Shown here: piece after piece, positions 1 through 50,238 of the stretch
Layout: each line of letters begins with the position of its first letter
Numbering within the stretch: the stretch's first letter is position 1
Source of the DNA: Clostridiales bacterium
Lineage (GTDB): Bacteria; Bacillota; Clostridia; Oscillospirales; Oscillospiraceae
Reading direction: 5' to 3'
NCBI GenBank assembly: GCA_022772585.1
Contig: JALEZN010000087.1
Span: 1-50,238, forward strand
Length of the DNA stretch: 50,238 nt
Notes under the pieces: generated by a model
The model's input: only the letters and a program-made list of their open reading frames with translations
Told to the model about the DNA's origin: nothing
The model's database searches: none
Program-made: the position numbers and the translations under genes

Positions 1-56
1 ACCACGCCGCCAAACTGCATGGTGATATCCTCAACTCGAAGGACGTTCTGGCTCAT
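1..56 (-). CDS. livG: LivG-like branched-chain amino acid ABC ATPase, N-terminal fragment
   Basis: Only the first 18 codons are in the window; the gene runs off the left edge. The visible residues (MSQNVLRVEDITMQFGGVV) are the usual opening of LivG/BraF-type ATPases, ahead of the Walker A motif, which is not seen. Its ATG overlaps the livM stop codon as ATGA, so the two are translationally coupled. The assignment depends mostly on the livJ-livH-livM genes upstream on the same strand. The protein would energise branched-chain amino acid uptake at the inner face of the membrane. Confidence 0.85.
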   Translation of the reverse strand, partial: MSQNVLRVEDITMQFGGV

Positions 57-1216
57 CTGGCTGCCTCCTTCCTGTTTTTGCGCTGCCGGAAGAGGTCGGG
101 CAGCTCCTTGTCGCCCATGATGCCCCGGCGGAAGAAGAGCACCACGATCATGATGACCACCGAGAAGACCACCATGCGGAAGCCGTTGCGGAGCAGGGGG
201 ACCTTAAAGCCGCTGCTCAGCACCATCTCGCTGTCCAGGAAGCGGAGCCACCACTCGGAGCAGGCGATATACAGGAACGAGGCAATGCAGGAGCCGGACA
301 CCGATCCGATGCCGCCGATGACCACGATGAGCAATATCTCATAGGTCATGGCGGAAGTGAAGGGCTTTGCCTGGACCTGGTTGGAATACATGGCCAGCAG
401 CGCGCCGCCCACGCCTGCAAAGAAGGAGCTGACGCAGAAGGAGAGCATCTTGTGCCGGGCCAGATTGATACCCATGGCCTCCGCGGCGATCTCATCCTCC
501 CGGATGGCCTTGAAAGCCCGGCCATAGGAGGAGTTGATGAGCAGCACGATGACGGTGATGCAGAGGATGGCCACCAGGAAGGGGACGAAGGTGGACAGGC
601 GCAGCACCACCGCGCCGCCGGCGTTCTTGACATTGAAGCTGGTGAAGGTGGGGAAATTCTTGAGCATATTTGCGCCGTTGGTCACCGGGCCCAGGGCGTC
701 CCACTGGAATACCGCCCGCAATATCTCGGCAAAGCCCAGGGTGGCGATGGCCAGGTAGTCGCTCTTGAGCCGGAGGACCGGCAGGCCGATGAGATAGGCA
801 AAGCCTGCGGCCACCAGGCCGGCCAGGATGATGGCCAGCGCCACGCCCAGAATCAGGCCGATGACCTCACCGCCCGGGATGGGGGGCGCGAGCACCTCCT
901 GCAAAGCAAACTTCACTGCCGAGCCGCCGTACAGGTAATACACGCTCTCCTTGGCGGCGGAGGGCACGGTGAGAATGGCGTATGTATAAGCGCCCAGGAG
1001 CATAAAGCCCGCCTGACCCAGAGAGAACAGGCCGGTAAAGCCATTGAGCAGATTGAGGGACACCGCCACCAGAGAGTAGACCGCGCCCTTTTTCAGCACG
1101 GGGAAGAGCATGGAGGTGGGCTTGAGCACATTCTCCAGCACCACGATCACGGCCAGCAGGAGGATGATGCACACCAGGGCGATCCACACGCCCTTCTTGC
1201 TTTTGTTCTGTTTCAT
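53..1216 (-). CDS. livM: LivM-like branched-chain amino acid ABC permease
   Basis: 387-residue membrane protein, about the usual LivM length. It has a short basic N terminus (MKQNKSKKG), then many hydrophobic helices, with the family's opening pattern LVAVSLNLLNGFTGLFSLGQAG (given in part) near residues 48-70. The EAA-like cytoplasmic loop lies around residues 240-260 (FKAIREDEIAAEAMG). A strong AGGAGG-type ribosome site precedes the ATG. It forms the permease heterodimer with LivH. It lies 14 bp after livH and overlaps livG by 4 bp, so it is part of a livJHMG(F) operon transcribed leftward. Confidence 0.95.
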   Translation of the reverse strand: MKQNKSKKGVWIALVCIILLLAVIVVLENVLKPTSMLFPVLKKGAVYSLVAVSLNLLNGFTGLFSLGQAGFMLLGAYTYAILTVPSAAKESVYYLYGGSAVKFALQEVLAPPIPGGEVIGLILGVALAIILAGLVAAGFAYLIGLPVLRLKSDYLAIATLGFAEILRAVFQWDALGPVTNGANMLKNFPTFTSFNVKNAGGAVVLRLSTFVPFLVAILCITVIVLLINSSYGRAFKAIREDEIAAEAMGINLARHKMLSFCVSSFFAGVGGALLAMYSNQVQAKPFTSAMTYEILLIVVIGGIGSVSGSCIASFLYIACSEWWLRFLDSEMVLSSGFKVPLLRNGFRMVVFSVVIMIVVLFFRRGIMGDKELPDLFRQRKNRKEAAR

Positions 1217-1230
1217 TGCGCACCCCTCCT

Positions 1231-2106
1231 TTAGACCTTGTCGGTGGCCTTTTCACCGAAGAGTCCGGTGGGCTTGGCCACCAGCACCACGATGAGCAGG
1301 GCGAAGGTGAACGCGTCGGAAAAGACTGTCCAGTCGGAGCCCTTGATGACCGTCTCGCAGATGCCGATGAGGAACGCGCCGATGACGGCGCCGGGGATGG
1401 AGCCGATGCCGCCGAACACCGCCGCCACGAAGGCCTTCAGGCCGGGCATGGCGCCCGACAGGGGCACGATGGACTGGTAATTGGTGAAGTAGAGCATGGA
1501 GCCCACCGCCGCCAGGAAGGAGCCGATGATGAAGGTCATGGAGATGACCGAATTGATCTTGATGCCCATGAGCTGGCTGGTCTCAAAGTCCTTGGCCACC
1601 GCCCGCATGGCCATGCCGATCTTGGTGTGGTTGATGAGCTGGGTCAGGCCGATGACAAGGGCCAGCACCAGCACGGGCGTGACCAGGGTGACCCATTTGG
1701 TGGCAGCCCCCATTACCACCACCGTGTCCGACAGGAAGGGGATGGTGGGGTACATCTGCGGCAGGCCGCCGGTGACATAGGTGGCCAGGTTCTGGAGCAG
1801 ATAGCTCACGCCGATGGCCGAGATCATGACCGACATGCGGGGGGCGGAGCGCAGGGGCTTATAGGCCGCGCGCTCGATGACGAAGCCCAGGGCCACCGTG
1901 GCCGCCAGCACCAGCAGCATGGCCGCCGGCAGCGGCAGCCAGGTCACGGTGTAGACCAGCAGCAGGCCGGCCACCATGAACACGTCGCCGTGGGCAAAGT
2001 TGATCAGGCGGAGGATGCCGTACACCATGGTATAGCCGATGGCGATCAGGGCGTATTGTCCGCCCACCGAGATTCCGGAGAGCAGGATGGAAATAGCAAA
2101 CTCCAC
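1231..2106 (-). CDS. livH: LivH-like branched-chain amino acid ABC permease
   Basis: I place the start at a GTG at 2106 because GGAGGG sits six bases upstream and the protein then begins VEFAISILLSGISVGGQYAL, the normal LivH N terminus; the frame is open further upstream, but that would add a non-hydrophobic tail running through a hairpin. The product is 291 residues, the usual LivH length, nearly all transmembrane helices, with the LINFAHGD motif typical of this permease near residue 40. It pairs with LivM. The gap to livJ holds two strong hairpins (see below). Confidence 0.93.
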   Translation of the reverse strand: MEFAISILLSGISVGGQYALIAIGYTMVYGILRLINFAHGDVFMVAGLLLVYTVTWLPLPAAMLLVLAATVALGFVIERAAYKPLRSAPRMSVMISAIGVSYLLQNLATYVTGGLPQMYPTIPFLSDTVVVMGAATKWVTLVTPVLVLALVIGLTQLINHTKIGMAMRAVAKDFETSQLMGIKINSVISMTFIIGSFLAAVGSMLYFTNYQSIVPLSGAMPGLKAFVAAVFGGIGSIPGAVIGAFLIGICETVIKGSDWTVFSDAFTFALLIVVLVAKPTGLFGEKATDKV

Positions 2107-2130
2107 AGAGTTCCCTCCTTTGCGTGATTT

Positions 2131-2173
2131 GGGCTGTCTCGAAAAGAGCCATGGGCTCCTTTCGAGGCAGCCC
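2131..2173. terminator. Long intercistronic hairpin 1 between livJ and livH
   Basis: Inverted repeat of about 20 bp per arm (GGGCTGTCTCGAAA with TTTCGAGGCAGCCC, continuing inward as GAGCC/GGCTC) around a two-base loop, with two mismatches. It is not followed by a T run in the operon direction, so it is more likely a partial terminator, RNA-processing site or 3'-end stabiliser for livJ mRNA than a full terminator. Confidence 0.6.
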
Positions 2174-2193
2174 ATCGCTGCGTCTGACACAGT

Positions 2194-2223
2194 GCTTGGC
2201 GGGGGCAGCCGCCCCCGCCAAGC
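2194..2223. terminator. Long intercistronic hairpin 2 between livJ and livH
   Basis: Perfect 13-bp GC-rich stem (GCTTGGCGGGGGC / GCCCCCGCCAAGC) with a four-base loop, 36 bases after the livJ stop in the direction of transcription and lacking a T tract. Together with hairpin 1 it probably makes livJ, the binding protein needed in excess, more abundant than the permease genes. Confidence 0.6.
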
Positions 2224-2259
2224 CAGAATGTCTTATCTTGGGTCGCCGGAGACGGGCGC

Positions 2260-3459
2260 TCAGCCGGCCTGCTGCTCCTTTTCCAGCATCCAGGCGCTGT
2301 TGGCGTTGTCGGCCACCTTGATGTACGCGGTATCGCGGACGGCGTCGCCCACCTCGTCAAAGGCGATGGCGCCGGACACGCCGGTGTAGGTCACGCCGGG
2401 CAGGGCGGCCTTGATGGCGGCGGGATCGGTGGAACCGGCGGTCTTGATGGCCTCCAGTGCCACATAGTAGGCGTCATAGCCCATGGCGGTGACGGCCGCG
2501 ATGGTGTCGTTGCCGCCGTTGTTGGTCTTGGCGGTGGCGTCGCTGTTGATCCAGGCCTTGATGCCCTCGTCAAACTCCGGAGAGCCGCCCTCCTGATAGA
2601 AGGTGGAGCAGTAGATCTGTACGCTGCTGCCGGCGGCGGCCTCCAGCACCATGTTGCTGTCCAGGGTATCGGAGCCCAGGATGGGGGCGGCGATATTCAG
2701 GGAGGCGGCCTGCTTCACGATCTGGGTGGAGTAGGCGATGGACACGGGGCAGAAGATAACGTCGGCGTTCTCGCTCTTGGCCTTGTTCAGGTAGGAGCTG
2801 AAGTCGGAGTTGTTGGTGGGGAAGGAGTCCTTGATGACCTTGCCGCCGCCGGCGGTGAAGGCCTGCTCAAAGTAGGAGATCAGGCCCTGGTCATACTCGT
2901 TGCCCAGCTCGCCCAGCAGATAGGCGGTCTTGGCGTCAAACTTCTCCTGGGCGAAATTGGCCAGGACGGTGCCCTGGAAGGGATCCAGGAAGCAGATACG
3001 GAAATAGTAGTCGTTGCCGGCGGTGACGTTGGGGTTGGTGCACGTCACGCCGATGGCGGCCAGGCCGGCGTCGCCGAAGGTGGGGCCGGCGGCGATGGAC
3101 ACGCCGGAACCGTAGGAGCCCAGGACCAGGCTCACGCCCTCGTCCACCAGCTTGGAGGCGGCGGACACGGCCTTGTCGGTGGAAGAGCCGTTATCGGCAT
3201 AGACCAGCTCGACCTGATAGGTCTCGCCGCCGATCTCCACGGTGGGAGTCTCCTTGTTGGCGTACTGCATGCCCAGCATCTCCTGCTTGCCGCCGGCGCC
3301 GGAGTCGCCGGTGGAGGGCTCGTATACGCCGATCTTCACGACCTTATCGCCGGCGGAGCTGCCGGGGGTCTGACTGTTGCCCGAGCCGCCGCAGCCGGCC
3401 AGGAGGCCCAGAGCCATAGCCCCGGCCAGGACGAGAGACAAAGCTTTGTTGCGTTTCAT
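2260..3459 (-). CDS. livJ: Branched-chain amino acid ABC transporter substrate-binding lipoprotein
   Basis: 399 residues. The N terminus is a lipoprotein signal peptide (MKRNKALSLVLAG...) with lipobox LAGC, acylated Cys at residue 23, followed by a Gly/Ser linker. The mature part matches the periplasmic-binding fold type I Leu/Ile/Val family: VKIGVYEPSTGDSG near residue 41, and GSYGSGVSIAAGPTFGDAGLA around 110-130. It is anchored on the outer face of the membrane and delivers ligand to LivHM. Leucine, isoleucine and valine are the family default; other amino acids or amides cannot be excluded. It is first in the operon behind a good promoter. Confidence 0.93.
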   Translation of the reverse strand: MKRNKALSLVLAGAMALGLLAGCGGSGNSQTPGSSAGDKVVKIGVYEPSTGDSGAGGKQEMLGMQYANKETPTVEIGGETYQVELVYADNGSSTDKAVSAASKLVDEGVSLVLGSYGSGVSIAAGPTFGDAGLAAIGVTCTNPNVTAGNDYYFRICFLDPFQGTVLANFAQEKFDAKTAYLLGELGNEYDQGLISYFEQAFTAGGGKVIKDSFPTNNSDFSSYLNKAKSENADVIFCPVSIAYSTQIVKQAASLNIAAPILGSDTLDSNMVLEAAAGSSVQIYCSTFYQEGGSPEFDEGIKAWINSDATAKTNNGGNDTIAAVTAMGYDAYYVALEAIKTAGSTDPAAIKAALPGVTYTGVSGAIAFDEVGDAVRDTAYIKVADNANSAWMLEKEQQAG

Positions 3460-3506
3460 TTCATTTCCTCCTTGCGTGTGGGTCGCCCCACTGTATTTGC
3501 TACGCG

Positions 3507-3557
3507 GACAAATGTATTTGTCTCATCTATTATACGTCCTTTCTCTATGAATTGCAA
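3507..3557 (-). promoter_or_regulatory. Promoter of liv operon with palindrome at the start site
   Basis: On the minus strand: -35 TTGCAA (3557-3552), 17-bp spacer, -10 TATAAT (3534-3529). Start would be near 3522. A palindrome GACAAAT-GT-ATTTGTC (3507-3522) begins exactly there and could be an operator for an amino-acid-responsive repressor. The rest of the gap (3558-3796) holds no gene or clear terminator that I can see. Confidence 0.75.
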
Positions 3558-3796
3558 CAGTTTTATTTTCTTCTTTCATTTCCAGCCTTTGAAATTTCAG
3601 GGCTATTCCCGCTTTCACGTCTCAAACTTAATAAAGAGCGGCCCTTTTTCTCCCCACAGCGCCCGGGCGCAGGTCTTTTTTCCATCTGCCCGCCGGAGGC
3701 AGTCCTTTCCGGATGTCCGCTTCCCGCGCACATCCATGCTCCGGCGGCATTTGCAGTCCGGCCCGCCGGGTGCTGCAAGTTCTCCCGCTCCGCCCT

Positions 3797-4663
3797 TCAG
3801 GGCATCACGGTGACGGTCTGGGTACAGGAAAAGGTCTCTCCCGGCTCCAGCAGGCGGACAGCGGGACGGTGGAACAGGTCGTGGTCTCCGCCGGCGGCGT
3901 CAGGCAGGCCGTGCCAGGGCTCGATGCAGACAAAGCGCATGGGGCCCGGTTTGGACCAGAGCAGCACATAGGGGAAGCCCTCCATCCCCAGGCGGAGCGC
4001 GGGGCCCGGCTCCTTTGTGCCCAGCTCGATCCACCGGGTACGCAGCCCCTTCAGGCAGATGGAGTCCTGCTCGAAGAGCCGGTCGTCCAGCGCCACCCGG
4101 TCCTGCCCGGTGAACCGGGGGCGGGTGCCGGTGACGAATCCCTCCGGCGTCAGTACCTCCTCCGGCTCCTCCGGCCCCTCGAACCGCAGCTCGTGGCCGC
4201 CGGTGTCCAGTCCCTCTGTCAGGGGCAGGGCAAAGGCATAATGGAACCCGGCCTGGAAGGGCATGGTCCGTTCATCCAGATTGGTCACCCGGTAGGTGGA
4301 GCGCAGGGTGCGCCCCTCCGCCTCGTAGACCGTCTCAAACCGGAATTTCCACGGATAGCGCGCCAGCGTCTCCTCCGACCAGTCCAGCCGGAACACCAGT
4401 CTTTTCTCATCCCGCTCGATCATGGTATGCTCATACTCCCGGGCAAAGCCGTGGGGGCCGTTCTCATACCGCCGTCCGTCCTGTTCAAAGTACCCGTCCT
4501 TCAGCCGGCCGCACCAGGGAAAGCAGGCGGGGGCACGGCGGCCCCACACCGCCTTGTCGCCGCTCCACATCCATTCCCTGCCGCCGCACCGCAGGGACTG
4601 GAGCTCTGCTCCCATTTCCCGCACCGTGATCTCCAGCCCGGCTCCCTTGATCTGCTCATCCAT
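3797..4663 (-). CDS. Aldose 1-epimerase family protein (LacX-like)
   Basis: Start set at the ATG at 4663 (MDEQIKGAGLEI) because GGAGG lies eight bases upstream; the frame is open further upstream but without a ribosome site. 288 residues, the usual size for LacX-type mutarotase relatives. Family marks visible: WMWSGDKAVWGRRAP near residue 33, GRLKDG near 53, HGFARE near 71, FHYAF with the conserved histidine near 155, and CIEPWHGLPDA near 248. It probably interconverts sugar anomers in the cytosol or binds a sugar phosphate. Single gene with its own promoter; substrate unknown. Confidence 0.85.
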   Translation of the reverse strand: MDEQIKGAGLEITVREMGAELQSLRCGGREWMWSGDKAVWGRRAPACFPWCGRLKDGYFEQDGRRYENGPHGFAREYEHTMIERDEKRLVFRLDWSEETLARYPWKFRFETVYEAEGRTLRSTYRVTNLDERTMPFQAGFHYAFALPLTEGLDTGGHELRFEGPEEPEEVLTPEGFVTGTRPRFTGQDRVALDDRLFEQDSICLKGLRTRWIELGTKEPGPALRLGMEGFPYVLLWSKPGPMRFVCIEPWHGLPDAAGGDHDLFHRPAVRLLEPGETFSCTQTVTVMP

Positions 4664-4693
4664 GTGGCTTCCTCCTTGTTTGGTATTTTCTTC

Positions 4694-4722
4694 ATTGTAC
4701 TCTGTTTCCCTCTCCGGAGCAA
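4694..4722 (-). promoter_or_regulatory. Promoter of the aldose epimerase gene
   Basis: Minus strand -35 TTGCTC (4722-4717), 17-bp spacer, -10 TACAAT (4699-4694), about 35 bases before the ATG at 4663. Confidence 0.6.
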
Positions 4723-4810
4723 GGCGCTCCGCGGCCGGCCGGCGGCTCAGAGCCGGGCAGGACGCTTTCCGAAGCCGAAGCATCCTGTTCCTCCCCGCAA
4801 ATTATGGTAT

Positions 4811-4839
4811 TTGCAATTCCGTTTTGTATGCGATAAACT
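4811..4839 (+). promoter_or_regulatory. Promoter of the CdaR-like regulator
   Basis: -35 TTGCAA (4811-4816), 17-bp spacer, -10 TAAACT (4834-4839), about 100 bases before the chosen ATG. The -10 is imperfect. Confidence 0.45.
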
Positions 4840-4938
4840 ATCTGCAATCATTCCTTTTCGCTGAGCCTGTCAACTGCCATACTGCCTGTGCCGCGTATTT
4901 CTTTTCAAGCCGTGCCCGATATGACAAGGAGGGAGATC

Positions 4939-6150
4939 ATGCTTTTGGACCGCGATACCGCCATATGTATTCTCAAAAAGTTGGAATCCGTCCAGCCGTT
5001 CCCGGTCCATATCATGGACCGGGAGGGAATTGTCATCGCTTCTTCCGTTCCGCAGCGGGTCGGGCAGTTAAATGCCGCCGCGGGCCAGTATTTACAGCGT
5101 TCCTGTTCCCCCGGCCGGATACCGGCTGCCGAAGCGGATGCCGTTCCGTCTTCCATCGCCTGTGTGACCCTGCGCCACCGGATCGCAGGCGCCATTGAGC
5201 TGGAGAATCTGCCGGCTTCAGACAGCGCCTGCCTCGAACTGGCAAAAACCGTTGCCGAGCTGATGCTGGAACGTGAGGATCGAAACAGCAAGCAAAAAGA
5301 AAGCGGCTCTTCCCTCGGCAATACGCTCTCCGTGCTGGTAGGCGTCCATCCGCAGGATCCCGGACAGCTCATAAAGGATCTGCAGCACCTGGGGGTGGAT
5401 CTTTCCATTCCACGCACCTCTCTGCTCCTCCAACTATCCAAGACGGACACGATCGACCTTCCCAGCGGGAACCGCAGACTTGTCCTTGACAAAAAACAGT
5501 ATCTGTATTCCGTGGAGCAATTCTTAAATCAACTCCCCAACTATTTTTATCAGAAGCAGGATCTGATCCTGACCGACACATCCGAGCAGAACGCCATCGT
5601 TCTGTCCGTCAACCGCAGAAAAGAGCCCGAGTCCAACGCCATGTACCTGTTTGATCTGTGCAGGAGCCTGGTGGATATTGCAAAGAAAGACTATTGCCTG
5701 GTCCTGCATGCCGTCGTCGGGATCCAATGCTGCGATCTTTCCGACTACGAGAGGCAGTATGAGCAGTTGACACTGCGCCTTTCCTCCGGCAAGCTGCTTT
5801 ATCCCGAGCGAAACGTCTTTTTGGGCAATTCCATCGTGCTGGGCAATTTTATCGCCCACACCTCCAGGAAGGTCCTTCAAAACATCGTCTCTTTCGTATA
5901 CGGACGCCTGCTCGCGTCCAAAATGGATCAGATCCTGCTGGAGACCCTGAAAACATATTTTGAATGTGATCTCAATCTGACTGTGACCGCCCAAAAGCTT
6001 TATACCCACCGGAACACATTGCAGCATCGGTTTAAAAAAATCGAGGAACTCACCGGCTTCTCCGTCCACACCACGGACGGTCTGTTGACCCTGCGGCTGG
6101 CATTCCTGTGTTACAGCAGGCTGCAGGCCGCAGAGGAGGACGCTCCATAG
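4939..6150 (+). CDS. CdaR/SdaR-type transcriptional regulator
   Basis: Start placed at ATG 4939 (MLLDRDTAICILKK) because AAGGAGGG ends five bases upstream. 403 residues in the sugar-diacid-regulator layout: an N-terminal sensing domain (residues ~1-130; PFPVHIMDREGIVIAS near 20), a middle GGDEF-like/CdaR domain (~140-310) and a C-terminal PucR-type helix-turn-helix (~345-395) with the hallmark TVTAQKLYTHRNTLQHRFKKIEELTG (given only in part: LYTHRNTLQHRFKKIEE). Such proteins activate carbohydrate-acid or carboxylate catabolism genes on binding the substrate. It precedes the eight-gene cluster on the same strand and is the obvious candidate activator. Confidence 0.85.
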   Translation: MLLDRDTAICILKKLESVQPFPVHIMDREGIVIASSVPQRVGQLNAAAGQYLQRSCSPGRIPAAEADAVPSSIACVTLRHRIAGAIELENLPASDSACLELAKTVAELMLEREDRNSKQKESGSSLGNTLSVLVGVHPQDPGQLIKDLQHLGVDLSIPRTSLLLQLSKTDTIDLPSGNRRLVLDKKQYLYSVEQFLNQLPNYFYQKQDLILTDTSEQNAIVLSVNRRKEPESNAMYLFDLCRSLVDIAKKDYCLVLHAVVGIQCCDLSDYERQYEQLTLRLSSGKLLYPERNVFLGNSIVLGNFIAHTSRKVLQNIVSFVYGRLLASKMDQILLETLKTYFECDLNLTVTAQKLYTHRNTLQHRFKKIEELTGFSVHTTDGLLTLRLAFLCYSRLQAAEEDAP

Positions 6151-6241
6151 CGGTGGAGGGCCGTCCCTCACGCTCTTCCGCTTTCAAATAGATCCAAGCG
6201 GTAAATATAAAATTTTCCTATAAAATTGCACAAAATCCCGC

Positions 6242-6293
6242 AAAATATCTGCGGATCTGTTGTTCGTTTGAACAACAGATCCGCAGATATTTT
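6242..6293 (+). terminator. Rho-independent terminator after the CdaR-like gene
   Basis: Perfect 24-bp stem (arms 6242-6265 and 6270-6293) with a GTTT loop, ending in a T run. It isolates the regulator from the metabolic operon. Confidence 0.9.
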
Positions 6294-6460
6294 TGTCCAT
6301 CCATTATTATAATGCACAATGCTTTTCCCGGTCGGATTTAGTACCATTGTGTCGTAAAAAAGCACCTGCAGGTTCAATTCCCAAAGTGATGCCTCCAGGC
6401 CAGGGGCACCGTCTCCGCGGTGAAGCGCGCGGCAATTTATCATAATTGGGGGAATGTGAC
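6294..6460 (+). promoter_or_regulatory. Promoter/leader region of the carboxylate cluster
   Basis: A perfect -10 TATAAT sits at 6308-6313, but the position 17 bases upstream (6285-6290, inside the terminator arm) does not resemble TTGACA. A -10 without a -35 is what an activator-dependent promoter looks like and fits control by the CdaR-like protein. The leader of about 150 bases shows only weak dyads; I see no riboswitch. Confidence 0.45.
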
Positions 6461-7522
6461 ATGAAGAAAATCGCAGTTATGGGCACAGGCGGCACCGGAT
6501 GCACCGTCGCCTCCGAGCTTTCCATGCGCGGATACCAGGTGTGGCTGTGCGACGTCTTCCAGAAGGAAGGAGACCAAATCTCCACAGAATATTCCGTGAT
6601 GATGGAGCTCACGGGCGCCATTGAGGGGACGGCCGCCATCCACGCGGTCACAAACGACGTGAAGGCCACGCTGAGCGGTGCGGAGCTGGTCATCTGCTGT
6701 ACGATCTCCAACCTGGATGAGCAGGTGGCCCGTCTGATCGCGCCCCACCTTGAGCCGGGCGCCGCTGTGCTCGTGAGCGCCGGAAATCTGGGCTCGCTCA
6801 TCTACCACAGGGTCTTTCAGGAGTATGGCGTCAAGGATGTGGTGGTGGGCGACACCTGCGGCAACCTGTTCTCCTGCCGCCGGCTGGGAGACCGGCAGGC
6901 CTTTGCCGGCAACGCATACAGGCCCAAAAAAGCCGCCGCCTTCCCCGCCCGGGATACCGCGCGGCTGGTCAAGGCCTTTGAGGGGGTATATGAGCTCATC
7001 CCCGCCAGCTCTATTCTGGAGACTGCCTTCAACGCGCCCAACCTGCTCAGCCATATCTCACTGACCATCGTGAACGCGGGGGCCATCGAGAATGCCAAGG
7101 AGCCCTATTACATTTTCAAACAGGGCATCTGCCGGAGCACGCTGAATCTGGCGGACGGCATGTGGGCCGAGAAAAAGAAGGTCATGGACGCCCTGGGCCT
7201 TCCCTGTACTCCGTCGCCCTCGGGCAGCCACCGCAAATATGCAGATCCCACCATCCACCAGTTTGACCACTTCAAGAACCTGATCGGGCCTGACAGCCTC
7301 TCCTCCCGGTACATCACCGAGGATATCCCCATTCTGGGCTGTCTGTTCCTGTCTGTGGCGAAGGCGGTGGGCGTGGAGACGCCGCTGTACGCCGCCATGG
7401 TGAAGGTGGCCGAGGCCATCAACCAGACGCCCTACTATGAGCAGGGCCGGACATTGAAGAACCTGGGGCTGGATCACCTGCATGGCATTCAGGTCCTGAA
7501 GTACTTCGAAGAGGGAGAATGA
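6461..7522 (+). CDS. NAD(P)-dependent opine dehydrogenase family enzyme
   Basis: ATG 6461 chosen (MKKIAVMGTGGTGCTVASEL) with GGGGGA eight bases upstream. 353 residues, right for the octopine/nopaline dehydrogenase family. The N-terminal Rossmann fold shows a dinucleotide-binding loop at residues 7-13 (MGTGGTG). The C-terminal helical domain has the family strings GPDSLSSRYITEDIP near 280 and GRTLKNLGLDHL near 335. Family members oxidise or make N-(carboxyalkyl) amino acids, but many homologues are uncharacterised. As the first gene of the cluster it may act on an opine-like or 2-oxo/2-hydroxy acid intermediate; the substrate cannot be read from sequence. Confidence 0.82.
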   Translation: MKKIAVMGTGGTGCTVASELSMRGYQVWLCDVFQKEGDQISTEYSVMMELTGAIEGTAAIHAVTNDVKATLSGAELVICCTISNLDEQVARLIAPHLEPGAAVLVSAGNLGSLIYHRVFQEYGVKDVVVGDTCGNLFSCRRLGDRQAFAGNAYRPKKAAAFPARDTARLVKAFEGVYELIPASSILETAFNAPNLLSHISLTIVNAGAIENAKEPYYIFKQGICRSTLNLADGMWAEKKKVMDALGLPCTPSPSGSHRKYADPTIHQFDHFKNLIGPDSLSSRYITEDIPILGCLFLSVAKAVGVETPLYAAMVKVAEAINQTPYYEQGRTLKNLGLDHLHGIQVLKYFEEGE

Positions 7523-7574
7523 GCGGTCTTTGTACCGTGTTGTGTGAGAGACAAAGAAGAAGGGAGTAAACAAA

Positions 7575-9056
7575 ATGGGTAAAACTGCCGCCATCGAAAA
7601 AAAGAACTCACCGATGAAATATGTCCACATCGCGATCTCCATCCTGCTGATGTTCGGGTTCGGTTATCTGCCGACCTTCTCCACCGTGACGCCTCTGGGC
7701 ATGAAGCTTCTGGGCGTATTTATCGGCGTCATTTACGCCTATTCCACCTGTGAGATCATCTGGCCCTCGCTGTTGGCGATCATCGCCTTCGCCATGACCG
7801 GCTATACCTCGGGCATTGCCGAGACGGTCTCCCTGACACTGGGCAGCTCTCTGGTCTTCCAGGTCATCACCCAGTATTTCACCACCGGCGCCATCGTCAT
7901 TTACGGCGTGAGCAAGTGGCTGATCCGCAAGACCCTGTCCATCAAGGCCTTCCACCGGCGTCCCAAGCTGTATACCTGGTCCTTCATGTTCCTGACCATG
8001 TGGTGCTGCATCGTCATGGAGACCATCCCCCTGTTCCTGCTGCTCTACAGCATCTGGAACGATATCGCGGAGAACTGCGGCTATGACAAGAACAGCTCCT
8101 TCCGCTATTACGGCTTCGGCGGTATCCTGCTGGCTGAGATGCTGGGCGTTTCCATGATGCCCTACAAGAGCTGGCAGATGGGCCTTGCCAAGAGCTGGGC
8201 CAACATTACCGGCACGGCCATCAATCTGGGGCAGATGTTCATGTGCACCGCCGTCATCGGCACCATCGTCATCACTGCCTATATTTTCCTGGGCGCCAGG
8301 CTCTTCAAGGTGGATTTCTCCATGATGGAGGCCTTTGATGTGGAAAAGCTGGGCGAGGAGAGCAAGCACCTGCGTCCCAGATGCCAGCGCATCCTGATCG
8401 TCTATCTCATCACGGTGTTCCTTGCCATCTTCGCCGGTACGTTCAAGGGCAACGCGCTGTCCAACTTCATCAACGGCTCGCTGTCCGTGGCCGGCCTCTT
8501 CTGCCTGTGCACCGCCATCCTGATGATCCTCCCCTCCGGCGAGGGAGACGGCAAGGCCGCCATCGTCTTCAACGATATCAAGAACAGTGACGCCGCCGTT
8601 TCCTGGCCCGTGATCTGGATGATCGCCGTTACCATTCCTCTTGCTACCGCCGTCACCTCGGAGGGAACCGGTATCTCCGCCTGGCTGCAGGAGCTGTTCA
8701 CTCCCGTATTCGGAGGCCGCAGCCCCGTGTTCCTGATGATCCTGACCATCGTCCTCATGGTGTTCCTGACCAACGTGGGCTCCAACATCGCCCTGGGCAA
8801 TCTGATGATCGCAGTCATCAGCCCCTTCATCGTCTCCTCCGGTGCCAATCCCATGTTCTTCGGCTGCGCGCTGATCTACGCCTGCAACATCGGCATCTTC
8901 CTGCCCGGTTCCTCCGCTCCCGCCTCCATTTTCCATGGCCGCAGCGAGATCCCGGATCCCAAGATGCGCATGAAGGTTACCGGCCTGGCCATCGGCCTGC
9001 ATGTGCTGGTCTCCTGCATCGTGTTCACCATCGCGATGCTGCTGACAAACGGATAA
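7575..9056 (+). CDS. DASS/SLC13-family anion transporter
   Basis: 493 residues with about twelve hydrophobic segments and a soluble loop near residue 250 (MMEAFDVEKLGEESKH). Ribosome site AAGGGAG eight bases before the ATG. The C-terminal half carries TNVGSNIALGNLMIAV near 395, resembling the second SNT-type substrate/sodium motif of divalent anion:sodium symporters. The first motif is divergent, so this is a distant member. It would import a di- or tricarboxylate or related anion for the cluster. It lies 52 bp after the dehydrogenase, same operon. Confidence 0.85.
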   Translation: MGKTAAIEKKNSPMKYVHIAISILLMFGFGYLPTFSTVTPLGMKLLGVFIGVIYAYSTCEIIWPSLLAIIAFAMTGYTSGIAETVSLTLGSSLVFQVITQYFTTGAIVIYGVSKWLIRKTLSIKAFHRRPKLYTWSFMFLTMWCCIVMETIPLFLLLYSIWNDIAENCGYDKNSSFRYYGFGGILLAEMLGVSMMPYKSWQMGLAKSWANITGTAINLGQMFMCTAVIGTIVITAYIFLGARLFKVDFSMMEAFDVEKLGEESKHLRPRCQRILIVYLITVFLAIFAGTFKGNALSNFINGSLSVAGLFCLCTAILMILPSGEGDGKAAIVFNDIKNSDAAVSWPVIWMIAVTIPLATAVTSEGTGISAWLQELFTPVFGGRSPVFLMILTIVLMVFLTNVGSNIALGNLMIAVISPFIVSSGANPMFFGCALIYACNIGIFLPGSSAPASIFHGRSEIPDPKMRMKVTGLAIGLHVLVSCIVFTIAMLLTNG

Positions 9057-9087
9057 AAAATTTCCCGACAGAAGGGACTGAGACGCT

Positions 9088-10365
9088 ATGAGCAGAATGG
9101 CCATTGTTGGCTTCGGCGCCGCAGGATATAACGGCGCCAAGGCCGTGCGGCAGCTGTCTCCCGGAGCGGAGATCGACGTCTACTCCGACACCGCTCTGGG
9201 GCCGTACAATCCCATGCTCACTACCTACTATGTGAAGGGGGCCATCCCCTATGAGGCGATGTTCCCCTACGGCTCTCCGGAACAGGTCTGCGCGGAGCTG
9301 AAGCTGAACTATCATAAAAACCGTCCGGTGACCGGACTCCTTCCGGAAGAAAAAACTCTTTGCTTTGCCGACGGCGGCCGTGAGAAATACGACAAAATCC
9401 TGATCAGCACAGGGGCCTCCGCCATCATGCCGCCCATCCCGGGACTGGACCTGTCCGGCGTGATCAAAATGCGCACGGCGGAGGACGCCCTCCGTCTGAA
9501 GGGGATGCTGGACAGCGGGGCGGTAAAAAGCGGCCTCGTGATCGGCTCCTCCTGGGTCGGCATCAAGGTCGTGGAGGATCTGGTGGAACGGGGCGTCGCC
9601 TGCACCCTTGTGGACGGCGCCGACCAGATGTTCTGCACCGCCACCTTCAAGGAGACCGCCCGGCGCATCCAGCGGGATCTGGAGGCCATGGGCGTGACCG
9701 TCCGCTGCGGCCAGATGCTCTCCTGCATCCAGCGGGAGGAGGACGGCCGGCTCACCGCCGTCATGAAGAGCGGCGAGCGCTTCACTGCGGACACCGTGGC
9801 GGTGTGCATCGGCGTGCGGATGAATGTGGGGTTCCTCAAGGACAGCGGCATTGCCATAAACCGGGGCATTCTGGTGGACCGGCAGATGCGCACCAGCTGC
9901 CAGGGAATCTATGCGGCGGGCGACTGCTGTGAGGCTGTGGATATCCAGAGCGGCACGCCCCGGAACATCGGCGTCTGGTACAACGCGGTGCGCCAGGGCC
10001 TGACCGCCGGTACGAACATGGCCGGCGGCAGCATGGAATTCGACGCCAATGTTCTGGTGAATCTGGCCCACTACCTGCACTATGATTTCATCAGCATCGG
10101 AGACGTCAGCTCCTGCAGACCGTCGGACGAGGTCTATGAGTACGAGGACGGGCGGTATTACATTCGGGCCGCCCGGGACGGCCGGACCGTCAAGTGCATC
10201 AATATCATCGGAGCTGCGCTCTGCAGCGGCATCGTGAAGAACGCTTTTATCAAATCCATCGAAAGCCCCGATTCCGCGCTGAGCACCCAGACCATCTGTT
10301 TCCTGAAAAAAGAAGGGATTCCGGACGGCTTCATCAAATTCTTGGGAGGGGACCCTCTTGACTGA
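9088..10365 (+). CDS. NAD(P)H:FAD oxidoreductase (pyridine nucleotide-disulphide oxidoreductase class)
   Basis: 425 residues, cytosolic. N-terminal FAD motif GFGAAGYNGAK (residues 8-18), ISTGASAIMPPIPG near 106, central NAD-binding motif GLVIGSSWVGIKVVEDL near 150, and the second FAD motif GIYAAGDCCE near 272. No redox-active CxxxxC pair, so it resembles the flavin domain of NirB or rubredoxin/ferredoxin reductases. The stop overlaps the molybdenum-enzyme gene by eight bases. I infer that it passes electrons between NAD(P)H and the ferredoxin subunit two genes on. Confidence 0.85.
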   Translation: MSRMAIVGFGAAGYNGAKAVRQLSPGAEIDVYSDTALGPYNPMLTTYYVKGAIPYEAMFPYGSPEQVCAELKLNYHKNRPVTGLLPEEKTLCFADGGREKYDKILISTGASAIMPPIPGLDLSGVIKMRTAEDALRLKGMLDSGAVKSGLVIGSSWVGIKVVEDLVERGVACTLVDGADQMFCTATFKETARRIQRDLEAMGVTVRCGQMLSCIQREEDGRLTAVMKSGERFTADTVAVCIGVRMNVGFLKDSGIAINRGILVDRQMRTSCQGIYAAGDCCEAVDIQSGTPRNIGVWYNAVRQGLTAGTNMAGGSMEFDANVLVNLAHYLHYDFISIGDVSSCRPSDEVYEYEDGRYYIRAARDGRTVKCINIIGAALCSGIVKNAFIKSIESPDSALSTQTICFLKKEGIPDGFIKFLGGDPLD

Positions 10366-12517
10366 ACTGGAGAAAAAACTGAAAGCAAAGATCCCCGGGG
10401 AGGACACCGGCATCGAGATCAGGCACTCCCTGTGCGCCATCTGCAGCCCCAGCCACCACTGCGGCCTGGACTGCTACGTCAAGGACGGGAAGATCATCCG
10501 GGTGGAGGGCACGCCCGGCCATCCCTACAACCACGGCAAGCTCTGCACAAAGGGTTCCTCCCAGCGCAGCTATGTCTACCGCGAGGACCGCATCCGGACG
10601 CCCCTGAAGCGCGTGGGAGAGCGGGGCGAGGGGAAATTTGAACCCATCAGCTGGGATGAGGCCTACCGGATCATTGCCGAAAAGCTCAACCGGGTGAAGG
10701 AGGAGTACTCTCCCAACTCTGTCGTTTTCTACAGCGGCTACTCCAAGTGGTACCGGCCCATCTACCAGCGGTTCGCCTATGACTTCGGCAGCGTGAACTT
10801 CGGTACCGACGACAGCGTCTGCGCGGTCTCCATGAAAATGGGCAACAAGGTCACCGTGGGGGGCGGGGCCGCGCCTGACATGGCCCACGCAAAGACCTTC
10901 CTGGGCTGGAACTACGACGGCTACTACTCCCACCACCTGTCGGTGGAGGGGGTGCGCAAGCTGAAGGAGCGGGGCGGCAAGGTCATCATCATCGACATAC
11001 GGTATACCCCCGCCGCCAAAAACCTGGCCGACATTTTCCTGCAGATCAACCCCGGCACCGACGGCGCCCTGGCCCTGGGCATGGCCAAGCTCATCATCGA
11101 TAACGGCTGGGCCGACATGGATTACATCGAGAAGTACACCTACGGCTTTGAGCAGTATAAGGAGCTGGTGCAGCAGTATCCCCTGGAAAAGGTCAGCGAG
11201 ATCACCGGGCTCAAGCCGGAGGAGATCTACGAGGCCACCAAACTTTACGCCACCAACGGCCCGGCCTGTACCAACTTCTCGGCTTCCGCCCTGGTGCACC
11301 GCGTCAACGGCTTCAACACCAACCGGGCGATCCTGTGCCTCTCCGCGCTGACCGGCAACTACGACCGGGAGGGCGGCAATTACCCCGTCCCCGCCTCCTA
11401 TCTGCGGCAGCCCGCGGGCTTCAAAACCAGGGACGAGGAGTTCCGCAGCGCCCGCTATCCCGGCACCGCCGAGCGCATCGGCGCCCAGCGCTTCCCGCTG
11501 TGGAACGCCCAGTTTGACGAGTTCCAGGCCATGGATCTCCTGCGTCAGCTGGAGGAGGGTACGCCTTACCCCGTCAAGGCCATGTTCGCGCTGGGGTTCA
11601 ACGCCAAGATGTTCCCGGAGAGCGACCGGCTGCTGGAGGCAATGAAGGAGAAGCTGGACTTTATCGTGGATGTGGACCTCTTTATGAACATGTCCGCCAA
11701 GTATGCCGACATCGTGCTGCCTGCCTGCTCCTCGGTGGAGCGCAGCGAGCTCAAGTGCTACCGGGGCGGATACCTGGTGTATACCAAACCGGCCATCAAG
11801 CCCCTGTATGAGTCCAAGTCCGATGTGGATATCCTGTGTGAACTGGCCAGAGTCATGGACCTGGACGACGATCTGCTCAAGCAGGGGTATGAGGCCTGCC
11901 TGGACTGGATGATCGACGGCTGCGGCCTGACCATCGCCGATCTGAAAAAGAGCGACATGCCCATGAAGGTACCCACCGCCCAGTGGCCCGTCAAGCCCGG
12001 AAAATACCTGAAGGAGGGCTTCAAGACCTCCACCGGAAAGTTCGAGTTCTACTCCACCGCCATCGCGGCCATCGACCCCAGGTACGGTCTGGACCCGCTG
12101 CCCAGCTATGTGGATCCTCTCTTCGACCAGAACGACGAGGAGACCCGGAGGGACTACCCCTTCTGCCTGTGCACCGGCGCCCGCAAGGCCTACGCGATCC
12201 ACTCCCGCCTGCACGATACGCCGTGGATCCACAGCCTGCAGCCCGATCCCACCTGCGAGATCAACCGGCAGGACGCCGCCCGGCTGGGGCTCAGGGACGG
12301 AGATGACGCGACCCTCTCCAGCCCTTACGGCGAGATCCGTATGAAGGTAAAGACCACCAGCAAGATCAAGCCCGGCGTCATTATGGCTCTGCCCGGCTAT
12401 ACCCAGGCCAATGTGAACAACCTCCTGGGCCGGAATCACCTGGATCCCTACAGCGGCTTCCCGGGGTATAAGGGGATGCGCTGCAATATCAGCAAATATC
12501 AGGGGGCCAAAGCATGA
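10358..12517 (+). CDS. Molybdopterin-dependent oxidoreductase, DMSO-reductase family, cytosolic
   Basis: 719 residues without a Tat signal, so cytosolic. An N-terminal Fe-S motif is present with unusual spacing: Cys26, Cys29, Cys35, Cys39, and Cys63 in LCTKG; the typical pattern is CxxCxxxC. The molybdopterin domain follows, with the probable metal ligand Cys155 (TDDSVCAVSMKMG) at the position of the Cys/Sec in nitrate reductase and formate dehydrogenase. The C-terminal dinucleotide-binding domain starts near 590. Neighbours encode a flavoprotein and a DmsB-like ferredoxin, giving a three-subunit NADH-linked enzyme. It could be a reductase, dehydrogenase or hydratase; the substrate is unknown. 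Confidence 0.88.
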   Translation: MTELEKKLKAKIPGEDTGIEIRHSLCAICSPSHHCGLDCYVKDGKIIRVEGTPGHPYNHGKLCTKGSSQRSYVYREDRIRTPLKRVGERGEGKFEPISWDEAYRIIAEKLNRVKEEYSPNSVVFYSGYSKWYRPIYQRFAYDFGSVNFGTDDSVCAVSMKMGNKVTVGGGAAPDMAHAKTFLGWNYDGYYSHHLSVEGVRKLKERGGKVIIIDIRYTPAAKNLADIFLQINPGTDGALALGMAKLIIDNGWADMDYIEKYTYGFEQYKELVQQYPLEKVSEITGLKPEEIYEATKLYATNGPACTNFSASALVHRVNGFNTNRAILCLSALTGNYDREGGNYPVPASYLRQPAGFKTRDEEFRSARYPGTAERIGAQRFPLWNAQFDEFQAMDLLRQLEEGTPYPVKAMFALGFNAKMFPESDRLLEAMKEKLDFIVDVDLFMNMSAKYADIVLPACSSVERSELKCYRGGYLVYTKPAIKPLYESKSDVDILCELARVMDLDDDLLKQGYEACLDWMIDGCGLTIADLKKSDMPMKVPTAQWPVKPGKYLKEGFKTSTGKFEFYSTAIAAIDPRYGLDPLPSYVDPLFDQNDEETRRDYPFCLCTGARKAYAIHSRLHDTPWIHSLQPDPTCEINRQDAARLGLRDGDDATLSSPYGEIRMKVKTTSKIKPGVIMALPGYTQANVNNLLGRNHLDPYSGFPGYKGMRCNISKYQGAKA

Positions 12518-13041
12518 AATATGTGTTTGTATTTGACGAGGACCGGTGCTGTGCCTGCTCCGCCTGCATGATCGGATGTATGGACCAGAACGACGTGGAC
12601 CCCGCCGCGCAGGATCCCTGCTTCCGCAGGACCTTTGACGAGGAGATCGAGCAGGCCGACGGCAGTGTGTACTGCGCCTATCTCTCCGCGGCGTGCATGC
12701 ACTGTACCGACGCGCCCTGCATCGCCGCATGTCCGGTGGGCTGCCTCAGCAAGGATCCGGATACCGGCTTTACCATCTATGACAACACCAACTGCATCGG
12801 CTGCAAGAGCTGCGCCCTGGCCTGCCCCTTCGGCGCGCCGCGCTACCGTCCCTCCGACGGAAAAATGGTGAAGTGCGACGGCTGCAACACCCGGGTGAAA
12901 AACGGCCTGCAGCCCGCGTGCGTCCGTGCCTGCTCCTTCGGCGCGCTGACCTGCGTGCCTGAGGAGGAATATCTCTCCGGCAGCAGCGGCAAGGCGTGCA
13001 ATGCGCTCTTGTCCCAGATCGCCCCGAAAAAGACGATCTGA
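12514..13041 (+). CDS. Four-cluster ferredoxin subunit (DmsB/HycB-like)
   Basis: 175 residues with sixteen cysteines in the DmsB layout: Cys12-x2-Cys15-x2-Cys18-x3-Cys22, then CMHCTDAPCIAACPVGC, CIGCKSCALACPFG, and CDGC with ACVRACSFG. This predicts four [4Fe-4S] clusters. Its ATG overlaps the stop of the molybdenum subunit by four bases, so the two should be made in equal amount. It would carry electrons between the molybdenum site and the flavoprotein. It has no membrane anchor partner, unlike the respiratory Dms enzymes. Confidence 0.9.
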   Translation: MKYVFVFDEDRCCACSACMIGCMDQNDVDPAAQDPCFRRTFDEEIEQADGSVYCAYLSAACMHCTDAPCIAACPVGCLSKDPDTGFTIYDNTNCIGCKSCALACPFGAPRYRPSDGKMVKCDGCNTRVKNGLQPACVRACSFGALTCVPEEEYLSGSSGKACNALLSQIAPKKTI

Positions 13042-13125
13042 CCGGAGGCCTGTTTTCAACTGTGTGTCAAGCCCTTGGAGAGGGGCTTTAAAAACTACTA
13101 CTTTTATTGATACGAGGTGCGCAAC

Positions 13126-14526
13126 ATGACGGAGTATACCAAAGGGCTGTGCGACTTTATCACAAAACTGGAGTTCAAGGATCTGGCTCCGGAGCTGGTA
13201 GAAAAGGCAAAGATGCTCACCCTGCATGTGGTGGGCGCCGCCCTGGCGGGCAGGACCCTGCCCACGGCAGTCAGCGCCAGAAGTACGGCCCGGGCGGTGA
13301 TCGGCCAGTCCTCGGACATGATGTCCACCATGTGGGGCGAGCCCGGCAAGGTGCCCATGCACGGGGCCATCATGGCCAACGCCGTAGCCGCCGATACCCT
13401 GGACTGGGAGGACTGCAGCTACACCGGCCACCCCAGCGCCCACCTGATCTCGGTCTCCATGGCCATGACCGAGGCCATGCACAAGAGCGGTAAGGACTTT
13501 ATCACCGCGGTCATCGGCGGCTTTGAGGTGTATCAGCGCGTGGCCTGCTACATCCAGCCCACTCCCGAGTATAATACCAAAAAGTACGGCTGGGGCCTGG
13601 GTTCCTGGCAGATTTTCGCCGGCGCTCCCGCCGCCGGAAAGCTGCTTGGCTGCGACGCCGAGCAGTTCAACCTGCTGATGGGCGCCACCGCCTGTTCCAC
13701 CCCTGTGGTCAACGCCATTCTCGCTCAGCAGCATTCTGACTTCTATCATCTTCAGTACGCCATCACCAGCCTGACCGGCGTCATGGTGGCCGGCATGGCC
13801 AAGCGCAACGAGCTGGACAACATCTACAACGTTATGGATGTGGAATCCGGCTATCCCATGATGATGCGCGGTTTTGCCAACGAGGGCTGGATCGACCGCA
13901 ACGTGGGGACCGAGTATCTGTTCGGCGATCTTCTGCTCAAGCACTGGCCCTCCAACATGTGGATCCAGACGCCGCTGGACTGCCTGGACGAGCTGAAGCG
14001 GGCCCACGACTTCCAGCCGGATGAGATCGAGGAGATCTTCGTCAGTCCCACCTATCTGGAGCGGGACAAGTTCAGCTGGGACGGCTACGCCAGCTGCCGC
14101 GACGCTCAGTTCAGCATTCCTTACTGCCTGGCGGCCTACCTGCTGCGGGGCGCGCCCGGTCCCAACTGGTACGACGCCAGCCGCCTGGCGGACAAGTCCC
14201 TGCTGGAGCTGGCCTCCCGGGTCAAGATGGATCCGGACAATCTCCAGGATCTGACCGTGGCCTTCAGCATGTTCCAGAGCGGCTCCTTCCCCTCCACCAC
14301 CGTGCGCGTCACCCTGAAGGACGGACAGCAGTTTGAAAAGACCCTGCCCTTCCCCAAGGGTCATCCCAGGAACCCCTTCCAGTGGGAGGATGTGGAGCGC
14401 ACCTTCCGGGTGGGCGCCAAGGCCGCCAACCTGTCCGAGGGCAAGACCGCCCGCTTTATTGAGCTGTGCCATGTCATCGACCAGCTGGACGACATGTCCC
14501 AGCTGGCGGAGTGCCTGTCCCTGTAA
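13126..14526 (+). CDS. MmgE/PrpD family protein
   Basis: ATG 13126 preferred (MTEYTKGLCDFI); GAGG lies eight bases upstream and the GTG nine bases earlier has no better site. 466 residues, the normal family length. Family features: HGAIMANAVAADTLDWEDC near residue 85, GGFEVYQRVA near 130, and the C-terminal lid domain beginning near 270. Characterised members include 2-methylcitrate dehydratase, cis-aconitate decarboxylase and iminodisuccinate epimerase; all act on di- or tricarboxylates. The prp partners (methylcitrate synthase, methylisocitrate lyase) are absent, which argues against the methylcitrate cycle. Confidence 0.85.
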   Translation: MTEYTKGLCDFITKLEFKDLAPELVEKAKMLTLHVVGAALAGRTLPTAVSARSTARAVIGQSSDMMSTMWGEPGKVPMHGAIMANAVAADTLDWEDCSYTGHPSAHLISVSMAMTEAMHKSGKDFITAVIGGFEVYQRVACYIQPTPEYNTKKYGWGLGSWQIFAGAPAAGKLLGCDAEQFNLLMGATACSTPVVNAILAQQHSDFYHLQYAITSLTGVMVAGMAKRNELDNIYNVMDVESGYPMMMRGFANEGWIDRNVGTEYLFGDLLLKHWPSNMWIQTPLDCLDELKRAHDFQPDEIEEIFVSPTYLERDKFSWDGYASCRDAQFSIPYCLAAYLLRGAPGPNWYDASRLADKSLLELASRVKMDPDNLQDLTVAFSMFQSGSFPSTTVRVTLKDGQQFEKTLPFPKGHPRNPFQWEDVERTFRVGAKAANLSEGKTARFIELCHVIDQLDDMSQLAECLSL

Positions 14527-14584
14527 GCTCTAATCTCTTTAAAACAATCGCCGCAGCTCTTATCAGAAAGGATGTGGAAATAAT

Positions 14585-15301
14585 ATGTATGGCTGGAGAG
14601 CCAGAATCGGACTGATCAGCCCCATGCCGGGCGAAAATGTGGAGCACGCCTTTCACATTTATGCGCCGGACGGCGTCTCCTTCTCTTCCATGAAGATGCC
14701 TTTCCCAGACCCCACCCCTGAGGGGCTGAAGATCCTCACCGGTCAGTTGGAGGACACTGCGTCCAAATATAAGGGGCAAGATCTAGACCTGATTGTGTTC
14801 TGTTGCACCTCCGGCAGCTTTATTCAAGGTGTGGGCTGGGACAAGGAGTGCATGGAGCGTATCAAACAGGCCAGCGGTACGCCGGGCCTTACCACCAGCA
14901 CCGCCGTGTTAGAATCGCTCAACGCCCTGGGGGCCAGATCGCTGGCCGTACTAACCCCCTACCCCGACGCCACCAATGAAGCTGAGCGCAAATTCTTGGA
15001 AGATAACGGCTTTGAGGTCCGGACCATCCTAGGCATGGATATGTCCGGGGTTGAAAAGGGCCGCATCTACAATGCGGAGAAGCCTTTTTTGTATCGGAAC
15101 TCCGTGAAGATGGATCTGAAAGGGGCCGATGTGTTCTTCTTGAGTTGCATGGCTTTGGACACCCTGGGGCTGGTGGGCGATCTGGAGACAGATCTTGGCA
15201 TACCAGTGGTAACCAGTCATCAGGCAACCTTATGGAGCGCGCTGCGCCATTGCGGAATCAAAACTAGGCGGCCCCATTTGGGCAAACTGTTTGCCATCTG
15301 A
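14585..15301 (+). CDS. Asp/Glu racemase superfamily enzyme with two catalytic cysteines (maleate isomerase/racemase type)
   Basis: 238 residues, the size of maleate isomerases and arylmalonate decarboxylases. Cys74 lies in CCTSGSF and Cys188 in LSCMALDT, the two catalytic positions of the superfamily. Arylmalonate decarboxylase has Gly at the first site and Cys188 at the second, so two cysteines point to an isomerase or racemase. Last gene of the cluster, 58 bp after the PrpD gene. Codon use is less GC-biased than its neighbours (several TTA, CTA and TTG leucine codons), hinting at separate acquisition. Substrate unknown; cis-trans isomerisation of an unsaturated diacid would suit a PrpD partner. 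Confidence 0.82.
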   Translation: MYGWRARIGLISPMPGENVEHAFHIYAPDGVSFSSMKMPFPDPTPEGLKILTGQLEDTASKYKGQDLDLIVFCCTSGSFIQGVGWDKECMERIKQASGTPGLTTSTAVLESLNALGARSLAVLTPYPDATNEAERKFLEDNGFEVRTILGMDMSGVEKGRIYNAEKPFLYRNSVKMDLKGADVFFLSCMALDTLGLVGDLETDLGIPVVTSHQATLWSALRHCGIKTRRPHLGKLFAI

Positions 15302-15346
15302 TCGGGCGTCCCCACCGGGCATAACCTTTTTATATGAGATCTCAGA

Positions 15347-15393
15347 AGGCCGCCTGCGGCCCCGCCCATGCCGGGCAGGGCCGCAGGCGGCCT
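15347..15393. terminator. Terminator hairpin after the carboxylate cluster, inside the truncated dpaA end
   Basis: 21-bp GC-rich stem (15347-15367 with 15373-15393; one G-U type mismatch) and a five-base loop, followed by short TTT in the plus direction. DpaA homology stops about 20 bases to the right of it. Confidence 0.75.
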
Positions 15394-15413
15394 TTCCCAA
15401 TTCCCACATCCGC

Positions 15414-15758
15414 CCCTCCCGGCTTGGAGGCCAGGTCGATGACCAGACACCCCGGCTTCAGGTCCCGCAGGGCCTCCTCATCCAGCACCCGGGCCGGGAC
15501 AGTGTTCACCACCAGATCATACCCGCACAGCCACCCCTTGAGCTGTTCGGTGTGCTCCACGCCGTATCCCTCCGCCTCGATCCACGCCAGGTCGGCCCAC
15601 CTCCGGGCCGACACGCTGACCCTGGCGCCCATGCCTGCCAGCCGGGGGGCCAGAGTCCGGCCCAGCCTCCCATACCCGATCACCAGGACCCTGGCCCCCT
15701 GCAGCGTAATGGGCAGCTCCTCCAGGGCGATCTGGATGGCACCCTCGGCGGTAGGTAC
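15414..15758 (-). pseudogene. dpaA: dpaA (spoVFA) distal half, separated from its start and 3'-truncated
   Basis: The frame is open on the minus strand from at least 15782 to 15342. After the att core it reads TAEGAIQIALEELPITLQG, then the Rossmann motif VLVIGYGRLGRTLA, SARRWADLAWIEAEG, VVNTVPARVL and LVIDLASKPGG, which is the middle and C-terminal part of dipicolinate synthase subunit A. Homology ends near 15414. The last ~50 residues expected in the family (the stretch ending in LPG-VAP-TAG in B. subtilis) are absent, replaced by hairpin sequence. It has no ribosome site of its own. It can only be expressed with the proximal half at 22.78-23.17 kb after excision of the intervening DNA. Confidence 0.88.
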
Positions 15759-15763
15759 TGCGT
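15747..15763. other. Left attachment site (attL) of the dpaA intervening element
   Basis: Plus-strand GGCGG-T-AGGTAC-T-GCGT matches the right site at 15 of 17 positions, with AGGTAC (15753-15758) identical. The central GG is 15754-15755. The left arm GCGGTA belongs to dpaA, the right arm (with AGCGGTA at 15765-15771) to the element. Confidence 0.85.
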
Positions 15764-15787
15764 CAGCGGTATGGCCGCGCAAATCCG

Positions 15788-15816
15788 TTGCCCTCCCGGG
15801 GAAAAAACGCTATAAT
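15788..15816 (+). promoter_or_regulatory. Promoter of the element tetR gene
   Basis: -35 TTGCCC (15788-15793), 17-bp spacer, perfect -10 TATAAT (15811-15816). It lies 30 bp inside the left end of the element, 34 bases before the tetR ATG. Confidence 0.7.
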
Positions 15817-15849
15817 TGACCCGTAGCATATACAAAGGAGCGTGGGACC

Positions 15850-16470
15850 ATGGCAAAAAAGACCGCCCGCAATACCCGCGGCAAGATCGTCAGCGCCGCC
15901 TGGGAGCTGTTTTATGAGCAGGGTTACGAGCACACCACCGTGGAGGAGATCATCGACCTGTCCTGCACCTCCAAGGGTTCTTTTTACCATTACTTCGATG
16001 GAAAGGACGCGCTGCTGAGCACCCTCAGCGACCTGTTCGACGAGAAATACGAGGCGCTTCAGGAGAGCATGGCTCCCGGCATGACCGCCATGGAGCAGCT
16101 CCTTTTTCTCAACCGGGAGCTCTTTGCCATGATCGAGAGCAGCGTGTCCATGGACCTGCTGGCCCGGCTGCTGTCCACCCAGCTGGTGACCAGCGGCGAG
16201 AAGCACCTGCTCAACCACAAGCGCACCTACTACCGCCTGCTGCGGCGCATCATCTCGGCCGGACAGGCCTCGGGGGAGTTCTCTTCCGACCGCAGCGTCA
16301 ACAGCATGGTCAAGCTCTACGCTCTCAGCGAGCGGGCCCTGATGTACGACTGGTGCCTCTGCGGCGGGGAATACTCTCTGCGGGACTATGCCTCACAAGT
16401 GCTCCCAACTTTTTTGAGCGGCTTTCTTTCTGACTTTTCCCCTAAAGATCGTACAGGAGAAATTTATTGA
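15850..16470 (+). CDS. TetR/AcrR family regulator carried by the element
   Basis: 206 residues; AAAGGAG ribosome site upstream. The N-terminal helix-turn-helix domain is typical: GKIVSAAWELFYEQGYEHTT near residues 11-30 and TSKGSFYHYFDGKDALL near 43-59. The C-terminal ligand domain is not recognisable at family level. It stands directly before the symporter gene, with a perfect 32-bp palindrome between them that is the likely operator, so it probably represses the symporter until a ligand is present. Confidence 0.88.
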   Translation: MAKKTARNTRGKIVSAAWELFYEQGYEHTTVEEIIDLSCTSKGSFYHYFDGKDALLSTLSDLFDEKYEALQESMAPGMTAMEQLLFLNRELFAMIESSVSMDLLARLLSTQLVTSGEKHLLNHKRTYYRLLRRIISAGQASGEFSSDRSVNSMVKLYALSERALMYDWCLCGGEYSLRDYASQVLPTFLSGFLSDFSPKDRTGEIY

Positions 16471-16499
16471 TATTACAATAAATTTTGATATAGCTTCTT

Positions 16500-16531
16500 A
16501 ACGTGGTATAGACTATAGTCTATACCACGTT
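16500..16531. promoter_or_regulatory. Perfect 32-bp palindrome between tetR and symporter genes
   Basis: Arms of 16 bp (AACGTGGTATAGACTA and its exact complement) with no spacer, ending six bases upstream of the symporter -35 hexamer. Position and symmetry suit a TetR dimer operator. It could also fold as the tetR terminator, though no T run follows. Confidence 0.65.
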
Positions 16532-16536
16532 CTGTA

Positions 16537-16565
16537 TTGTGTTCTTGTTTTAGTCGTGTTATGAT
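16537..16565 (+). promoter_or_regulatory. Promoter of the symporter gene
   Basis: -35 TTGTGT (16537-16542), 17-bp spacer, -10 TATGAT (16560-16565), immediately downstream of the palindrome. Confidence 0.55.
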
Positions 16566-16643
16566 AGGTCCATTCTATTTCAGCGGAGCCGGCGAGACGG
16601 TGTGTACCGCCCCTCCGCGGCGCCTGTTTCGGGAGGGAACATC

Positions 16644-18188
16644 ATGACAACGGCACAATTCTGCATCATCTCAGCGATCATCATCTATCTGATCGGCATG
16701 GTCTATGTGGGCTTCTACTTCAGCCGCAAGGGCAGCGGCTCCTCGTCCGACGAATTCTATCTGGGCGGGCGGAAGCTGGGCCCCATCGTCACTGCCATGA
16801 GCGCCGAGGCCTCGGACATGAGCAGCTGGCTGCTCATGGGCCTGCCCGGTCTGGCATACCTGTGCGGCATCGCCGAGCCGGGCTGGACCGCCATCGGCCT
16901 GGCCGTGGGCACCTATCTCAACTGGCTCATCGTGGCCAAACGGCTGCGCCGCTACTCGGTACATACCGGCGCCATCACCATCCCCGATTTCTTCTCCCGC
17001 CGCTGGCGGGACGACCGCCATGTGCTCTCCTGCATTGCGGCTATCGTCATCCTGATCTTCTTCATCCCCTACACCGCCTCCGGCTTCAAGGCCGTAGGCA
17101 CCCTGTTCAATAGCCTCTTCGGCGTGGACTACCATGTAGCCATGATCGTAGGCGCCATTGTTATCATCGGCTACACCGTCCTGGGCGGCTTTCTGGCCGT
17201 ATCCACCACCGATCTGATCCAGAGCGTGGTCATGTCCATCGCACTGGTAATTATCGTGCTCTTCGGCATACAGCAGGCCGGCGGATGGTCCGCGGTGGCC
17301 GCCAACGCCAAAGAGCTGCCCGGTTATCTCGACCTGTTCCGGGGGTATAACGCCGCCCAGGGCACTGCCTCCTCCTACGGCGGGCTGAGCATCGCCTCCA
17401 CCCTGGCCTGGGGCCTGGGCTATTTCGGCATGCCCCACATCCTGCTGCGCTTCATGGCCATCGGCGACGAGAGCAAGCTCAAGACCTCCCGCCGCATCGC
17501 CTCGGTCTGGGTGGTCATCTCCATGTTCGTGGCCATCCTCATCGGCATCATCGGCTACAGCGTGTCCAAGGCCGGCAAGATCCCCATGTTCACCTCCACC
17601 TCGGAATCTGAGACCGTAATCGTCCAGCTCTCCAACCTGCTGAGTCAGAACGGTGTGTTTTTCGCCGTGGTAGCCGGCGTAGTTCTGGCGGGCATCCTGG
17701 CCAGCACCATGTCTACCGCTGATTCTCAGCTCCTCACCGCCGCCTCCAGCGTGTCTCAGGATCTGCTGCAGAGCTTCTTTGGGATCCGGATGAGCTCCCG
17801 GACCTCCATGCTGGCCGCCCGGGGCACCGTTATCGCCATTGCCCTGGTAAGCGTGATTCTGGCCTGGGACCCCTCCAGCTCGGTGTTCACCATCGTCTCC
17901 TTCGCCTGGGCGGGCTTCGGCGCCGCCTTCGGCCCGGTGATGCTCATGGCCCTGTTCTGGAAGCGGAGCAACAAGTGGGGCGCGCTGGCAGGTATGGTCA
18001 CCGGCGGCGTGATGGTCTTTGTGTGGAAATACGGCATCGCCAAACTGGGCGGGGCCTGGGCCATCTACGAGCTGCTGCCCGCCTTCCTGGCCGCCTGCGC
18101 GGCCATCGTGGTGGTCTCCCTCCTCACGCCTCCTCCCGCCCGGGAGATCTGCGACGAGTTCGATGCGGTCAACGCCGTGCGGAACTGA
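16644..18188 (+). CDS. Sodium:solute symporter (SSS family, PutP-like)
   Basis: ATG 16644 chosen with GGGAGGG six bases upstream (MTTAQFCIISAIIIYL). 514 residues and about thirteen transmembrane helices, as in PutP. Family marks: SSDEFYLGGRKLGPIVTAMS near residue 34, SAEASDMSSWLLMGLPG near 53-69, and ASTMSTADSQLLTAAS near 352-367, which carries the sodium-site serines. Sodium/proline symport is the closest guess, but SSS substrates vary. It is cargo of the dpaA intervening element and ends at a clear terminator. Confidence 0.88.
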   Translation: MTTAQFCIISAIIIYLIGMVYVGFYFSRKGSGSSSDEFYLGGRKLGPIVTAMSAEASDMSSWLLMGLPGLAYLCGIAEPGWTAIGLAVGTYLNWLIVAKRLRRYSVHTGAITIPDFFSRRWRDDRHVLSCIAAIVILIFFIPYTASGFKAVGTLFNSLFGVDYHVAMIVGAIVIIGYTVLGGFLAVSTTDLIQSVVMSIALVIIVLFGIQQAGGWSAVAANAKELPGYLDLFRGYNAAQGTASSYGGLSIASTLAWGLGYFGMPHILLRFMAIGDESKLKTSRRIASVWVVISMFVAILIGIIGYSVSKAGKIPMFTSTSESETVIVQLSNLLSQNGVFFAVVAGVVLAGILASTMSTADSQLLTAASSVSQDLLQSFFGIRMSSRTSMLAARGTVIAIALVSVILAWDPSSSVFTIVSFAWAGFGAAFGPVMLMALFWKRSNKWGALAGMVTGGVMVFVWKYGIAKLGGAWAIYELLPAFLAACAAIVVVSLLTPPPAREICDEFDAVNAVRN

Positions 18189-18210
18189 CTGTCTCCCTCT
18201 GTTTTCTGCA

Positions 18211-18247
18211 AAGCGGTACGTTTCCCTTCGGAACGTACCGCTTTTTT
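18211..18247 (+). terminator. Terminator of the symporter gene
   Basis: Stem of 12 bp (AAGCGGTACGTT paired with AACGTACCGCTT) followed by TTTTTT. Confidence 0.9.
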
Positions 18248-18320
18248 GTCTGCTCCCTGTGCGCTCTTGCATTGCCGCAATATTGTGCTAAAATGTGTGG
18301 CGTAAAGGAAGTGAGCCGTT

Positions 18321-19241
18321 ATGGATCTGGATCTGGAATTGAGGCAGGAGGGCGTGGATCCCGGCCTGCTGGAGGAGATCGGGCAGTTCCGCGCCCGCCA
18401 CACCCTGACTCCCGGCATGGAACGCCGGGTCCCCAGCCCCCGGTTTCTCTATTACGGCAGGGAGATCTGGGAGGCGGCGGCCGCCGCGCTGCTGTGCGGG
18501 GAGAACCTGCTGCTGGTGGGCCCCAAGGCCACCGGCAAGAACGTGCTGGCTGAAAACCTCTCCGCTGTTTTCGGCCGCCCCGCTTGGGACATATCCTTCT
18601 ACATCAATGTGGACGCGGCCTCCCTCATCGGCACCGATACCTTCCGGGACGGGCAGGTGGTTTTCCGCCGGGGGCCCATCAGCCAGTGCGCCCTGGAGGG
18701 GGGCTTCGGCATCCTGGACGAAATCAACATGGCCAAAAATGAGTCTCTGGCCGTGCTCCACGCCACGCTGGACTTCCGCCAGGCCATCGACGTGCCCGGC
18801 TACGACCGTATCCCCCTCCACGACGCCGCCCGCTTCATCGCCACCATGAACTACGGCTATGCCGGCACACGGGAGCTCAACGAGGCGCTGGCCTCCCGCT
18901 TTGTTGTCATCAATATGCCGGTCATCACCAGGGACAACCTGAAAAAACTCCTCAAACGGGAATTTCCACGCCTGCGGGAGGAATGGGCCGAGCAGCTTGC
19001 CCAACTCTTCGCCGATCTGGAGACCAAGTGTGACAGCGCCGAGATCTCCACCAAGTCCCTGGACCTGCGGGGCCTGCTCTCGGCGGTGCGCCTGATGGAA
19101 AAGGGGCTGTCCGCCGGGGCCGCCCTGGAGATGGGCATCGTCAACAAGGCCTTTGATCCCTTTGAGCGGCAGCTGGTGGCCGATGTGATCTCCGCCCGGG
19201 TGCCCCAGGGGCTGGACCGGCGCAAACTTTTCGAGGCGTGA
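18321..19241 (+). CDS. MoxR-type AAA+ ATPase
   Basis: 306 residues. Walker A GPKATGKN at residues 74-81, Walker B GILDEINMAK near 131-140, sensor region IATMNYGYAG near 172, and an Arg-finger region NEALASRF near 186. This fits the AAA_5/MoxR-CbbQ-NorQ group, chaperone-like ATPases that act with a VWA-domain partner to insert cofactors or remodel targets. The partner gene follows one base after the stop. No obvious client enzyme is encoded nearby, so the target is unknown. Confidence 0.88.
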   Translation: MDLDLELRQEGVDPGLLEEIGQFRARHTLTPGMERRVPSPRFLYYGREIWEAAAAALLCGENLLLVGPKATGKNVLAENLSAVFGRPAWDISFYINVDAASLIGTDTFRDGQVVFRRGPISQCALEGGFGILDEINMAKNESLAVLHATLDFRQAIDVPGYDRIPLHDAARFIATMNYGYAGTRELNEALASRFVVINMPVITRDNLKKLLKREFPRLREEWAEQLAQLFADLETKCDSAEISTKSLDLRGLLSAVRLMEKGLSAGAALEMGIVNKAFDPFERQLVADVISARVPQGLDRRKLFEA

Positions 19242-19242
19242 C

Positions 19243-20961
19243 ATGGCCAACCGTGAGATCGAAGAGCGCCGGGCCGCCAATCTGATCTGGAACGCCGCCC
19301 GGGACTACTCCATCCGTCCGGAGTATGAGGCCTTTGACCGGGACGGCAGGGCCGACCTCTACTTCAACAACATCATCGGCGCGGTGTACCGCTATTACGA
19401 CTTCGACCGGTTCGCCGCACTGTTCCACTACTTCCAGCAGAAGCCGGACGGCGCGCTCTACGCCGACCTCTTCTGGCTGGGGCTGGAGAACTGCGCCTTT
19501 GCCCGGGCCAGCGCTCAGCGGCCCGCCCTGGCTCCCCTCCGGGAGGAATACGCCCGGGACATCCTCAAACAGGATCAGGTCCGCCAGGACCGGGAGCTGA
19601 TGGTCAACATCCGCCTGGGCCACTACCGCCGGGTGCTGGGCCGGGACGCAGGGCTGAGCGCCTATGAGACCCGGCTGCTGGACGCGGTGGAGTTCTCCCC
19701 CGATCTGACCACCGAACAGGTGGTCAGGCAGATGAACCGGGTGCTGGACACCTTCTTTCTCAACCGCACCTTCCGGGAACTGGACGACATGGGCGGAAGC
19801 CGGGTCAGCAAGCAGGGCTTCCGTCTGCCCTGGCGGGCCAGGGCCAGCAGCAGCGCCGTGCGGCAGATCAGCTGGTCGGGAGGCGTGGGAGGCCAAAACG
19901 GCGGCCCGCCCATGCCGCAGAAAAAGGTCCGCTCCCCCCTGTGGTTCTCCAGGCCCAATGAAGAAGCGCTGCGGGCCTATGTGGAAAACTGCTTCGGTGC
20001 GTCCATGTTCCGCCTCACCGAGACGGTGGAGCTGGAAGAGGCCCTGTGCACCGGCAATCACCGGGACTGCCACCTCCATTTCACCCGGGGTCGCTTCCCC
20101 GCCGGTGCCCCGCCCAGGGGGGAGGGGAAGCGGCTGCGGCTCTTCGTCCAGCAGCAGCGTGAGATCAACCGGGCCTACTTTCAGGCGCACATGACCGAGA
20201 CCCTCATCACCACCGCCCGGCTCACCGAGCGCATCCGCAACTCCATCCTCCTGCGGCTGGAGCCGGACGAGCTCAGAGCCCGCTCGGGCGTCCTGCTGCC
20301 CGGCCAGGTCTGGCGCACGCAGGAGCTCCATGACGGCCGGGTCTTTCTCAAGACCCTTCAGAGCGAGATGGGCAACCTGACGGTGGACATCCTGCTGGAC
20401 GGCTCCGCCTCCCAGCGGGAGCAGCAGGCCCGGGTGGCCACCCAGGGCTATATCATCGCCGAGAGCCTGACCCGGTGCCGCATTCCGGTGCGGGTGACCT
20501 CCTTCTGCAGCGTCAGCGGCTGCACGGTGCTCCACATCCTCCGGGATTACGGCGAGCAGGACGCCAACCGCAGCATTTTCGACTACACCGCCATGGGCTG
20601 GAACCGGGACGGGCTGGCCGTCCGGGCGGTGGGCAGGCTGATGGAGCGGGAGCGGTGCGAGCACCGGCTGCTCATCATCCTCTCCGACGCCAATCCCAAC
20701 GACGACCAGAAACTCCCCCGGGACAGCTTCTTCCGGGCGGGCCGTGACTACAGCGGGGAGCCGGGGGTGAAGGATGTGGCCGCCGAGGTCAGCGCCCTGC
20801 GCAAAAAGGGCGTATGGGTGCTGTGCGTCTTTACCGGCGGCGACCTGGAGCTTCCCGCCGCCCGGACCATCTACGGAAAGGACCTGGCCCGCATCCGCTC
20901 GGTGAGCTGGTTTGCCGACACGGTGGGCCGCCTGATCCAGGACCGCATCCGGGAGCTCTGA
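19243..20961 (+). CDS. VWA-domain protein, partner of the MoxR ATPase
   Basis: 572 residues, cytosolic, no signal peptide. The N-terminal 370 residues are helical and charged without a fold I recognise. A C-terminal von Willebrand A domain starts near residue 383 with the metal-site motif DGSAS (DxSxS) and continues with LLIILSDANPND near 480. The arrangement matches CbbO/NorD/CoxE-type adaptors, which couple MoxR ATPases to their targets. The stop is followed within 24 bases by the hairpin that covers the ribosome site of the next ORF. Confidence 0.82.
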   Translation: MANREIEERRAANLIWNAARDYSIRPEYEAFDRDGRADLYFNNIIGAVYRYYDFDRFAALFHYFQQKPDGALYADLFWLGLENCAFARASAQRPALAPLREEYARDILKQDQVRQDRELMVNIRLGHYRRVLGRDAGLSAYETRLLDAVEFSPDLTTEQVVRQMNRVLDTFFLNRTFRELDDMGGSRVSKQGFRLPWRARASSSAVRQISWSGGVGGQNGGPPMPQKKVRSPLWFSRPNEEALRAYVENCFGASMFRLTETVELEEALCTGNHRDCHLHFTRGRFPAGAPPRGEGKRLRLFVQQQREINRAYFQAHMTETLITTARLTERIRNSILLRLEPDELRARSGVLLPGQVWRTQELHDGRVFLKTLQSEMGNLTVDILLDGSASQREQQARVATQGYIIAESLTRCRIPVRVTSFCSVSGCTVLHILRDYGEQDANRSIFDYTAMGWNRDGLAVRAVGRLMERERCEHRLLIILSDANPNDDQKLPRDSFFRAGRDYSGEPGVKDVAAEVSALRKKGVWVLCVFTGGDLELPAARTIYGKDLARIRSVSWFADTVGRLIQDRIREL

Positions 20962-20984
20962 GCCCTCTATTCATATGGTCCCGC

Positions 20985-21043
20985 CCTCCCTTCATAGGCT
21001 AAAACGGCCTCTGGCCGATCCAACCTATGAAGGGAGGCTTTTT
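20985..21043 (+). promoter_or_regulatory. Hairpin covering the ribosome site of the recombinase operon
   Basis: Perfect 14-bp inverted repeat CCTCCCTTCATAGG (20985-20998) and CCTATGAAGGGAGG (21024-21037), with an inner CGGCC-TCT-GGCCG stem, then TTTTTT. The right arm contains the AGGGAGG ribosome site of the 46-aa ORF. It is both a plausible terminator for the MoxR-VWA operon and a lock on translation of any read-through transcript. CATAGGCTA at 20993-21001 matches the sigma-K -10 pattern CATAnnnTA; a start from it would omit the left arm, but I see no matching -35. Confidence 0.7.
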
Positions 21044-21044
21044 T

Positions 21045-21185
21045 ATGTATCTTCCCCCGTCCCATCCCCTCCGCACCAGGGTCCGGGCCGCTCTCATCCG
21101 GGAGCTGGGCCGCGCCGGGGTCATCACCTCTTCCCAGCAGGAGCGGCTGCTGGCCCTGTCCCTGCCGGGGGAGGGCCGCCCGTGA
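21045..21185 (+). CDS. 46-residue protein upstream of and coupled to the recombinase
   Basis: ATG 21045 follows AGGGAGG by seven bases. The product (MYLPPSHPLRTRVRAALIRE...) is basic in its first half and has a helical SHOCT-like pattern LIRELGRAGVITSSQQERLL at residues 17-36. Its stop overlaps the recombinase GTG as GTGA. It may be a partner of the recombinase, possibly the directionality factor needed for excision, by analogy with the small factor required for C. difficile skin excision. Function is inference; no homologue recognised with certainty. Confidence 0.6.
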   Translation: MYLPPSHPLRTRVRAALIRELGRAGVITSSQQERLLALSLPGEGRP

Positions 21186-22747
21186 CCGGGGAACTCCGGG
21201 TGGCCGCCTACTGCCGGGTGTCCACCGACGGGGAGGACCAGGTCCACTCCCTGGAGAGCCAGCGGACCTATTTTCTCGATTACATCCGCGCCCACCCCGG
21301 CTGGACCTTCGCCGGGATCTACGCCGACGAGGGCGTCTCAGGCACCAGCACCCGGCGGCGGGAGGCTTTCCGCTCCATGATGGCCGACGCCGAAGCGGGA
21401 AAGCTGGACCTGCTGCTGACCAAGGAGGTCTCCCGCTTTGCCCGCAACACGGTGGACGCCCTGGCCTGTACCCGCACCCTGAAGGCCCTGGGGGTGGGGG
21501 TGCTCTTTCTCACCGACGGCATCGATACCCGGGACAACGATGGAGAGCTGCGCCTGACCCTCATGGCCAGCATGGCCCAGGAGGAATCCCGCAGGACCTC
21601 CCAGCGGGTCAAATGGGGACAGAAGCGCCGGATGGAGGCCGGCGTGGTCTTCGGCAGCGACTCCACCTACGGCTTTCACACCAAAAACGGCGCCCTGACC
21701 GTCTTGGAGGAAGAGGCGGAGGTGGTCCGGCACATCTACTGCAAATTCCTTCAGGAGGGCAAGGGCACCTATATCATCGCCCGGGAGCTCTTTGAGGAGG
21801 GGGTGCCTCCGCCCCGCTCCCCCAGCGGCAGGTGGTCCTCCTCCATGGTGCTTCGGGTGCTGCGCAACGAAAAATACGCCGGCGACCTTCTCCAGAAAAA
21901 ATACGTCACCGTGGACTACCTCACCCACCGGAAGGTGGTCAACCGGGGGCAGGAGGAGCAGATCCTTCTCCGGGACCACCACGCCCCCATCGTGGACCGG
22001 GAGACATGGGATGCCGTGCAGCGGGAGCTGGACCGCCGCTCCGCCGCCCGGGGGGACGGGAGCAAATACTCCAACCGCTACTGGTGCTCCGGCAAGCTGC
22101 GCTGCGGCGCCTGCGGCGGGACTTTTCTCCCCCGGTCCGCCCGGCGGCCGGACGGAACGGTCTACCGGGCCTGGGGCTGCCGGGGCCGGCTGCGCCCCGC
22201 CCCCGGCACCGCCCCGTGCTCCATGCCCATGGTCAACCACCGGACGCTGGAGACCTGCGTGCGCTTTCTCCTTTCCCGGCTGGGCCTGGACCTGGAGGCC
22301 ATGGCGGAGGAGCTGGCTGACGATATTCTGCGCCTGTCCGCCTCCCCCGGCCAGGAGGAGGCCGCCCGGCTGCGGGAGCGGCTCTCCGCCCTGGAGCGGC
22401 GTCAGGCCCGGGCCCTGGAGGGCTATCTCTCCGGCGTCCTCAGCGGCGAAGAGCTCTCCGCCCTCCGGGAGCAGTGCGGCCTGGAGCGGCAGGCCCTGGA
22501 ACGGCGGCAAAAAGAGCTCGTTTCTCCCCCGCCCCCGCCGGATGAGGCAGCGCTGCGGGCCGCCGTCACGGCTGCCCTCTCCTCGCCCCAGGAGGTTTTT
22601 CGCGCGGCGGTGGAGGAGATCGTGGTCCGGCCCGGCTGCCTTCAGATCCGTCTTTTTTCCCTGCCGGAGACCTTCTTCCTCCGCTACACCACCCGGGGCG
22701 CCGGGGAGAGCTACGTTACCACGGTCGAAGAATTCCGGGTGCTCTGA
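21182..22747 (+). CDS. Large serine recombinase (SpoIVCA-like)
   Basis: GTG 21182 chosen: GGGGGAGGG lies seven bases upstream and the protein then starts VTGELRVAAYCRVSTDGEDQ with catalytic Ser14. 521 residues. The resolvase domain (1-150) shows GVSGTSTRRREAF and EVSRFARNTVD. A recombinase domain follows (~165-270; STYGFHTKNG, RVLRNEKYAGDLLQKKYV), then a zinc ribbon (CGACGG near 317 with later C and C), and a C-terminal coiled coil (~395-450). It ends 31 bases from the right att core, the normal place for an integrase. In skin-like systems the protein is made in the mother cell to excise the element. Confidence 0.95.
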   Translation: MTGELRVAAYCRVSTDGEDQVHSLESQRTYFLDYIRAHPGWTFAGIYADEGVSGTSTRRREAFRSMMADAEAGKLDLLLTKEVSRFARNTVDALACTRTLKALGVGVLFLTDGIDTRDNDGELRLTLMASMAQEESRRTSQRVKWGQKRRMEAGVVFGSDSTYGFHTKNGALTVLEEEAEVVRHIYCKFLQEGKGTYIIARELFEEGVPPPRSPSGRWSSSMVLRVLRNEKYAGDLLQKKYVTVDYLTHRKVVNRGQEEQILLRDHHAPIVDRETWDAVQRELDRRSAARGDGSKYSNRYWCSGKLRCGACGGTFLPRSARRPDGTVYRAWGCRGRLRPAPGTAPCSMPMVNHRTLETCVRFLLSRLGLDLEAMAEELADDILRLSASPGQEEAARLRERLSALERRQARALEGYLSGVLSGEELSALREQCGLERQALERRQKELVSPPPPPDEAALRAAVTAALSSPQEVFRAAVEEIVVRPGCLQIRLFSLPETFFLRYTTRGAGESYVTTVEEFRVL

Positions 22748-22754
22748 GCCGTCC

Positions 22755-23174
22755 TCATGCCTCTACCGCTAAGGCGGCAGGTACCGCGTTGGCTACCGCC
22801 AGCTCTTCCCGGGCAAAATAGTCGTGCAGGGTGATGCCCCGCCGCTCCGCCATGGCCTCGGTGCGGCAGTCCACCCGCCCGGCGCACACCACCTGGCCCG
22901 GACGCAGCCGGTCCAGCAGCAGCGCCAGGGAAAAACTGCCGCCGGACAGAGGGGCGTTGAGCACGCCGCCCTCTCCCGTCACCGGGAGCGGAAGCACCAC
23001 GCAGTCGGCCAGCTCCACTCCCTCCAGTTCCTCTTCCTGTTCCACGCCCTCCAGCTCTCCCGCGCGCTCCAGAGCAAAGGCGTGGACCGTATGGCCGTCC
23101 ATGGCCAGTTGTTCCGCCAGGCGGGCCTGCCGCTGGTCGCCCCCCAGCACCCAGATGTTCCACTCTTGTCTCAT
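22755..23174 (-). pseudogene. dpaA: dpaA (spoVFA) proximal half, interrupted
   Basis: ATG at 23174 with GGAGG eight bases upstream. Residues 1-132 are DpaA: WVLGGDQRQARLAEQL near 8, VVLPLPVTGEGGVLNAPLS near 59, and DYFAREELAVANAVP at 118-132. After the att core the frame enters element sequence and stops after seven more residues (AALAVEA), giving a 139-residue truncated product. DpaA with DpaB makes dipicolinic acid from the dihydrodipicolinate-pathway intermediate in the mother cell during sporulation. The remaining sequence lies 7 kb away at 15.41-15.76 kb. Confidence 0.9.
22773..22789. other. Right attachment site (attR) of the dpaA intervening element
   Basis: Plus-strand GGCGG-C-AGGTAC-C-GCGT. 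Core AGGTAC at 22779-22784 with central GG at 22780-22781. Right of the core is dpaA (TACCGCG overlapping the core), left is element, including TACCGCT at 22764-22770. Confidence 0.85.
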
Positions 23175-23259
23175 GACACGACCCTCCGTTCTCTGTGCCT
23201 GTAACATCCTATTCCCGGCGGGAAAAATGGTGCGTCTGCGGAAAATATCCTCTTCACTC

Positions 23260-23288
23260 TTGTGGCTTTGCTTCGTAAGCATTATAAT
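23260..23288 (+). promoter_or_regulatory. Overlapping divergent promoters between dpaA and the TIGR04255-like gene
   Basis: Plus strand: TTGTGG (23260-23265), 17-bp spacer, TATAAT (23283-23288). Minus strand toward dpaA: TATAAT at 23286-23281 sharing the same bases, with ATGACA 16 bp upstream. The two -10 boxes overlap in ATTATAAT, so only one direction could fire at a time. A partial dyad CACTG-N6-CAGTG lies in the 23.30-23.32 kb spacer. I saw no convincing sigma-K site for dpaA. Confidence 0.5.
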
Positions 23289-23359
23289 AAATAAAATATC
23301 ACTGTCATGTCAGTGCGGCCTTCGGCCGTCTCAGCTTATCTGCAGGAGGAACTGTTTCC

Positions 23360-24151
23360 ATGCTCTTTTCCGAATTTGACCGCTGCCTGTACCGGCGCAG
23401 CCCTCTGATCGAGGTCATCTGCCAGATCCGTTTCCCCACCATCCTGTCCATCAGCGCCAAAGAGCCCGCTGAATTTCAGGAGGCCATCCGCCACAGCTTT
23501 CCCCAGTATGCCGCCCGGCAGGAGCAGCCCGCCCCCCGGGTCACCGCGGTGGAGAACGGCGTGCCCAAGGTGACCCAGCAGCCCGCCGTCACCAATTACA
23601 ATTTCGTCTCCCAGGACAATCTCTGGAAGGTCAACCTGACCAACAGCTTCATTGCCCTGTCCACCCTCCGCTACACCCGGTGGGAGGACTTTGCCCAGAA
23701 GCTGGACAAAACCCTGGCCGCCTTTATCCAGATCTACAAGCCCGACTTTTTTGAGCGGGTGGGCCTGCGCTATATCAACGCCGTCTCCAAGGAGAATCTG
23801 GGTCTGGGCGACCTGCTGTGGGACGATCTGATCCAGTCCCCCTATCTGGGCATTCTGGGGGAGCCCGATGTGGACGAGAAGGATGTGAACAAATGCGCCG
23901 TGGATGTGGAGACCCGGCTGCAGGATGACTGCCGCCTCAAGCTTCACGCCGGTCCCGGCCTTCTGGGCGGCGGCAAGAAGGACCCCCGGCCCCGCTTCAT
24001 CCTGGACATGGACCTGTCCGCCGCCGGCAAGCTGACGCCGGAGCAGCTGCCCCACAAGCTGGAGACACTGCACCATCTGGCAGGCGGGCTGTTCCACGGC
24101 GCCGTCACCGACGAGCTCCACAACGCCATGGGCCCCATGGCCGTGGATTGA
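23360..24151 (+). CDS. TIGR04255-type protein of unknown function
   Basis: 263 residues, cytosolic, no membrane segments. The N terminus (RRSPLIEVICQIRFPT near residue 12) and the central FFERVGLRYINAV near 130 match the sporadically distributed TIGR04255 family. Function unknown; homologues occur scattered in bacteria, sometimes beside toxin-antitoxin genes, but no toxin is visible here. AGGAGG ribosome site upstream. The nicotinamidase-like gene follows after 19 bp, so co-transcription is possible though probably fortuitous. Confidence 0.7.
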   Translation: MLFSEFDRCLYRRSPLIEVICQIRFPTILSISAKEPAEFQEAIRHSFPQYAARQEQPAPRVTAVENGVPKVTQQPAVTNYNFVSQDNLWKVNLTNSFIALSTLRYTRWEDFAQKLDKTLAAFIQIYKPDFFERVGLRYINAVSKENLGLGDLLWDDLIQSPYLGILGEPDVDEKDVNKCAVDVETRLQDDCRLKLHAGPGLLGGGKKDPRPRFILDMDLSAAGKLTPEQLPHKLETLHHLAGGLFHGAVTDELHNAMGPMAVD

Positions 24152-24170
24152 CCGGTGGGAGGAAACTGAT

Positions 24171-24701
24171 ATGAAGGATCTGCTCATCGTGGTGGACTAC
24201 CAGCGGGATTTCGTGGACGGCGCCCTGGGCTTCCCCGGCGCTGAGGCCCTGGACGGCCCCATCGCTTCCCGTATCGCCGCCTACCGCTCCGCCGGGCACG
24301 ACGTGGTCTTTACCATGGACACCCACGGCCATAACTACAGCGCCACCCAGGAGGGGAAAAAGCTCCCCGTCCCCCACTGCATCGCCGGCGAGGCGGGATG
24401 GGAGCTCTACGGCCGGACCGCCCTGGCCCGGGAGAGCGGGGACTGCTGCTTCCGCAAGCCCACCTTCCCATCCCTGGAGTTGGCCGAGTGGCTCAAGGGC
24501 CGCAGCTACCGCCGGGTGGAGCTGTGCGGCCTGGTGTCCCATATCTGCGTGCTCTCCAACGCGGTGATGGTCAAGGCCGCCCTGCCCGAGGCTGAGATCG
24601 TGGTGGACGCCGCCCTCACCGCCTCCTACGACCCCGCCCTCCACGAAAAAGCCCTGGACATTCTGGAGGGTCTCCAGGTCACTGTCCGCGACCGCGCCTG
24701 A
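24171..24701 (+). CDS. Isochorismatase-family cysteine hydrolase, probable nicotinamidase
   Basis: 176 residues. Catalytic Asp in VVDYQRDFVDGAL (residue 9), metal-site region DTHGHNYSATQEGK and PHCIAG near 45-68, Lys in FRKPTFPS near 90, and nucleophile Cys in LCGLVSHICVLSN near 126. This fits PncA-type nicotinamidases, a little shorter than some. The next gene is nicotinate phosphoribosyltransferase, so the pair would run nicotinamide to nicotinate to NaMN in NAD salvage. Other amidase roles in the superfamily are possible but the neighbour makes PncA likely. Confidence 0.85.
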   Translation: MKDLLIVVDYQRDFVDGALGFPGAEALDGPIASRIAAYRSAGHDVVFTMDTHGHNYSATQEGKKLPVPHCIAGEAGWELYGRTALARESGDCCFRKPTFPSLELAEWLKGRSYRRVELCGLVSHICVLSNAVMVKAALPEAEIVVDAALTASYDPALHEKALDILEGLQVTVRDRA

Positions 24702-24734
24702 CCGCGCGGATCTTAAGAAAAGAAGGTCTCACTG

Positions 24735-26183
24735 ATGAAACAGCATATGAACTACACCATGCTCTGTGACTTCTACGAGCTCACCATGGGCAACGGCTAT
24801 TTTCAGACCGGCATCGCCGACCAGATCTGCTACTTTGATGTGTTCTTCCGCAACGTGCCCGACGGAGGCGGCTTCGCCATCGCCGCCGGTCTGGAGCAGG
24901 TCATCGACTATATCGAAAACCTGCGCTTTGACGATGAGGACATTGAATTCCTCCGCGCCAAGGGGGTGTTCTGTGAGGAATTTTTGGACTATCTGAGGCA
25001 TTTCCGCTTCACCGGCGACATCTGGGCCGTGCCCGAGGGCACCCCCATCTTCCCCCGGGAGCCCATCCTCACCGTCCGCGCCCCCGCCATCGAGGCCCAG
25101 TTCATCGAGACCTACCTGCTCCTCACCCTGAACCACCAGTCCCTCATCGCCACCAAATCCAACCGCATCGTCCGGGCGGCCCAGGGCCGGCCCGTGTCCG
25201 AGTTCGGCTCCCGCCGGGCCCAGGGCAGCGACGGCGCGCTGCTGGGCGCCCGGGCCTCCTATATTGCCGGCTGCGCCGGCACCGCCTGCACCCTGGCCGA
25301 TGAGCTCTACGGCTCCCCCGCCGGCGGCACCATGGCCCACTCCTGGGTGCAGATGTTCCCCGACGAGTACACCGCCTTCAAGACCTACTGTGAGCTCTAC
25401 CCCCACGCCGCCACGCTGCTGGTGGACACCTACAACGTGCTCAAGTCCGGTGTGCCCAACGCCATCCGGGCGTTCAAGGAGGTCCTGCTGCCCCGGGGCA
25501 TCACCAGCTGCGCCATCCGGCTGGACTCCGGCGACCTGACCTACCTCTCCCGCAAGGCCCGGCAGATGCTGGACGAGGCCGGCCTCACCGAGTGCAAGAT
25601 CGTGGCCTCCAACTCCCTGGACGAGTATATCATCCGGGACCTGCTGCTCCAGGGCGCGAAGATCGACTCCTTCGGCGTGGGCGAGCGGCTCATCACCTCC
25701 AAGTCCGAGCCGGTGTTCGGCGGCGTGTACAAGCTGGCCGCCGTGGAGGACCGCGAGGGCAATATCATTCCCAAGATCAAGATCAGTGAGAATCCCGCCA
25801 AGATCACCAACCCCCACTTCAAGAAGGTCTACCGCCTCTTCTCCCGCTACTCGGGCAAGGCCCTGGCCGACCTCATCACCCTCCACGACGAGACGGTGGA
25901 TGATTCCCGCCCCCTGGAGCTTTTCGACCCCGAGGCCACCTGGAAGCGCAAGACCATCACCGACTTCACTGCCAGGGAGCTGCTGGTCCCCATCTTCCGC
26001 AGCGGCGAGCGGGTGTACACCTCCCCCTCCCTGGCCGAGATGCGTGCCTACTGCGCCGCCCAGATCGACCTGCTGTGGGACGAGGTCAAGCGGTTTGAGA
26101 ACCCCCACAATTACTATGTGGACCTGTCACAGAAGCTCTGGGACATCAAGCACGGGCTGCTCAAGCAGCGGGACGGAAAATGA
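24735..26183 (+). CDS. pncB: Nicotinate phosphoribosyltransferase
   Basis: 482 residues, typical for the clostridial form. Marks: MLCDFYELTMGNGYF near residue 9, SEFGSRRAQGSDGA near 156 including the catalytic region, GTMAHSWVQMFPDE near 198 with the conserved histidine, SCAIRLDSGDLTYLSR near 259, and IDSFGVGERLITS near 312. It joins nicotinate and PRPP to give nicotinate mononucleotide. It follows the nicotinamidase-like gene by 33 bp and ends at a strong terminator. Confidence 0.95.
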   Translation: MKQHMNYTMLCDFYELTMGNGYFQTGIADQICYFDVFFRNVPDGGGFAIAAGLEQVIDYIENLRFDDEDIEFLRAKGVFCEEFLDYLRHFRFTGDIWAVPEGTPIFPREPILTVRAPAIEAQFIETYLLLTLNHQSLIATKSNRIVRAAQGRPVSEFGSRRAQGSDGALLGARASYIAGCAGTACTLADELYGSPAGGTMAHSWVQMFPDEYTAFKTYCELYPHAATLLVDTYNVLKSGVPNAIRAFKEVLLPRGITSCAIRLDSGDLTYLSRKARQMLDEAGLTECKIVASNSLDEYIIRDLLLQGAKIDSFGVGERLITSKSEPVFGGVYKLAAVEDREGNIIPKIKISENPAKITNPHFKKVYRLFSRYSGKALADLITLHDETVDDSRPLELFDPEATWKRKTITDFTARELLVPIFRSGERVYTSPSLAEMRAYCAAQIDLLWDEVKRFENPHNYYVDLSQKLWDIKHGLLKQRDGK

Positions 26184-26200
26184 TCCGCCCATCCCTTACA

Positions 26201-26240
26201 AAAAACGCCGGGTGCTCCAAGCGGAGCGTCCGGCGTTTTT
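26201..26240. terminator. Bidirectional terminator between pncB and the adenosyltransferase gene
   Basis: AAAAACGCCGG paired with CCGGCGTTTTT, inner stem GCTCC/GGAGC; A and T runs on both flanks serve the two convergent genes. Confidence 0.92.
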
Positions 26241-26265
26241 CATTGTGTTTTCATTGGCAGGGGCG

Positions 26266-26775
26266 TCACCACTCCACGCCCTCCCGGGCCTGCACTCCCC
26301 GGTCGAAGGGATGGCGGCGCTTGACCATCTCGGTGATATAGCCGGCCCGCTCCAGCAGCTCCGGCGACGGGTCCCGGCCGGTGATGACCACCTCCAGCCC
26401 CTCCGGGCGGCTGTCCAGCAGCGCCAGCACCCGGGAGAGGACCACCATCCCGGCGGACAGGGCGGCGCACAGCTCATCCAGCACCAGTAGGTCGGCTCCC
26501 TCCGCTGCCCGGAAGGCCGCCTCCAGCAGTTCGGACTGCCGCTCCGCCTCCTGACGGCGCTCCTCCTCCGTCATCTGAAAGGTGAATTTCACTACCTCGG
26601 GCGCCGGCAGCAGCTCCACCGCGGGCAGGGCGGAGAGGGCCGTCCGCTCGCCGCTTTTACCATTCTTCAGAAACTGGGCAATGACCACCCGGCGGCCGTG
26701 GCCTGCCGCGCGCAGGGCGAGTCCCATGGCGGCGGTGGTCTTGCCCTTGCCGTCGCCGCAATAGATGTGGATCAT
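26266..26775 (-). CDS. cobO: Corrinoid adenosyltransferase (BtuR/CobO/CobA type)
   Basis: 169 residues. P-loop GDGKGKTTAAMGLALRA at residues 7-23, QFLKNGKSGERTAL near 34, LLVLDELCAALSAGMV near 95 and VITGRDPSPELLERA near 128, as in CobA/BtuR enzymes, which adenosylate cob(I)alamin or cobyrinic acid diamide using ATP. Family size is 170-200, so it is near full length. It lies 15 bp after a nitroreductase gene on the same strand; a flavoprotein may supply the reductant, but that is inference. Confidence 0.9.
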   Translation of the reverse strand: MIHIYCGDGKGKTTAAMGLALRAAGHGRRVVIAQFLKNGKSGERTALSALPAVELLPAPEVVKFTFQMTEEERRQEAERQSELLEAAFRAAEGADLLVLDELCAALSAGMVVLSRVLALLDSRPEGLEVVITGRDPSPELLERAGYITEMVKRRHPFDRGVQAREGVEW

Positions 26776-26790
26776 GCTCCCGTCCCCCTG

Positions 26791-27534
26791 TCAGTCCATG
26801 GGCTCGTCGTTTTCCAGGTCACGGAGATACTCCCCCACCGACCGGCTCATCTCCCGGGAGAAATCCGAGTCGTACTTCCGGCGGCAGAAGGCGTCCATCC
26901 AGGCGTCGAAGCCCTGCTCCTGCGTCCGGTGGGCAAACATGGCCCGCAGCTCGGCCCCGTCCATCCGGCGGTAGCGGTTCTCGTGGACGATGTGCTCCAG
27001 CGCCGCCCGCTGGGGACCCCGGTGTTCCTTCTGGCCCGGGGCGGGGCGGCCCATCACCAGCATGGCCGCCGGGAACACCCACGCCGGCAGGCCCAGCAGC
27101 CGGCGGTGCTCCTCGTGCTGCTCCATGATGTCTCCGATATAGCAGGAGCCCAGGCCCATGCTCTCGGCGGCAATGACCGCGTTCTGCGCGGCAATGAGGG
27201 CGTCGTCCACCGCCAGCAGCAGATCCCCCGGGCCGGGCCGCCGGGGCGTGCAGCCCGCCTCCACATAGGCGTCGAACCACTTGCGGCAGTCGGCGCAGAA
27301 GATAAATACCACCGGCGCCGACGCGATGAAAGGCTGGTCATCGCAGGTCTCGGCCAGTCGGGTCTTTAATTCCAGGTCCGTGATGTCCAGAATGGTGTAG
27401 AGCTGCTGGTTTCCCGCCGTGGGGGCCTGGACTGCCGCCTCCAGGATGGTCCGTTTCTCCTCCGCCGTCACCGGCTCGCCGGTAAAGGCCCGCACCGACC
27501 GCCGCCGGTGCAGGCATGTCAGGATCTCATTCAT
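26791..27534 (-). CDS. Nitroreductase-family flavoprotein
   Basis: 247 residues. FMN-binding signature RRSVRAFTGEPVT near residue 11, QAPTAGNQQLYTILDI near 37, and AAESMGLGSCYIGDI near 121. Similar to NADPH-dependent nitro/flavin reductases (NfsA-like). Likely cytosolic; substrate unknown. AGGAGG ribosome site. Its promoter shares the -35 hexamer with the divergent araC-type gene, so the AraC protein may control it. Confidence 0.88.
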   Translation of the reverse strand: MNEILTCLHRRRSVRAFTGEPVTAEEKRTILEAAVQAPTAGNQQLYTILDITDLELKTRLAETCDDQPFIASAPVVFIFCADCRKWFDAYVEAGCTPRRPGPGDLLLAVDDALIAAQNAVIAAESMGLGSCYIGDIMEQHEEHRRLLGLPAWVFPAAMLVMGRPAPGQKEHRGPQRAALEHIVHENRYRRMDGAELRAMFAHRTQEQGFDAWMDAFCRRKYDSDFSREMSRSVGEYLRDLENDEPMD

Positions 27535-27560
27535 ATCCGTTCCTCCTTTGCTTCTTTTTT

Positions 27561-27611
27561 ATTCTATCCGACTTCCCCCCGCTTGTACAGTCCCACTCCC
27601 TGTGTTACCAT
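27561..27611. promoter_or_regulatory. Divergent promoters sharing one -35 region
   Basis: Plus: TTGTAC (27583-27588), 17 bp, TACCAT (27606-27611). Minus: TGTACA (27589-27584), 17 bp, TAGAAT (27566-27561). The palindromic TGTACA serves both, so the nitroreductase and AraC genes must compete for polymerase. Confidence 0.6.
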
Positions 27612-27634
27612 GGGACCAGAAAGGGGGCGAGGCC

Positions 27635-28447
27635 ATGGAGCTCCGCTTTTCCGACCGGTACGGCGTACTGCTCTGCCGCACCGCCACCCATATCTATCTC
27701 CGGCCCCATCCGGGCCTGAGCCGCCGGGTGGCCCACTACACCCTCCACCTGGGCAGCGGCGCTCCACTCTCCGCCCCCTCCCCGCTGGTGCTGGTGCCCG
27801 ACGCCTCCGGCTGTCTGGTCTTTACGCTGGAGGGGGACAGGCTCTTTGGCCGGATGTACGGCCCCTCCACCGCCGCCGTGTCGGTGGTCAACGATCTGCG
27901 CACCCGGCCCTTCCGCTTTTTGGTGGAGTTCCTCCCCGGCGCGCTGGCCGCCGCCACCCACATTCCCCAGTGGGAGCTGACCGACCGGGTGCTTCCACTG
28001 GCCCTGACCGCCCCGGGGCTGGACGGGGCCTTTGCCCGGCTGTGGCGCGCCGCCCCCGACCTGGATGAATTCATTGCCGGGGTGGACGCTCTGCTCCTCT
28101 CCCACCTGGCCGGGGAGGACGGCTTCGCTTCTCTTCTTACCCTGGCCTGCCGCCGGGAGGGGGTACAGGCCCTGGCGGCGGAGACCGGCTACAGCCCCCG
28201 GCACCTCAGCCGCCTTTTCCGCGCCCGGACAGGCATGGGGCCCAAGGCCTTCGCCCGGGTGGTCCGGGTCAACCGGGCGGCCGCCGCCCTCCAGGCCGGT
28301 CCCTGCTCCCTCACCCGTCTGGCCCAGGACCTGGGGTATTTTGACCAATCCCACTTCGACCGGGAATTCCGGGCGGTCTGCGGCGTGTCCCCCTCCGCCT
28401 TCCGTGCCGGCATGTCCGATTTTTACAAGGAACCCTGGAAGCTGTGA
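27635..28447 (+). CDS. AraC-family transcriptional regulator
   Basis: ATG 27635 (MELRFSDRYGVLL) chosen with AAGGGGGCGAGG upstream. 270 residues: an N-terminal region of unclear fold (1-165) and a C-terminal double helix-turn-helix (~170-265) with GVQALAAETGYSPRHLSRLFRA (part), then LTRLAQDLGYFDQSHFDREF near 238 and GVSPSAFRAG. These are the AraC signature. It probably regulates the divergent nitroreductase gene or the VOC gene 80 bp downstream. Confidence 0.88.
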   Translation: MELRFSDRYGVLLCRTATHIYLRPHPGLSRRVAHYTLHLGSGAPLSAPSPLVLVPDASGCLVFTLEGDRLFGRMYGPSTAAVSVVNDLRTRPFRFLVEFLPGALAAATHIPQWELTDRVLPLALTAPGLDGAFARLWRAAPDLDEFIAGVDALLLSHLAGEDGFASLLTLACRREGVQALAAETGYSPRHLSRLFRARTGMGPKAFARVVRVNRAAAALQAGPCSLTRLAQDLGYFDQSHFDREFRAVCGVSPSAFRAGMSDFYKEPWKL

Positions 28448-28527
28448 GGTACAATGGACCTGCGCCGGGCGCCGGATCTCCAAAACGCCTCTGCCCGGCG
28501 GCGATCAAACGAAAGGTGGTATCTCCC

Positions 28528-28992
28528 ATGCGTTTTACCTGTCCATGCTATGCGGTACGTTCCATGGCGGCCTCCCGCACCTTTTATGAAACAGTGCTGG
28601 GCCAGAAGGTGGTGCTGGATTTCGGCGCCAACGTGACCTTCGAGGGCGGCTTCGCCCTGCAGGAGGACTTCCCCCGGCTGTGCGGCTTCCCGCCGGAAAA
28701 CACGGTATACCGCGCCTGGAACGGAGAACTCTATTTCGAAACTGAGGATCTGGACGGAGACGTCCGCCGTCTGGAGGATGCGGGCGTGGAGCTGCTCTCC
28801 CCCATCAAGGAGTATCCCTGGGGCCAGCGTGTCCTGCGCTGCTTCGATCCCGACGGCCATATTCTGGAGATCGGGGAGGCCATGTCCCTGGTGGTCCGCC
28901 GCTTTCTGGCCCAGGGCCTCAGCGAAGAGGAGACCGCCCGCCGCACCCAGCACCCCATCGAATTTGTCCGTGCCTGCCGGGAGGCCCCCTGA
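28528..28992 (+). CDS. VOC-superfamily (glyoxalase/bleomycin-resistance fold) protein
   Basis: ATG 28528 with AAAGGTGG eight bases upstream. 154 residues. The first beta-alpha-beta module is MRFTCPCYAVRSMAASRTFYETVLGQK (seen at 1-27); the second contains ELYFETEDLDGDVRRLEDAG near 70 and LRCFDPDGHILEIGEAM near 107, where the Glu is a usual metal ligand. A C-terminal tail of 35 residues follows. Metal-dependent lyase, dioxygenase or binding protein; substrate unknown. Ends at a bidirectional terminator. Confidence 0.82.
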   Translation: MRFTCPCYAVRSMAASRTFYETVLGQKVVLDFGANVTFEGGFALQEDFPRLCGFPPENTVYRAWNGELYFETEDLDGDVRRLEDAGVELLSPIKEYPWGQRVLRCFDPDGHILEIGEAMSLVVRRFLAQGLSEEETARRTQHPIEFVRACREAP

Positions 28993-29011
28993 CCCGGCTC
29001 TTCCGTCCATG

Positions 29012-29050
29012 AAAAAGCCGCCGCGGCGTCTGCCGCGGCGGCCTTCCGTT
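29012..29050. terminator. Bidirectional terminator between convergent VOC and TetR genes
   Basis: 11-bp GC stem (GCCGCCGCGGC with GCCGCGGCGGC) with GTCT loop, A run on the left and T-rich right flank. Confidence 0.88.
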
Positions 29051-29644
29051 TTATTTCTCCTGCAGCATTCCCCGGAACAGCAGGTAGTCCTGCTCCAGCT
29101 TGGGCAGCAGGGGATAGGAGCCCTGATGGATGATCCAGTCCACCACCACGCCCCGGAAGTGCCGGTAGAGGAAGTCGGCCAGCCACTCCGCCGAGTAGCC
29201 GGGCAGGACGTTTTCCCCGGTCTGGATCTCCCGCAGGCACTCCAGCATGGCCCGCAGGGTATACCGGCTCTTGTCAATGGAGTGGGAGGCCGGCGCGCCC
29301 AGCCGCTGCTGATAGTACCGCGCCAGCAGTTCCCACCCCAGGTTTTCCATAAACTCCGCATAGCTGGACAGCAGCACCCACAGCCGCTGGTCCGGCGGCT
29401 CTCCCTGATGGCCGGCCATCGCTTTTTCCATGTACACGTCCAGAGGGGCAAAGCCCCGCAGGAGCATCTCCTCCTTGGACTTGAAGTGATGGTAAAAGGC
29501 ACCGGTGGTGATGCCTGCCTGGCGGCAGATGTCCCGCACCGATACCTTGTCAAAGGGCTGTGCCCGGGAGAGCTCCATGGCCGCGTTCAAAATGGCCTGC
29601 TCGGTCTGGCGGGCCTGCTCCCGGCGCCGCTCGCTGTATTCCAT
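29051..29644 (-). CDS. TetR-family regulator divergent from degV
   Basis: 197 residues. HTH: AILNAAMELSRAQPFDKVSV near 17 and QAGITTGAFYHHFKSKEEML near 42-61, the family signature. The C-terminal ligand domain is helical and of no recognised subgroup. The gap to degV holds a 35-bp near-perfect palindrome over the degV -10, so this protein likely represses degV and itself. A fatty-acid-related ligand would suit control of a DegV-type lipid-binding protein, but this is inference. Confidence 0.88.
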   Translation of the reverse strand: MEYSERRREQARQTEQAILNAAMELSRAQPFDKVSVRDICRQAGITTGAFYHHFKSKEEMLLRGFAPLDVYMEKAMAGHQGEPPDQRLWVLLSSYAEFMENLGWELLARYYQQRLGAPASHSIDKSRYTLRAMLECLREIQTGENVLPGYSAEWLADFLYRHFRGVVVDWIIHQGSYPLLPKLEQDYLLFRGMLQEK

Positions 29645-29663
29645 TTGTCCGCCTCCGTTTCTC

Positions 29664-29722
29664 TTGACATTGCCGGGGGACTGACTTATAATAGTCGCAT
29701 AACACTGTTATGTGACTATTAT
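29664..29722 (+). promoter_or_regulatory. Consensus promoter of degV with 35-bp operator
   Basis: -35 TTGACA (29664-29669), 17-bp spacer, -10 TATAAT (29687-29692): both hexamers exact. A palindrome at 29688-29722 (17-bp arms, one mismatch, central C at 29705; left arm ATAATAGTCGCATAACA) overlaps the -10 and the start site. Very strong promoter under tight repression. Confidence 0.88.
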
Positions 29723-29733
29723 TATAGAGTAGG

Positions 29734-30633
29734 ATGATGAACTTGTCAACCGAAAGCGCCTGTTTCAGCGGCAATCCCCAAAAGATCGCCCTTTTGACCG
29801 ACTCCTGCGCCGACCTGAGCGCGGAACAGCGGGCGGGCAAACCCATTTTCGTGGTCCCCCTGAAGATCCGCTGCCAGGACGGTGAATTCTCCGACGGTGT
29901 GGACATGTTCGCCTCCGACGTTTACGCCCGGCTGGCGGCAGGGGAGCTGCCCCACACCTCCCTGCCCGACGGCGGCTCGGTAAAGGAGACTCTGGACCGC
30001 ATCGCCGCTCTGGGCTATGAGAAGGTCATCGCCCTGCACCTCTCCTCCGGCCTCTCCGGCACTTACAACATGGTGCGCATCCAGGCCGAGGGCCGGGAGG
30101 ATATGCAGGTGGCCGCCTTCGACTCGGTCAGCGGCAGTCTGGGTATGGGCATGATGCTCCTCCAGCTCTGGGAGGACATCCGCGCCGGTATGTCCTGGGA
30201 GGAGCTGGTGGAGCGCCGGGTCCCCTCCCTGATCGCCAACACCCATCCCTTCTTCTCGGTGGACACCCTGGAATATCTGCTCAAGGGCGGCCGCATCGGC
30301 AAGATGACTGCCATGGCGGGGACCATGCTCAACATCAAGCCCATCGTGGGCTTCGCCGGGGACGGGCAGCTGACCAGCGTGGCCAAGGTCCGGGGCCGCA
30401 AGGCCATCCAGGGCAAGCTGCTGGACATGCTCCAGGCCCAGGAGGGCCGGGGCCGCCGCTATAACCTGGCGGTGGCCAACGGCGGTGCGCCGGAGGAGAT
30501 GGCCCAGCTGGCCGAAAAGGTGAAGGCTCTCTTCCCCCACTATGAACACTTCTGGTCCGGCGAGCTGGACGCCACCCTCAGCGTCTATATCGGCTCAGGC
30601 GTGCTGGGCGCCGCCATCCAGTACCTGGATTGA
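29734..30633 (+). CDS. DegV-family fatty-acid-binding protein
   Basis: 299 residues. KIALLTDSCADLS near 17, PHTSLPDGGSVKETL near 73 (the Thr-Ser lipid-contact strand), LSSGLSGTYNMVR near 102, and FFSVDTLEYLLKGGRIGKM near 171. These are FakB/DegV marks. Such proteins bind a fatty acid for phosphorylation by a FakA kinase; fakA is not in the window. Two adjacent ATGs stand directly after AGG, so the ribosome site is weak or too close, odd given the consensus promoter; a later start is possible. Confidence 0.9.
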   Translation: MMNLSTESACFSGNPQKIALLTDSCADLSAEQRAGKPIFVVPLKIRCQDGEFSDGVDMFASDVYARLAAGELPHTSLPDGGSVKETLDRIAALGYEKVIALHLSSGLSGTYNMVRIQAEGREDMQVAAFDSVSGSLGMGMMLLQLWEDIRAGMSWEELVERRVPSLIANTHPFFSVDTLEYLLKGGRIGKMTAMAGTMLNIKPIVGFAGDGQLTSVAKVRGRKAIQGKLLDMLQAQEGRGRRYNLAVANGGAPEEMAQLAEKVKALFPHYEHFWSGELDATLSVYIGSGVLGAAIQYLD

Positions 30634-30645
30634 TCTCAACAGGGC

Positions 30646-30681
30646 AAGTCCCCGTACCCACATGTGGGTACGGGGACTTTT
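30646..30681. terminator. Bidirectional terminator between degV and the serpin gene
   Basis: Perfect palindromic stem of 17 bp (AAGTCCCCGTACCCACA and its complement), flanked by a T run on the right and AA on the left. Confidence 0.9.
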
Positions 30682-30695
30682 ACATTCTCACGTGC

Positions 30696-31925
30696 TCAAG
30701 GCTTCTCAAAGGTGCCCAGGAACAGGGGAAGTCCCCGCTCCAGATCCACCACGCCGCAGACGAAGGGCCGGTCAAAGGTGAGCCTCACCGTCTTGCGCAG
30801 GGCTGTGGGGGCCACGCCCACGGCGGTGAAGCCGTAGGCCCTGGTGCCCTGCTCATCCACCCGGATGCCCGCCCCGTGCTCCACGGCGCTGACGAAAAGG
30901 GGCGCGCCGCCGCTCCCTGTGCCCATTTCGGAGAGGTCGGCCTCCGGGCCGAACGCCCGCTTCAAGCCCATCCGCTCCAGGGCGGGGACCAGACTGCCCC
31001 GCCAGTCCATGGTGAACCGGGGCAGATGGAGCGTCACCTCTCCCCGCTCCGCTGAGGCCATCAGTTCCTCCAGACGTGCCCCGTCCAGCCCGTCCAGATA
31101 CTCGCTCAGGCTCACGCCCTCCGCGGGCATCAGGGCCAGGAAGGCCAGCCGACCGTCCCGGTAGGGCAGCAGCACCCCCTGCTCCCGGCCGGTGTCCAGA
31201 TAGACCGCCGACCGCTCGCCGCCCATCAGGGCCACCGGGGCCACGGTCCCGTTCTCCAGGTAGAACTCGCAGTCCTCCAGCGTATTCTCCGGGGCAAATT
31301 CCTCTTCCCACTTTCCCTCAAAGTACACGGCGTTGACCAGCATGAGCACCGTCTCCGGGTCGATTTCGTCCACAGCCTGCCTGATGCTGCCTCCGGTGCG
31401 TTTCTCCACCCAGCGGTTGATCTCCTGCCCCGCGGCGACGTCGGTAAAATCGGCGGAGAAGCACTCCGCCCCATAGGTCTCCCTGCACCGGCCCACAAAG
31501 GCATCCTTGACCTCCATCCGTCCGTCCAGCCAAAGGCTGTCGGCAATGGAGAGGGAGGCGCCCCCCTCCAGGGCTCCATAGTCCTCCAGCAGGGAGGCAC
31601 AGTTGGCGTTCAGGCCGTCCAATTCTCCCCCGCCGGCCAGAAGGCTCTGAAACTCCGCCAGGGTGTCCCCCTCCGCGCCGTTGGCCGTCATGGCCAGACA
31701 GAGCAGGGCGCTCAGGGGCGAGAGGAAGGTGTTCTCCCCCTCCTCCCGGGTCTGCCGCAGCAGCTCCAGGCCGAAGTCCGCCGCCGCCCGGTCCAGGTCC
31801 TCTGATGCGCTGGCCCCCACCGGTGCCGGCGCCGCCGTGGGCTCCAGCCGCCGGACGCCGGAGCCAGAGCACCCCGTCAGAAGCAGTGCGCAGCTCAGCG
31901 CCACATGCAGCAATCTCTTTTTCAC
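30696..31925 (-). CDS. Serpin-family lipoprotein
   Basis: Start taken as GTG 31925 (VKKRLLHVALSCALLLTGC): GGAGGG is six bases upstream, whereas the in-frame ATG abuts it. 409 residues. Lipobox LLTGC, then a 25-residue Pro/Ala linker and a full serpin fold: FLSPLSALLCLAMTANGA near 66, LVNAVYFEGKWEEEF near 195, LHLPRFTMDW near 300, and FDRPFVCGVVDLE near the end. Serpins trap serine or cysteine proteases at the cell surface. The hinge EQGTRAYGFTAV has Tyr and Phe where inhibitory serpins need small residues, so inhibition is doubtful. P1 falls about at Thr in APTALRK. Confidence 0.9.
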   Translation of the reverse strand: MKKRLLHVALSCALLLTGCSGSGVRRLEPTAAPAPVGASASEDLDRAAADFGLELLRQTREEGENTFLSPLSALLCLAMTANGAEGDTLAEFQSLLAGGGELDGLNANCASLLEDYGALEGGASLSIADSLWLDGRMEVKDAFVGRCRETYGAECFSADFTDVAAGQEINRWVEKRTGGSIRQAVDEIDPETVLMLVNAVYFEGKWEEEFAPENTLEDCEFYLENGTVAPVALMGGERSAVYLDTGREQGVLLPYRDGRLAFLALMPAEGVSLSEYLDGLDGARLEELMASAERGEVTLHLPRFTMDWRGSLVPALERMGLKRAFGPEADLSEMGTGSGGAPLFVSAVEHGAGIRVDEQGTRAYGFTAVGVAPTALRKTVRLTFDRPFVCGVVDLERGLPLFLGTFEKP

Positions 31926-32066
31926 AGTCATCCCTCCCGATATCGCCACAGAATATGATTTGCTTTTTAGACGTGTTCTGAGGTAAACTGTTCCCAGGCT
32001 TCCCGAATTTTAAGAATTCTTAAAAATTTTCCTTCCCCCGGCTTAAGAAAACAGGTGTAAACTGGC

Positions 32067-32193
32067 TATGATAATGTCTGCTGAATAAACCGCTTTGCGG
32101 TTTATTCGTGCGGCAGCAGCCGCACAATTCGATCAAAAGGGCCATTCTCAGCCCTTTTGATCGAATTCAGGTATTGTTACAATGCGTATTTCC
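32067..32193 (+). repeat. 127-bp three-hairpin intergenic repeat, copy 1
   Basis: Starts TATGATAATGTCTGCTG; hairpin F (32083-32107, GAATAAACCGC-TTT-GCGGTTTATTC), hairpin E (32108-32125, GTGCGGC/GCCGCAC), hairpin D (32126-32167, 17-bp arms), then ATTGTTACAATGCGTATTTCC. The same modules with equal lengths occur inverted at 48713-48839. Stem D differs completely in sequence between copies but stays paired. The end lies 20 bases before the response-regulator ATG, and its TACAAT could serve as a -10. Upstream, the serpin side (31926-32066) holds an 18-bp palindrome TTTTAAGAATTCTTAAAA and no gene. Confidence 0.85.
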
Positions 32194-32213
32194 GATGAAG
32201 CGAGGTGTGCTCC

Positions 32214-32915
32214 ATGTACAATATTCTCATCTGTGATGACGATAAAGATATCGTATCCGCACTGGACATCTATCTCACCAGCGAGGGCTACCGCACCTTC
32301 CACGCCTATGACGGGCTGGAGGCTCTGGCTGCGGCGGAGCGGGAAGACCTTCACCTGATCCTTATGGATGTGATGATGCCGGGACTGGACGGCATCCGCG
32401 CCACCGCCAGGCTGCGGGAGACCACCAACATCCCCATCATCCTCCTCACCGCCAAGAGCGAGGACACCGACAAGATCCTGGGCCTGAACATCGGCGCCGA
32501 CGACTATATCACCAAGCCCTTCAACCCCATCGAGGTCCTGGCCCGGGTCAAGAGCCAGCTCCGGCGGTACACCACCCTGGGCGGCCGCACCAGGGCCCCG
32601 GCGGAGAACGGCTCTGTCCTCACCAACGGCGGCATCGCCATGGATGACGCCGCCAAATCGGTGACGGTGGACGGAGAGCGGGTCTCCCTGACCCCCATTG
32701 AGTACAACATTCTCCTTCTGCTCCTGCGCCATCCCGGCCGGGTATTTTCCACCGGCCAGATCTATGAGCAGGTGTGGAACGACCCCTCTCTGGGCTCAGA
32801 GAACACGGTGGCCGTCCACATCCGGCATTTAAGGGAGAAGCTGGAGATCGACCCGGCCAACCCCCGGTACATCAAGGTGGTATGGGGCCTTGGCTACAAG
32901 ATGGAAAAGATATGA
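32214..32915 (+). CDS. OmpR/PhoB-type response regulator
   Basis: ATG 32214 (MYNILICDDDKDIV) with GCGAGG eight bases upstream. 233 residues. Receiver domain 1-120 with acidic pocket DDD (8-10), phosphoacceptor Asp in LILMDVMMPGLDG near 51, Thr in LLTAKSED near 81 and Lys in DDYITKPF near 102. C-terminal winged helix ~135-230 (LTPIEYNILLLLLRHPGRVFS in part; VAVHIRHLREKLE). Its stop overlaps an ATG of the histidine kinase gene, forming a two-component pair. Confidence 0.95.
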   Translation: MYNILICDDDKDIVSALDIYLTSEGYRTFHAYDGLEALAAAEREDLHLILMDVMMPGLDGIRATARLRETTNIPIILLTAKSEDTDKILGLNIGADDYITKPFNPIEVLARVKSQLRRYTTLGGRTRAPAENGSVLTNGGIAMDDAAKSVTVDGERVSLTPIEYNILLLLLRHPGRVFSTGQIYEQVWNDPSLGSENTVAVHIRHLREKLEIDPANPRYIKVVWGLGYKMEKI

Positions 32916-32935
32916 GACGCCGGGAGGAACATACG

Positions 32936-35119
32936 ATGAAACAATCCGGAGGAGGTGCGGCCCGCCGGCTGATGGCCGCCGTGTGCGTGGTATGCGGGGT
33001 CCTGGCCTTCTGGTCCGGCATGCTGCTCCTGTCCCACTGGGACGATCTCTGGTCGGCGGGAGACTTTTATCAGAGCGGCAGCATTGTCTATCCCTTTATC
33101 CGCTGCCGCCACTGTGTGCAGGAGGCCATGGAACTGCGCATGACCCAAAGCTGGGGCGCGGAGGAAGATTACCTTCAGCACACCCGCCTGGAAAAGCTGG
33201 AAGCCGGCCTGGCCGCCGAAGAGACCAACTACCGCTTTCTGGTCCGGGACGAAGCATCGGGCCAGGTCCTCTGGGGCAATACCGACGAAGCGGCTCTGGA
33301 CCAGGCTGCCGCCCGGGAAACAATGCGCTTTTCAGTCTCCTGGGGCGAGCAGATGAGAGCACAGGATGAAACCGTCTGGAACAGCGACGACTGGAGCTAC
33401 AAGGTCCTGCACGTATACACCCCGGAGGGCATGGTGGTCATCGACCCCATGGCAGGCCAGACAAATACCGGCGGGGCGGATGCCTCCGGAACGGAGTACG
33501 CCGAGCGCCCCTACAATCAATACGGCTACGCCTATCTGCCTGAAGAGGACCTGTGGCAGTATGACTCCGGGCAGGATACCCGCATCCATCAGGCCGGCCT
33601 GGTGCTGGAATCCGGCGTGGCCGTTCCCCTTACCGTGGAAGATGACTTTATGGAGGCCATGCGGGACTATCAGGCTTTTCAGACCTGGCTCACTCCCGTG
33701 ACCCTGCTCTTTCTGGCCGCCGCCTCCATGGCTCTGTTCCTGCTGACCCGGCTGTGCGCCCGGGCTGGGCGGCGGCGGGGCAGCGGGGAGATCGTCCTCT
33801 CCTGGTGGGACCGCTTCCCCTATGAGCTCTGTCTGTCCAGCGGGGTCCTGCTTTTTGCCGTCCTGCTCCGCGCCGGGGACCCCATCGCCTATACCATCAA
33901 CCAGTCCGGATTCAGCCTCCGGGTACTGGTGGGCCTGGGCCTTCTCAGCCTGGTGGGGGGCTGGGCGGTCCTGGCCCTGCTGCTCACCACCGCCGTGCGG
34001 CTCAAATCCCGCACGCTGCTGCGCAGCACCCTGTGCTGGCAGGCGGGTGCATGGGTAATCCGCCAATGCCGCTCTCTCCCCTCCCGCTGGCCCATGGAGC
34101 GGCGGACAGTATGTCTTTTCCTGCTCTACCTGCTGGGCACCGCTATTACCACCCCCACTATCATTCTCATCCCGGTATACCAGGGCTTCGTGCTTTGGCA
34201 GCTGTGCCGGTGGGTGCGCCAGTGGAAGTCCATCCGCGCCGCCACCGGCGCCATTCTGGGAGGCACCCCCGAGGTACAGATCGACACCACCGGCATGTAC
34301 CACGACCTGCGGGAGCACGCCGAACAGCTCAACGACCTGGGCGCGGCCATCAACAATGCGGTGGACGAGCGGCTCAAAAGCGAGCGCTTCCGGGCCGAGC
34401 TCATCACCAACGTGTCCCACGACCTGAAGACCCCTCTCACCTCCATCATCAACTATGTGGACCTGCTGAAAAAGACCGATATCCAGGACCCCAGGGCACT
34501 GGAGTACATCGGCGTGCTGGACCGGAAATCCCAACGGCTGAAAAAGCTGACCGAGGACCTGGTGGAGGCCTCCAAGGCCTCCACCGGCACCCTGCCCGTG
34601 AACCTGGAGCGGTTGGACTTTGCCCAACTCCTCACCCAGGCTATGGGGGAGTATGAGGAAAAATTCCAGCTCTCCGGCCTCACACCCATACTGGACCCGG
34701 CGGAGGGGGACTACTCCATCCTGGCCGACGGGCGGCACCTGTGGCGGGTCATAGACAATCTGCTGGGCAACTGCTGCAAATACGCCCTGCCCGGCACCCG
34801 TGTCTACCTGGATCTGGTCCGCTGGGACGGCCGGGTCACCCTGACGGTAAAGAACATCTCCAGAAATCCCCTGAATATCCCGGCAGAGCAGCTGATGGAG
34901 CGCTTCGTCCGGGGGGAGGCCGCCCGGACCACCGAGGGTTCCGGTCTGGGGCTCTCCATCGCCCGCAGCCTCACCGAGCTCCAGGGCGGCATGTTCCGGC
35001 TGGCCATCGACGGGGACCTGTTCAAGGCGGTGGTCTCCATGCCCGCCGCGCCCCCGGTCCCCCCTTCTGCTCCTCCGGCGCGTGAAGAGGCCGACCCCGC
35101 AGAGGAACTCTCTTTCTGA
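32936..35119 (+). CDS. Membrane sensor histidine kinase
   Basis: ATG 32936 (MKQSGGGAARR) chosen with GGGAGG eight bases upstream; an ATG at 32912 overlaps the regulator stop and is the alternative. 727 residues. TM1 at ~13-35, a large external domain ~36-245, then a cluster of further helices (~250-275, 295-312, 325-355, 385-425), unusual for a simple kinase. HisKA with FRAELITNVSHDLKTPLTS near 480, HATPase with VIDNLLGNCCKYA near 605 and GSGLGLSIARSL near 665. It phosphorylates the adjacent regulator; the signal is unknown, probably envelope-related. Confidence 0.92.
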   Translation: MKQSGGGAARRLMAAVCVVCGVLAFWSGMLLLSHWDDLWSAGDFYQSGSIVYPFIRCRHCVQEAMELRMTQSWGAEEDYLQHTRLEKLEAGLAAEETNYRFLVRDEASGQVLWGNTDEAALDQAAARETMRFSVSWGEQMRAQDETVWNSDDWSYKVLHVYTPEGMVVIDPMAGQTNTGGADASGTEYAERPYNQYGYAYLPEEDLWQYDSGQDTRIHQAGLVLESGVAVPLTVEDDFMEAMRDYQAFQTWLTPVTLLFLAAASMALFLLTRLCARAGRRRGSGEIVLSWWDRFPYELCLSSGVLLFAVLLRAGDPIAYTINQSGFSLRVLVGLGLLSLVGGWAVLALLLTTAVRLKSRTLLRSTLCWQAGAWVIRQCRSLPSRWPMERRTVCLFLLYLLGTAITTPTIILIPVYQGFVLWQLCRWVRQWKSIRAATGAILGGTPEVQIDTTGMYHDLREHAEQLNDLGAAINNAVDERLKSERFRAELITNVSHDLKTPLTSIINYVDLLKKTDIQDPRALEYIGVLDRKSQRLKKLTEDLVEASKASTGTLPVNLERLDFAQLLTQAMGEYEEKFQLSGLTPILDPAEGDYSILADGRHLWRVIDNLLGNCCKYALPGTRVYLDLVRWDGRVTLTVKNISRNPLNIPAEQLMERFVRGEAARTTEGSGLGLSIARSLTELQGGMFRLAIDGDLFKAVVSMPAAPPVPPSAPPAREEADPAEELSF

Positions 35120-35153
35120 CGCGGCAGATCCATTCTTTTTCCTCTTTCGGCGC

Positions 35154-35187
35154 AAAAAGGCGGCAGGGATCGCTCCCCGCCGCCTTT
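35154..35187 (+). terminator. Terminator after the histidine kinase
   Basis: AAAGGCGGC paired with GCCGCCTTT plus inner GGGA/TCCC stem. The remainder of the 324-base gap up to the pyrophosphatase gene holds its promoter and nothing else recognised. Confidence 0.8.
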
Positions 35188-35350
35188 GCCCGTCTCACAC
35201 GATCCCCAGTGGACGCGTTCCCTGCCTGCACCCAGCTCAAAGTGATATTTTACGATGCCCAGATCCATTCTACCATATGTTGGAGGCTGCACACGTTTGG
35301 AGGTTAAATCCAGACCAACAAATTGCGGCGGCAGGCGCTTCAATCCGCTC

Positions 35351-35379
35351 TTGCCCATTTCCCGTTCCTTTACTATAAT
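35351..35379 (+). promoter_or_regulatory. Promoter of the pyrophosphatase gene
   Basis: -35 TTGCCC (35351-35356), 17-bp spacer, exact -10 TATAAT (35374-35379). Confidence 0.75.
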
Positions 35380-35443
35380 GGATATGAAAAAAGACTGTGT
35401 ATGCGAAATAAGATCCCTTACACTGTATAAGGAGTGAATCCCG

Positions 35444-36007
35444 TTGTCAAATATCTGGCATGACATCAGCCCCAGCCGCATCCAGCCGGAGGACTTTGTG
35501 GCAGTCATCGAGATCCCCAAGGGCAGCAAGAAGAAGTACGAACTGGACAAGGAGACCGGTCTCATCATTCTGGACCGGGTCCTCCACACCTCCACCCACT
35601 ATCCCGCCAATTACGGCTTTATTCCCCGCACCTACGGCGACGACGGCGACCCGCTGGACGTGCTGGTCCTCTGCTCTGAGGAGATGGACCCCCTGACTCT
35701 GGTGCGCTGCTACCCCATCGGCTATATCTCCATGCTGGACGGCGGCAAGAACGACGAGAAGATCATCGCCATTCCCTTCGCCGACCCCACCTACAATACC
35801 TTCCGTGACCTGATGGACCTGCCCGCCCACATTTTTGACGAGATGGCCCACTTCTTCGCGGTCTACAAGGCCCTGGAGGGCAAGGAAACTGTGGCCGGCG
35901 ACGTCAATGACCGCGCCGCCGCCGTTCAGGTCATCCGCAAAGCCATGGACCACTACGCCGAGTGCTTTCTGGGCGGACTGCCCGCCCAGGGCGGCGCGGC
36001 CCGGTAA
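35444..36007 (+). CDS. ppa: Family I inorganic pyrophosphatase
   Basis: TTG start at 35444 supported by AAGGAG nine bases upstream; no ATG lies nearby. 187 residues. Family signature seen: GSKKKYELDKETGLIILDRVL near 27-47 and HYPANYGFIPRTYGDDGDPLDVLVL (seen at 52-76), whose DGDPLD aspartates bind metal, plus PFADPTYN near 109. The soluble enzyme hydrolyses pyrophosphate to phosphate. Monocistronic. Confidence 0.95.
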   Translation: MSNIWHDISPSRIQPEDFVAVIEIPKGSKKKYELDKETGLIILDRVLHTSTHYPANYGFIPRTYGDDGDPLDVLVLCSEEMDPLTLVRCYPIGYISMLDGGKNDEKIIAIPFADPTYNTFRDLMDLPAHIFDEMAHFFAVYKALEGKETVAGDVNDRAAAVQVIRKAMDHYAECFLGGLPAQGGAAR

Positions 36008-36044
36008 ACGGGAATTTAAAGAAAAGTTAATCCTTTTCCCGTTT
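36006..36044 (+). terminator. Probable terminator of ppa
   Basis: AAACGGGAA (36006-36014) pairs with TTCCCGTTT (36036-36044) across a 21-base A/T-rich loop, followed by CGTTT. Weaker than the others in the window. Confidence 0.5.
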
Positions 36045-36070
36045 CGTTTCCCAGTCATGCATGGTACAAT

Positions 36071-36181
36071 AGTTTCACTTAGCGAGCCGCTGCGTCAGCG
36101 GCGGAGAACTTAGTGAAACTTGTGGCTGTGCCAAGACCTCTATAGTACGATTATACGCCCCGCCGTCTCAGCGGGGCGTAT
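36071..36181 (+). promoter_or_regulatory. Structured leader of the glf operon
   Basis: Two hairpins: a cruciform-like one (outer AGTTTCACT 36071-36079 with AGTGAAACT 36112-36120; inner GCCGCTG/CAGCGGC) and a second (ATACGCCCCGC 36153-36163 with GCGGGGCGTAT 36171-36181). A TACAAT -10-like box sits at 36065-36070 just before. No T run follows, so these act in the 5' leader rather than as a terminator. Confidence 0.55.
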
Positions 36182-36206
36182 CCTGAGAGGAGCGAAAGGA
36201 AACGCT

Positions 36207-37376
36207 ATGAACCAAGCTTACGACTGCCTGGTGATCGGCGCTGGCTTTGCCGGGGCGGTGGCCGCCCGGGAGCTGGCCGAGCGGGGCGGCAGGCGGGTCC
36301 TGGTGCTGGAGCGCCGGGATCACATCGGCGGCAACGCCTATGACCTGCCCGATCAGGCCGGTGTGCTCATCCACCAGTACGGCCCCCATATCTTCCATAC
36401 GTCCAACCGCCGGGTGTTCGACTATCTCTCCCGCTTTACCCGGTGGCGGGACTATCAGCACCGGGTGGTGGCCAACGTCCACGGCACCGAGATGCCGGTG
36501 CCCTTCAACCTGACCAGCCTGGAGCTGGCCTTCGGGAAGGAGAAGGCCGCCGCCCTGGAACAAAAGCTCATCGCCGCCTACGGTGCCGAGAAGAAGGTCA
36601 CCATCCTGGAGCTGCGGCAGAACACCGACCCGGACATTGCTGCTCTGGCCGACTATGTGTATGAGAACGTGTTCCTGCACTATACCATGAAGCAGTGGGA
36701 CCAGTCTCCTGAGGAGATCGACCCCAACACCACCGCCCGGGTGCCTGTGTTCCTCTCCCGGGACGACCGGTATTTCCAGGACCCCTGGCAGGGCATGCCC
36801 CTGGCGGGCTATACCCCTCTCTTCCGCCGCATGCTGGACCACCCCAACATCACGGTGGAGCTGGGAGTGGACGCCCGTACCCGCCTCACCCTGGGGGAGC
36901 ACGGCGTAGAGCTGGACGGCGCGCCCTTTACCGGCCCGGTGATCTACTCCGGCGCGGTGGACGAGCTCTTTGACTGCCGCTTCGGCCGCCTGCCCTACCG
37001 GACGCTGGAGTTCCGGTTCGAGACCTATCCGGTGGACTTCTGGCAGTCCCACGGCACGGTGAATTACACCGTCAGCGAGGAGTGGACCCGTATCACCGAG
37101 TTCAAGTACCTCACCGGGCAGGAGCTGCCCGGACGCACTACCATCGCCAAGGAGATCTCCCACGCCTACACCGGCGCGCCGGAGGAGACCCCCTATTACG
37201 CCATCATCAGCCCGGAGAACAACGCCCTCTATCAGCGCTACCGGGCGCTGGCTGACGGTTACGGCAGCCTTTACCTGCTGGGCCGCCTGGCCGAGTACAA
37301 ATATTACAATATGGACGCCATCGTGGCCCGGGCGCTGGAGCTGTGCGATGGCCTGATCCGGAAGGAAGGCGAGTGA
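36207..37376 (+). CDS. glf: UDP-galactopyranose mutase
   Basis: ATG 36207 (MNQAYDCLVIGAGFAGAVAA) with AAAGGA upstream; the open frame before it is leader. 389 residues, normal for Glf. FAD motif GAGFAGAVAARELAERG at 11-27, RRDHIGGNAYD near 39, HQYGPHIFHTSN near 55 with the substrate-site histidine, and NYTVSEEWTRITEFK near 288. It interconverts UDP-galactopyranose and UDP-galactofuranose for surface polysaccharide. Its stop overlaps the next gene's GTG, a glycosyltransferase. Confidence 0.94.
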   Translation: MNQAYDCLVIGAGFAGAVAARELAERGGRRVLVLERRDHIGGNAYDLPDQAGVLIHQYGPHIFHTSNRRVFDYLSRFTRWRDYQHRVVANVHGTEMPVPFNLTSLELAFGKEKAAALEQKLIAAYGAEKKVTILELRQNTDPDIAALADYVYENVFLHYTMKQWDQSPEEIDPNTTARVPVFLSRDDRYFQDPWQGMPLAGYTPLFRRMLDHPNITVELGVDARTRLTLGEHGVELDGAPFTGPVIYSGAVDELFDCRFGRLPYRTLEFRFETYPVDFWQSHGTVNYTVSEEWTRITEFKYLTGQELPGRTTIAKEISHAYTGAPEETPYYAIISPENNALYQRYRALADGYGSLYLLGRLAEYKYYNMDAIVARALELCDGLIRKEGE

Positions 37377-38410
37377 TCCCCGTGGAAAAGCTCATTACCT
37401 TTGCGGTCCCCTGCTACAACTCGGCGGCCTACATGGACCACTGTGTGGAGACCCTGCTCTCCGGCGGAGAGGACATCGAGATCATCCTGGTGGACGACGG
37501 CTCCACCAAGGACGACACCCCGGCCATCTGCGACCGCTATCAGGAGAAGTACCCCGACATCGTCCGGGCCATCCACCAGCCCAACGGCGGCCACGGCGAG
37601 GGCGTGAACCAGGGGCTGCGCAACGCCCGGGGCCTGTATTACAAAGTGGTGGACTCGGACGACTGGCTGGACACCGGCGCCCTGAAAAAGGCGCTGGACA
37701 AGCTGCGGGAGTTCGCCAAAATGCCCGAGCCGGTGGACCTGCTGGTGTGCAACTACGTCTATGAGCATGTGGAGGACAACACCCAGAAGGTCATGCGGTA
37801 CACCAACGTGTTCCCCGAAAACAAGATCTTCACCTGGGCCGACATCGGCCGCTTCCGCCCCTCCCAGTACCTGCTGATGCACTCGGTGATCTACCGCACC
37901 GAGATGCTCCGCGCCTGCAAGCTGGAGCTGCCCAAGCACACCTTCTACGTGGACAACATCTTCGTCTACCAGCCCCTGCCCTACGTCAAGACCATTTACT
38001 ACATGGATCTGGACCTGTACCGCTACTTTATCGGCCGTGCGGACCAGAGCGTAAACGAGAAGGTGATGGTCACCCGGGTGGACCAGCAGCTGCGGGTCAC
38101 CCGGCTGATGATCGACGCCCACGACCTCAACAAGGTCCGCGCCGAGCTGCCCAAGCTGGGCCGGTACATGTTCAACTACCTGGCCATGATGATGACCATC
38201 TCCTCCATCTTCCTCATCATCGACGGTTCCCCCGAGGCGCTGGGCAAAAAGACCCAGCTGTGGGAGTATCTGCGGACCGTGGATCCCCGGCTCCACCACC
38301 GGATGAAATACCGGGCCGTGTCCGCCGTGTCCAACATCCCCGGCTACCAGGGCCGCAAGCTGTCGGTCAGGCTCTACCGTCTGGCCCGCCGCATCTACAA
38401 GTTCAACTGA
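37373..38410 (+). CDS. Family 2 glycosyltransferase
   Basis: GTG at 37373 overlaps the glf stop (GTGA) with AAGGA six bases upstream; a second in-frame GTG at 37382 (reading VEKLITFAVPCYNS) is an equally fair start. About 345 residues. GT-A fold: TFAVPCYNSAAYMDH near 8, IILVDDGSTKDDTP near 38, and the DXD-type DSDDW near 93. The C-terminal third is helical with a basic end (LARRIYKFN). It is likely to transfer a sugar, perhaps galactofuranose given glf, to a cell-surface glycan at the inner membrane face. Confidence 0.88.
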   Translation: MIPVEKLITFAVPCYNSAAYMDHCVETLLSGGEDIEIILVDDGSTKDDTPAICDRYQEKYPDIVRAIHQPNGGHGEGVNQGLRNARGLYYKVVDSDDWLDTGALKKALDKLREFAKMPEPVDLLVCNYVYEHVEDNTQKVMRYTNVFPENKIFTWADIGRFRPSQYLLMHSVIYRTEMLRACKLELPKHTFYVDNIFVYQPLPYVKTIYYMDLDLYRYFIGRADQSVNEKVMVTRVDQQLRVTRLMIDAHDLNKVRAELPKLGRYMFNYLAMMMTISSIFLIIDGSPEALGKKTQLWEYLRTVDPRLHHRMKYRAVSAVSNIPGYQGRKLSVRLYRLARRIYKFN

Positions 38411-38420
38411 TTTTATCATG

Positions 38421-38460
38421 AGAAAACCGCGCCTCCCCATCAGGGAAGGCGCGGCTTTTC
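38421..38460. terminator. Bidirectional terminator between glycosyltransferase and SLH genes
   Basis: AAAACCGCGCC and GGCGCGGCTTTT with an inner CCC/GGG pair; A and T runs on both sides. Confidence 0.9.
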
Positions 38461-38479
38461 AACATTCCGGCGGTCTCCA

Positions 38480-40351
38480 TCACCGGGCCACGATCACGCG
38501 GATCTGTCCGCCCTGCTCCGGCTCCTTGTCGTAATATCCGGCGAGAGTATAGTCCCCGCCGCTCACCCGGGTCAGGCTGGAGAGGTAGTACTTCCCGTCC
38601 CGGACCTCATACACCGCCGCGCGCTCGGAGACAGGATAGCTCCGGTTGGCGGAGGAGAGGGCGGTGTTCCCGGTGACGCTGTCCAGCTTCACCTCGGTCA
38701 GGTTGGAGATGCGGTCAGGGGCCTGCAGGCTGCCCTTGATCTGGCAGGGGCCCTTCTTCACACCGAATACGGTGGTCTGGCTGCCCATGGGCACCGCCTG
38801 CCCCCCAATATCCGCCACATAGCTGGACATGGTGGTCATTCCCGCGCTGATCTCGGTGACGCTGGTGAGGACGCCGTAGGTATGCAGATCGCCGGTGGCA
38901 TCTTTCAAGATCAGCCGCTGGATCTCTCCCTGGGCATTGGTGGCATAGAAGCGCACCATGCTCTCGGTGAGCCTGACGCCGGCCAGCCGGCTGGGATACA
39001 CCCGGACGGCGGCGGTATCCTCATAGGTGTCCAGGATCTCCACATCATCGGCCAAGACATAGCTGCCCAGCTTCGTGCCGTCGGCGCTCACCTTGCCGGA
39101 CAGGGTGCTGGCAGAGAGCCGCTTGACCTGGATGGCTCCGCCCTCGGTGGTGATCCGGACCAGATCTCCTGCCTTGAAATAGCTCTCGTCGGTAGGATAG
39201 GTGTTCACCGCGCCCGAGGTGGTATACACGGTCACGGAACGGCTGGTGTACGTATCGCCCCGGTTGTCGGTGTAGCCGGTGTTCTGCACGGAGGTGACCA
39301 TGCCGTACACGGTGGAGCCTTCCAGGGCCTCTCCGGCGGAGCGGACAGCGGCCACACCGCCGCCCCGGCCCAGCAGAAGGGTCACGCTGTCGCCCACCCG
39401 GAATTCGCCCAGATCGCTGAGGGCGTAGGCGGCGTCACCGCTCTCGATGGCGTAGGTCCTGCCCGCCACCGTCACGCTGGCGGGGGCGGAAGCGCTGGGG
39501 CTCACCTGCTCCAGGGTGCCGGTGGCCCGCCTGCTGTAGGCCCACACGCTGCGCATGGGCTTGGACCAGTAGACCACGTCCAGAGCCTGGATGGCCTGGG
39601 CCGGGGCGCTCTTGCCGTCCCGGTACACGGCGGCGGAGGAAAGGTCAAAGGGCACCTTGCCCTGCCAGCTCCCCTCGGCCACCACCGGGCCCTCCATGGC
39701 GGAATTCACCAGGGCCACCCGGTCCAGGGTGCCGTCCATCCCCACCAGATTGAGGGTGGGCTCCAGGGTATTGAGATGATAGACGCCGGTCTTGTTCTTG
39801 GTGGTCATCAGGTTATAGAAGAGGTAGAGGGCGTCCCGCCGGGTCATGGCGTCGTTTTGGGCGGCGGTGACTCCCTCATCCAGCTCCAGATTGCGGTAGG
39901 CCGCCATCTGGCCTGCGGGATAGGCACCGGTGAAATCGGAGGGCTGGTAGCCCAGGAGCCGCAGCACCATGGTGACGCCCTCAGCCAGGGTGATGGTGTT
40001 GTCAGGCCGGAAGGTGCCGTCCAGATATCCGGAGATATATTCGCCCGAAACGGCGGCCTGGATGTAGGGCGCCGCCCAGTGGGTGCGGGGCACATCGGGA
40101 TAGGGGGCCACGCTGGCCGCGTCGCCGGCGCTGTCCCGCCACGGGGAGGCGGCGATGACCATCCGGGTGAATTCCGCCCGGGTGACGGTGCGCTCCAGAT
40201 GCAGCTCGCCGTTCTGGTCGCCCACCATGATGTTCAGGGCCGAGAGGACCTGGGCGGCCTCGCCATCGGCGGGAGCGGCGGCCATGGCGGCGGGCAGCAG
40301 GCCCACCGTCAGCACCACCGCGATCACGCCGGCCAACATACGTTTTCTCAT
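38480..40351 (-). CDS. S-layer-homology (SLH) domain exported protein
   Basis: ATG 40351 (MRKRMLAGVIAVVLTVGLLP) with AAGGAG eight bases upstream. 623 residues. Signal peptide 1-25 cut near AMA-AAP. Two to three SLH-type repeats follow: 33-75 (ALNIMVGDQNGELHLERTVTRAEF in part), 85-140 (YPDVPRTHWAAPYIQAAV, GYLDGTFRPDNTIT), and a degenerate third to ~190. The remaining 430 residues are beta-rich and not recognised. SLH domains bind pyruvylated wall polymers. It is the last gene of the TetR/HlyD/ABC operon, 13 bp after the permease. Confidence 0.85.
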   Translation of the reverse strand: MRKRMLAGVIAVVLTVGLLPAAMAAAPADGEAAQVLSALNIMVGDQNGELHLERTVTRAEFTRMVIAASPWRDSAGDAASVAPYPDVPRTHWAAPYIQAAVSGEYISGYLDGTFRPDNTITLAEGVTMVLRLLGYQPSDFTGAYPAGQMAAYRNLELDEGVTAAQNDAMTRRDALYLFYNLMTTKNKTGVYHLNTLEPTLNLVGMDGTLDRVALVNSAMEGPVVAEGSWQGKVPFDLSSAAVYRDGKSAPAQAIQALDVVYWSKPMRSVWAYSRRATGTLEQVSPSASAPASVTVAGRTYAIESGDAAYALSDLGEFRVGDSVTLLLGRGGGVAAVRSAGEALEGSTVYGMVTSVQNTGYTDNRGDTYTSRSVTVYTTSGAVNTYPTDESYFKAGDLVRITTEGGAIQVKRLSASTLSGKVSADGTKLGSYVLADDVEILDTYEDTAAVRVYPSRLAGVRLTESMVRFYATNAQGEIQRLILKDATGDLHTYGVLTSVTEISAGMTTMSSYVADIGGQAVPMGSQTTVFGVKKGPCQIKGSLQAPDRISNLTEVKLDSVTGNTALSSANRSYPVSERAAVYEVRDGKYYLSSLTRVSGGDYTLAGYYDKEPEQGGQIRVIVAR

Positions 40352-40364
40352 ATCGTACACTCCT

Positions 40365-41582
40365 TTATTCGTACCGCAGCGCGTCAATGGGATTGAGCTT
40401 GGCCGCCTTGTTGGCGGGCAGGTAGCCGAAGAGAATACCCACGCCCACCGATACGCCGAAAGCCACACCGATGCCGCTGGCCGTGGGGATGGCTACGAAA
40501 CCGTCGCTTCCGCTGCCCAGCACCATACCGATGACGGCGGTGAGCGCGTTGGCCATGATGATGCCAAACACGATGCCGATGGCCCCGCCGATGGCCGAGG
40601 TGGTCCCCGCCTCGATGATGAACTGGCTGCGGATGTCCTTGCCCTTGGCCCCCAGAGATTTGCGGATGCCGATCTCACGGGTGCGCTCGGTCACCGATAC
40701 CAGCATGATGTTCATGATGCCGATGCCGCCCACCAGCAGGGAGATGGCCGCGATGAGGATCAGAATGAGCATCAGGGTGCTGAGCATGGAATCCATGGCG
40801 TCCATCATCTCAGCCGAGGTCATGACAAAGTAGGCGTCGGTATCCTGGAAGGTCTTGAACAGGCGGTTCTCCACGATGCCCTTGGCGGCCGCCGCCGTAT
40901 TCCGGTCGGTGCTGGTAAACATGTAGAGGCTGTAATAGCTGTTCCCGCCGAGGCTCTCGGCCTTGGTGTAGGGAATATAGACGCAGTCGTCGGTACTGCC
41001 CTCGGTCATGTCAGCCGCCGTCTTCAGCACGCCGATAACGGTATAGGGCTCGCCCCCCACCGAAAGGGTCTTGCCTATGGCGCTGCCGCCAAAGGCCTCC
41101 CGTGCCAGATAGGCCCCGATGACACAGACATTCTGGCGCCGCTCCACGTCGATATATTTCAGGAAGCGGCCCTCCTCCAGCTCGCCGCCGGTCATGGTGG
41201 CGCCCCGGGCGGTCATAAAGGTCTCGCCCACGCCGTAGACCTTGGTGCGCTCAAACTTGTCGGAGCCATGGCGCACCGCCGGCTGGATCTGAAGATAAGG
41301 GGTGACGCCGGAGAGATACTGGGGATATTTGTCCACCAGGGCATACATGTCGTCGGCGTCCACGCTGCGGGAGGAGCCGTCGTTCATCACCTGAGCCTGG
41401 ACCAGGTTGGAGCCCATCTCCTCGAACTGGGCGTTCATGTAGTTCTGCATCCCGTTGCCCAGGCTGGTGATGATGATGACGGCGGCCACGCCGATGATGA
41501 TGCCCAGCATGGTCAGCAGGGCCCGCATCTTGCTGGTCACCAGGGACTTGACCGCCAGGCGGAAGGATTGGGTGAAGTTCAC
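40365..41582 (-). CDS. MacB-like ABC transporter permease
   Basis: 405 residues. N-terminal helix at ~20-45 (ALLTMLGIIIGVAAVIII), a large extracytoplasmic MacB core domain ~46-270, then three helices (~278-305, 332-360, 378-398) of the FtsX type, including VTERTREIGIRKSLGAKGKDI near 313. The mechanotransmission-type permease works with the ATPase encoded four bases upstream and the HlyD-like adaptor. Likely exports a peptide, antibiotic or lipid-like compound. Confidence 0.92.
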   Translation of the reverse strand: MNFTQSFRLAVKSLVTSKMRALLTMLGIIIGVAAVIIITSLGNGMQNYMNAQFEEMGSNLVQAQVMNDGSSRSVDADDMYALVDKYPQYLSGVTPYLQIQPAVRHGSDKFERTKVYGVGETFMTARGATMTGGELEEGRFLKYIDVERRQNVCVIGAYLAREAFGGSAIGKTLSVGGEPYTVIGVLKTAADMTEGSTDDCVYIPYTKAESLGGNSYYSLYMFTSTDRNTAAAAKGIVENRLFKTFQDTDAYFVMTSAEMMDAMDSMLSTLMLILILIAAISLLVGGIGIMNIMLVSVTERTREIGIRKSLGAKGKDIRSQFIIEAGTTSAIGGAIGIVFGIIMANALTAVIGMVLGSGSDGFVAIPTASGIGVAFGVSVGVGILFGYLPANKAAKLNPIDALRYE

Positions 41583-42340
41583 GCCAACTCCTCCTCTCCC
41601 GCGGCCGTCTCAGGAACGTCCTCCAGTTCCTCGGGCTGGACAACTGCCCGTGGATCATGGGCGTCGCCGTCATAGATGATGCGGCCGTCCTGCAGGCGGA
41701 CGATCCGCCTGGCCTTGACGGCGATGGAGTTGTCATGGGTGATGAGGACCACGGTGTTGCCCTCCCGGTTGAGCTTCTGGAGGAAGGAGAGCACCTCCCG
41801 CCCGGTGCGGGAGTCCAGGGCGCCGGTGGGCTCGTCGGCCAGGATGACCGACGGGTCTCCGGCCAGGGCCCGGGCGATGGACACCCGCTGCTGCTGGCCG
41901 CCGGAGAGCTGGCTGGGCAGGTTTTTGCACTTGTCGCTCAGGCCCACCCGCTCCAGGGCACGCAGGGCCCTGGCCTTGCGCTCGTCGGCCCCTGCCCCGG
42001 CATAGAGCAGGGGGAGCTCCACGTTCTCCAGCACGTTGAGCTTGGGGATCAGGTTGTACTGCTGGAAGATGAAGCCCAGCATCTTGTTGCGGATCTCGGC
42101 CTGCTGGTCGTCGTCCATGGTGGACACGTCCACACCCCCCAGGCGGTAGGTGCCTGAGGTGGGCACGTCCAGACAGCCGATGATGTTCATGGCGGTGGAT
42201 TTGCCCGAGCCGGAGGAGCCCACGATGGCCACGAACTCCCCCTCGTCAATGGTGAGGGAGACGCCGTCCAGGGCATGGACGGTCTCCTCTCCCATCTGGT
42301 AGATCTTATAGACGTCTCTGAGTTCGATGAGGTGTTCCAA
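41579..42340 (-). CDS. MacB/LolD-like ABC transporter ATP-binding protein
   Basis: 253 residues. Walker A GSSGSGKST at residues 41-49, Q-loop FIFQQYNLIP near 90, signature LSGGQQQR near 144, Walker B VILADEPTGALD near 160 and the switch His in VVLITHD near 199. A C-terminal tail rich in Glu (EELEDVPETAAGEEELA, in part) is extra. The stop overlaps the permease start by four bases, and the start lies three bases after the adaptor stop, so the three are translated together. Confidence 0.95.
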   Translation of the reverse strand: MEHLIELRDVYKIYQMGEETVHALDGVSLTIDEGEFVAIVGSSGSGKSTAMNIIGCLDVPTSGTYRLGGVDVSTMDDDQQAEIRNKMLGFIFQQYNLIPKLNVLENVELPLLYAGAGADERKARALRALERVGLSDKCKNLPSQLSGGQQQRVSIARALAGDPSVILADEPTGALDSRTGREVLSFLQKLNREGNTVVLITHDNSIAVKARRIVRLQDGRIIYDGDAHDPRAVVQPEELEDVPETAAGEEELA

Positions 42341-42343
42341 GGC

Positions 42344-44008
42344 TTAGCCCCCCATCATCATCTGCATCATATTGGTGCTCTGGTTGCTTACCAGCACGGT
42401 CTCCCCCTTGCTGAGGCCGTCCACGATCTCGATGTAGGTCTCGTTGTTGCGGCCCAGGGTGACCTGGCGCTTCTCGGGGGTGCCGGGGGAGAGCATATTG
42501 CCGTTGTCGTCATACACCGCGTCGGCGCCGGGCACCAGGACCGAGCCGCCGTCCTCCCGGCTCACAGCCTCCACCGGCACGCACAGCACCCTGCCCACTC
42601 GCTCCACAATGATCCGGGCCGACACGTTCATGCCGGGATAGAGCTCCTCCGGCGCGCCGTCCACCAGGACGGTAACAGGGTAGGTGGTCTTGCCGCCGGC
42701 GGTGGTTCCGTTGATATTCACCTTATCCACCGTGCCGGTATAGGTCCTGCCGTCCAGGGCATCCACAGTGATCTCCACAGTCTGGCCCACCTTCACCTTG
42801 TTGATATCCAGCTCGTCGATGCTCATATCAAACGTGAGGGCGGACAGGTCGTAAATGACGGCAGGATAGCTGACGCCGGCGGCCGCCGTGGTAGTGGAGG
42901 TACCGTCGATATTGTCCCCCACATCCACGTTCTTCTCGATGACAGTGCCGTCGATGGTGGAGGTAATGGAATAGTCCTCCAGGCTGTCCTGGGCCTTCTG
43001 GAGGGTGAGTCTGGCATTCTCCACGCTGATACGGGCATTCTCGATCTGGGTGGTGATGGAGTCGGCGTCAAAGGAGCCGATGACCTGCCCTTCGCTCACC
43101 GTGTCTCCCTCTTTGACTGAGAGCACGGCCAGCTCGCCGCTGGTCTTGGCCACCACGGTCTTTTGGGCGGCATAGGTAAAGGGGCCGGAGGCGGCGCAGG
43201 CGACGGTCCCCACCGCGGCGGTGCCGGTGCTCTGGTCGGTGATGACGCCGGGGTTGGCCACCGACACCGTCACCGTGCGGATCAGGGTGCCGCCCGCCCC
43301 CACCTCGTCCAGGGCCGAGATCTCGGAGACCGTGCCCTGAATGGTCTGGGCGGTGCCGTCCACCACCACGCTGGCCGTCTGCCCCAGGGAGAGCCCGGCC
43401 GCGTCAGAGGCATGGAAGGGGACCTTCAGCTTCATGGTGGAGCGGTCCAGGATATCGGCCACCTGGGCTCCCGCCATCACGTTGTCCCCCTGGTCCACAT
43501 AGAGCCTGGAGATGACGCCGGAGGCGTTGGCAGTGAGCTTGGCATCCTTGGCGCTCTTACTCAGATTATCATAAGTAAGCTGTGCCTGCTCCAGGGCCAG
43601 CCTGGCCTGCTGGATACCGGTCTCTACATCCTTGGAGTCAATGCGGAAGAGCAGGTCGCCCTTGCGGACGGTCTGGCCTTCCTCAAAGGGGGCCTCCAGG
43701 ACCTCGCCCCGGATCAGGGTGGTCACTTTGTAGGAATTGATGGGCTCTATGGTGCCGGTGCCCGACACCTCCACCGTCAGGTCCTGCATTTCAGCCTGCT
43801 CAGTGAGATAATTGCCGGCCGCCGCCAGTTTGGCGCCGCCGGAGCAGCTCCTGAACGCGAATACGCCCACTGCCACTACCACAGCCAGCGCGATCACCCG
43901 CTTAACCCACTTGCGCTTTTTCCGGGGCGCCTTGAATTTGGGCGTTTCCGGCTTGGCCGGGGCGGAGGGCTCGGCCACCGCCACCTCTGAATTGACTTGG
44001 TTTTCCAT
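42344..44008 (-). CDS. HlyD/MacA-type membrane-fusion (adaptor) protein
   Basis: 554 residues. Cytosolic N terminus of 35 residues (KFKAPRKKRKWVKR), single TM helix 36-53, then an extracytoplasmic part with two lipoyl/biotinyl half-domains and a coiled coil (QQARLALEQAQLTYDNLSKSAKD in part near 135; ARISVENARLTLQKAQDSLED near 315) and beta-barrel domains. It is longer than MacA because of a second barrel-lipoyl unit. In a monoderm it would form an extracellular chamber above the permease. Confidence 0.88.
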   Translation of the reverse strand: MENQVNSEVAVAEPSAPAKPETPKFKAPRKKRKWVKRVIALAVVVAVGVFAFRSCSGGAKLAAAGNYLTEQAEMQDLTVEVSGTGTIEPINSYKVTTLIRGEVLEAPFEEGQTVRKGDLLFRIDSKDVETGIQQARLALEQAQLTYDNLSKSAKDAKLTANASGVISRLYVDQGDNVMAGAQVADILDRSTMKLKVPFHASDAAGLSLGQTASVVVDGTAQTIQGTVSEISALDEVGAGGTLIRTVTVSVANPGVITDQSTGTAAVGTVACAASGPFTYAAQKTVVAKTSGELAVLSVKEGDTVSEGQVIGSFDADSITTQIENARISVENARLTLQKAQDSLEDYSITSTIDGTVIEKNVDVGDNIDGTSTTTAAAGVSYPAVIYDLSALTFDMSIDELDINKVKVGQTVEITVDALDGRTYTGTVDKVNINGTTAGGKTTYPVTVLVDGAPEELYPGMNVSARIIVERVGRVLCVPVEAVSREDGGSVLVPGADAVYDDNGNMLSPGTPEKRQVTLGRNNETYIEIVDGLSKGETVLVSNQSTNMMQMMMGG

Positions 44009-44052
44009 AGATTTCTCCTTACCCCGGGGCTATGCCCCGGATCCTGCGTTCT

Positions 44053-44679
44053 CTATCTGCACGCCGTTTTGGCGGACATGCCCCGCTTGAGGATCTCGAA
44101 CTGATTGGCCAGCCGCCGCCGGACGGTGGAGGGCTCGTCGGTCACGCCGGCAGAAGCGATGGCCGACACGGTCATACGGGCCAGCAGACCCATCATCTCC
44201 TCCAGATCCTTTTCCCCTCTCAGGTCCAGCAGCCCGGTATCCACCTTCCCGAGGATCCGGCTGACGGAATGCTCGGCGCCGATGCCGCCCTGAAACAGCA
44301 GCCCGGCGTGGAGCCAGTGGTTGAGCTGGAGGATGGTCAGGAATTCCCGGATATCGTCCCTGTCCTCCACTTCCGGATCCTGATTCTGGCTGCAATCGAA
44401 CAGATCCAGCATAGCGGCAAAACAGTCGCCCTGCCGCTGCTCCAGCAGCAGGCAGACCAGTTTCTCCACCGCCAGAGCGTAAAAGCCCAGCAGGCAGAGG
44501 AAGAGATCCTCCTTGTTTTTAAAATACATGTAAAAGCTGCCCCGGGGGATCCCCGCCGCCCGGACGATCCGATTGATGGAAGCCTCACTGAAAGGGACCC
44601 GGGCAAACTCCGCCCGGGCGGAGCGCATGATCTTCTCCCATTTCTCATAGGGCAGGTTAAAAAACGTGGCGGTGGGCAT
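44053..44679 (-). CDS. TetR-family regulator of the export operon
   Basis: 208 residues. HTH with IMRSARAEFARVPFSEASI near 17-35 and AAGIPRGSFYMYFKNKEDLF near 41-60. The C-terminal domain is unassigned. It is the first gene of the operon; the promoter upstream carries a palindrome in its spacer, the classical place for autorepression. Ligand unknown, presumably a substrate of the exporter. Confidence 0.9.
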   Translation of the reverse strand: MPTATFFNLPYEKWEKIMRSARAEFARVPFSEASINRIVRAAGIPRGSFYMYFKNKEDLFLCLLGFYALAVEKLVCLLLEQRQGDCFAAMLDLFDCSQNQDPEVEDRDDIREFLTILQLNHWLHAGLLFQGGIGAEHSVSRILGKVDTGLLDLRGEKDLEEMMGLLARMTVSAIASAGVTDEPSTVRRRLANQFEILKRGMSAKTACR

Positions 44680-44718
44680 GCGCCTCCCCCTCTTTCCGTG
44701 ATGTGGAATTTCTTCCCC

Positions 44719-44747
44719 ATCATATATGACAGTCCGTCATATGTCAA
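44719..44747 (-). promoter_or_regulatory. Autoregulated promoter of the TetR/HlyD/ABC/SLH operon
   Basis: Minus strand: -35 TTGACA (44747-44742), 17-bp spacer, -10 TATGAT (44724-44719). The spacer is filled by the dyad ATATGAC-AGTCC-GTCATAT (44724-44742), so a bound TetR dimer would block polymerase. Confidence 0.85.
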
Positions 44748-44988
44748 TCGCTCCGAAACAAGGTTCAAAATTTCTTTGCAAACACCAATTTACACCTTCC
44801 ACCAGGAGGAAGGTCAAGCGTTCTTTGGTTATCATACGCCGCAAAACCGAAAAAGAGCCTCAAGAAAAGATTAAACTTTCATTAAACCTGTCCCCTCCGG
44901 CGTCAGACCGCAGTTTTTAGAAATTTCTGCATATTCAGGTATAAAGCTCCTCCGCTCTGTCCACAATAGGCTCGGAGGTGCAAAACAC
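44748..44988. other. Gap between the export operon and spoIIQ-like gene
   Basis: No gene seen. It holds a small dyad (ACCTTCC 44794-44800 with GGAAGGT 44808-44814) and a TATAAA box at 44940-44945 before the spoIIQ-like gene. I could not fit a sigma-F promoter with confidence. Confidence 0.4.
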
Positions 44989-45720
44989 ATGAAAGAACCA
45001 CTCAACCAGCGCATCAGCGACTTTATGGCGGGAAAGGGCTTTTACATAGTCCTGTTCCTGTGCGTCGCCGCAATTGGAATTTCGGGCTATTATCTCTACA
45101 CGTCCCTTTCCGCCCCCGACGAGGAGGTCCCTGTGGCCGGCCATGTGCAGGTCACGGTGACGCCGCCTGCCCCGGAGCACACGCTCCAGCCCCAGCGTCC
45201 GTCCGTGACCGCCCGGCCCGTACCCACTGCCGCTCCCACCGCCGCGGCAAAACCCGCGTCTACGCCTGTTCCCTCCGCCGTTCCTTCGGCCGCCCCGTCC
45301 GCCGCTTCTTCCTTCTTCACCTGGCCGGTCAAGGGCGATATTGTCCATCCCTACAGCGTGGAGGCTCTGGCCTATGACGAAACCATGGGAGACTGGCGCA
45401 CCCACGAGGGGGTGGACCTGGCTGCCGAGATGGGCACCAAGGTCCTGGCCGCCTCTGACGGCTCGGTGGCCTCGGTGCTCCAGGACGACCTGATGGGTAC
45501 CACCGTCACCCTGGACCACGGAAACGGCCTTGTCAGCGTCTACGCCAACCTGTCCCCCTCTCCCCTGGTGGAGGCCGGCGACACGGTCAGGGCCGGCGAT
45601 GTGCTGGGCACCGTGGGCAATACCGCCATCGCCGAGAGCGCGCAGGTCCCACATCTTCACTTCGCCATGTGGAAAAACGATCTGCCCGTGGACCCGGCGG
45701 ACTATCTCCCCCAGCGCTGA
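44989..45720 (+). CDS. spoIIQ: M23/LytM-domain membrane protein, SpoIIQ-like
   Basis: 243 residues. Short cytosolic N terminus, one TM helix at 18-37, a Pro/Ala/Thr-rich linker (55-105) and a LytM domain (108-243). Zinc-site residues are present: HEGVD near 139-143 and HLHF near 223-226, so it should be an active endopeptidase, as in clostridial SpoIIQ and unlike B. subtilis SpoIIQ. SpoIIQ forms the channel with SpoIIIAH between forespore and mother cell. The TM-linker-LytM layout fits, but other M23 wall hydrolases share it. GGAGGT ribosome site. Confidence 0.72.
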   Translation: MKEPLNQRISDFMAGKGFYIVLFLCVAAIGISGYYLYTSLSAPDEEVPVAGHVQVTVTPPAPEHTLQPQRPSVTARPVPTAAPTAAAKPASTPVPSAVPSAAPSAASSFFTWPVKGDIVHPYSVEALAYDETMGDWRTHEGVDLAAEMGTKVLAASDGSVASVLQDDLMGTTVTLDHGNGLVSVYANLSPSPLVEAGDTVRAGDVLGTVGNTAIAESAQVPHLHFAMWKNDLPVDPADYLPQR

Positions 45721-45748
45721 GATCATTCCTCCCCCGGAATACGGTAAC

Positions 45749-45789
45749 GCCGGAAGGGGCGCCGCTCTCACAGCGGCGCCCCTTCCGGC
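45749..45789 (+). terminator. Strong hairpin after the spoIIQ-like gene
   Basis: Perfect 18-bp stem (GCCGGAAGGGGCGCCGCT and complement) with a five-base loop; no long T run. Confidence 0.75.
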
Positions 45790-45810
45790 TCAGTTCCCTT
45801 CCGTCTGATC

Positions 45811-45845
45811 AGAAGCCCGGCGTCCCTTTGGGACGCCGGGCTTCT
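45811..45845. terminator. Second hairpin, terminator of the nifS-nifU operon
   Basis: Perfect 16-bp stem (AGAAGCCCGGCGTCCC and complement) with TTT loop, 14 bases past the nifU stop on the minus strand. Confidence 0.8.
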
Positions 45846-45859
45846 GTGCGCTGTGTGTC

Positions 45860-46285
45860 CTAATGACAGCAGGGGCACTCCGGGGCGCTCTCCAGCTCCT
45901 TCTCGTCATAGGCGATGCCGTGGCGGTCATAGTAATCCTTGACTGCCGCCTTGATGGCCTCCTCAGCCAGCACGGAGCAATGGATCTTGTGGGTGGGCAG
46001 GCCGTCCAGCGCCTCCACCACCGCCCGGTTGGTGAGCTTCACCGCTTCGGTGATGGGCTTGCCCTTCACCAGTTCGGTGGCCATGGAGCTGGTGGCGATG
46101 GCCGAGCCACAGCCGAAGGTGTTGAACTTCACATCGGTAATAATACCGTCCTTCACCTTGATATACATCTTCATGATATCGCCGCACTTGGCATTGCCCA
46201 CCTCGCCGATGCCGTCGGCGTCCTCCATCTTGCCCAGGTTGCGGGGATGCTGGAAGTGGTCCATGACCTTCTCACTATATAACAT
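45860..46285 (-). CDS. nifU: NifU/IscU-type Fe-S cluster scaffold protein
   Basis: 141 residues. The three scaffold cysteines are visible: NAKCGDIMKMYIKV near 32 (Cys34), FNTFGCGSAIATSS near 55 (Cys59) and HKIHCSVLAEEAI near 98 (Cys102). The C terminus ends in PECPCCH, an extra cysteine cluster that is common in the clostridial form. It receives sulphur from the cysteine desulphurase encoded just upstream, whose reading frame it overlaps by eleven bases. Confidence 0.93.
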   Translation of the reverse strand: MLYSEKVMDHFQHPRNLGKMEDADGIGEVGNAKCGDIMKMYIKVKDGIITDVKFNTFGCGSAIATSSMATELVKGKPITEAVKLTNRAVVEALDGLPTHKIHCSVLAEEAIKAAVKDYYDRHGIAYDEKELESAPECPCCH

Positions 46286-47462
46286 GTGTCTTCACTCCTT
46301 TTTCAAGCTCCTCCCACACGGGAGAGATATCGCGCAGATAATCCACCACGCCGGGGACCACGGACAGGATGTGGTCCACCTCCTCGGGGGTGTTGTATTC
46401 GCTCAGGGTCAGCCGCAGGGAGCCGTGGGCCACCTCGTGGGGCAGGCCCAGGGCCAGCAGCACGTGGCTGGGATCCAGGGAACCGGAGGTACAGGCCGAC
46501 CCGGAGGAGGCCGCCACACCCTTGGCGTCCAGCAGCAGCAGGAGGCTCTCACCCTCGATGCCCTCAAAGCAGAAGTTCACGTTGCCGGGCAGCCGGCGGT
46601 CCCGGTCGCCGTTGAGCCTGCTGTGGGGGATCTTGGACAGGCCGTCGATGAGCTTGTCCCGCAGGCCGGAGACGTAAGCGGCGTTCTCCTCCAGGTGGGA
46701 CGTGGCCTCCTCCAGTGCAGCGGTCATACCGGCGATACCGGCCAGATTCTCGGTGCCCGCCCGGCGGCCACGCTCCTGGGTGCCGCCCTCCACAAAGGGC
46801 AGCAGGGTCAGTCCCTTACGGCAGTAGAGGGCGCCCACGCCCTTGGGACCGTGGAATTTATGGGCCGAGAGGGAGAGCATGTCGATGTTCTGCTCCTCCA
46901 CCCGGATAGGCAGGTGGCCCACTGCCTGCACGGCGTCGGTGTGGAAGGGAACGCCCCGCTCCCGGCAGACGGCCCCGATCTCTGCAATGGGCTGGATGGT
47001 GCCCACCTCGTTGTTGGCGTACATGACGGTCACCAGGGCAGTGTCCTCCCGGATGGCGGCGGCCACCGCCTCCGGCGCGACGATCCCCTGCGGTCCCACG
47101 TCCAGCAGGGTGACCTCAAAGCCCTCCCGCTCCAGCTTCTTCAGGGTGTGGAGCACTGCGTGGTGTTCGATGGCCGTGGAGATGAGATGGCGCTTGTTCT
47201 TCCGGGCGCCCAGCAGGGCGGCAGAGCGGATGGCCTGGTTGTCGGCCTCGCTGCCGCCGGAGGTGAAGTAGATCTCCTCCGGACGGGCTCCCAGGCAGGC
47301 GGCTACCCGGGCGCGGGCGTCGGCCAGGGCCTCGGCCGCCCGCTGGCCCACGCTGTGCAGGCTGGACGGATTCCCGTAGATTTCCTTATAATAGGGCAGC
47401 ATGGCCCGGACTGCGGCGTCGCTCATGGCGGTGGTGGCCGCGTTGTCCGCGTATACATACAT
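46275..47462 (-). CDS. nifS: Cysteine desulphurase (NifS/IscS type)
   Basis: 395 residues. Fold-type I PLP enzyme: YADNAATTAMSDAAVRAM at 3-20, HAVLHTLKK near 105, VMYANNEVGTIQPI near 147, Schiff-base lysine in LSLSAHKFHGPKGVG near 200, and catalytic Cys in SSGSACTSGSLDPSHVLLA near 325. It moves sulphur from cysteine to NifU. Exact sigma-A promoter upstream; probably repressed by the Rrf2 protein encoded 220 bp upstream. Confidence 0.95.
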   Translation of the reverse strand: MYVYADNAATTAMSDAAVRAMLPYYKEIYGNPSSLHSVGQRAAEALADARARVAACLGARPEEIYFTSGGSEADNQAIRSAALLGARKNKRHLISTAIEHHAVLHTLKKLEREGFEVTLLDVGPQGIVAPEAVAAAIREDTALVTVMYANNEVGTIQPIAEIGAVCRERGVPFHTDAVQAVGHLPIRVEEQNIDMLSLSAHKFHGPKGVGALYCRKGLTLLPFVEGGTQERGRRAGTENLAGIAGMTAALEEATSHLEENAAYVSGLRDKLIDGLSKIPHSRLNGDRDRRLPGNVNFCFEGIEGESLLLLLDAKGVAASSGSACTSGSLDPSHVLLALGLPHEVAHGSLRLTLSEYNTPEEVDHILSVVPGVVDYLRDISPVWEELEKGVKTHVI

Positions 47463-47526
47463 AGAAAAACCTCCTTGCGGAACTCGTTATATTTTAATCC
47501 CCATTATTCCTACTTGTTTAATATGA

Positions 47527-47555
47527 ATTATAAAGACTTCTATCTTCTTTGTCAA
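47527..47555 (-). promoter_or_regulatory. Promoter of the nifS-nifU operon
   Basis: -35 TTGACA (47555-47550), 17-bp spacer, -10 TATAAT (47532-47527): full consensus. A/T-rich sequence downstream (TAGGAATAATGGGG) could be a Rrf2/IscR site. A small hairpin GTTGAAAAA/TTTTTCAAC at about 47658-47685 may end iscR. Confidence 0.85.
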
Positions 47556-47680
47556 GCGGGAAATGCCATATCTTCATATTTATTTTTGCCCCACAGGTCA
47601 GCGCTTATCATCAAAGAAGTTCAAAAGGAATATCATGCCGGCGGGCAGCGCCTGTCCGTTGAAAAACAACAGGTTATTTT

Positions 47681-48103
47681 TCAACTTCTGTGACTATGTC
47701 CGCCCGGCGTCAGGTCCCGCAGGGTCTTGCTGTCCAGGAAGGTGTTGATGGTGTCATAGAACTCGTTCCAGAAGTCCCTGGCCGGGCAGCTCCCGTCCCG
47801 CTGGCAGAGATGGCCGTCCCCCTCCACGCACACGGCGGGGGCCAGCTTGCCCTCAGTGGCCCGCAGGATCTCCCCCACGGTATACTCCTCAGGGGCGCGC
47901 ATCAGGCGGTAGCCTCCGCTCTTGCCCCGCACGCTCTGGAGAAAGCCCGCCCGGCTGAGCAGGGCAATGATCTGTTCCAGGTATTTGACTGTGATCCCCT
48001 CCCGCGCCGCAATCTCGTGGAGCGGAATCAGGCCGTCGTCCTGATGGGCCGCCAGATCGATCATGACCCGCAGGGCGTACCGCCCCTTGGTGGAAATTTT
48101 CAT
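47681..48103 (-). CDS. iscR: Rrf2-family Fe-S regulator (IscR-like)
   Basis: ATG 48103 (MKISTKGRYALRVMIDLA) with GAGG eight bases upstream. 140 residues. Winged helix-turn-helix at 1-70 (GITVKYLEQIIALLSRAGFL in part), then KSGGYRLMRAPEEYTVGEIL and the cluster cysteines CVEGDGHLC-QRDGSC near 92-106. Spacing between the first two (seven residues) is longer than IscR's five. It is expected to sense Fe-S status and repress nifS-nifU. Confidence 0.9.
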   Translation of the reverse strand: MKISTKGRYALRVMIDLAAHQDDGLIPLHEIAAREGITVKYLEQIIALLSRAGFLQSVRGKSGGYRLMRAPEEYTVGEILRATEGKLAPAVCVEGDGHLCQRDGSCPARDFWNEFYDTINTFLDSKTLRDLTPGGHSHRS

Positions 48104-48221
48104 GGTCCTCACCTCTCTAGAGTCCTTTTGCCGGTGTGCGCCGCCGCGCGGCGCCTATGATCCATTGTCCTATATTATACGACGGAAGCGGTAGGAATTC
48201 AAGGCGGCCGGACTGCGCAAA

Positions 48222-48253
48222 AGCCCCGGAGCCGGGTATCCGGCTCCGGGGCT
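48222..48253 (-). terminator. Terminator of the small Cys-rich gene
   Basis: Perfect 14-bp stem AGCCCCGGAGCCGG/CCGGCTCCGGGGCT with a four-base loop; TTTT follows on the minus strand. Confidence 0.88.
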
Positions 48254-48260
48254 CACACCG

Positions 48261-48470
48261 CTACAGGGAGAAATCCTCGTCCTCCAGCCGGCTCAGGTCC
48301 AGCACGGCCGGGCGGGGAGGCACCCGCTTCAGCGGGTCGTACTGAAAGGCACGGCAATGTCCTCCGGCCTCCACCACGCCCTTTTTCTTGCAGAGGATGG
48401 CGTTCCCCTCCAGTTGGGTCCCCCGGGCGCAGTAGGCGCAACGGGGCTCCATATCCTTTTTGAACAGCAT
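48261..48470 (-). CDS. Small Cys-rich protein, unknown function
   Basis: 69 residues, with GAGGT seven bases upstream of the ATG. CAYCARGTQLEG near 11 and CKKKGVVEAGGHC near 27-39 give four cysteines, a possible zinc knuckle. Then a conserved-looking tail FQYDPLKRVPPRPAVLDLSRLEDEDFSL (in part). I recall very similar short proteins in Oscillospiraceae, but know no function. Confidence 0.7.
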   Translation of the reverse strand: MLFKKDMEPRCAYCARGTQLEGNAILCKKKGVVEAGGHCRAFQYDPLKRVPPRPAVLDLSRLEDEDFSL

Positions 48471-48571
48471 TGCGTGACCTCACTTCCCGTCCGCCGCTCC
48501 GTTCCGGGCTCTGGCGCAGCATGGTTCCAGCCGGTTTCACAGGGCCGCAGTGCAGCCCAACCGATCAATCG

Positions 48572-48839
48572 TATTATAATGCGTACTGAACAAAGCCGCA
48601 AGCCTTGAAAGCCAAGGCTTTCAAGGCTTGCGGCTTTGTTCAAGTGCAAGGTTTTTGAACTAAATTGTCCAAAAACCTTGCACCTTCCACTGGAGCGCCG
48701 CGGTGCTCCAGTGGAAATACGCATTGTAACAATGGCTGAATTCCATAAAAACGGCTCCTTTGAGCCGTTTTTATGGAATTGCGCGGCCGCCGCCGCGTGA
48801 ATAAACCGCAAAGCGGTTTATTCAGTAGACATTATTATA
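48572..48839 (-). repeat. Extended hairpin repeat, copy 2, with terminal inverted repeats
   Basis: On the minus strand from 48839: TATAATAATGTCTACTG, hairpins F (48799-48823), E (48781-48798), D (48739-48780, 19-bp arms), then ATTGTTACAATGCGTATTTCC ending 48713: the same 127-bp unit as copy 1. It continues with hairpins C (48685-48716, 12-bp arms), B (48644-48683, 14-bp arms) and A (48588-48641, perfect 26-bp arms, AA loop). The far end, TATTATAATGCGTACTGAA (48572-48590), matches the near end as an inverted repeat (19 of 23). The near end supplies the TAA stop of ylbJ. Confidence 0.85.
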
Positions 48840-50028
48840 GCACGCTCTTTCGCCTGTGAACAGACCCTTTCCCCAGGGCCGCCGCGGCCAGAAGCAGGAA
48901 AAACAGGAAGGTCATCCAGGCACACACTGTGGATATGGTGAGGGCGGTGTGAAAATCCAGGCACGCCAGGTCATCCACCTGCTGCACCAGCAGGGAGGAC
49001 ACTGCCTCCTTCAGCGGGAACACCCGGGTCAGAACGGCGGTGAAAGCCGCGGCGAAGGCTCCGTGGAGGAACTTTCCCGCCAGGTAGGTCCTTGCGGAGA
49101 GGCCGCTCCCGCCCAGGAAGGAGAGGACCTGACAGTGGACCGAGATCCCTGCCCACCCCAGCATGAAGGCCGCCATGGACAGCCGGCCTGTCAAGGTCCC
49201 CTCCCCGGCCAGGGTCCACACGCCGGAGGAGAGCTCCAGCACGCCGGTGAGCAGCCGCTGGGCCCAGATCACGTCAAATCCCAGCGGCGCGAGCAAGCGC
49301 CCCAGCAGGGCGGCCAGGGCGGGCAGCGCGCCCGAGAGAAAGCACATCCGGATGACCACCGTGAAAAAGACCACGAAAGCGCAGATATTCAGCGTGGAGA
49401 GGAAGGAGTTTTTCACCGAGTCGGTAAAGGCGGCGGTGAACCGTCTGGCCTGGAACTGGGGGGAGACCTTCTGCTCCCTCCCCTTCCGGTCCCCGGCCCT
49501 GTAGAAGCGGAACAGGACCCCCACGCACACCGACGCGGCGGCATGGGCCAGATAGAGCAGCACCCCCGCCCGGCTGCTGGAAAAAATGCCGGCCCCCACC
49601 ACGCCCAGGATAAAGGCCGGGCCTGAATTATTGCAGAACGCCAGGAGCCGCTCGGCCTCGGTCCGGGTGCACATCCCCTTCTCATAGAGACTGATGGCCG
49701 TCCGGGCACCCACCGGATACCCTCCGATGAAGCCCAGCGCCAGAGCTGACGCGCAGGCCCCGCTGACATGGAAGAGAGGCCGCATGACTCCCTCCAGCAT
49801 TCGCCCCAGATACCCGGCCAGGCCCAGCTCCACCACCAGGGAGGAGAGGACGAAAAAAGGAAAGAGGGACGGCACGATCACATTGTAGCAGAGGGTCAAT
49901 CCGCTCTTCGCGGCCTCCATGGCCTCCCCAGGCCACAGCAGCAGCGACAGCAGGGCGCATAGCAGCGCCAGGCCCATCAGCAGATCCCGGGCCCACGGTC
50001 TGGCAAGCAGACGAGACAAATCCCTCAC
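48835..50028 (-). CDS. ylbJ: YlbJ-like sporulation integral membrane protein
   Basis: 397 residues with about ten transmembrane helices and Gate/nucleoside-recognition-type loops: YNVIVPSLFPFFVLSSLVVE near 48, GFIGGYPVGARTA near 98, and LLAFCNNSGPAFILGVVG near 128. This matches YlbJ, a mother-cell membrane protein required for sporulation in B. subtilis. The TAA stop is formed by the first bases of the hairpin repeat. Confidence 0.85.
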   Translation of the reverse strand: MRDLSRLLARPWARDLLMGLALLCALLSLLLWPGEAMEAAKSGLTLCYNVIVPSLFPFFVLSSLVVELGLAGYLGRMLEGVMRPLFHVSGACASALALGFIGGYPVGARTAISLYEKGMCTRTEAERLLAFCNNSGPAFILGVVGAGIFSSSRAGVLLYLAHAAASVCVGVLFRFYRAGDRKGREQKVSPQFQARRFTAAFTDSVKNSFLSTLNICAFVVFFTVVIRMCFLSGALPALAALLGRLLAPLGFDVIWAQRLLTGVLELSSGVWTLAGEGTLTGRLSMAAFMLGWAGISVHCQVLSFLGGSGLSARTYLAGKFLHGAFAAAFTAVLTRVFPLKEAVSSLLVQQVDDLACLDFHTALTISTVCAWMTFLFFLLLAAAALGKGSVHRRKSVL

Positions 50029-50184
50029 CTCCCACAGGGCATCCTATGCGTTTTTCCGGCCGGGCAGACCGGTTTTCCGCTCAAAAAGCGCCCTGCCAAA
50101 TTTAATGAAACTTTAAGCCCCGGCGAAGAAAGTTTTAAACCCGGTCTGGTAATCTGGATTCAACAAGCAAAAGGAGGCATTCCC

Positions 50185-50238
50185 ATGAAAAAGCTGTATC
50201 GTACCGAAGGTCCCGACGCCGTTCTTTTCGGCGTATGC
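50185..50238 (+). CDS. PspC-domain protein, N-terminal fragment
   Basis: AAGGAGG precedes the ATG. Only 18 codons are visible (MKKLYRTEGPDAVLFGVC), matching the opening of PspC-domain membrane proteins (KLYRS...GVCGG). It runs off the right edge. Confidence 0.7.
   Translation, partial: MKKLYRTEGPDAVLFGVC

What the first reader, a model, noticed from the sequence alone, without database searches (positions are those of the whole stretch)
15414..23174. dpaA (dipicolinate synthase A) is split by a 7-kb serine-recombinase element: a new skin-like sporulation element
The N-terminal 132 residues of DpaA (23174 to 22779) and its middle/C-terminal part (15758 to 15414) are on the same strand in order, 7,026 bp apart. 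Joining them at the shared AGGTAC gives AREELAVANAVP-TAEGAIQIALEE, in frame and identical in pattern to DpaA of other spore formers. The DNA between ends in a serine recombinase 31 bp from one junction. Sporulation-controlled excision of such elements is established for sigK (skin), spoVFB (vfbin) and spsM; I know of none in dpaA.
Basis: partly seen in the sequence, partly recalled or inferred. Interest (0 to 1): 0.96.

Follow-up and report, generated by a model that had tools for sequence, protein, structure and literature searches.

The report
Spore gene dpaA in three pieces
In this bacterium dpaA, a gene for the spore-protecting compound dipicolinic acid, is cut into three pieces by two inserts that each carry a recombinase gene, and 35 relatives are cut at one or both of the same places; the inserts are likely removed while a spore forms, which would make the gene whole again in a cell that then dies.

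Summary
dpaA is split near residue 132 by a 7,026-bp insert and again near residue 246 by a second insert of about 20,955 bp that runs off the window. The last 45 residues, followed by dpaB, lie on contig C125, whose end overlaps the window start by exactly 141 bases. Each insert has its own large serine recombinase beside a junction and att-like ends: a 2-bp core (CC or GG) between inverted arms.

Surveys found 36 genomes in three families of the order with dpaA split at one or both of these two sites, 8 at both (9 of the 36 by profile position only). Many relatives keep it whole. Joining at the cores gives an open full-length DpaA in 24 of 27 genomes read in detail; the other three could not be joined. 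Recombinases form two clades that match the site. Two genome pairs sharing a split keep low dN/dS (0.08, 0.17). In two genomes the only dapB or dapF match lies inside an insert.

Best reading: skin-like elements excised in the mother cell. Excision itself is untested. Nine searches of open-licence papers found no dpaA element.

The parts
22780..23174 (-). dpaA piece 1 (N-terminal), up to the CC core
   Evidence: NF006162 positions 2-137, Pfam DpaA_N; core
22780..22781 (-). site I left core CC (attL-like): GCGGTA-CC-TGCCGC
15754..22779 (.). insert I, predicted excised circle of 7,026 bp
   Evidence: core to core
21182..22747 (+). large serine recombinase of insert I (GTG start inferred; ORF opens at 20975)
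   Evidence: Pfam Resolvase, Recombinase, Zn_ribbon_recom; start read
21027..21185 (+). 52-codon ORF overlapping the recombinase start by 4 nt; candidate directionality factor (inferred)
   Evidence: no Pfam or NCBIfam match
19243..20961 (+). VWA-type (CobT_C-like) protein, insert I cargo
   Evidence: E 2.1e-5
18321..19241 (+). AAA ATPase, insert I cargo
   Evidence: Pfam AAA_5
16602..18188 (+). sodium:solute (PutP-like) symporter, insert I cargo
   Evidence: Pfam SSF; TIGR02121 just below cut-off
15850..16470 (+). TetR-type regulator, insert I cargo
   Evidence: Pfam TetR_N
15754..15755 (-). site I right core CC (attR-like): CGCAGTA-CC-TACCGC
15415..15755 (-). dpaA piece 2 (middle), CC core to GG core
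   Evidence: NF006162 positions 132-251; cores
15415..15416 (-). site II left core GG; its partner is at C125:38913-38914, outside the window
1..15414 (.). window part of insert II (about 20,955 bp; the rest is C125 38913-44453, with the second recombinase at C125 39041-40678)
14585..15301 (+). Asp/Glu racemase / arylmalonate decarboxylase-like protein, insert II cargo
   Evidence: Pfam Amdase
13117..14526 (+). MmgE/PrpD family protein, insert II cargo
10358..13041 (+). molybdopterin oxidoreductase (10358-12517) and 4Fe-4S protein (12514-13041), insert II cargo
9088..10365 (+). FAD/NAD oxidoreductase, insert II cargo
7575..9056 (+). 493-aa ORF without a family match, insert II
6446..7522 (+). 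octopine dehydrogenase-like protein, insert II cargo
4888..6150 (+). CdaR/PucR-type regulator, insert II cargo
3797..4783 (-). aldose 1-epimerase-like protein, insert II cargo
53..3459 (-). LIV transporter genes: substrate-binding protein 2260-3459 and two permeases (named by eye); LivG-like ATPase continues on C125
1..141 (.). exact overlap with the end of contig C125
23360..26183 (+). outer flank kept in the genus: TIGR04255 protein, pncA-like (by eye), nicotinate phosphoribosyltransferase

Best explanation
dpaA is interrupted at two fixed sites by two different skin-like elements, each with its own large serine recombinase, and both are likely excised in the mother cell during sporulation, which would rejoin the three pieces into one working gene for dipicolinate synthase subunit A. 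Shown by sequence: three pieces on one strand in order, base-exact cores, inverted-repeat insert ends, a recombinase in each insert, whole dpaA in relatives, and an open full-length frame after joining at the cores. Inferred: each recombinase acts only at its own site (CC at site I, GG at site II); the small ORF before it is the directionality factor; expression is limited to the mother cell; the spore chromosome keeps the inserts, so the arrangement is inherited. Because the mother cell dies, inserts can hold host metabolic genes, sometimes apparently the only copy.
For: Three pieces found by profile, dpaB next to the third; contigs overlap by 141 bases. Same two sites in 27 genomes read in detail and 9 more by profile position. 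All three pieces in order on one contig in G140, G157, G394 and single-contig G167. Open joined frame in 24 of 27. Site-matched recombinase clades: 18 and 13 rows, support 100/100, 0 of 500 shuffles. A recombinase within 500 bp of a junction in 14 of 14 site II and 15 of 21 site I inserts. dN/dS 0.077 and 0.167 in two pairs that share a split, against 0.18-0.36 in three intact pairs. Class-specific small ORFs. Sole dapB match of G001 and sole dapF match of G157 inside inserts. Spo0A in 11 of 12 genomes, and sigK itself in two pieces in 4 of 12.
Against: No excision has been seen: the profile search found no rejoined dpaA in the split assemblies. Promoter scan weak: full sigma-E pattern 0 of 33 (0.12 expected), full sigma-K 1 of 33 (0.23 expected), only the sigma-K -10 half-pattern enriched, 8 of 33 against 1.75, one of five patterns tried. 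G311 has its pieces in an order that simple excision cannot join. G572 shows two stops within its first matched stretch, not examined further. G000 has no Spo0A match at 1e-30. The small ORF was not seen before 8 of 20 site I and 2 of 13 site II recombinases.
Confidence: 0.85

Rival explanations
1. Excision is random or stress-induced, as in ordinary mobile elements, and not tied to sporulation; only cells that happen to have lost the inserts make proper spores.
For: Serine recombinases and att sites alone would allow it; no firm sporulation promoter was found; a sequence cannot show timing.
Against: The inserts of G001 and G157 hold the only dapB or dapF match of those assemblies, so loss during growth should be costly. 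Eight genomes would need two such losses in one cell.
Confidence: 0.08
2. The insertions simply killed dpaA and the pieces are decaying remains.
For: Nobody has shown these strains to make DPA; G158 has a frameshift, G572 shows two stops within its matched first stretch, and G311 is rearranged.
Against: Open joined frame in 24 of 24 genomes where joining could be done; dN/dS 0.077 at dS 0.40 in G097/G220, which share both splits.
Confidence: 0.05
3. The pieces are made as separate polypeptides that assemble into a working enzyme.
For: Site I lies just after the DpaA_N domain, a plausible break between domains.
Against: Site II leaves a 45-residue end piece. The middle piece of G000 has no ATG close to its junction; its ORF opens at TTG 15782 inside the insert. 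Precise att cores and recombinases would be unexplained.
Confidence: 0.01
4. Assembly artefact or contamination.
For: G000 has 153 contigs and 8.26% contamination, and its third piece is on another contig.
Against: Contigs overlap by 141 bases, outer flanks match the genus, and other genomes, one of them a single contig, show the same three-piece layout.
Confidence: 0.01

Closest known systems
vfbin in spoVFB (dpaB) of Bacillus weihenstephanensis (passages in PMC4191935 and PMC10747680; original paper not read)
   Same: Insert in the partner subunit gene of the same enzyme, excised in sporulation, serine recombinase.
   Different: Other subunit gene, other host group, one insert, and described as carrying phage-related genes.
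skin in sigK of Bacillus subtilis and Clostridioides difficile (passages in PMC5025042)
   Same: Large serine recombinase beside a junction; gene restored by precise excision in the mother cell; small directionality factor in C. difficile.
   Different: Prophage-like and one insert in one gene; here two sites in one gene and, in the G000 ORFs scanned, no phage domains.
gin in gerE of Bacillus cereus (abstract, introduction and discussion of PMC5595907 read)
   Same: No phage genes, serine recombinase plus a small accessory factor, short core within inverted-repeat ends.
   Different: One target site and three recombinases in one 28.6-kb element; here one recombinase lineage per site.
SPbeta in spsM and yin in yabG (passages in PMC4191935 and PMC10747680)
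   Same: Insert in a sporulation gene, excisable as a circle.
   Different: Prophage or prophage-like; single site.
Heterocyst elements of cyanobacteria (mentioned in a passage of PMC5025042)
   Same: Genes rejoined by excision in a specialised cell; the XisF model is among the matches of both G000 recombinases, below cut-off.
   Different: Other organisms, genes and differentiation.

Membership tests
Sporulation-gene intervening elements (skin, vfbin, vrin, SPbeta, gin, yin) | Insert lies within a gene used in sporulation | tested here: met
   dpaA pieces by profile; the sporulation role of DpaA is established knowledge, not tested
Sporulation-gene intervening elements (skin, vfbin, vrin, SPbeta, gin, yin) | Precise empty site; joining restores the frame | tested here: met
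   24 of 27 joined in frame, 3 not resolvable; whole gene in 6 of 10 genomes of the genus
Sporulation-gene intervening elements (skin, vfbin, vrin, SPbeta, gin, yin) | Large serine recombinase encoded in the insert | tested here: met
   26 of 27 split genomes; Pfam domains for insert I of G000; NCBIfam matches for insert II
Sporulation-gene intervening elements (skin, vfbin, vrin, SPbeta, gin, yin) | att sites with a short core between inverted arms | tested here: met
   CC and GG cores; perfect 12-bp inverted repeat at the joined ends of insert II of G000
Sporulation-gene intervening elements (skin, vfbin, vrin, SPbeta, gin, yin) | Recombination directionality factor | tested here: inconclusive
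   Class-specific small ORF before 12 of 20 site I and 11 of 13 site II recombinases; activity unknown
Sporulation-gene intervening elements (skin, vfbin, vrin, SPbeta, gin, yin) | Sporulation sigma-factor control of recombinase or RDF | tested here: inconclusive
   Only a half-pattern enriched, 8 of 33 against 1.75 expected; full patterns not
Sporulation-gene intervening elements (skin, vfbin, vrin, SPbeta, gin, yin) | Excision in sporulating mother cells | not testable with these tools
   Needs cultures or raw reads; no rejoined copy in the assemblies
Prophage or prophage remnant (as skin, vfbin, yin) | Phage genes in the insert | tested here: not met
   No phage domain in the ORFs scanned of both G000 inserts; C125 ORF 40979-42925 and the inserts of other genomes were not scanned for this

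The most novel reading that the evidence does not exclude
dpaA is a standing two-site landing pad for programmed DNA elimination across an order of anaerobic spore formers. Two orthogonal recombinase lineages, each with its own small directionality protein, keep the gene in up to three exons, and with a split sigK some species must make three excisions to finish one spore. Since the mother cell is a disposable soma, the eliminated DNA has become a safe home for host genes, including sole copies of DAP-pathway genes needed for growth, which locks the inserts into the germ line.
Probability: 0.7. Interest if true: 0.94.

Novelty: new variant of a known kind. Interest (0 to 1): 0.9.

Why it matters
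Gene rejoining during sporulation is known from scattered cases, one insert per gene in those seen here. In this order one gene is hit repeatedly at two base-exact sites, which gives a natural series of whole, one-cut and two-cut species with two recombinase systems. That makes it testable why such elements persist and whether they regulate sporulation. It also warns that dpaA can look truncated or missing in genomes that may still make normal spores. Inserts holding the only dapB or dapF would be a bacterial parallel to a soma that discards genes its germ line needs. The two recombinase classes with clear att sites are also candidate DNA tools.

Tried and rejected
Rejected: two pieces only (third found); artefact. 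In one search, 8 of 31 genomes were not counted as splits: G158 (frameshift, pieces 12 bp apart), G016, G070, G080 and G161 (near-whole gene plus other hits), G040 and G043 (long matches plus another), and G228 (first and last pieces only). In one search, G606, G483, G530, G430 and G527 were not splits. Genomes with one partial match were not followed up, except G586, and those place lists were cut, so split counts are lower bounds. The 9 splits rest on profile positions; their junction letters were not read. Tree rows dropped: ORFs under 400 aa (two of G111, one 192-aa ORF of G031, a truncated copy of a G394 recombinase) and a duplicate of G140; two G053 recombinases and one extra G292 ORF were left unlabelled, and the latter drew a long-branch warning. 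Phage comparison was made for the site II recombinase only: 1,010 of 50,697 records match, all under 60% identity, best listed about 33%. Literature: searches showed no dpaA or spoVFA element; only open-licence papers are held and no bioRxiv preprints.
Full report
What was claimed and what is there. That is correct. The pieces match dipicolinate synthase A by profile: NF006162 positions 2-137 and 132-251, and Pfam DpaA_N. The two CC cores end at 22780 and 15754, 7,026 bp apart. It stops at profile position 251 of 297 and runs into unrelated DNA.

The third piece. A profile search of the window's own genome finds the missing end at G000:C125:38786-38914(-), positions 248-290. dpaB follows directly (NF006161 and TIGR02852 over cut-off), and a second large serine recombinase lies directly upstream. 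The last 141 bases of C125 equal the first 141 bases of the window, inside a LIV transporter cluster that continues across the join. The second insert is therefore about 20,955 bp: window 15414-1 plus C125 44453-38913. The outer flanks, a TIGR04255 protein, a pncA-like gene and nicotinate phosphoribosyltransferase upstream and dpaB downstream, are those found beside whole dpaA in the genus.

Att anatomy. At site I the piece ends read GCGGTA-CC-TGCCGC and CGCAGTA-CC-TACCGC; joined they give GCGGTA-CC-TACCGC, whose arms are perfect inverted repeats. At site II the insert ends put together read CCCACATCCGCC-GG-GGCGGATGTGGG, a perfect 12-bp inverted repeat around GG; G001 has the same layout with partly different letters. 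A dinucleotide core within inverted arms is what PMC5595907 describes for serine recombinases (discussion). By eye, the insert arms at site I fall into several sequence classes although the target is the same.

How widespread. In the genus, dpaA is whole in 6 of 10 genomes, split at site I in G000, G002 and G003, and at site II in G000 and G001. In 400 genomes of the family, 315 had a match. Of these, 31 with two or more matches, besides G000, G001 and G002, were looked at one by one, and 23 were splits. In 247 genomes of the order, 211 had a match. Of 15 followed up (14 of them from that survey, plus G228), 9 were splits, in two other families, judged by profile position. That makes 36 split genomes: 25 with site I, 19 with site II, 8 with both (G000, G056, G097, G140, G157, G167, G220, G394). 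No third insertion site was seen among these. In G140, G157, G394 and the single-contig genome G167 all three pieces are in order on one contig. In G311 the order is one that simple excision cannot join.

Is the gene still under selection? Pieces of 27 genomes were read in detail. In 24 the joined gene is open and 276-290 codons long from the first profile position. In G038, G056 and G111 a core was not found or sequence is missing. Of 18 pairs compared, G097/G220, which share both splits, have dN/dS 0.077 (dS 0.40), and G189/G394, which share site II, have 0.167. Three intact pairs give 0.18-0.36. The other pairs, split or mixed, give 0.12-0.37, and one is saturated. That is not decay.

Recombinases. 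With a profile built from four of them, a recombinase ORF was found in 26 of 27 split genomes. All 14 site II inserts have one within 500 bp of a junction. At site I the script gave 14 of 21; G140's own, 290 bp away on an overlapping locus, makes 15. In G023, G031, G053 and G167 it is 2.2-6.4 kb away, and in G038 and G056 none was recovered. A tree of 34 rows puts 18 site I and 13 site II recombinases in two groups with support 100/100; 0 of 500 label shuffles were as clean. Just before many of them lies a small ORF. Two families were picked by eye, one per class: 12 ORFs for 20 site I recombinases and 11 for 13 site II. In leave-one-out searches 12 of 12 site I members (E at most 4e-5) and 10 of 11 site II members (E at most 0.011; G001 0.077) were found again, and no member of the other class scored below E 2. 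Picking by eye inflates this test. They are candidate directionality factors only.

Cargo. The ORFs scanned in the G000 inserts are regulators, a symporter, an AAA/VWA pair, a LIV transporter and oxidoreductases, with no phage domain. Other inserts also hold host genes: dapA in G001, lysA in G157, thiH in G189, mgsA in G220, all over cut-off. The only dapB match of G001 (98% complete) is at C5:47441-48016, and the only dapF match of G157 (97% complete) at C1:18171-18983, both inside site II inserts. If these are truly sole copies, excision in a growing cell would be costly, whereas the mother cell has no future to lose.

Mechanism. The likeliest reading is that both inserts are excised in the mother cell, as reported for skin, vfbin, gin and SPbeta (PMC5595907 sections; passages of PMC5025042, PMC4191935, PMC10747680). 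That step is inferred. The setting fits: Spo0A is over cut-off in 11 of 12 genomes (not G000), and sigK is itself in two pieces in G000, G002, G140 and G157. Against it stand the lack of any rejoined copy in the split assemblies, the weak promoter scan, and G311 and G572.

Known or new. The kind is known. dpaA as target, two sites in one gene, site-matched recombinase clades and host genes as cargo did not turn up in the nine paper searches, which cover open-licence papers only.

Noticed in passing
G000:C130:4-330 and C11:19039-19389; G002:C19; G140:C2; G157:C4: sigK is also in two pieces in 4 of 12 genomes searched, broken near profile positions 108-119 (7.0-15.6 kb apart where both pieces share a contig), so G000, G140 and G157 may need three excisions.
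   Followed up: partly
L038 7344-9831, L096 6872-9177, L108 6855-9161; window 15850-18188: The TetR and PutP-like genes inside insert I of G000 have close relatives just upstream of whole dpaA in three other genomes, as if local DNA had moved into the insert.
   Followed up: partly
G001:C5:47441-49101; G157:C1:18171-20500: DAP-pathway genes (dapB and dapA; dapF and lysA) sit inside dpaA inserts in two genera; the same pathway supplies the DPA precursor. Chance or not is open.
   Followed up: partly
G311:C10:132375-132770 and 393814-394293: dpaA pieces lie in an order that simple excision cannot join: rearrangement or misassembly.
   Followed up: no
site I junctions: By eye, insert ends at site I fall into several arm classes (for example GGACAC..GTGTCC and TTAGCGGTA..TACCGCTAA) while the target stays the same, suggesting several recombinase specificities at one attB.
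   Followed up: partly
G000 insert II against G001 insert II: The two homologous site II recombinases sit at opposite ends of their inserts.
   Followed up: no
G000 assembly: No Spo0A match at 1e-30 and no dapB match at 1e-10 in G000; missing sequence or true absence.
   Followed up: no
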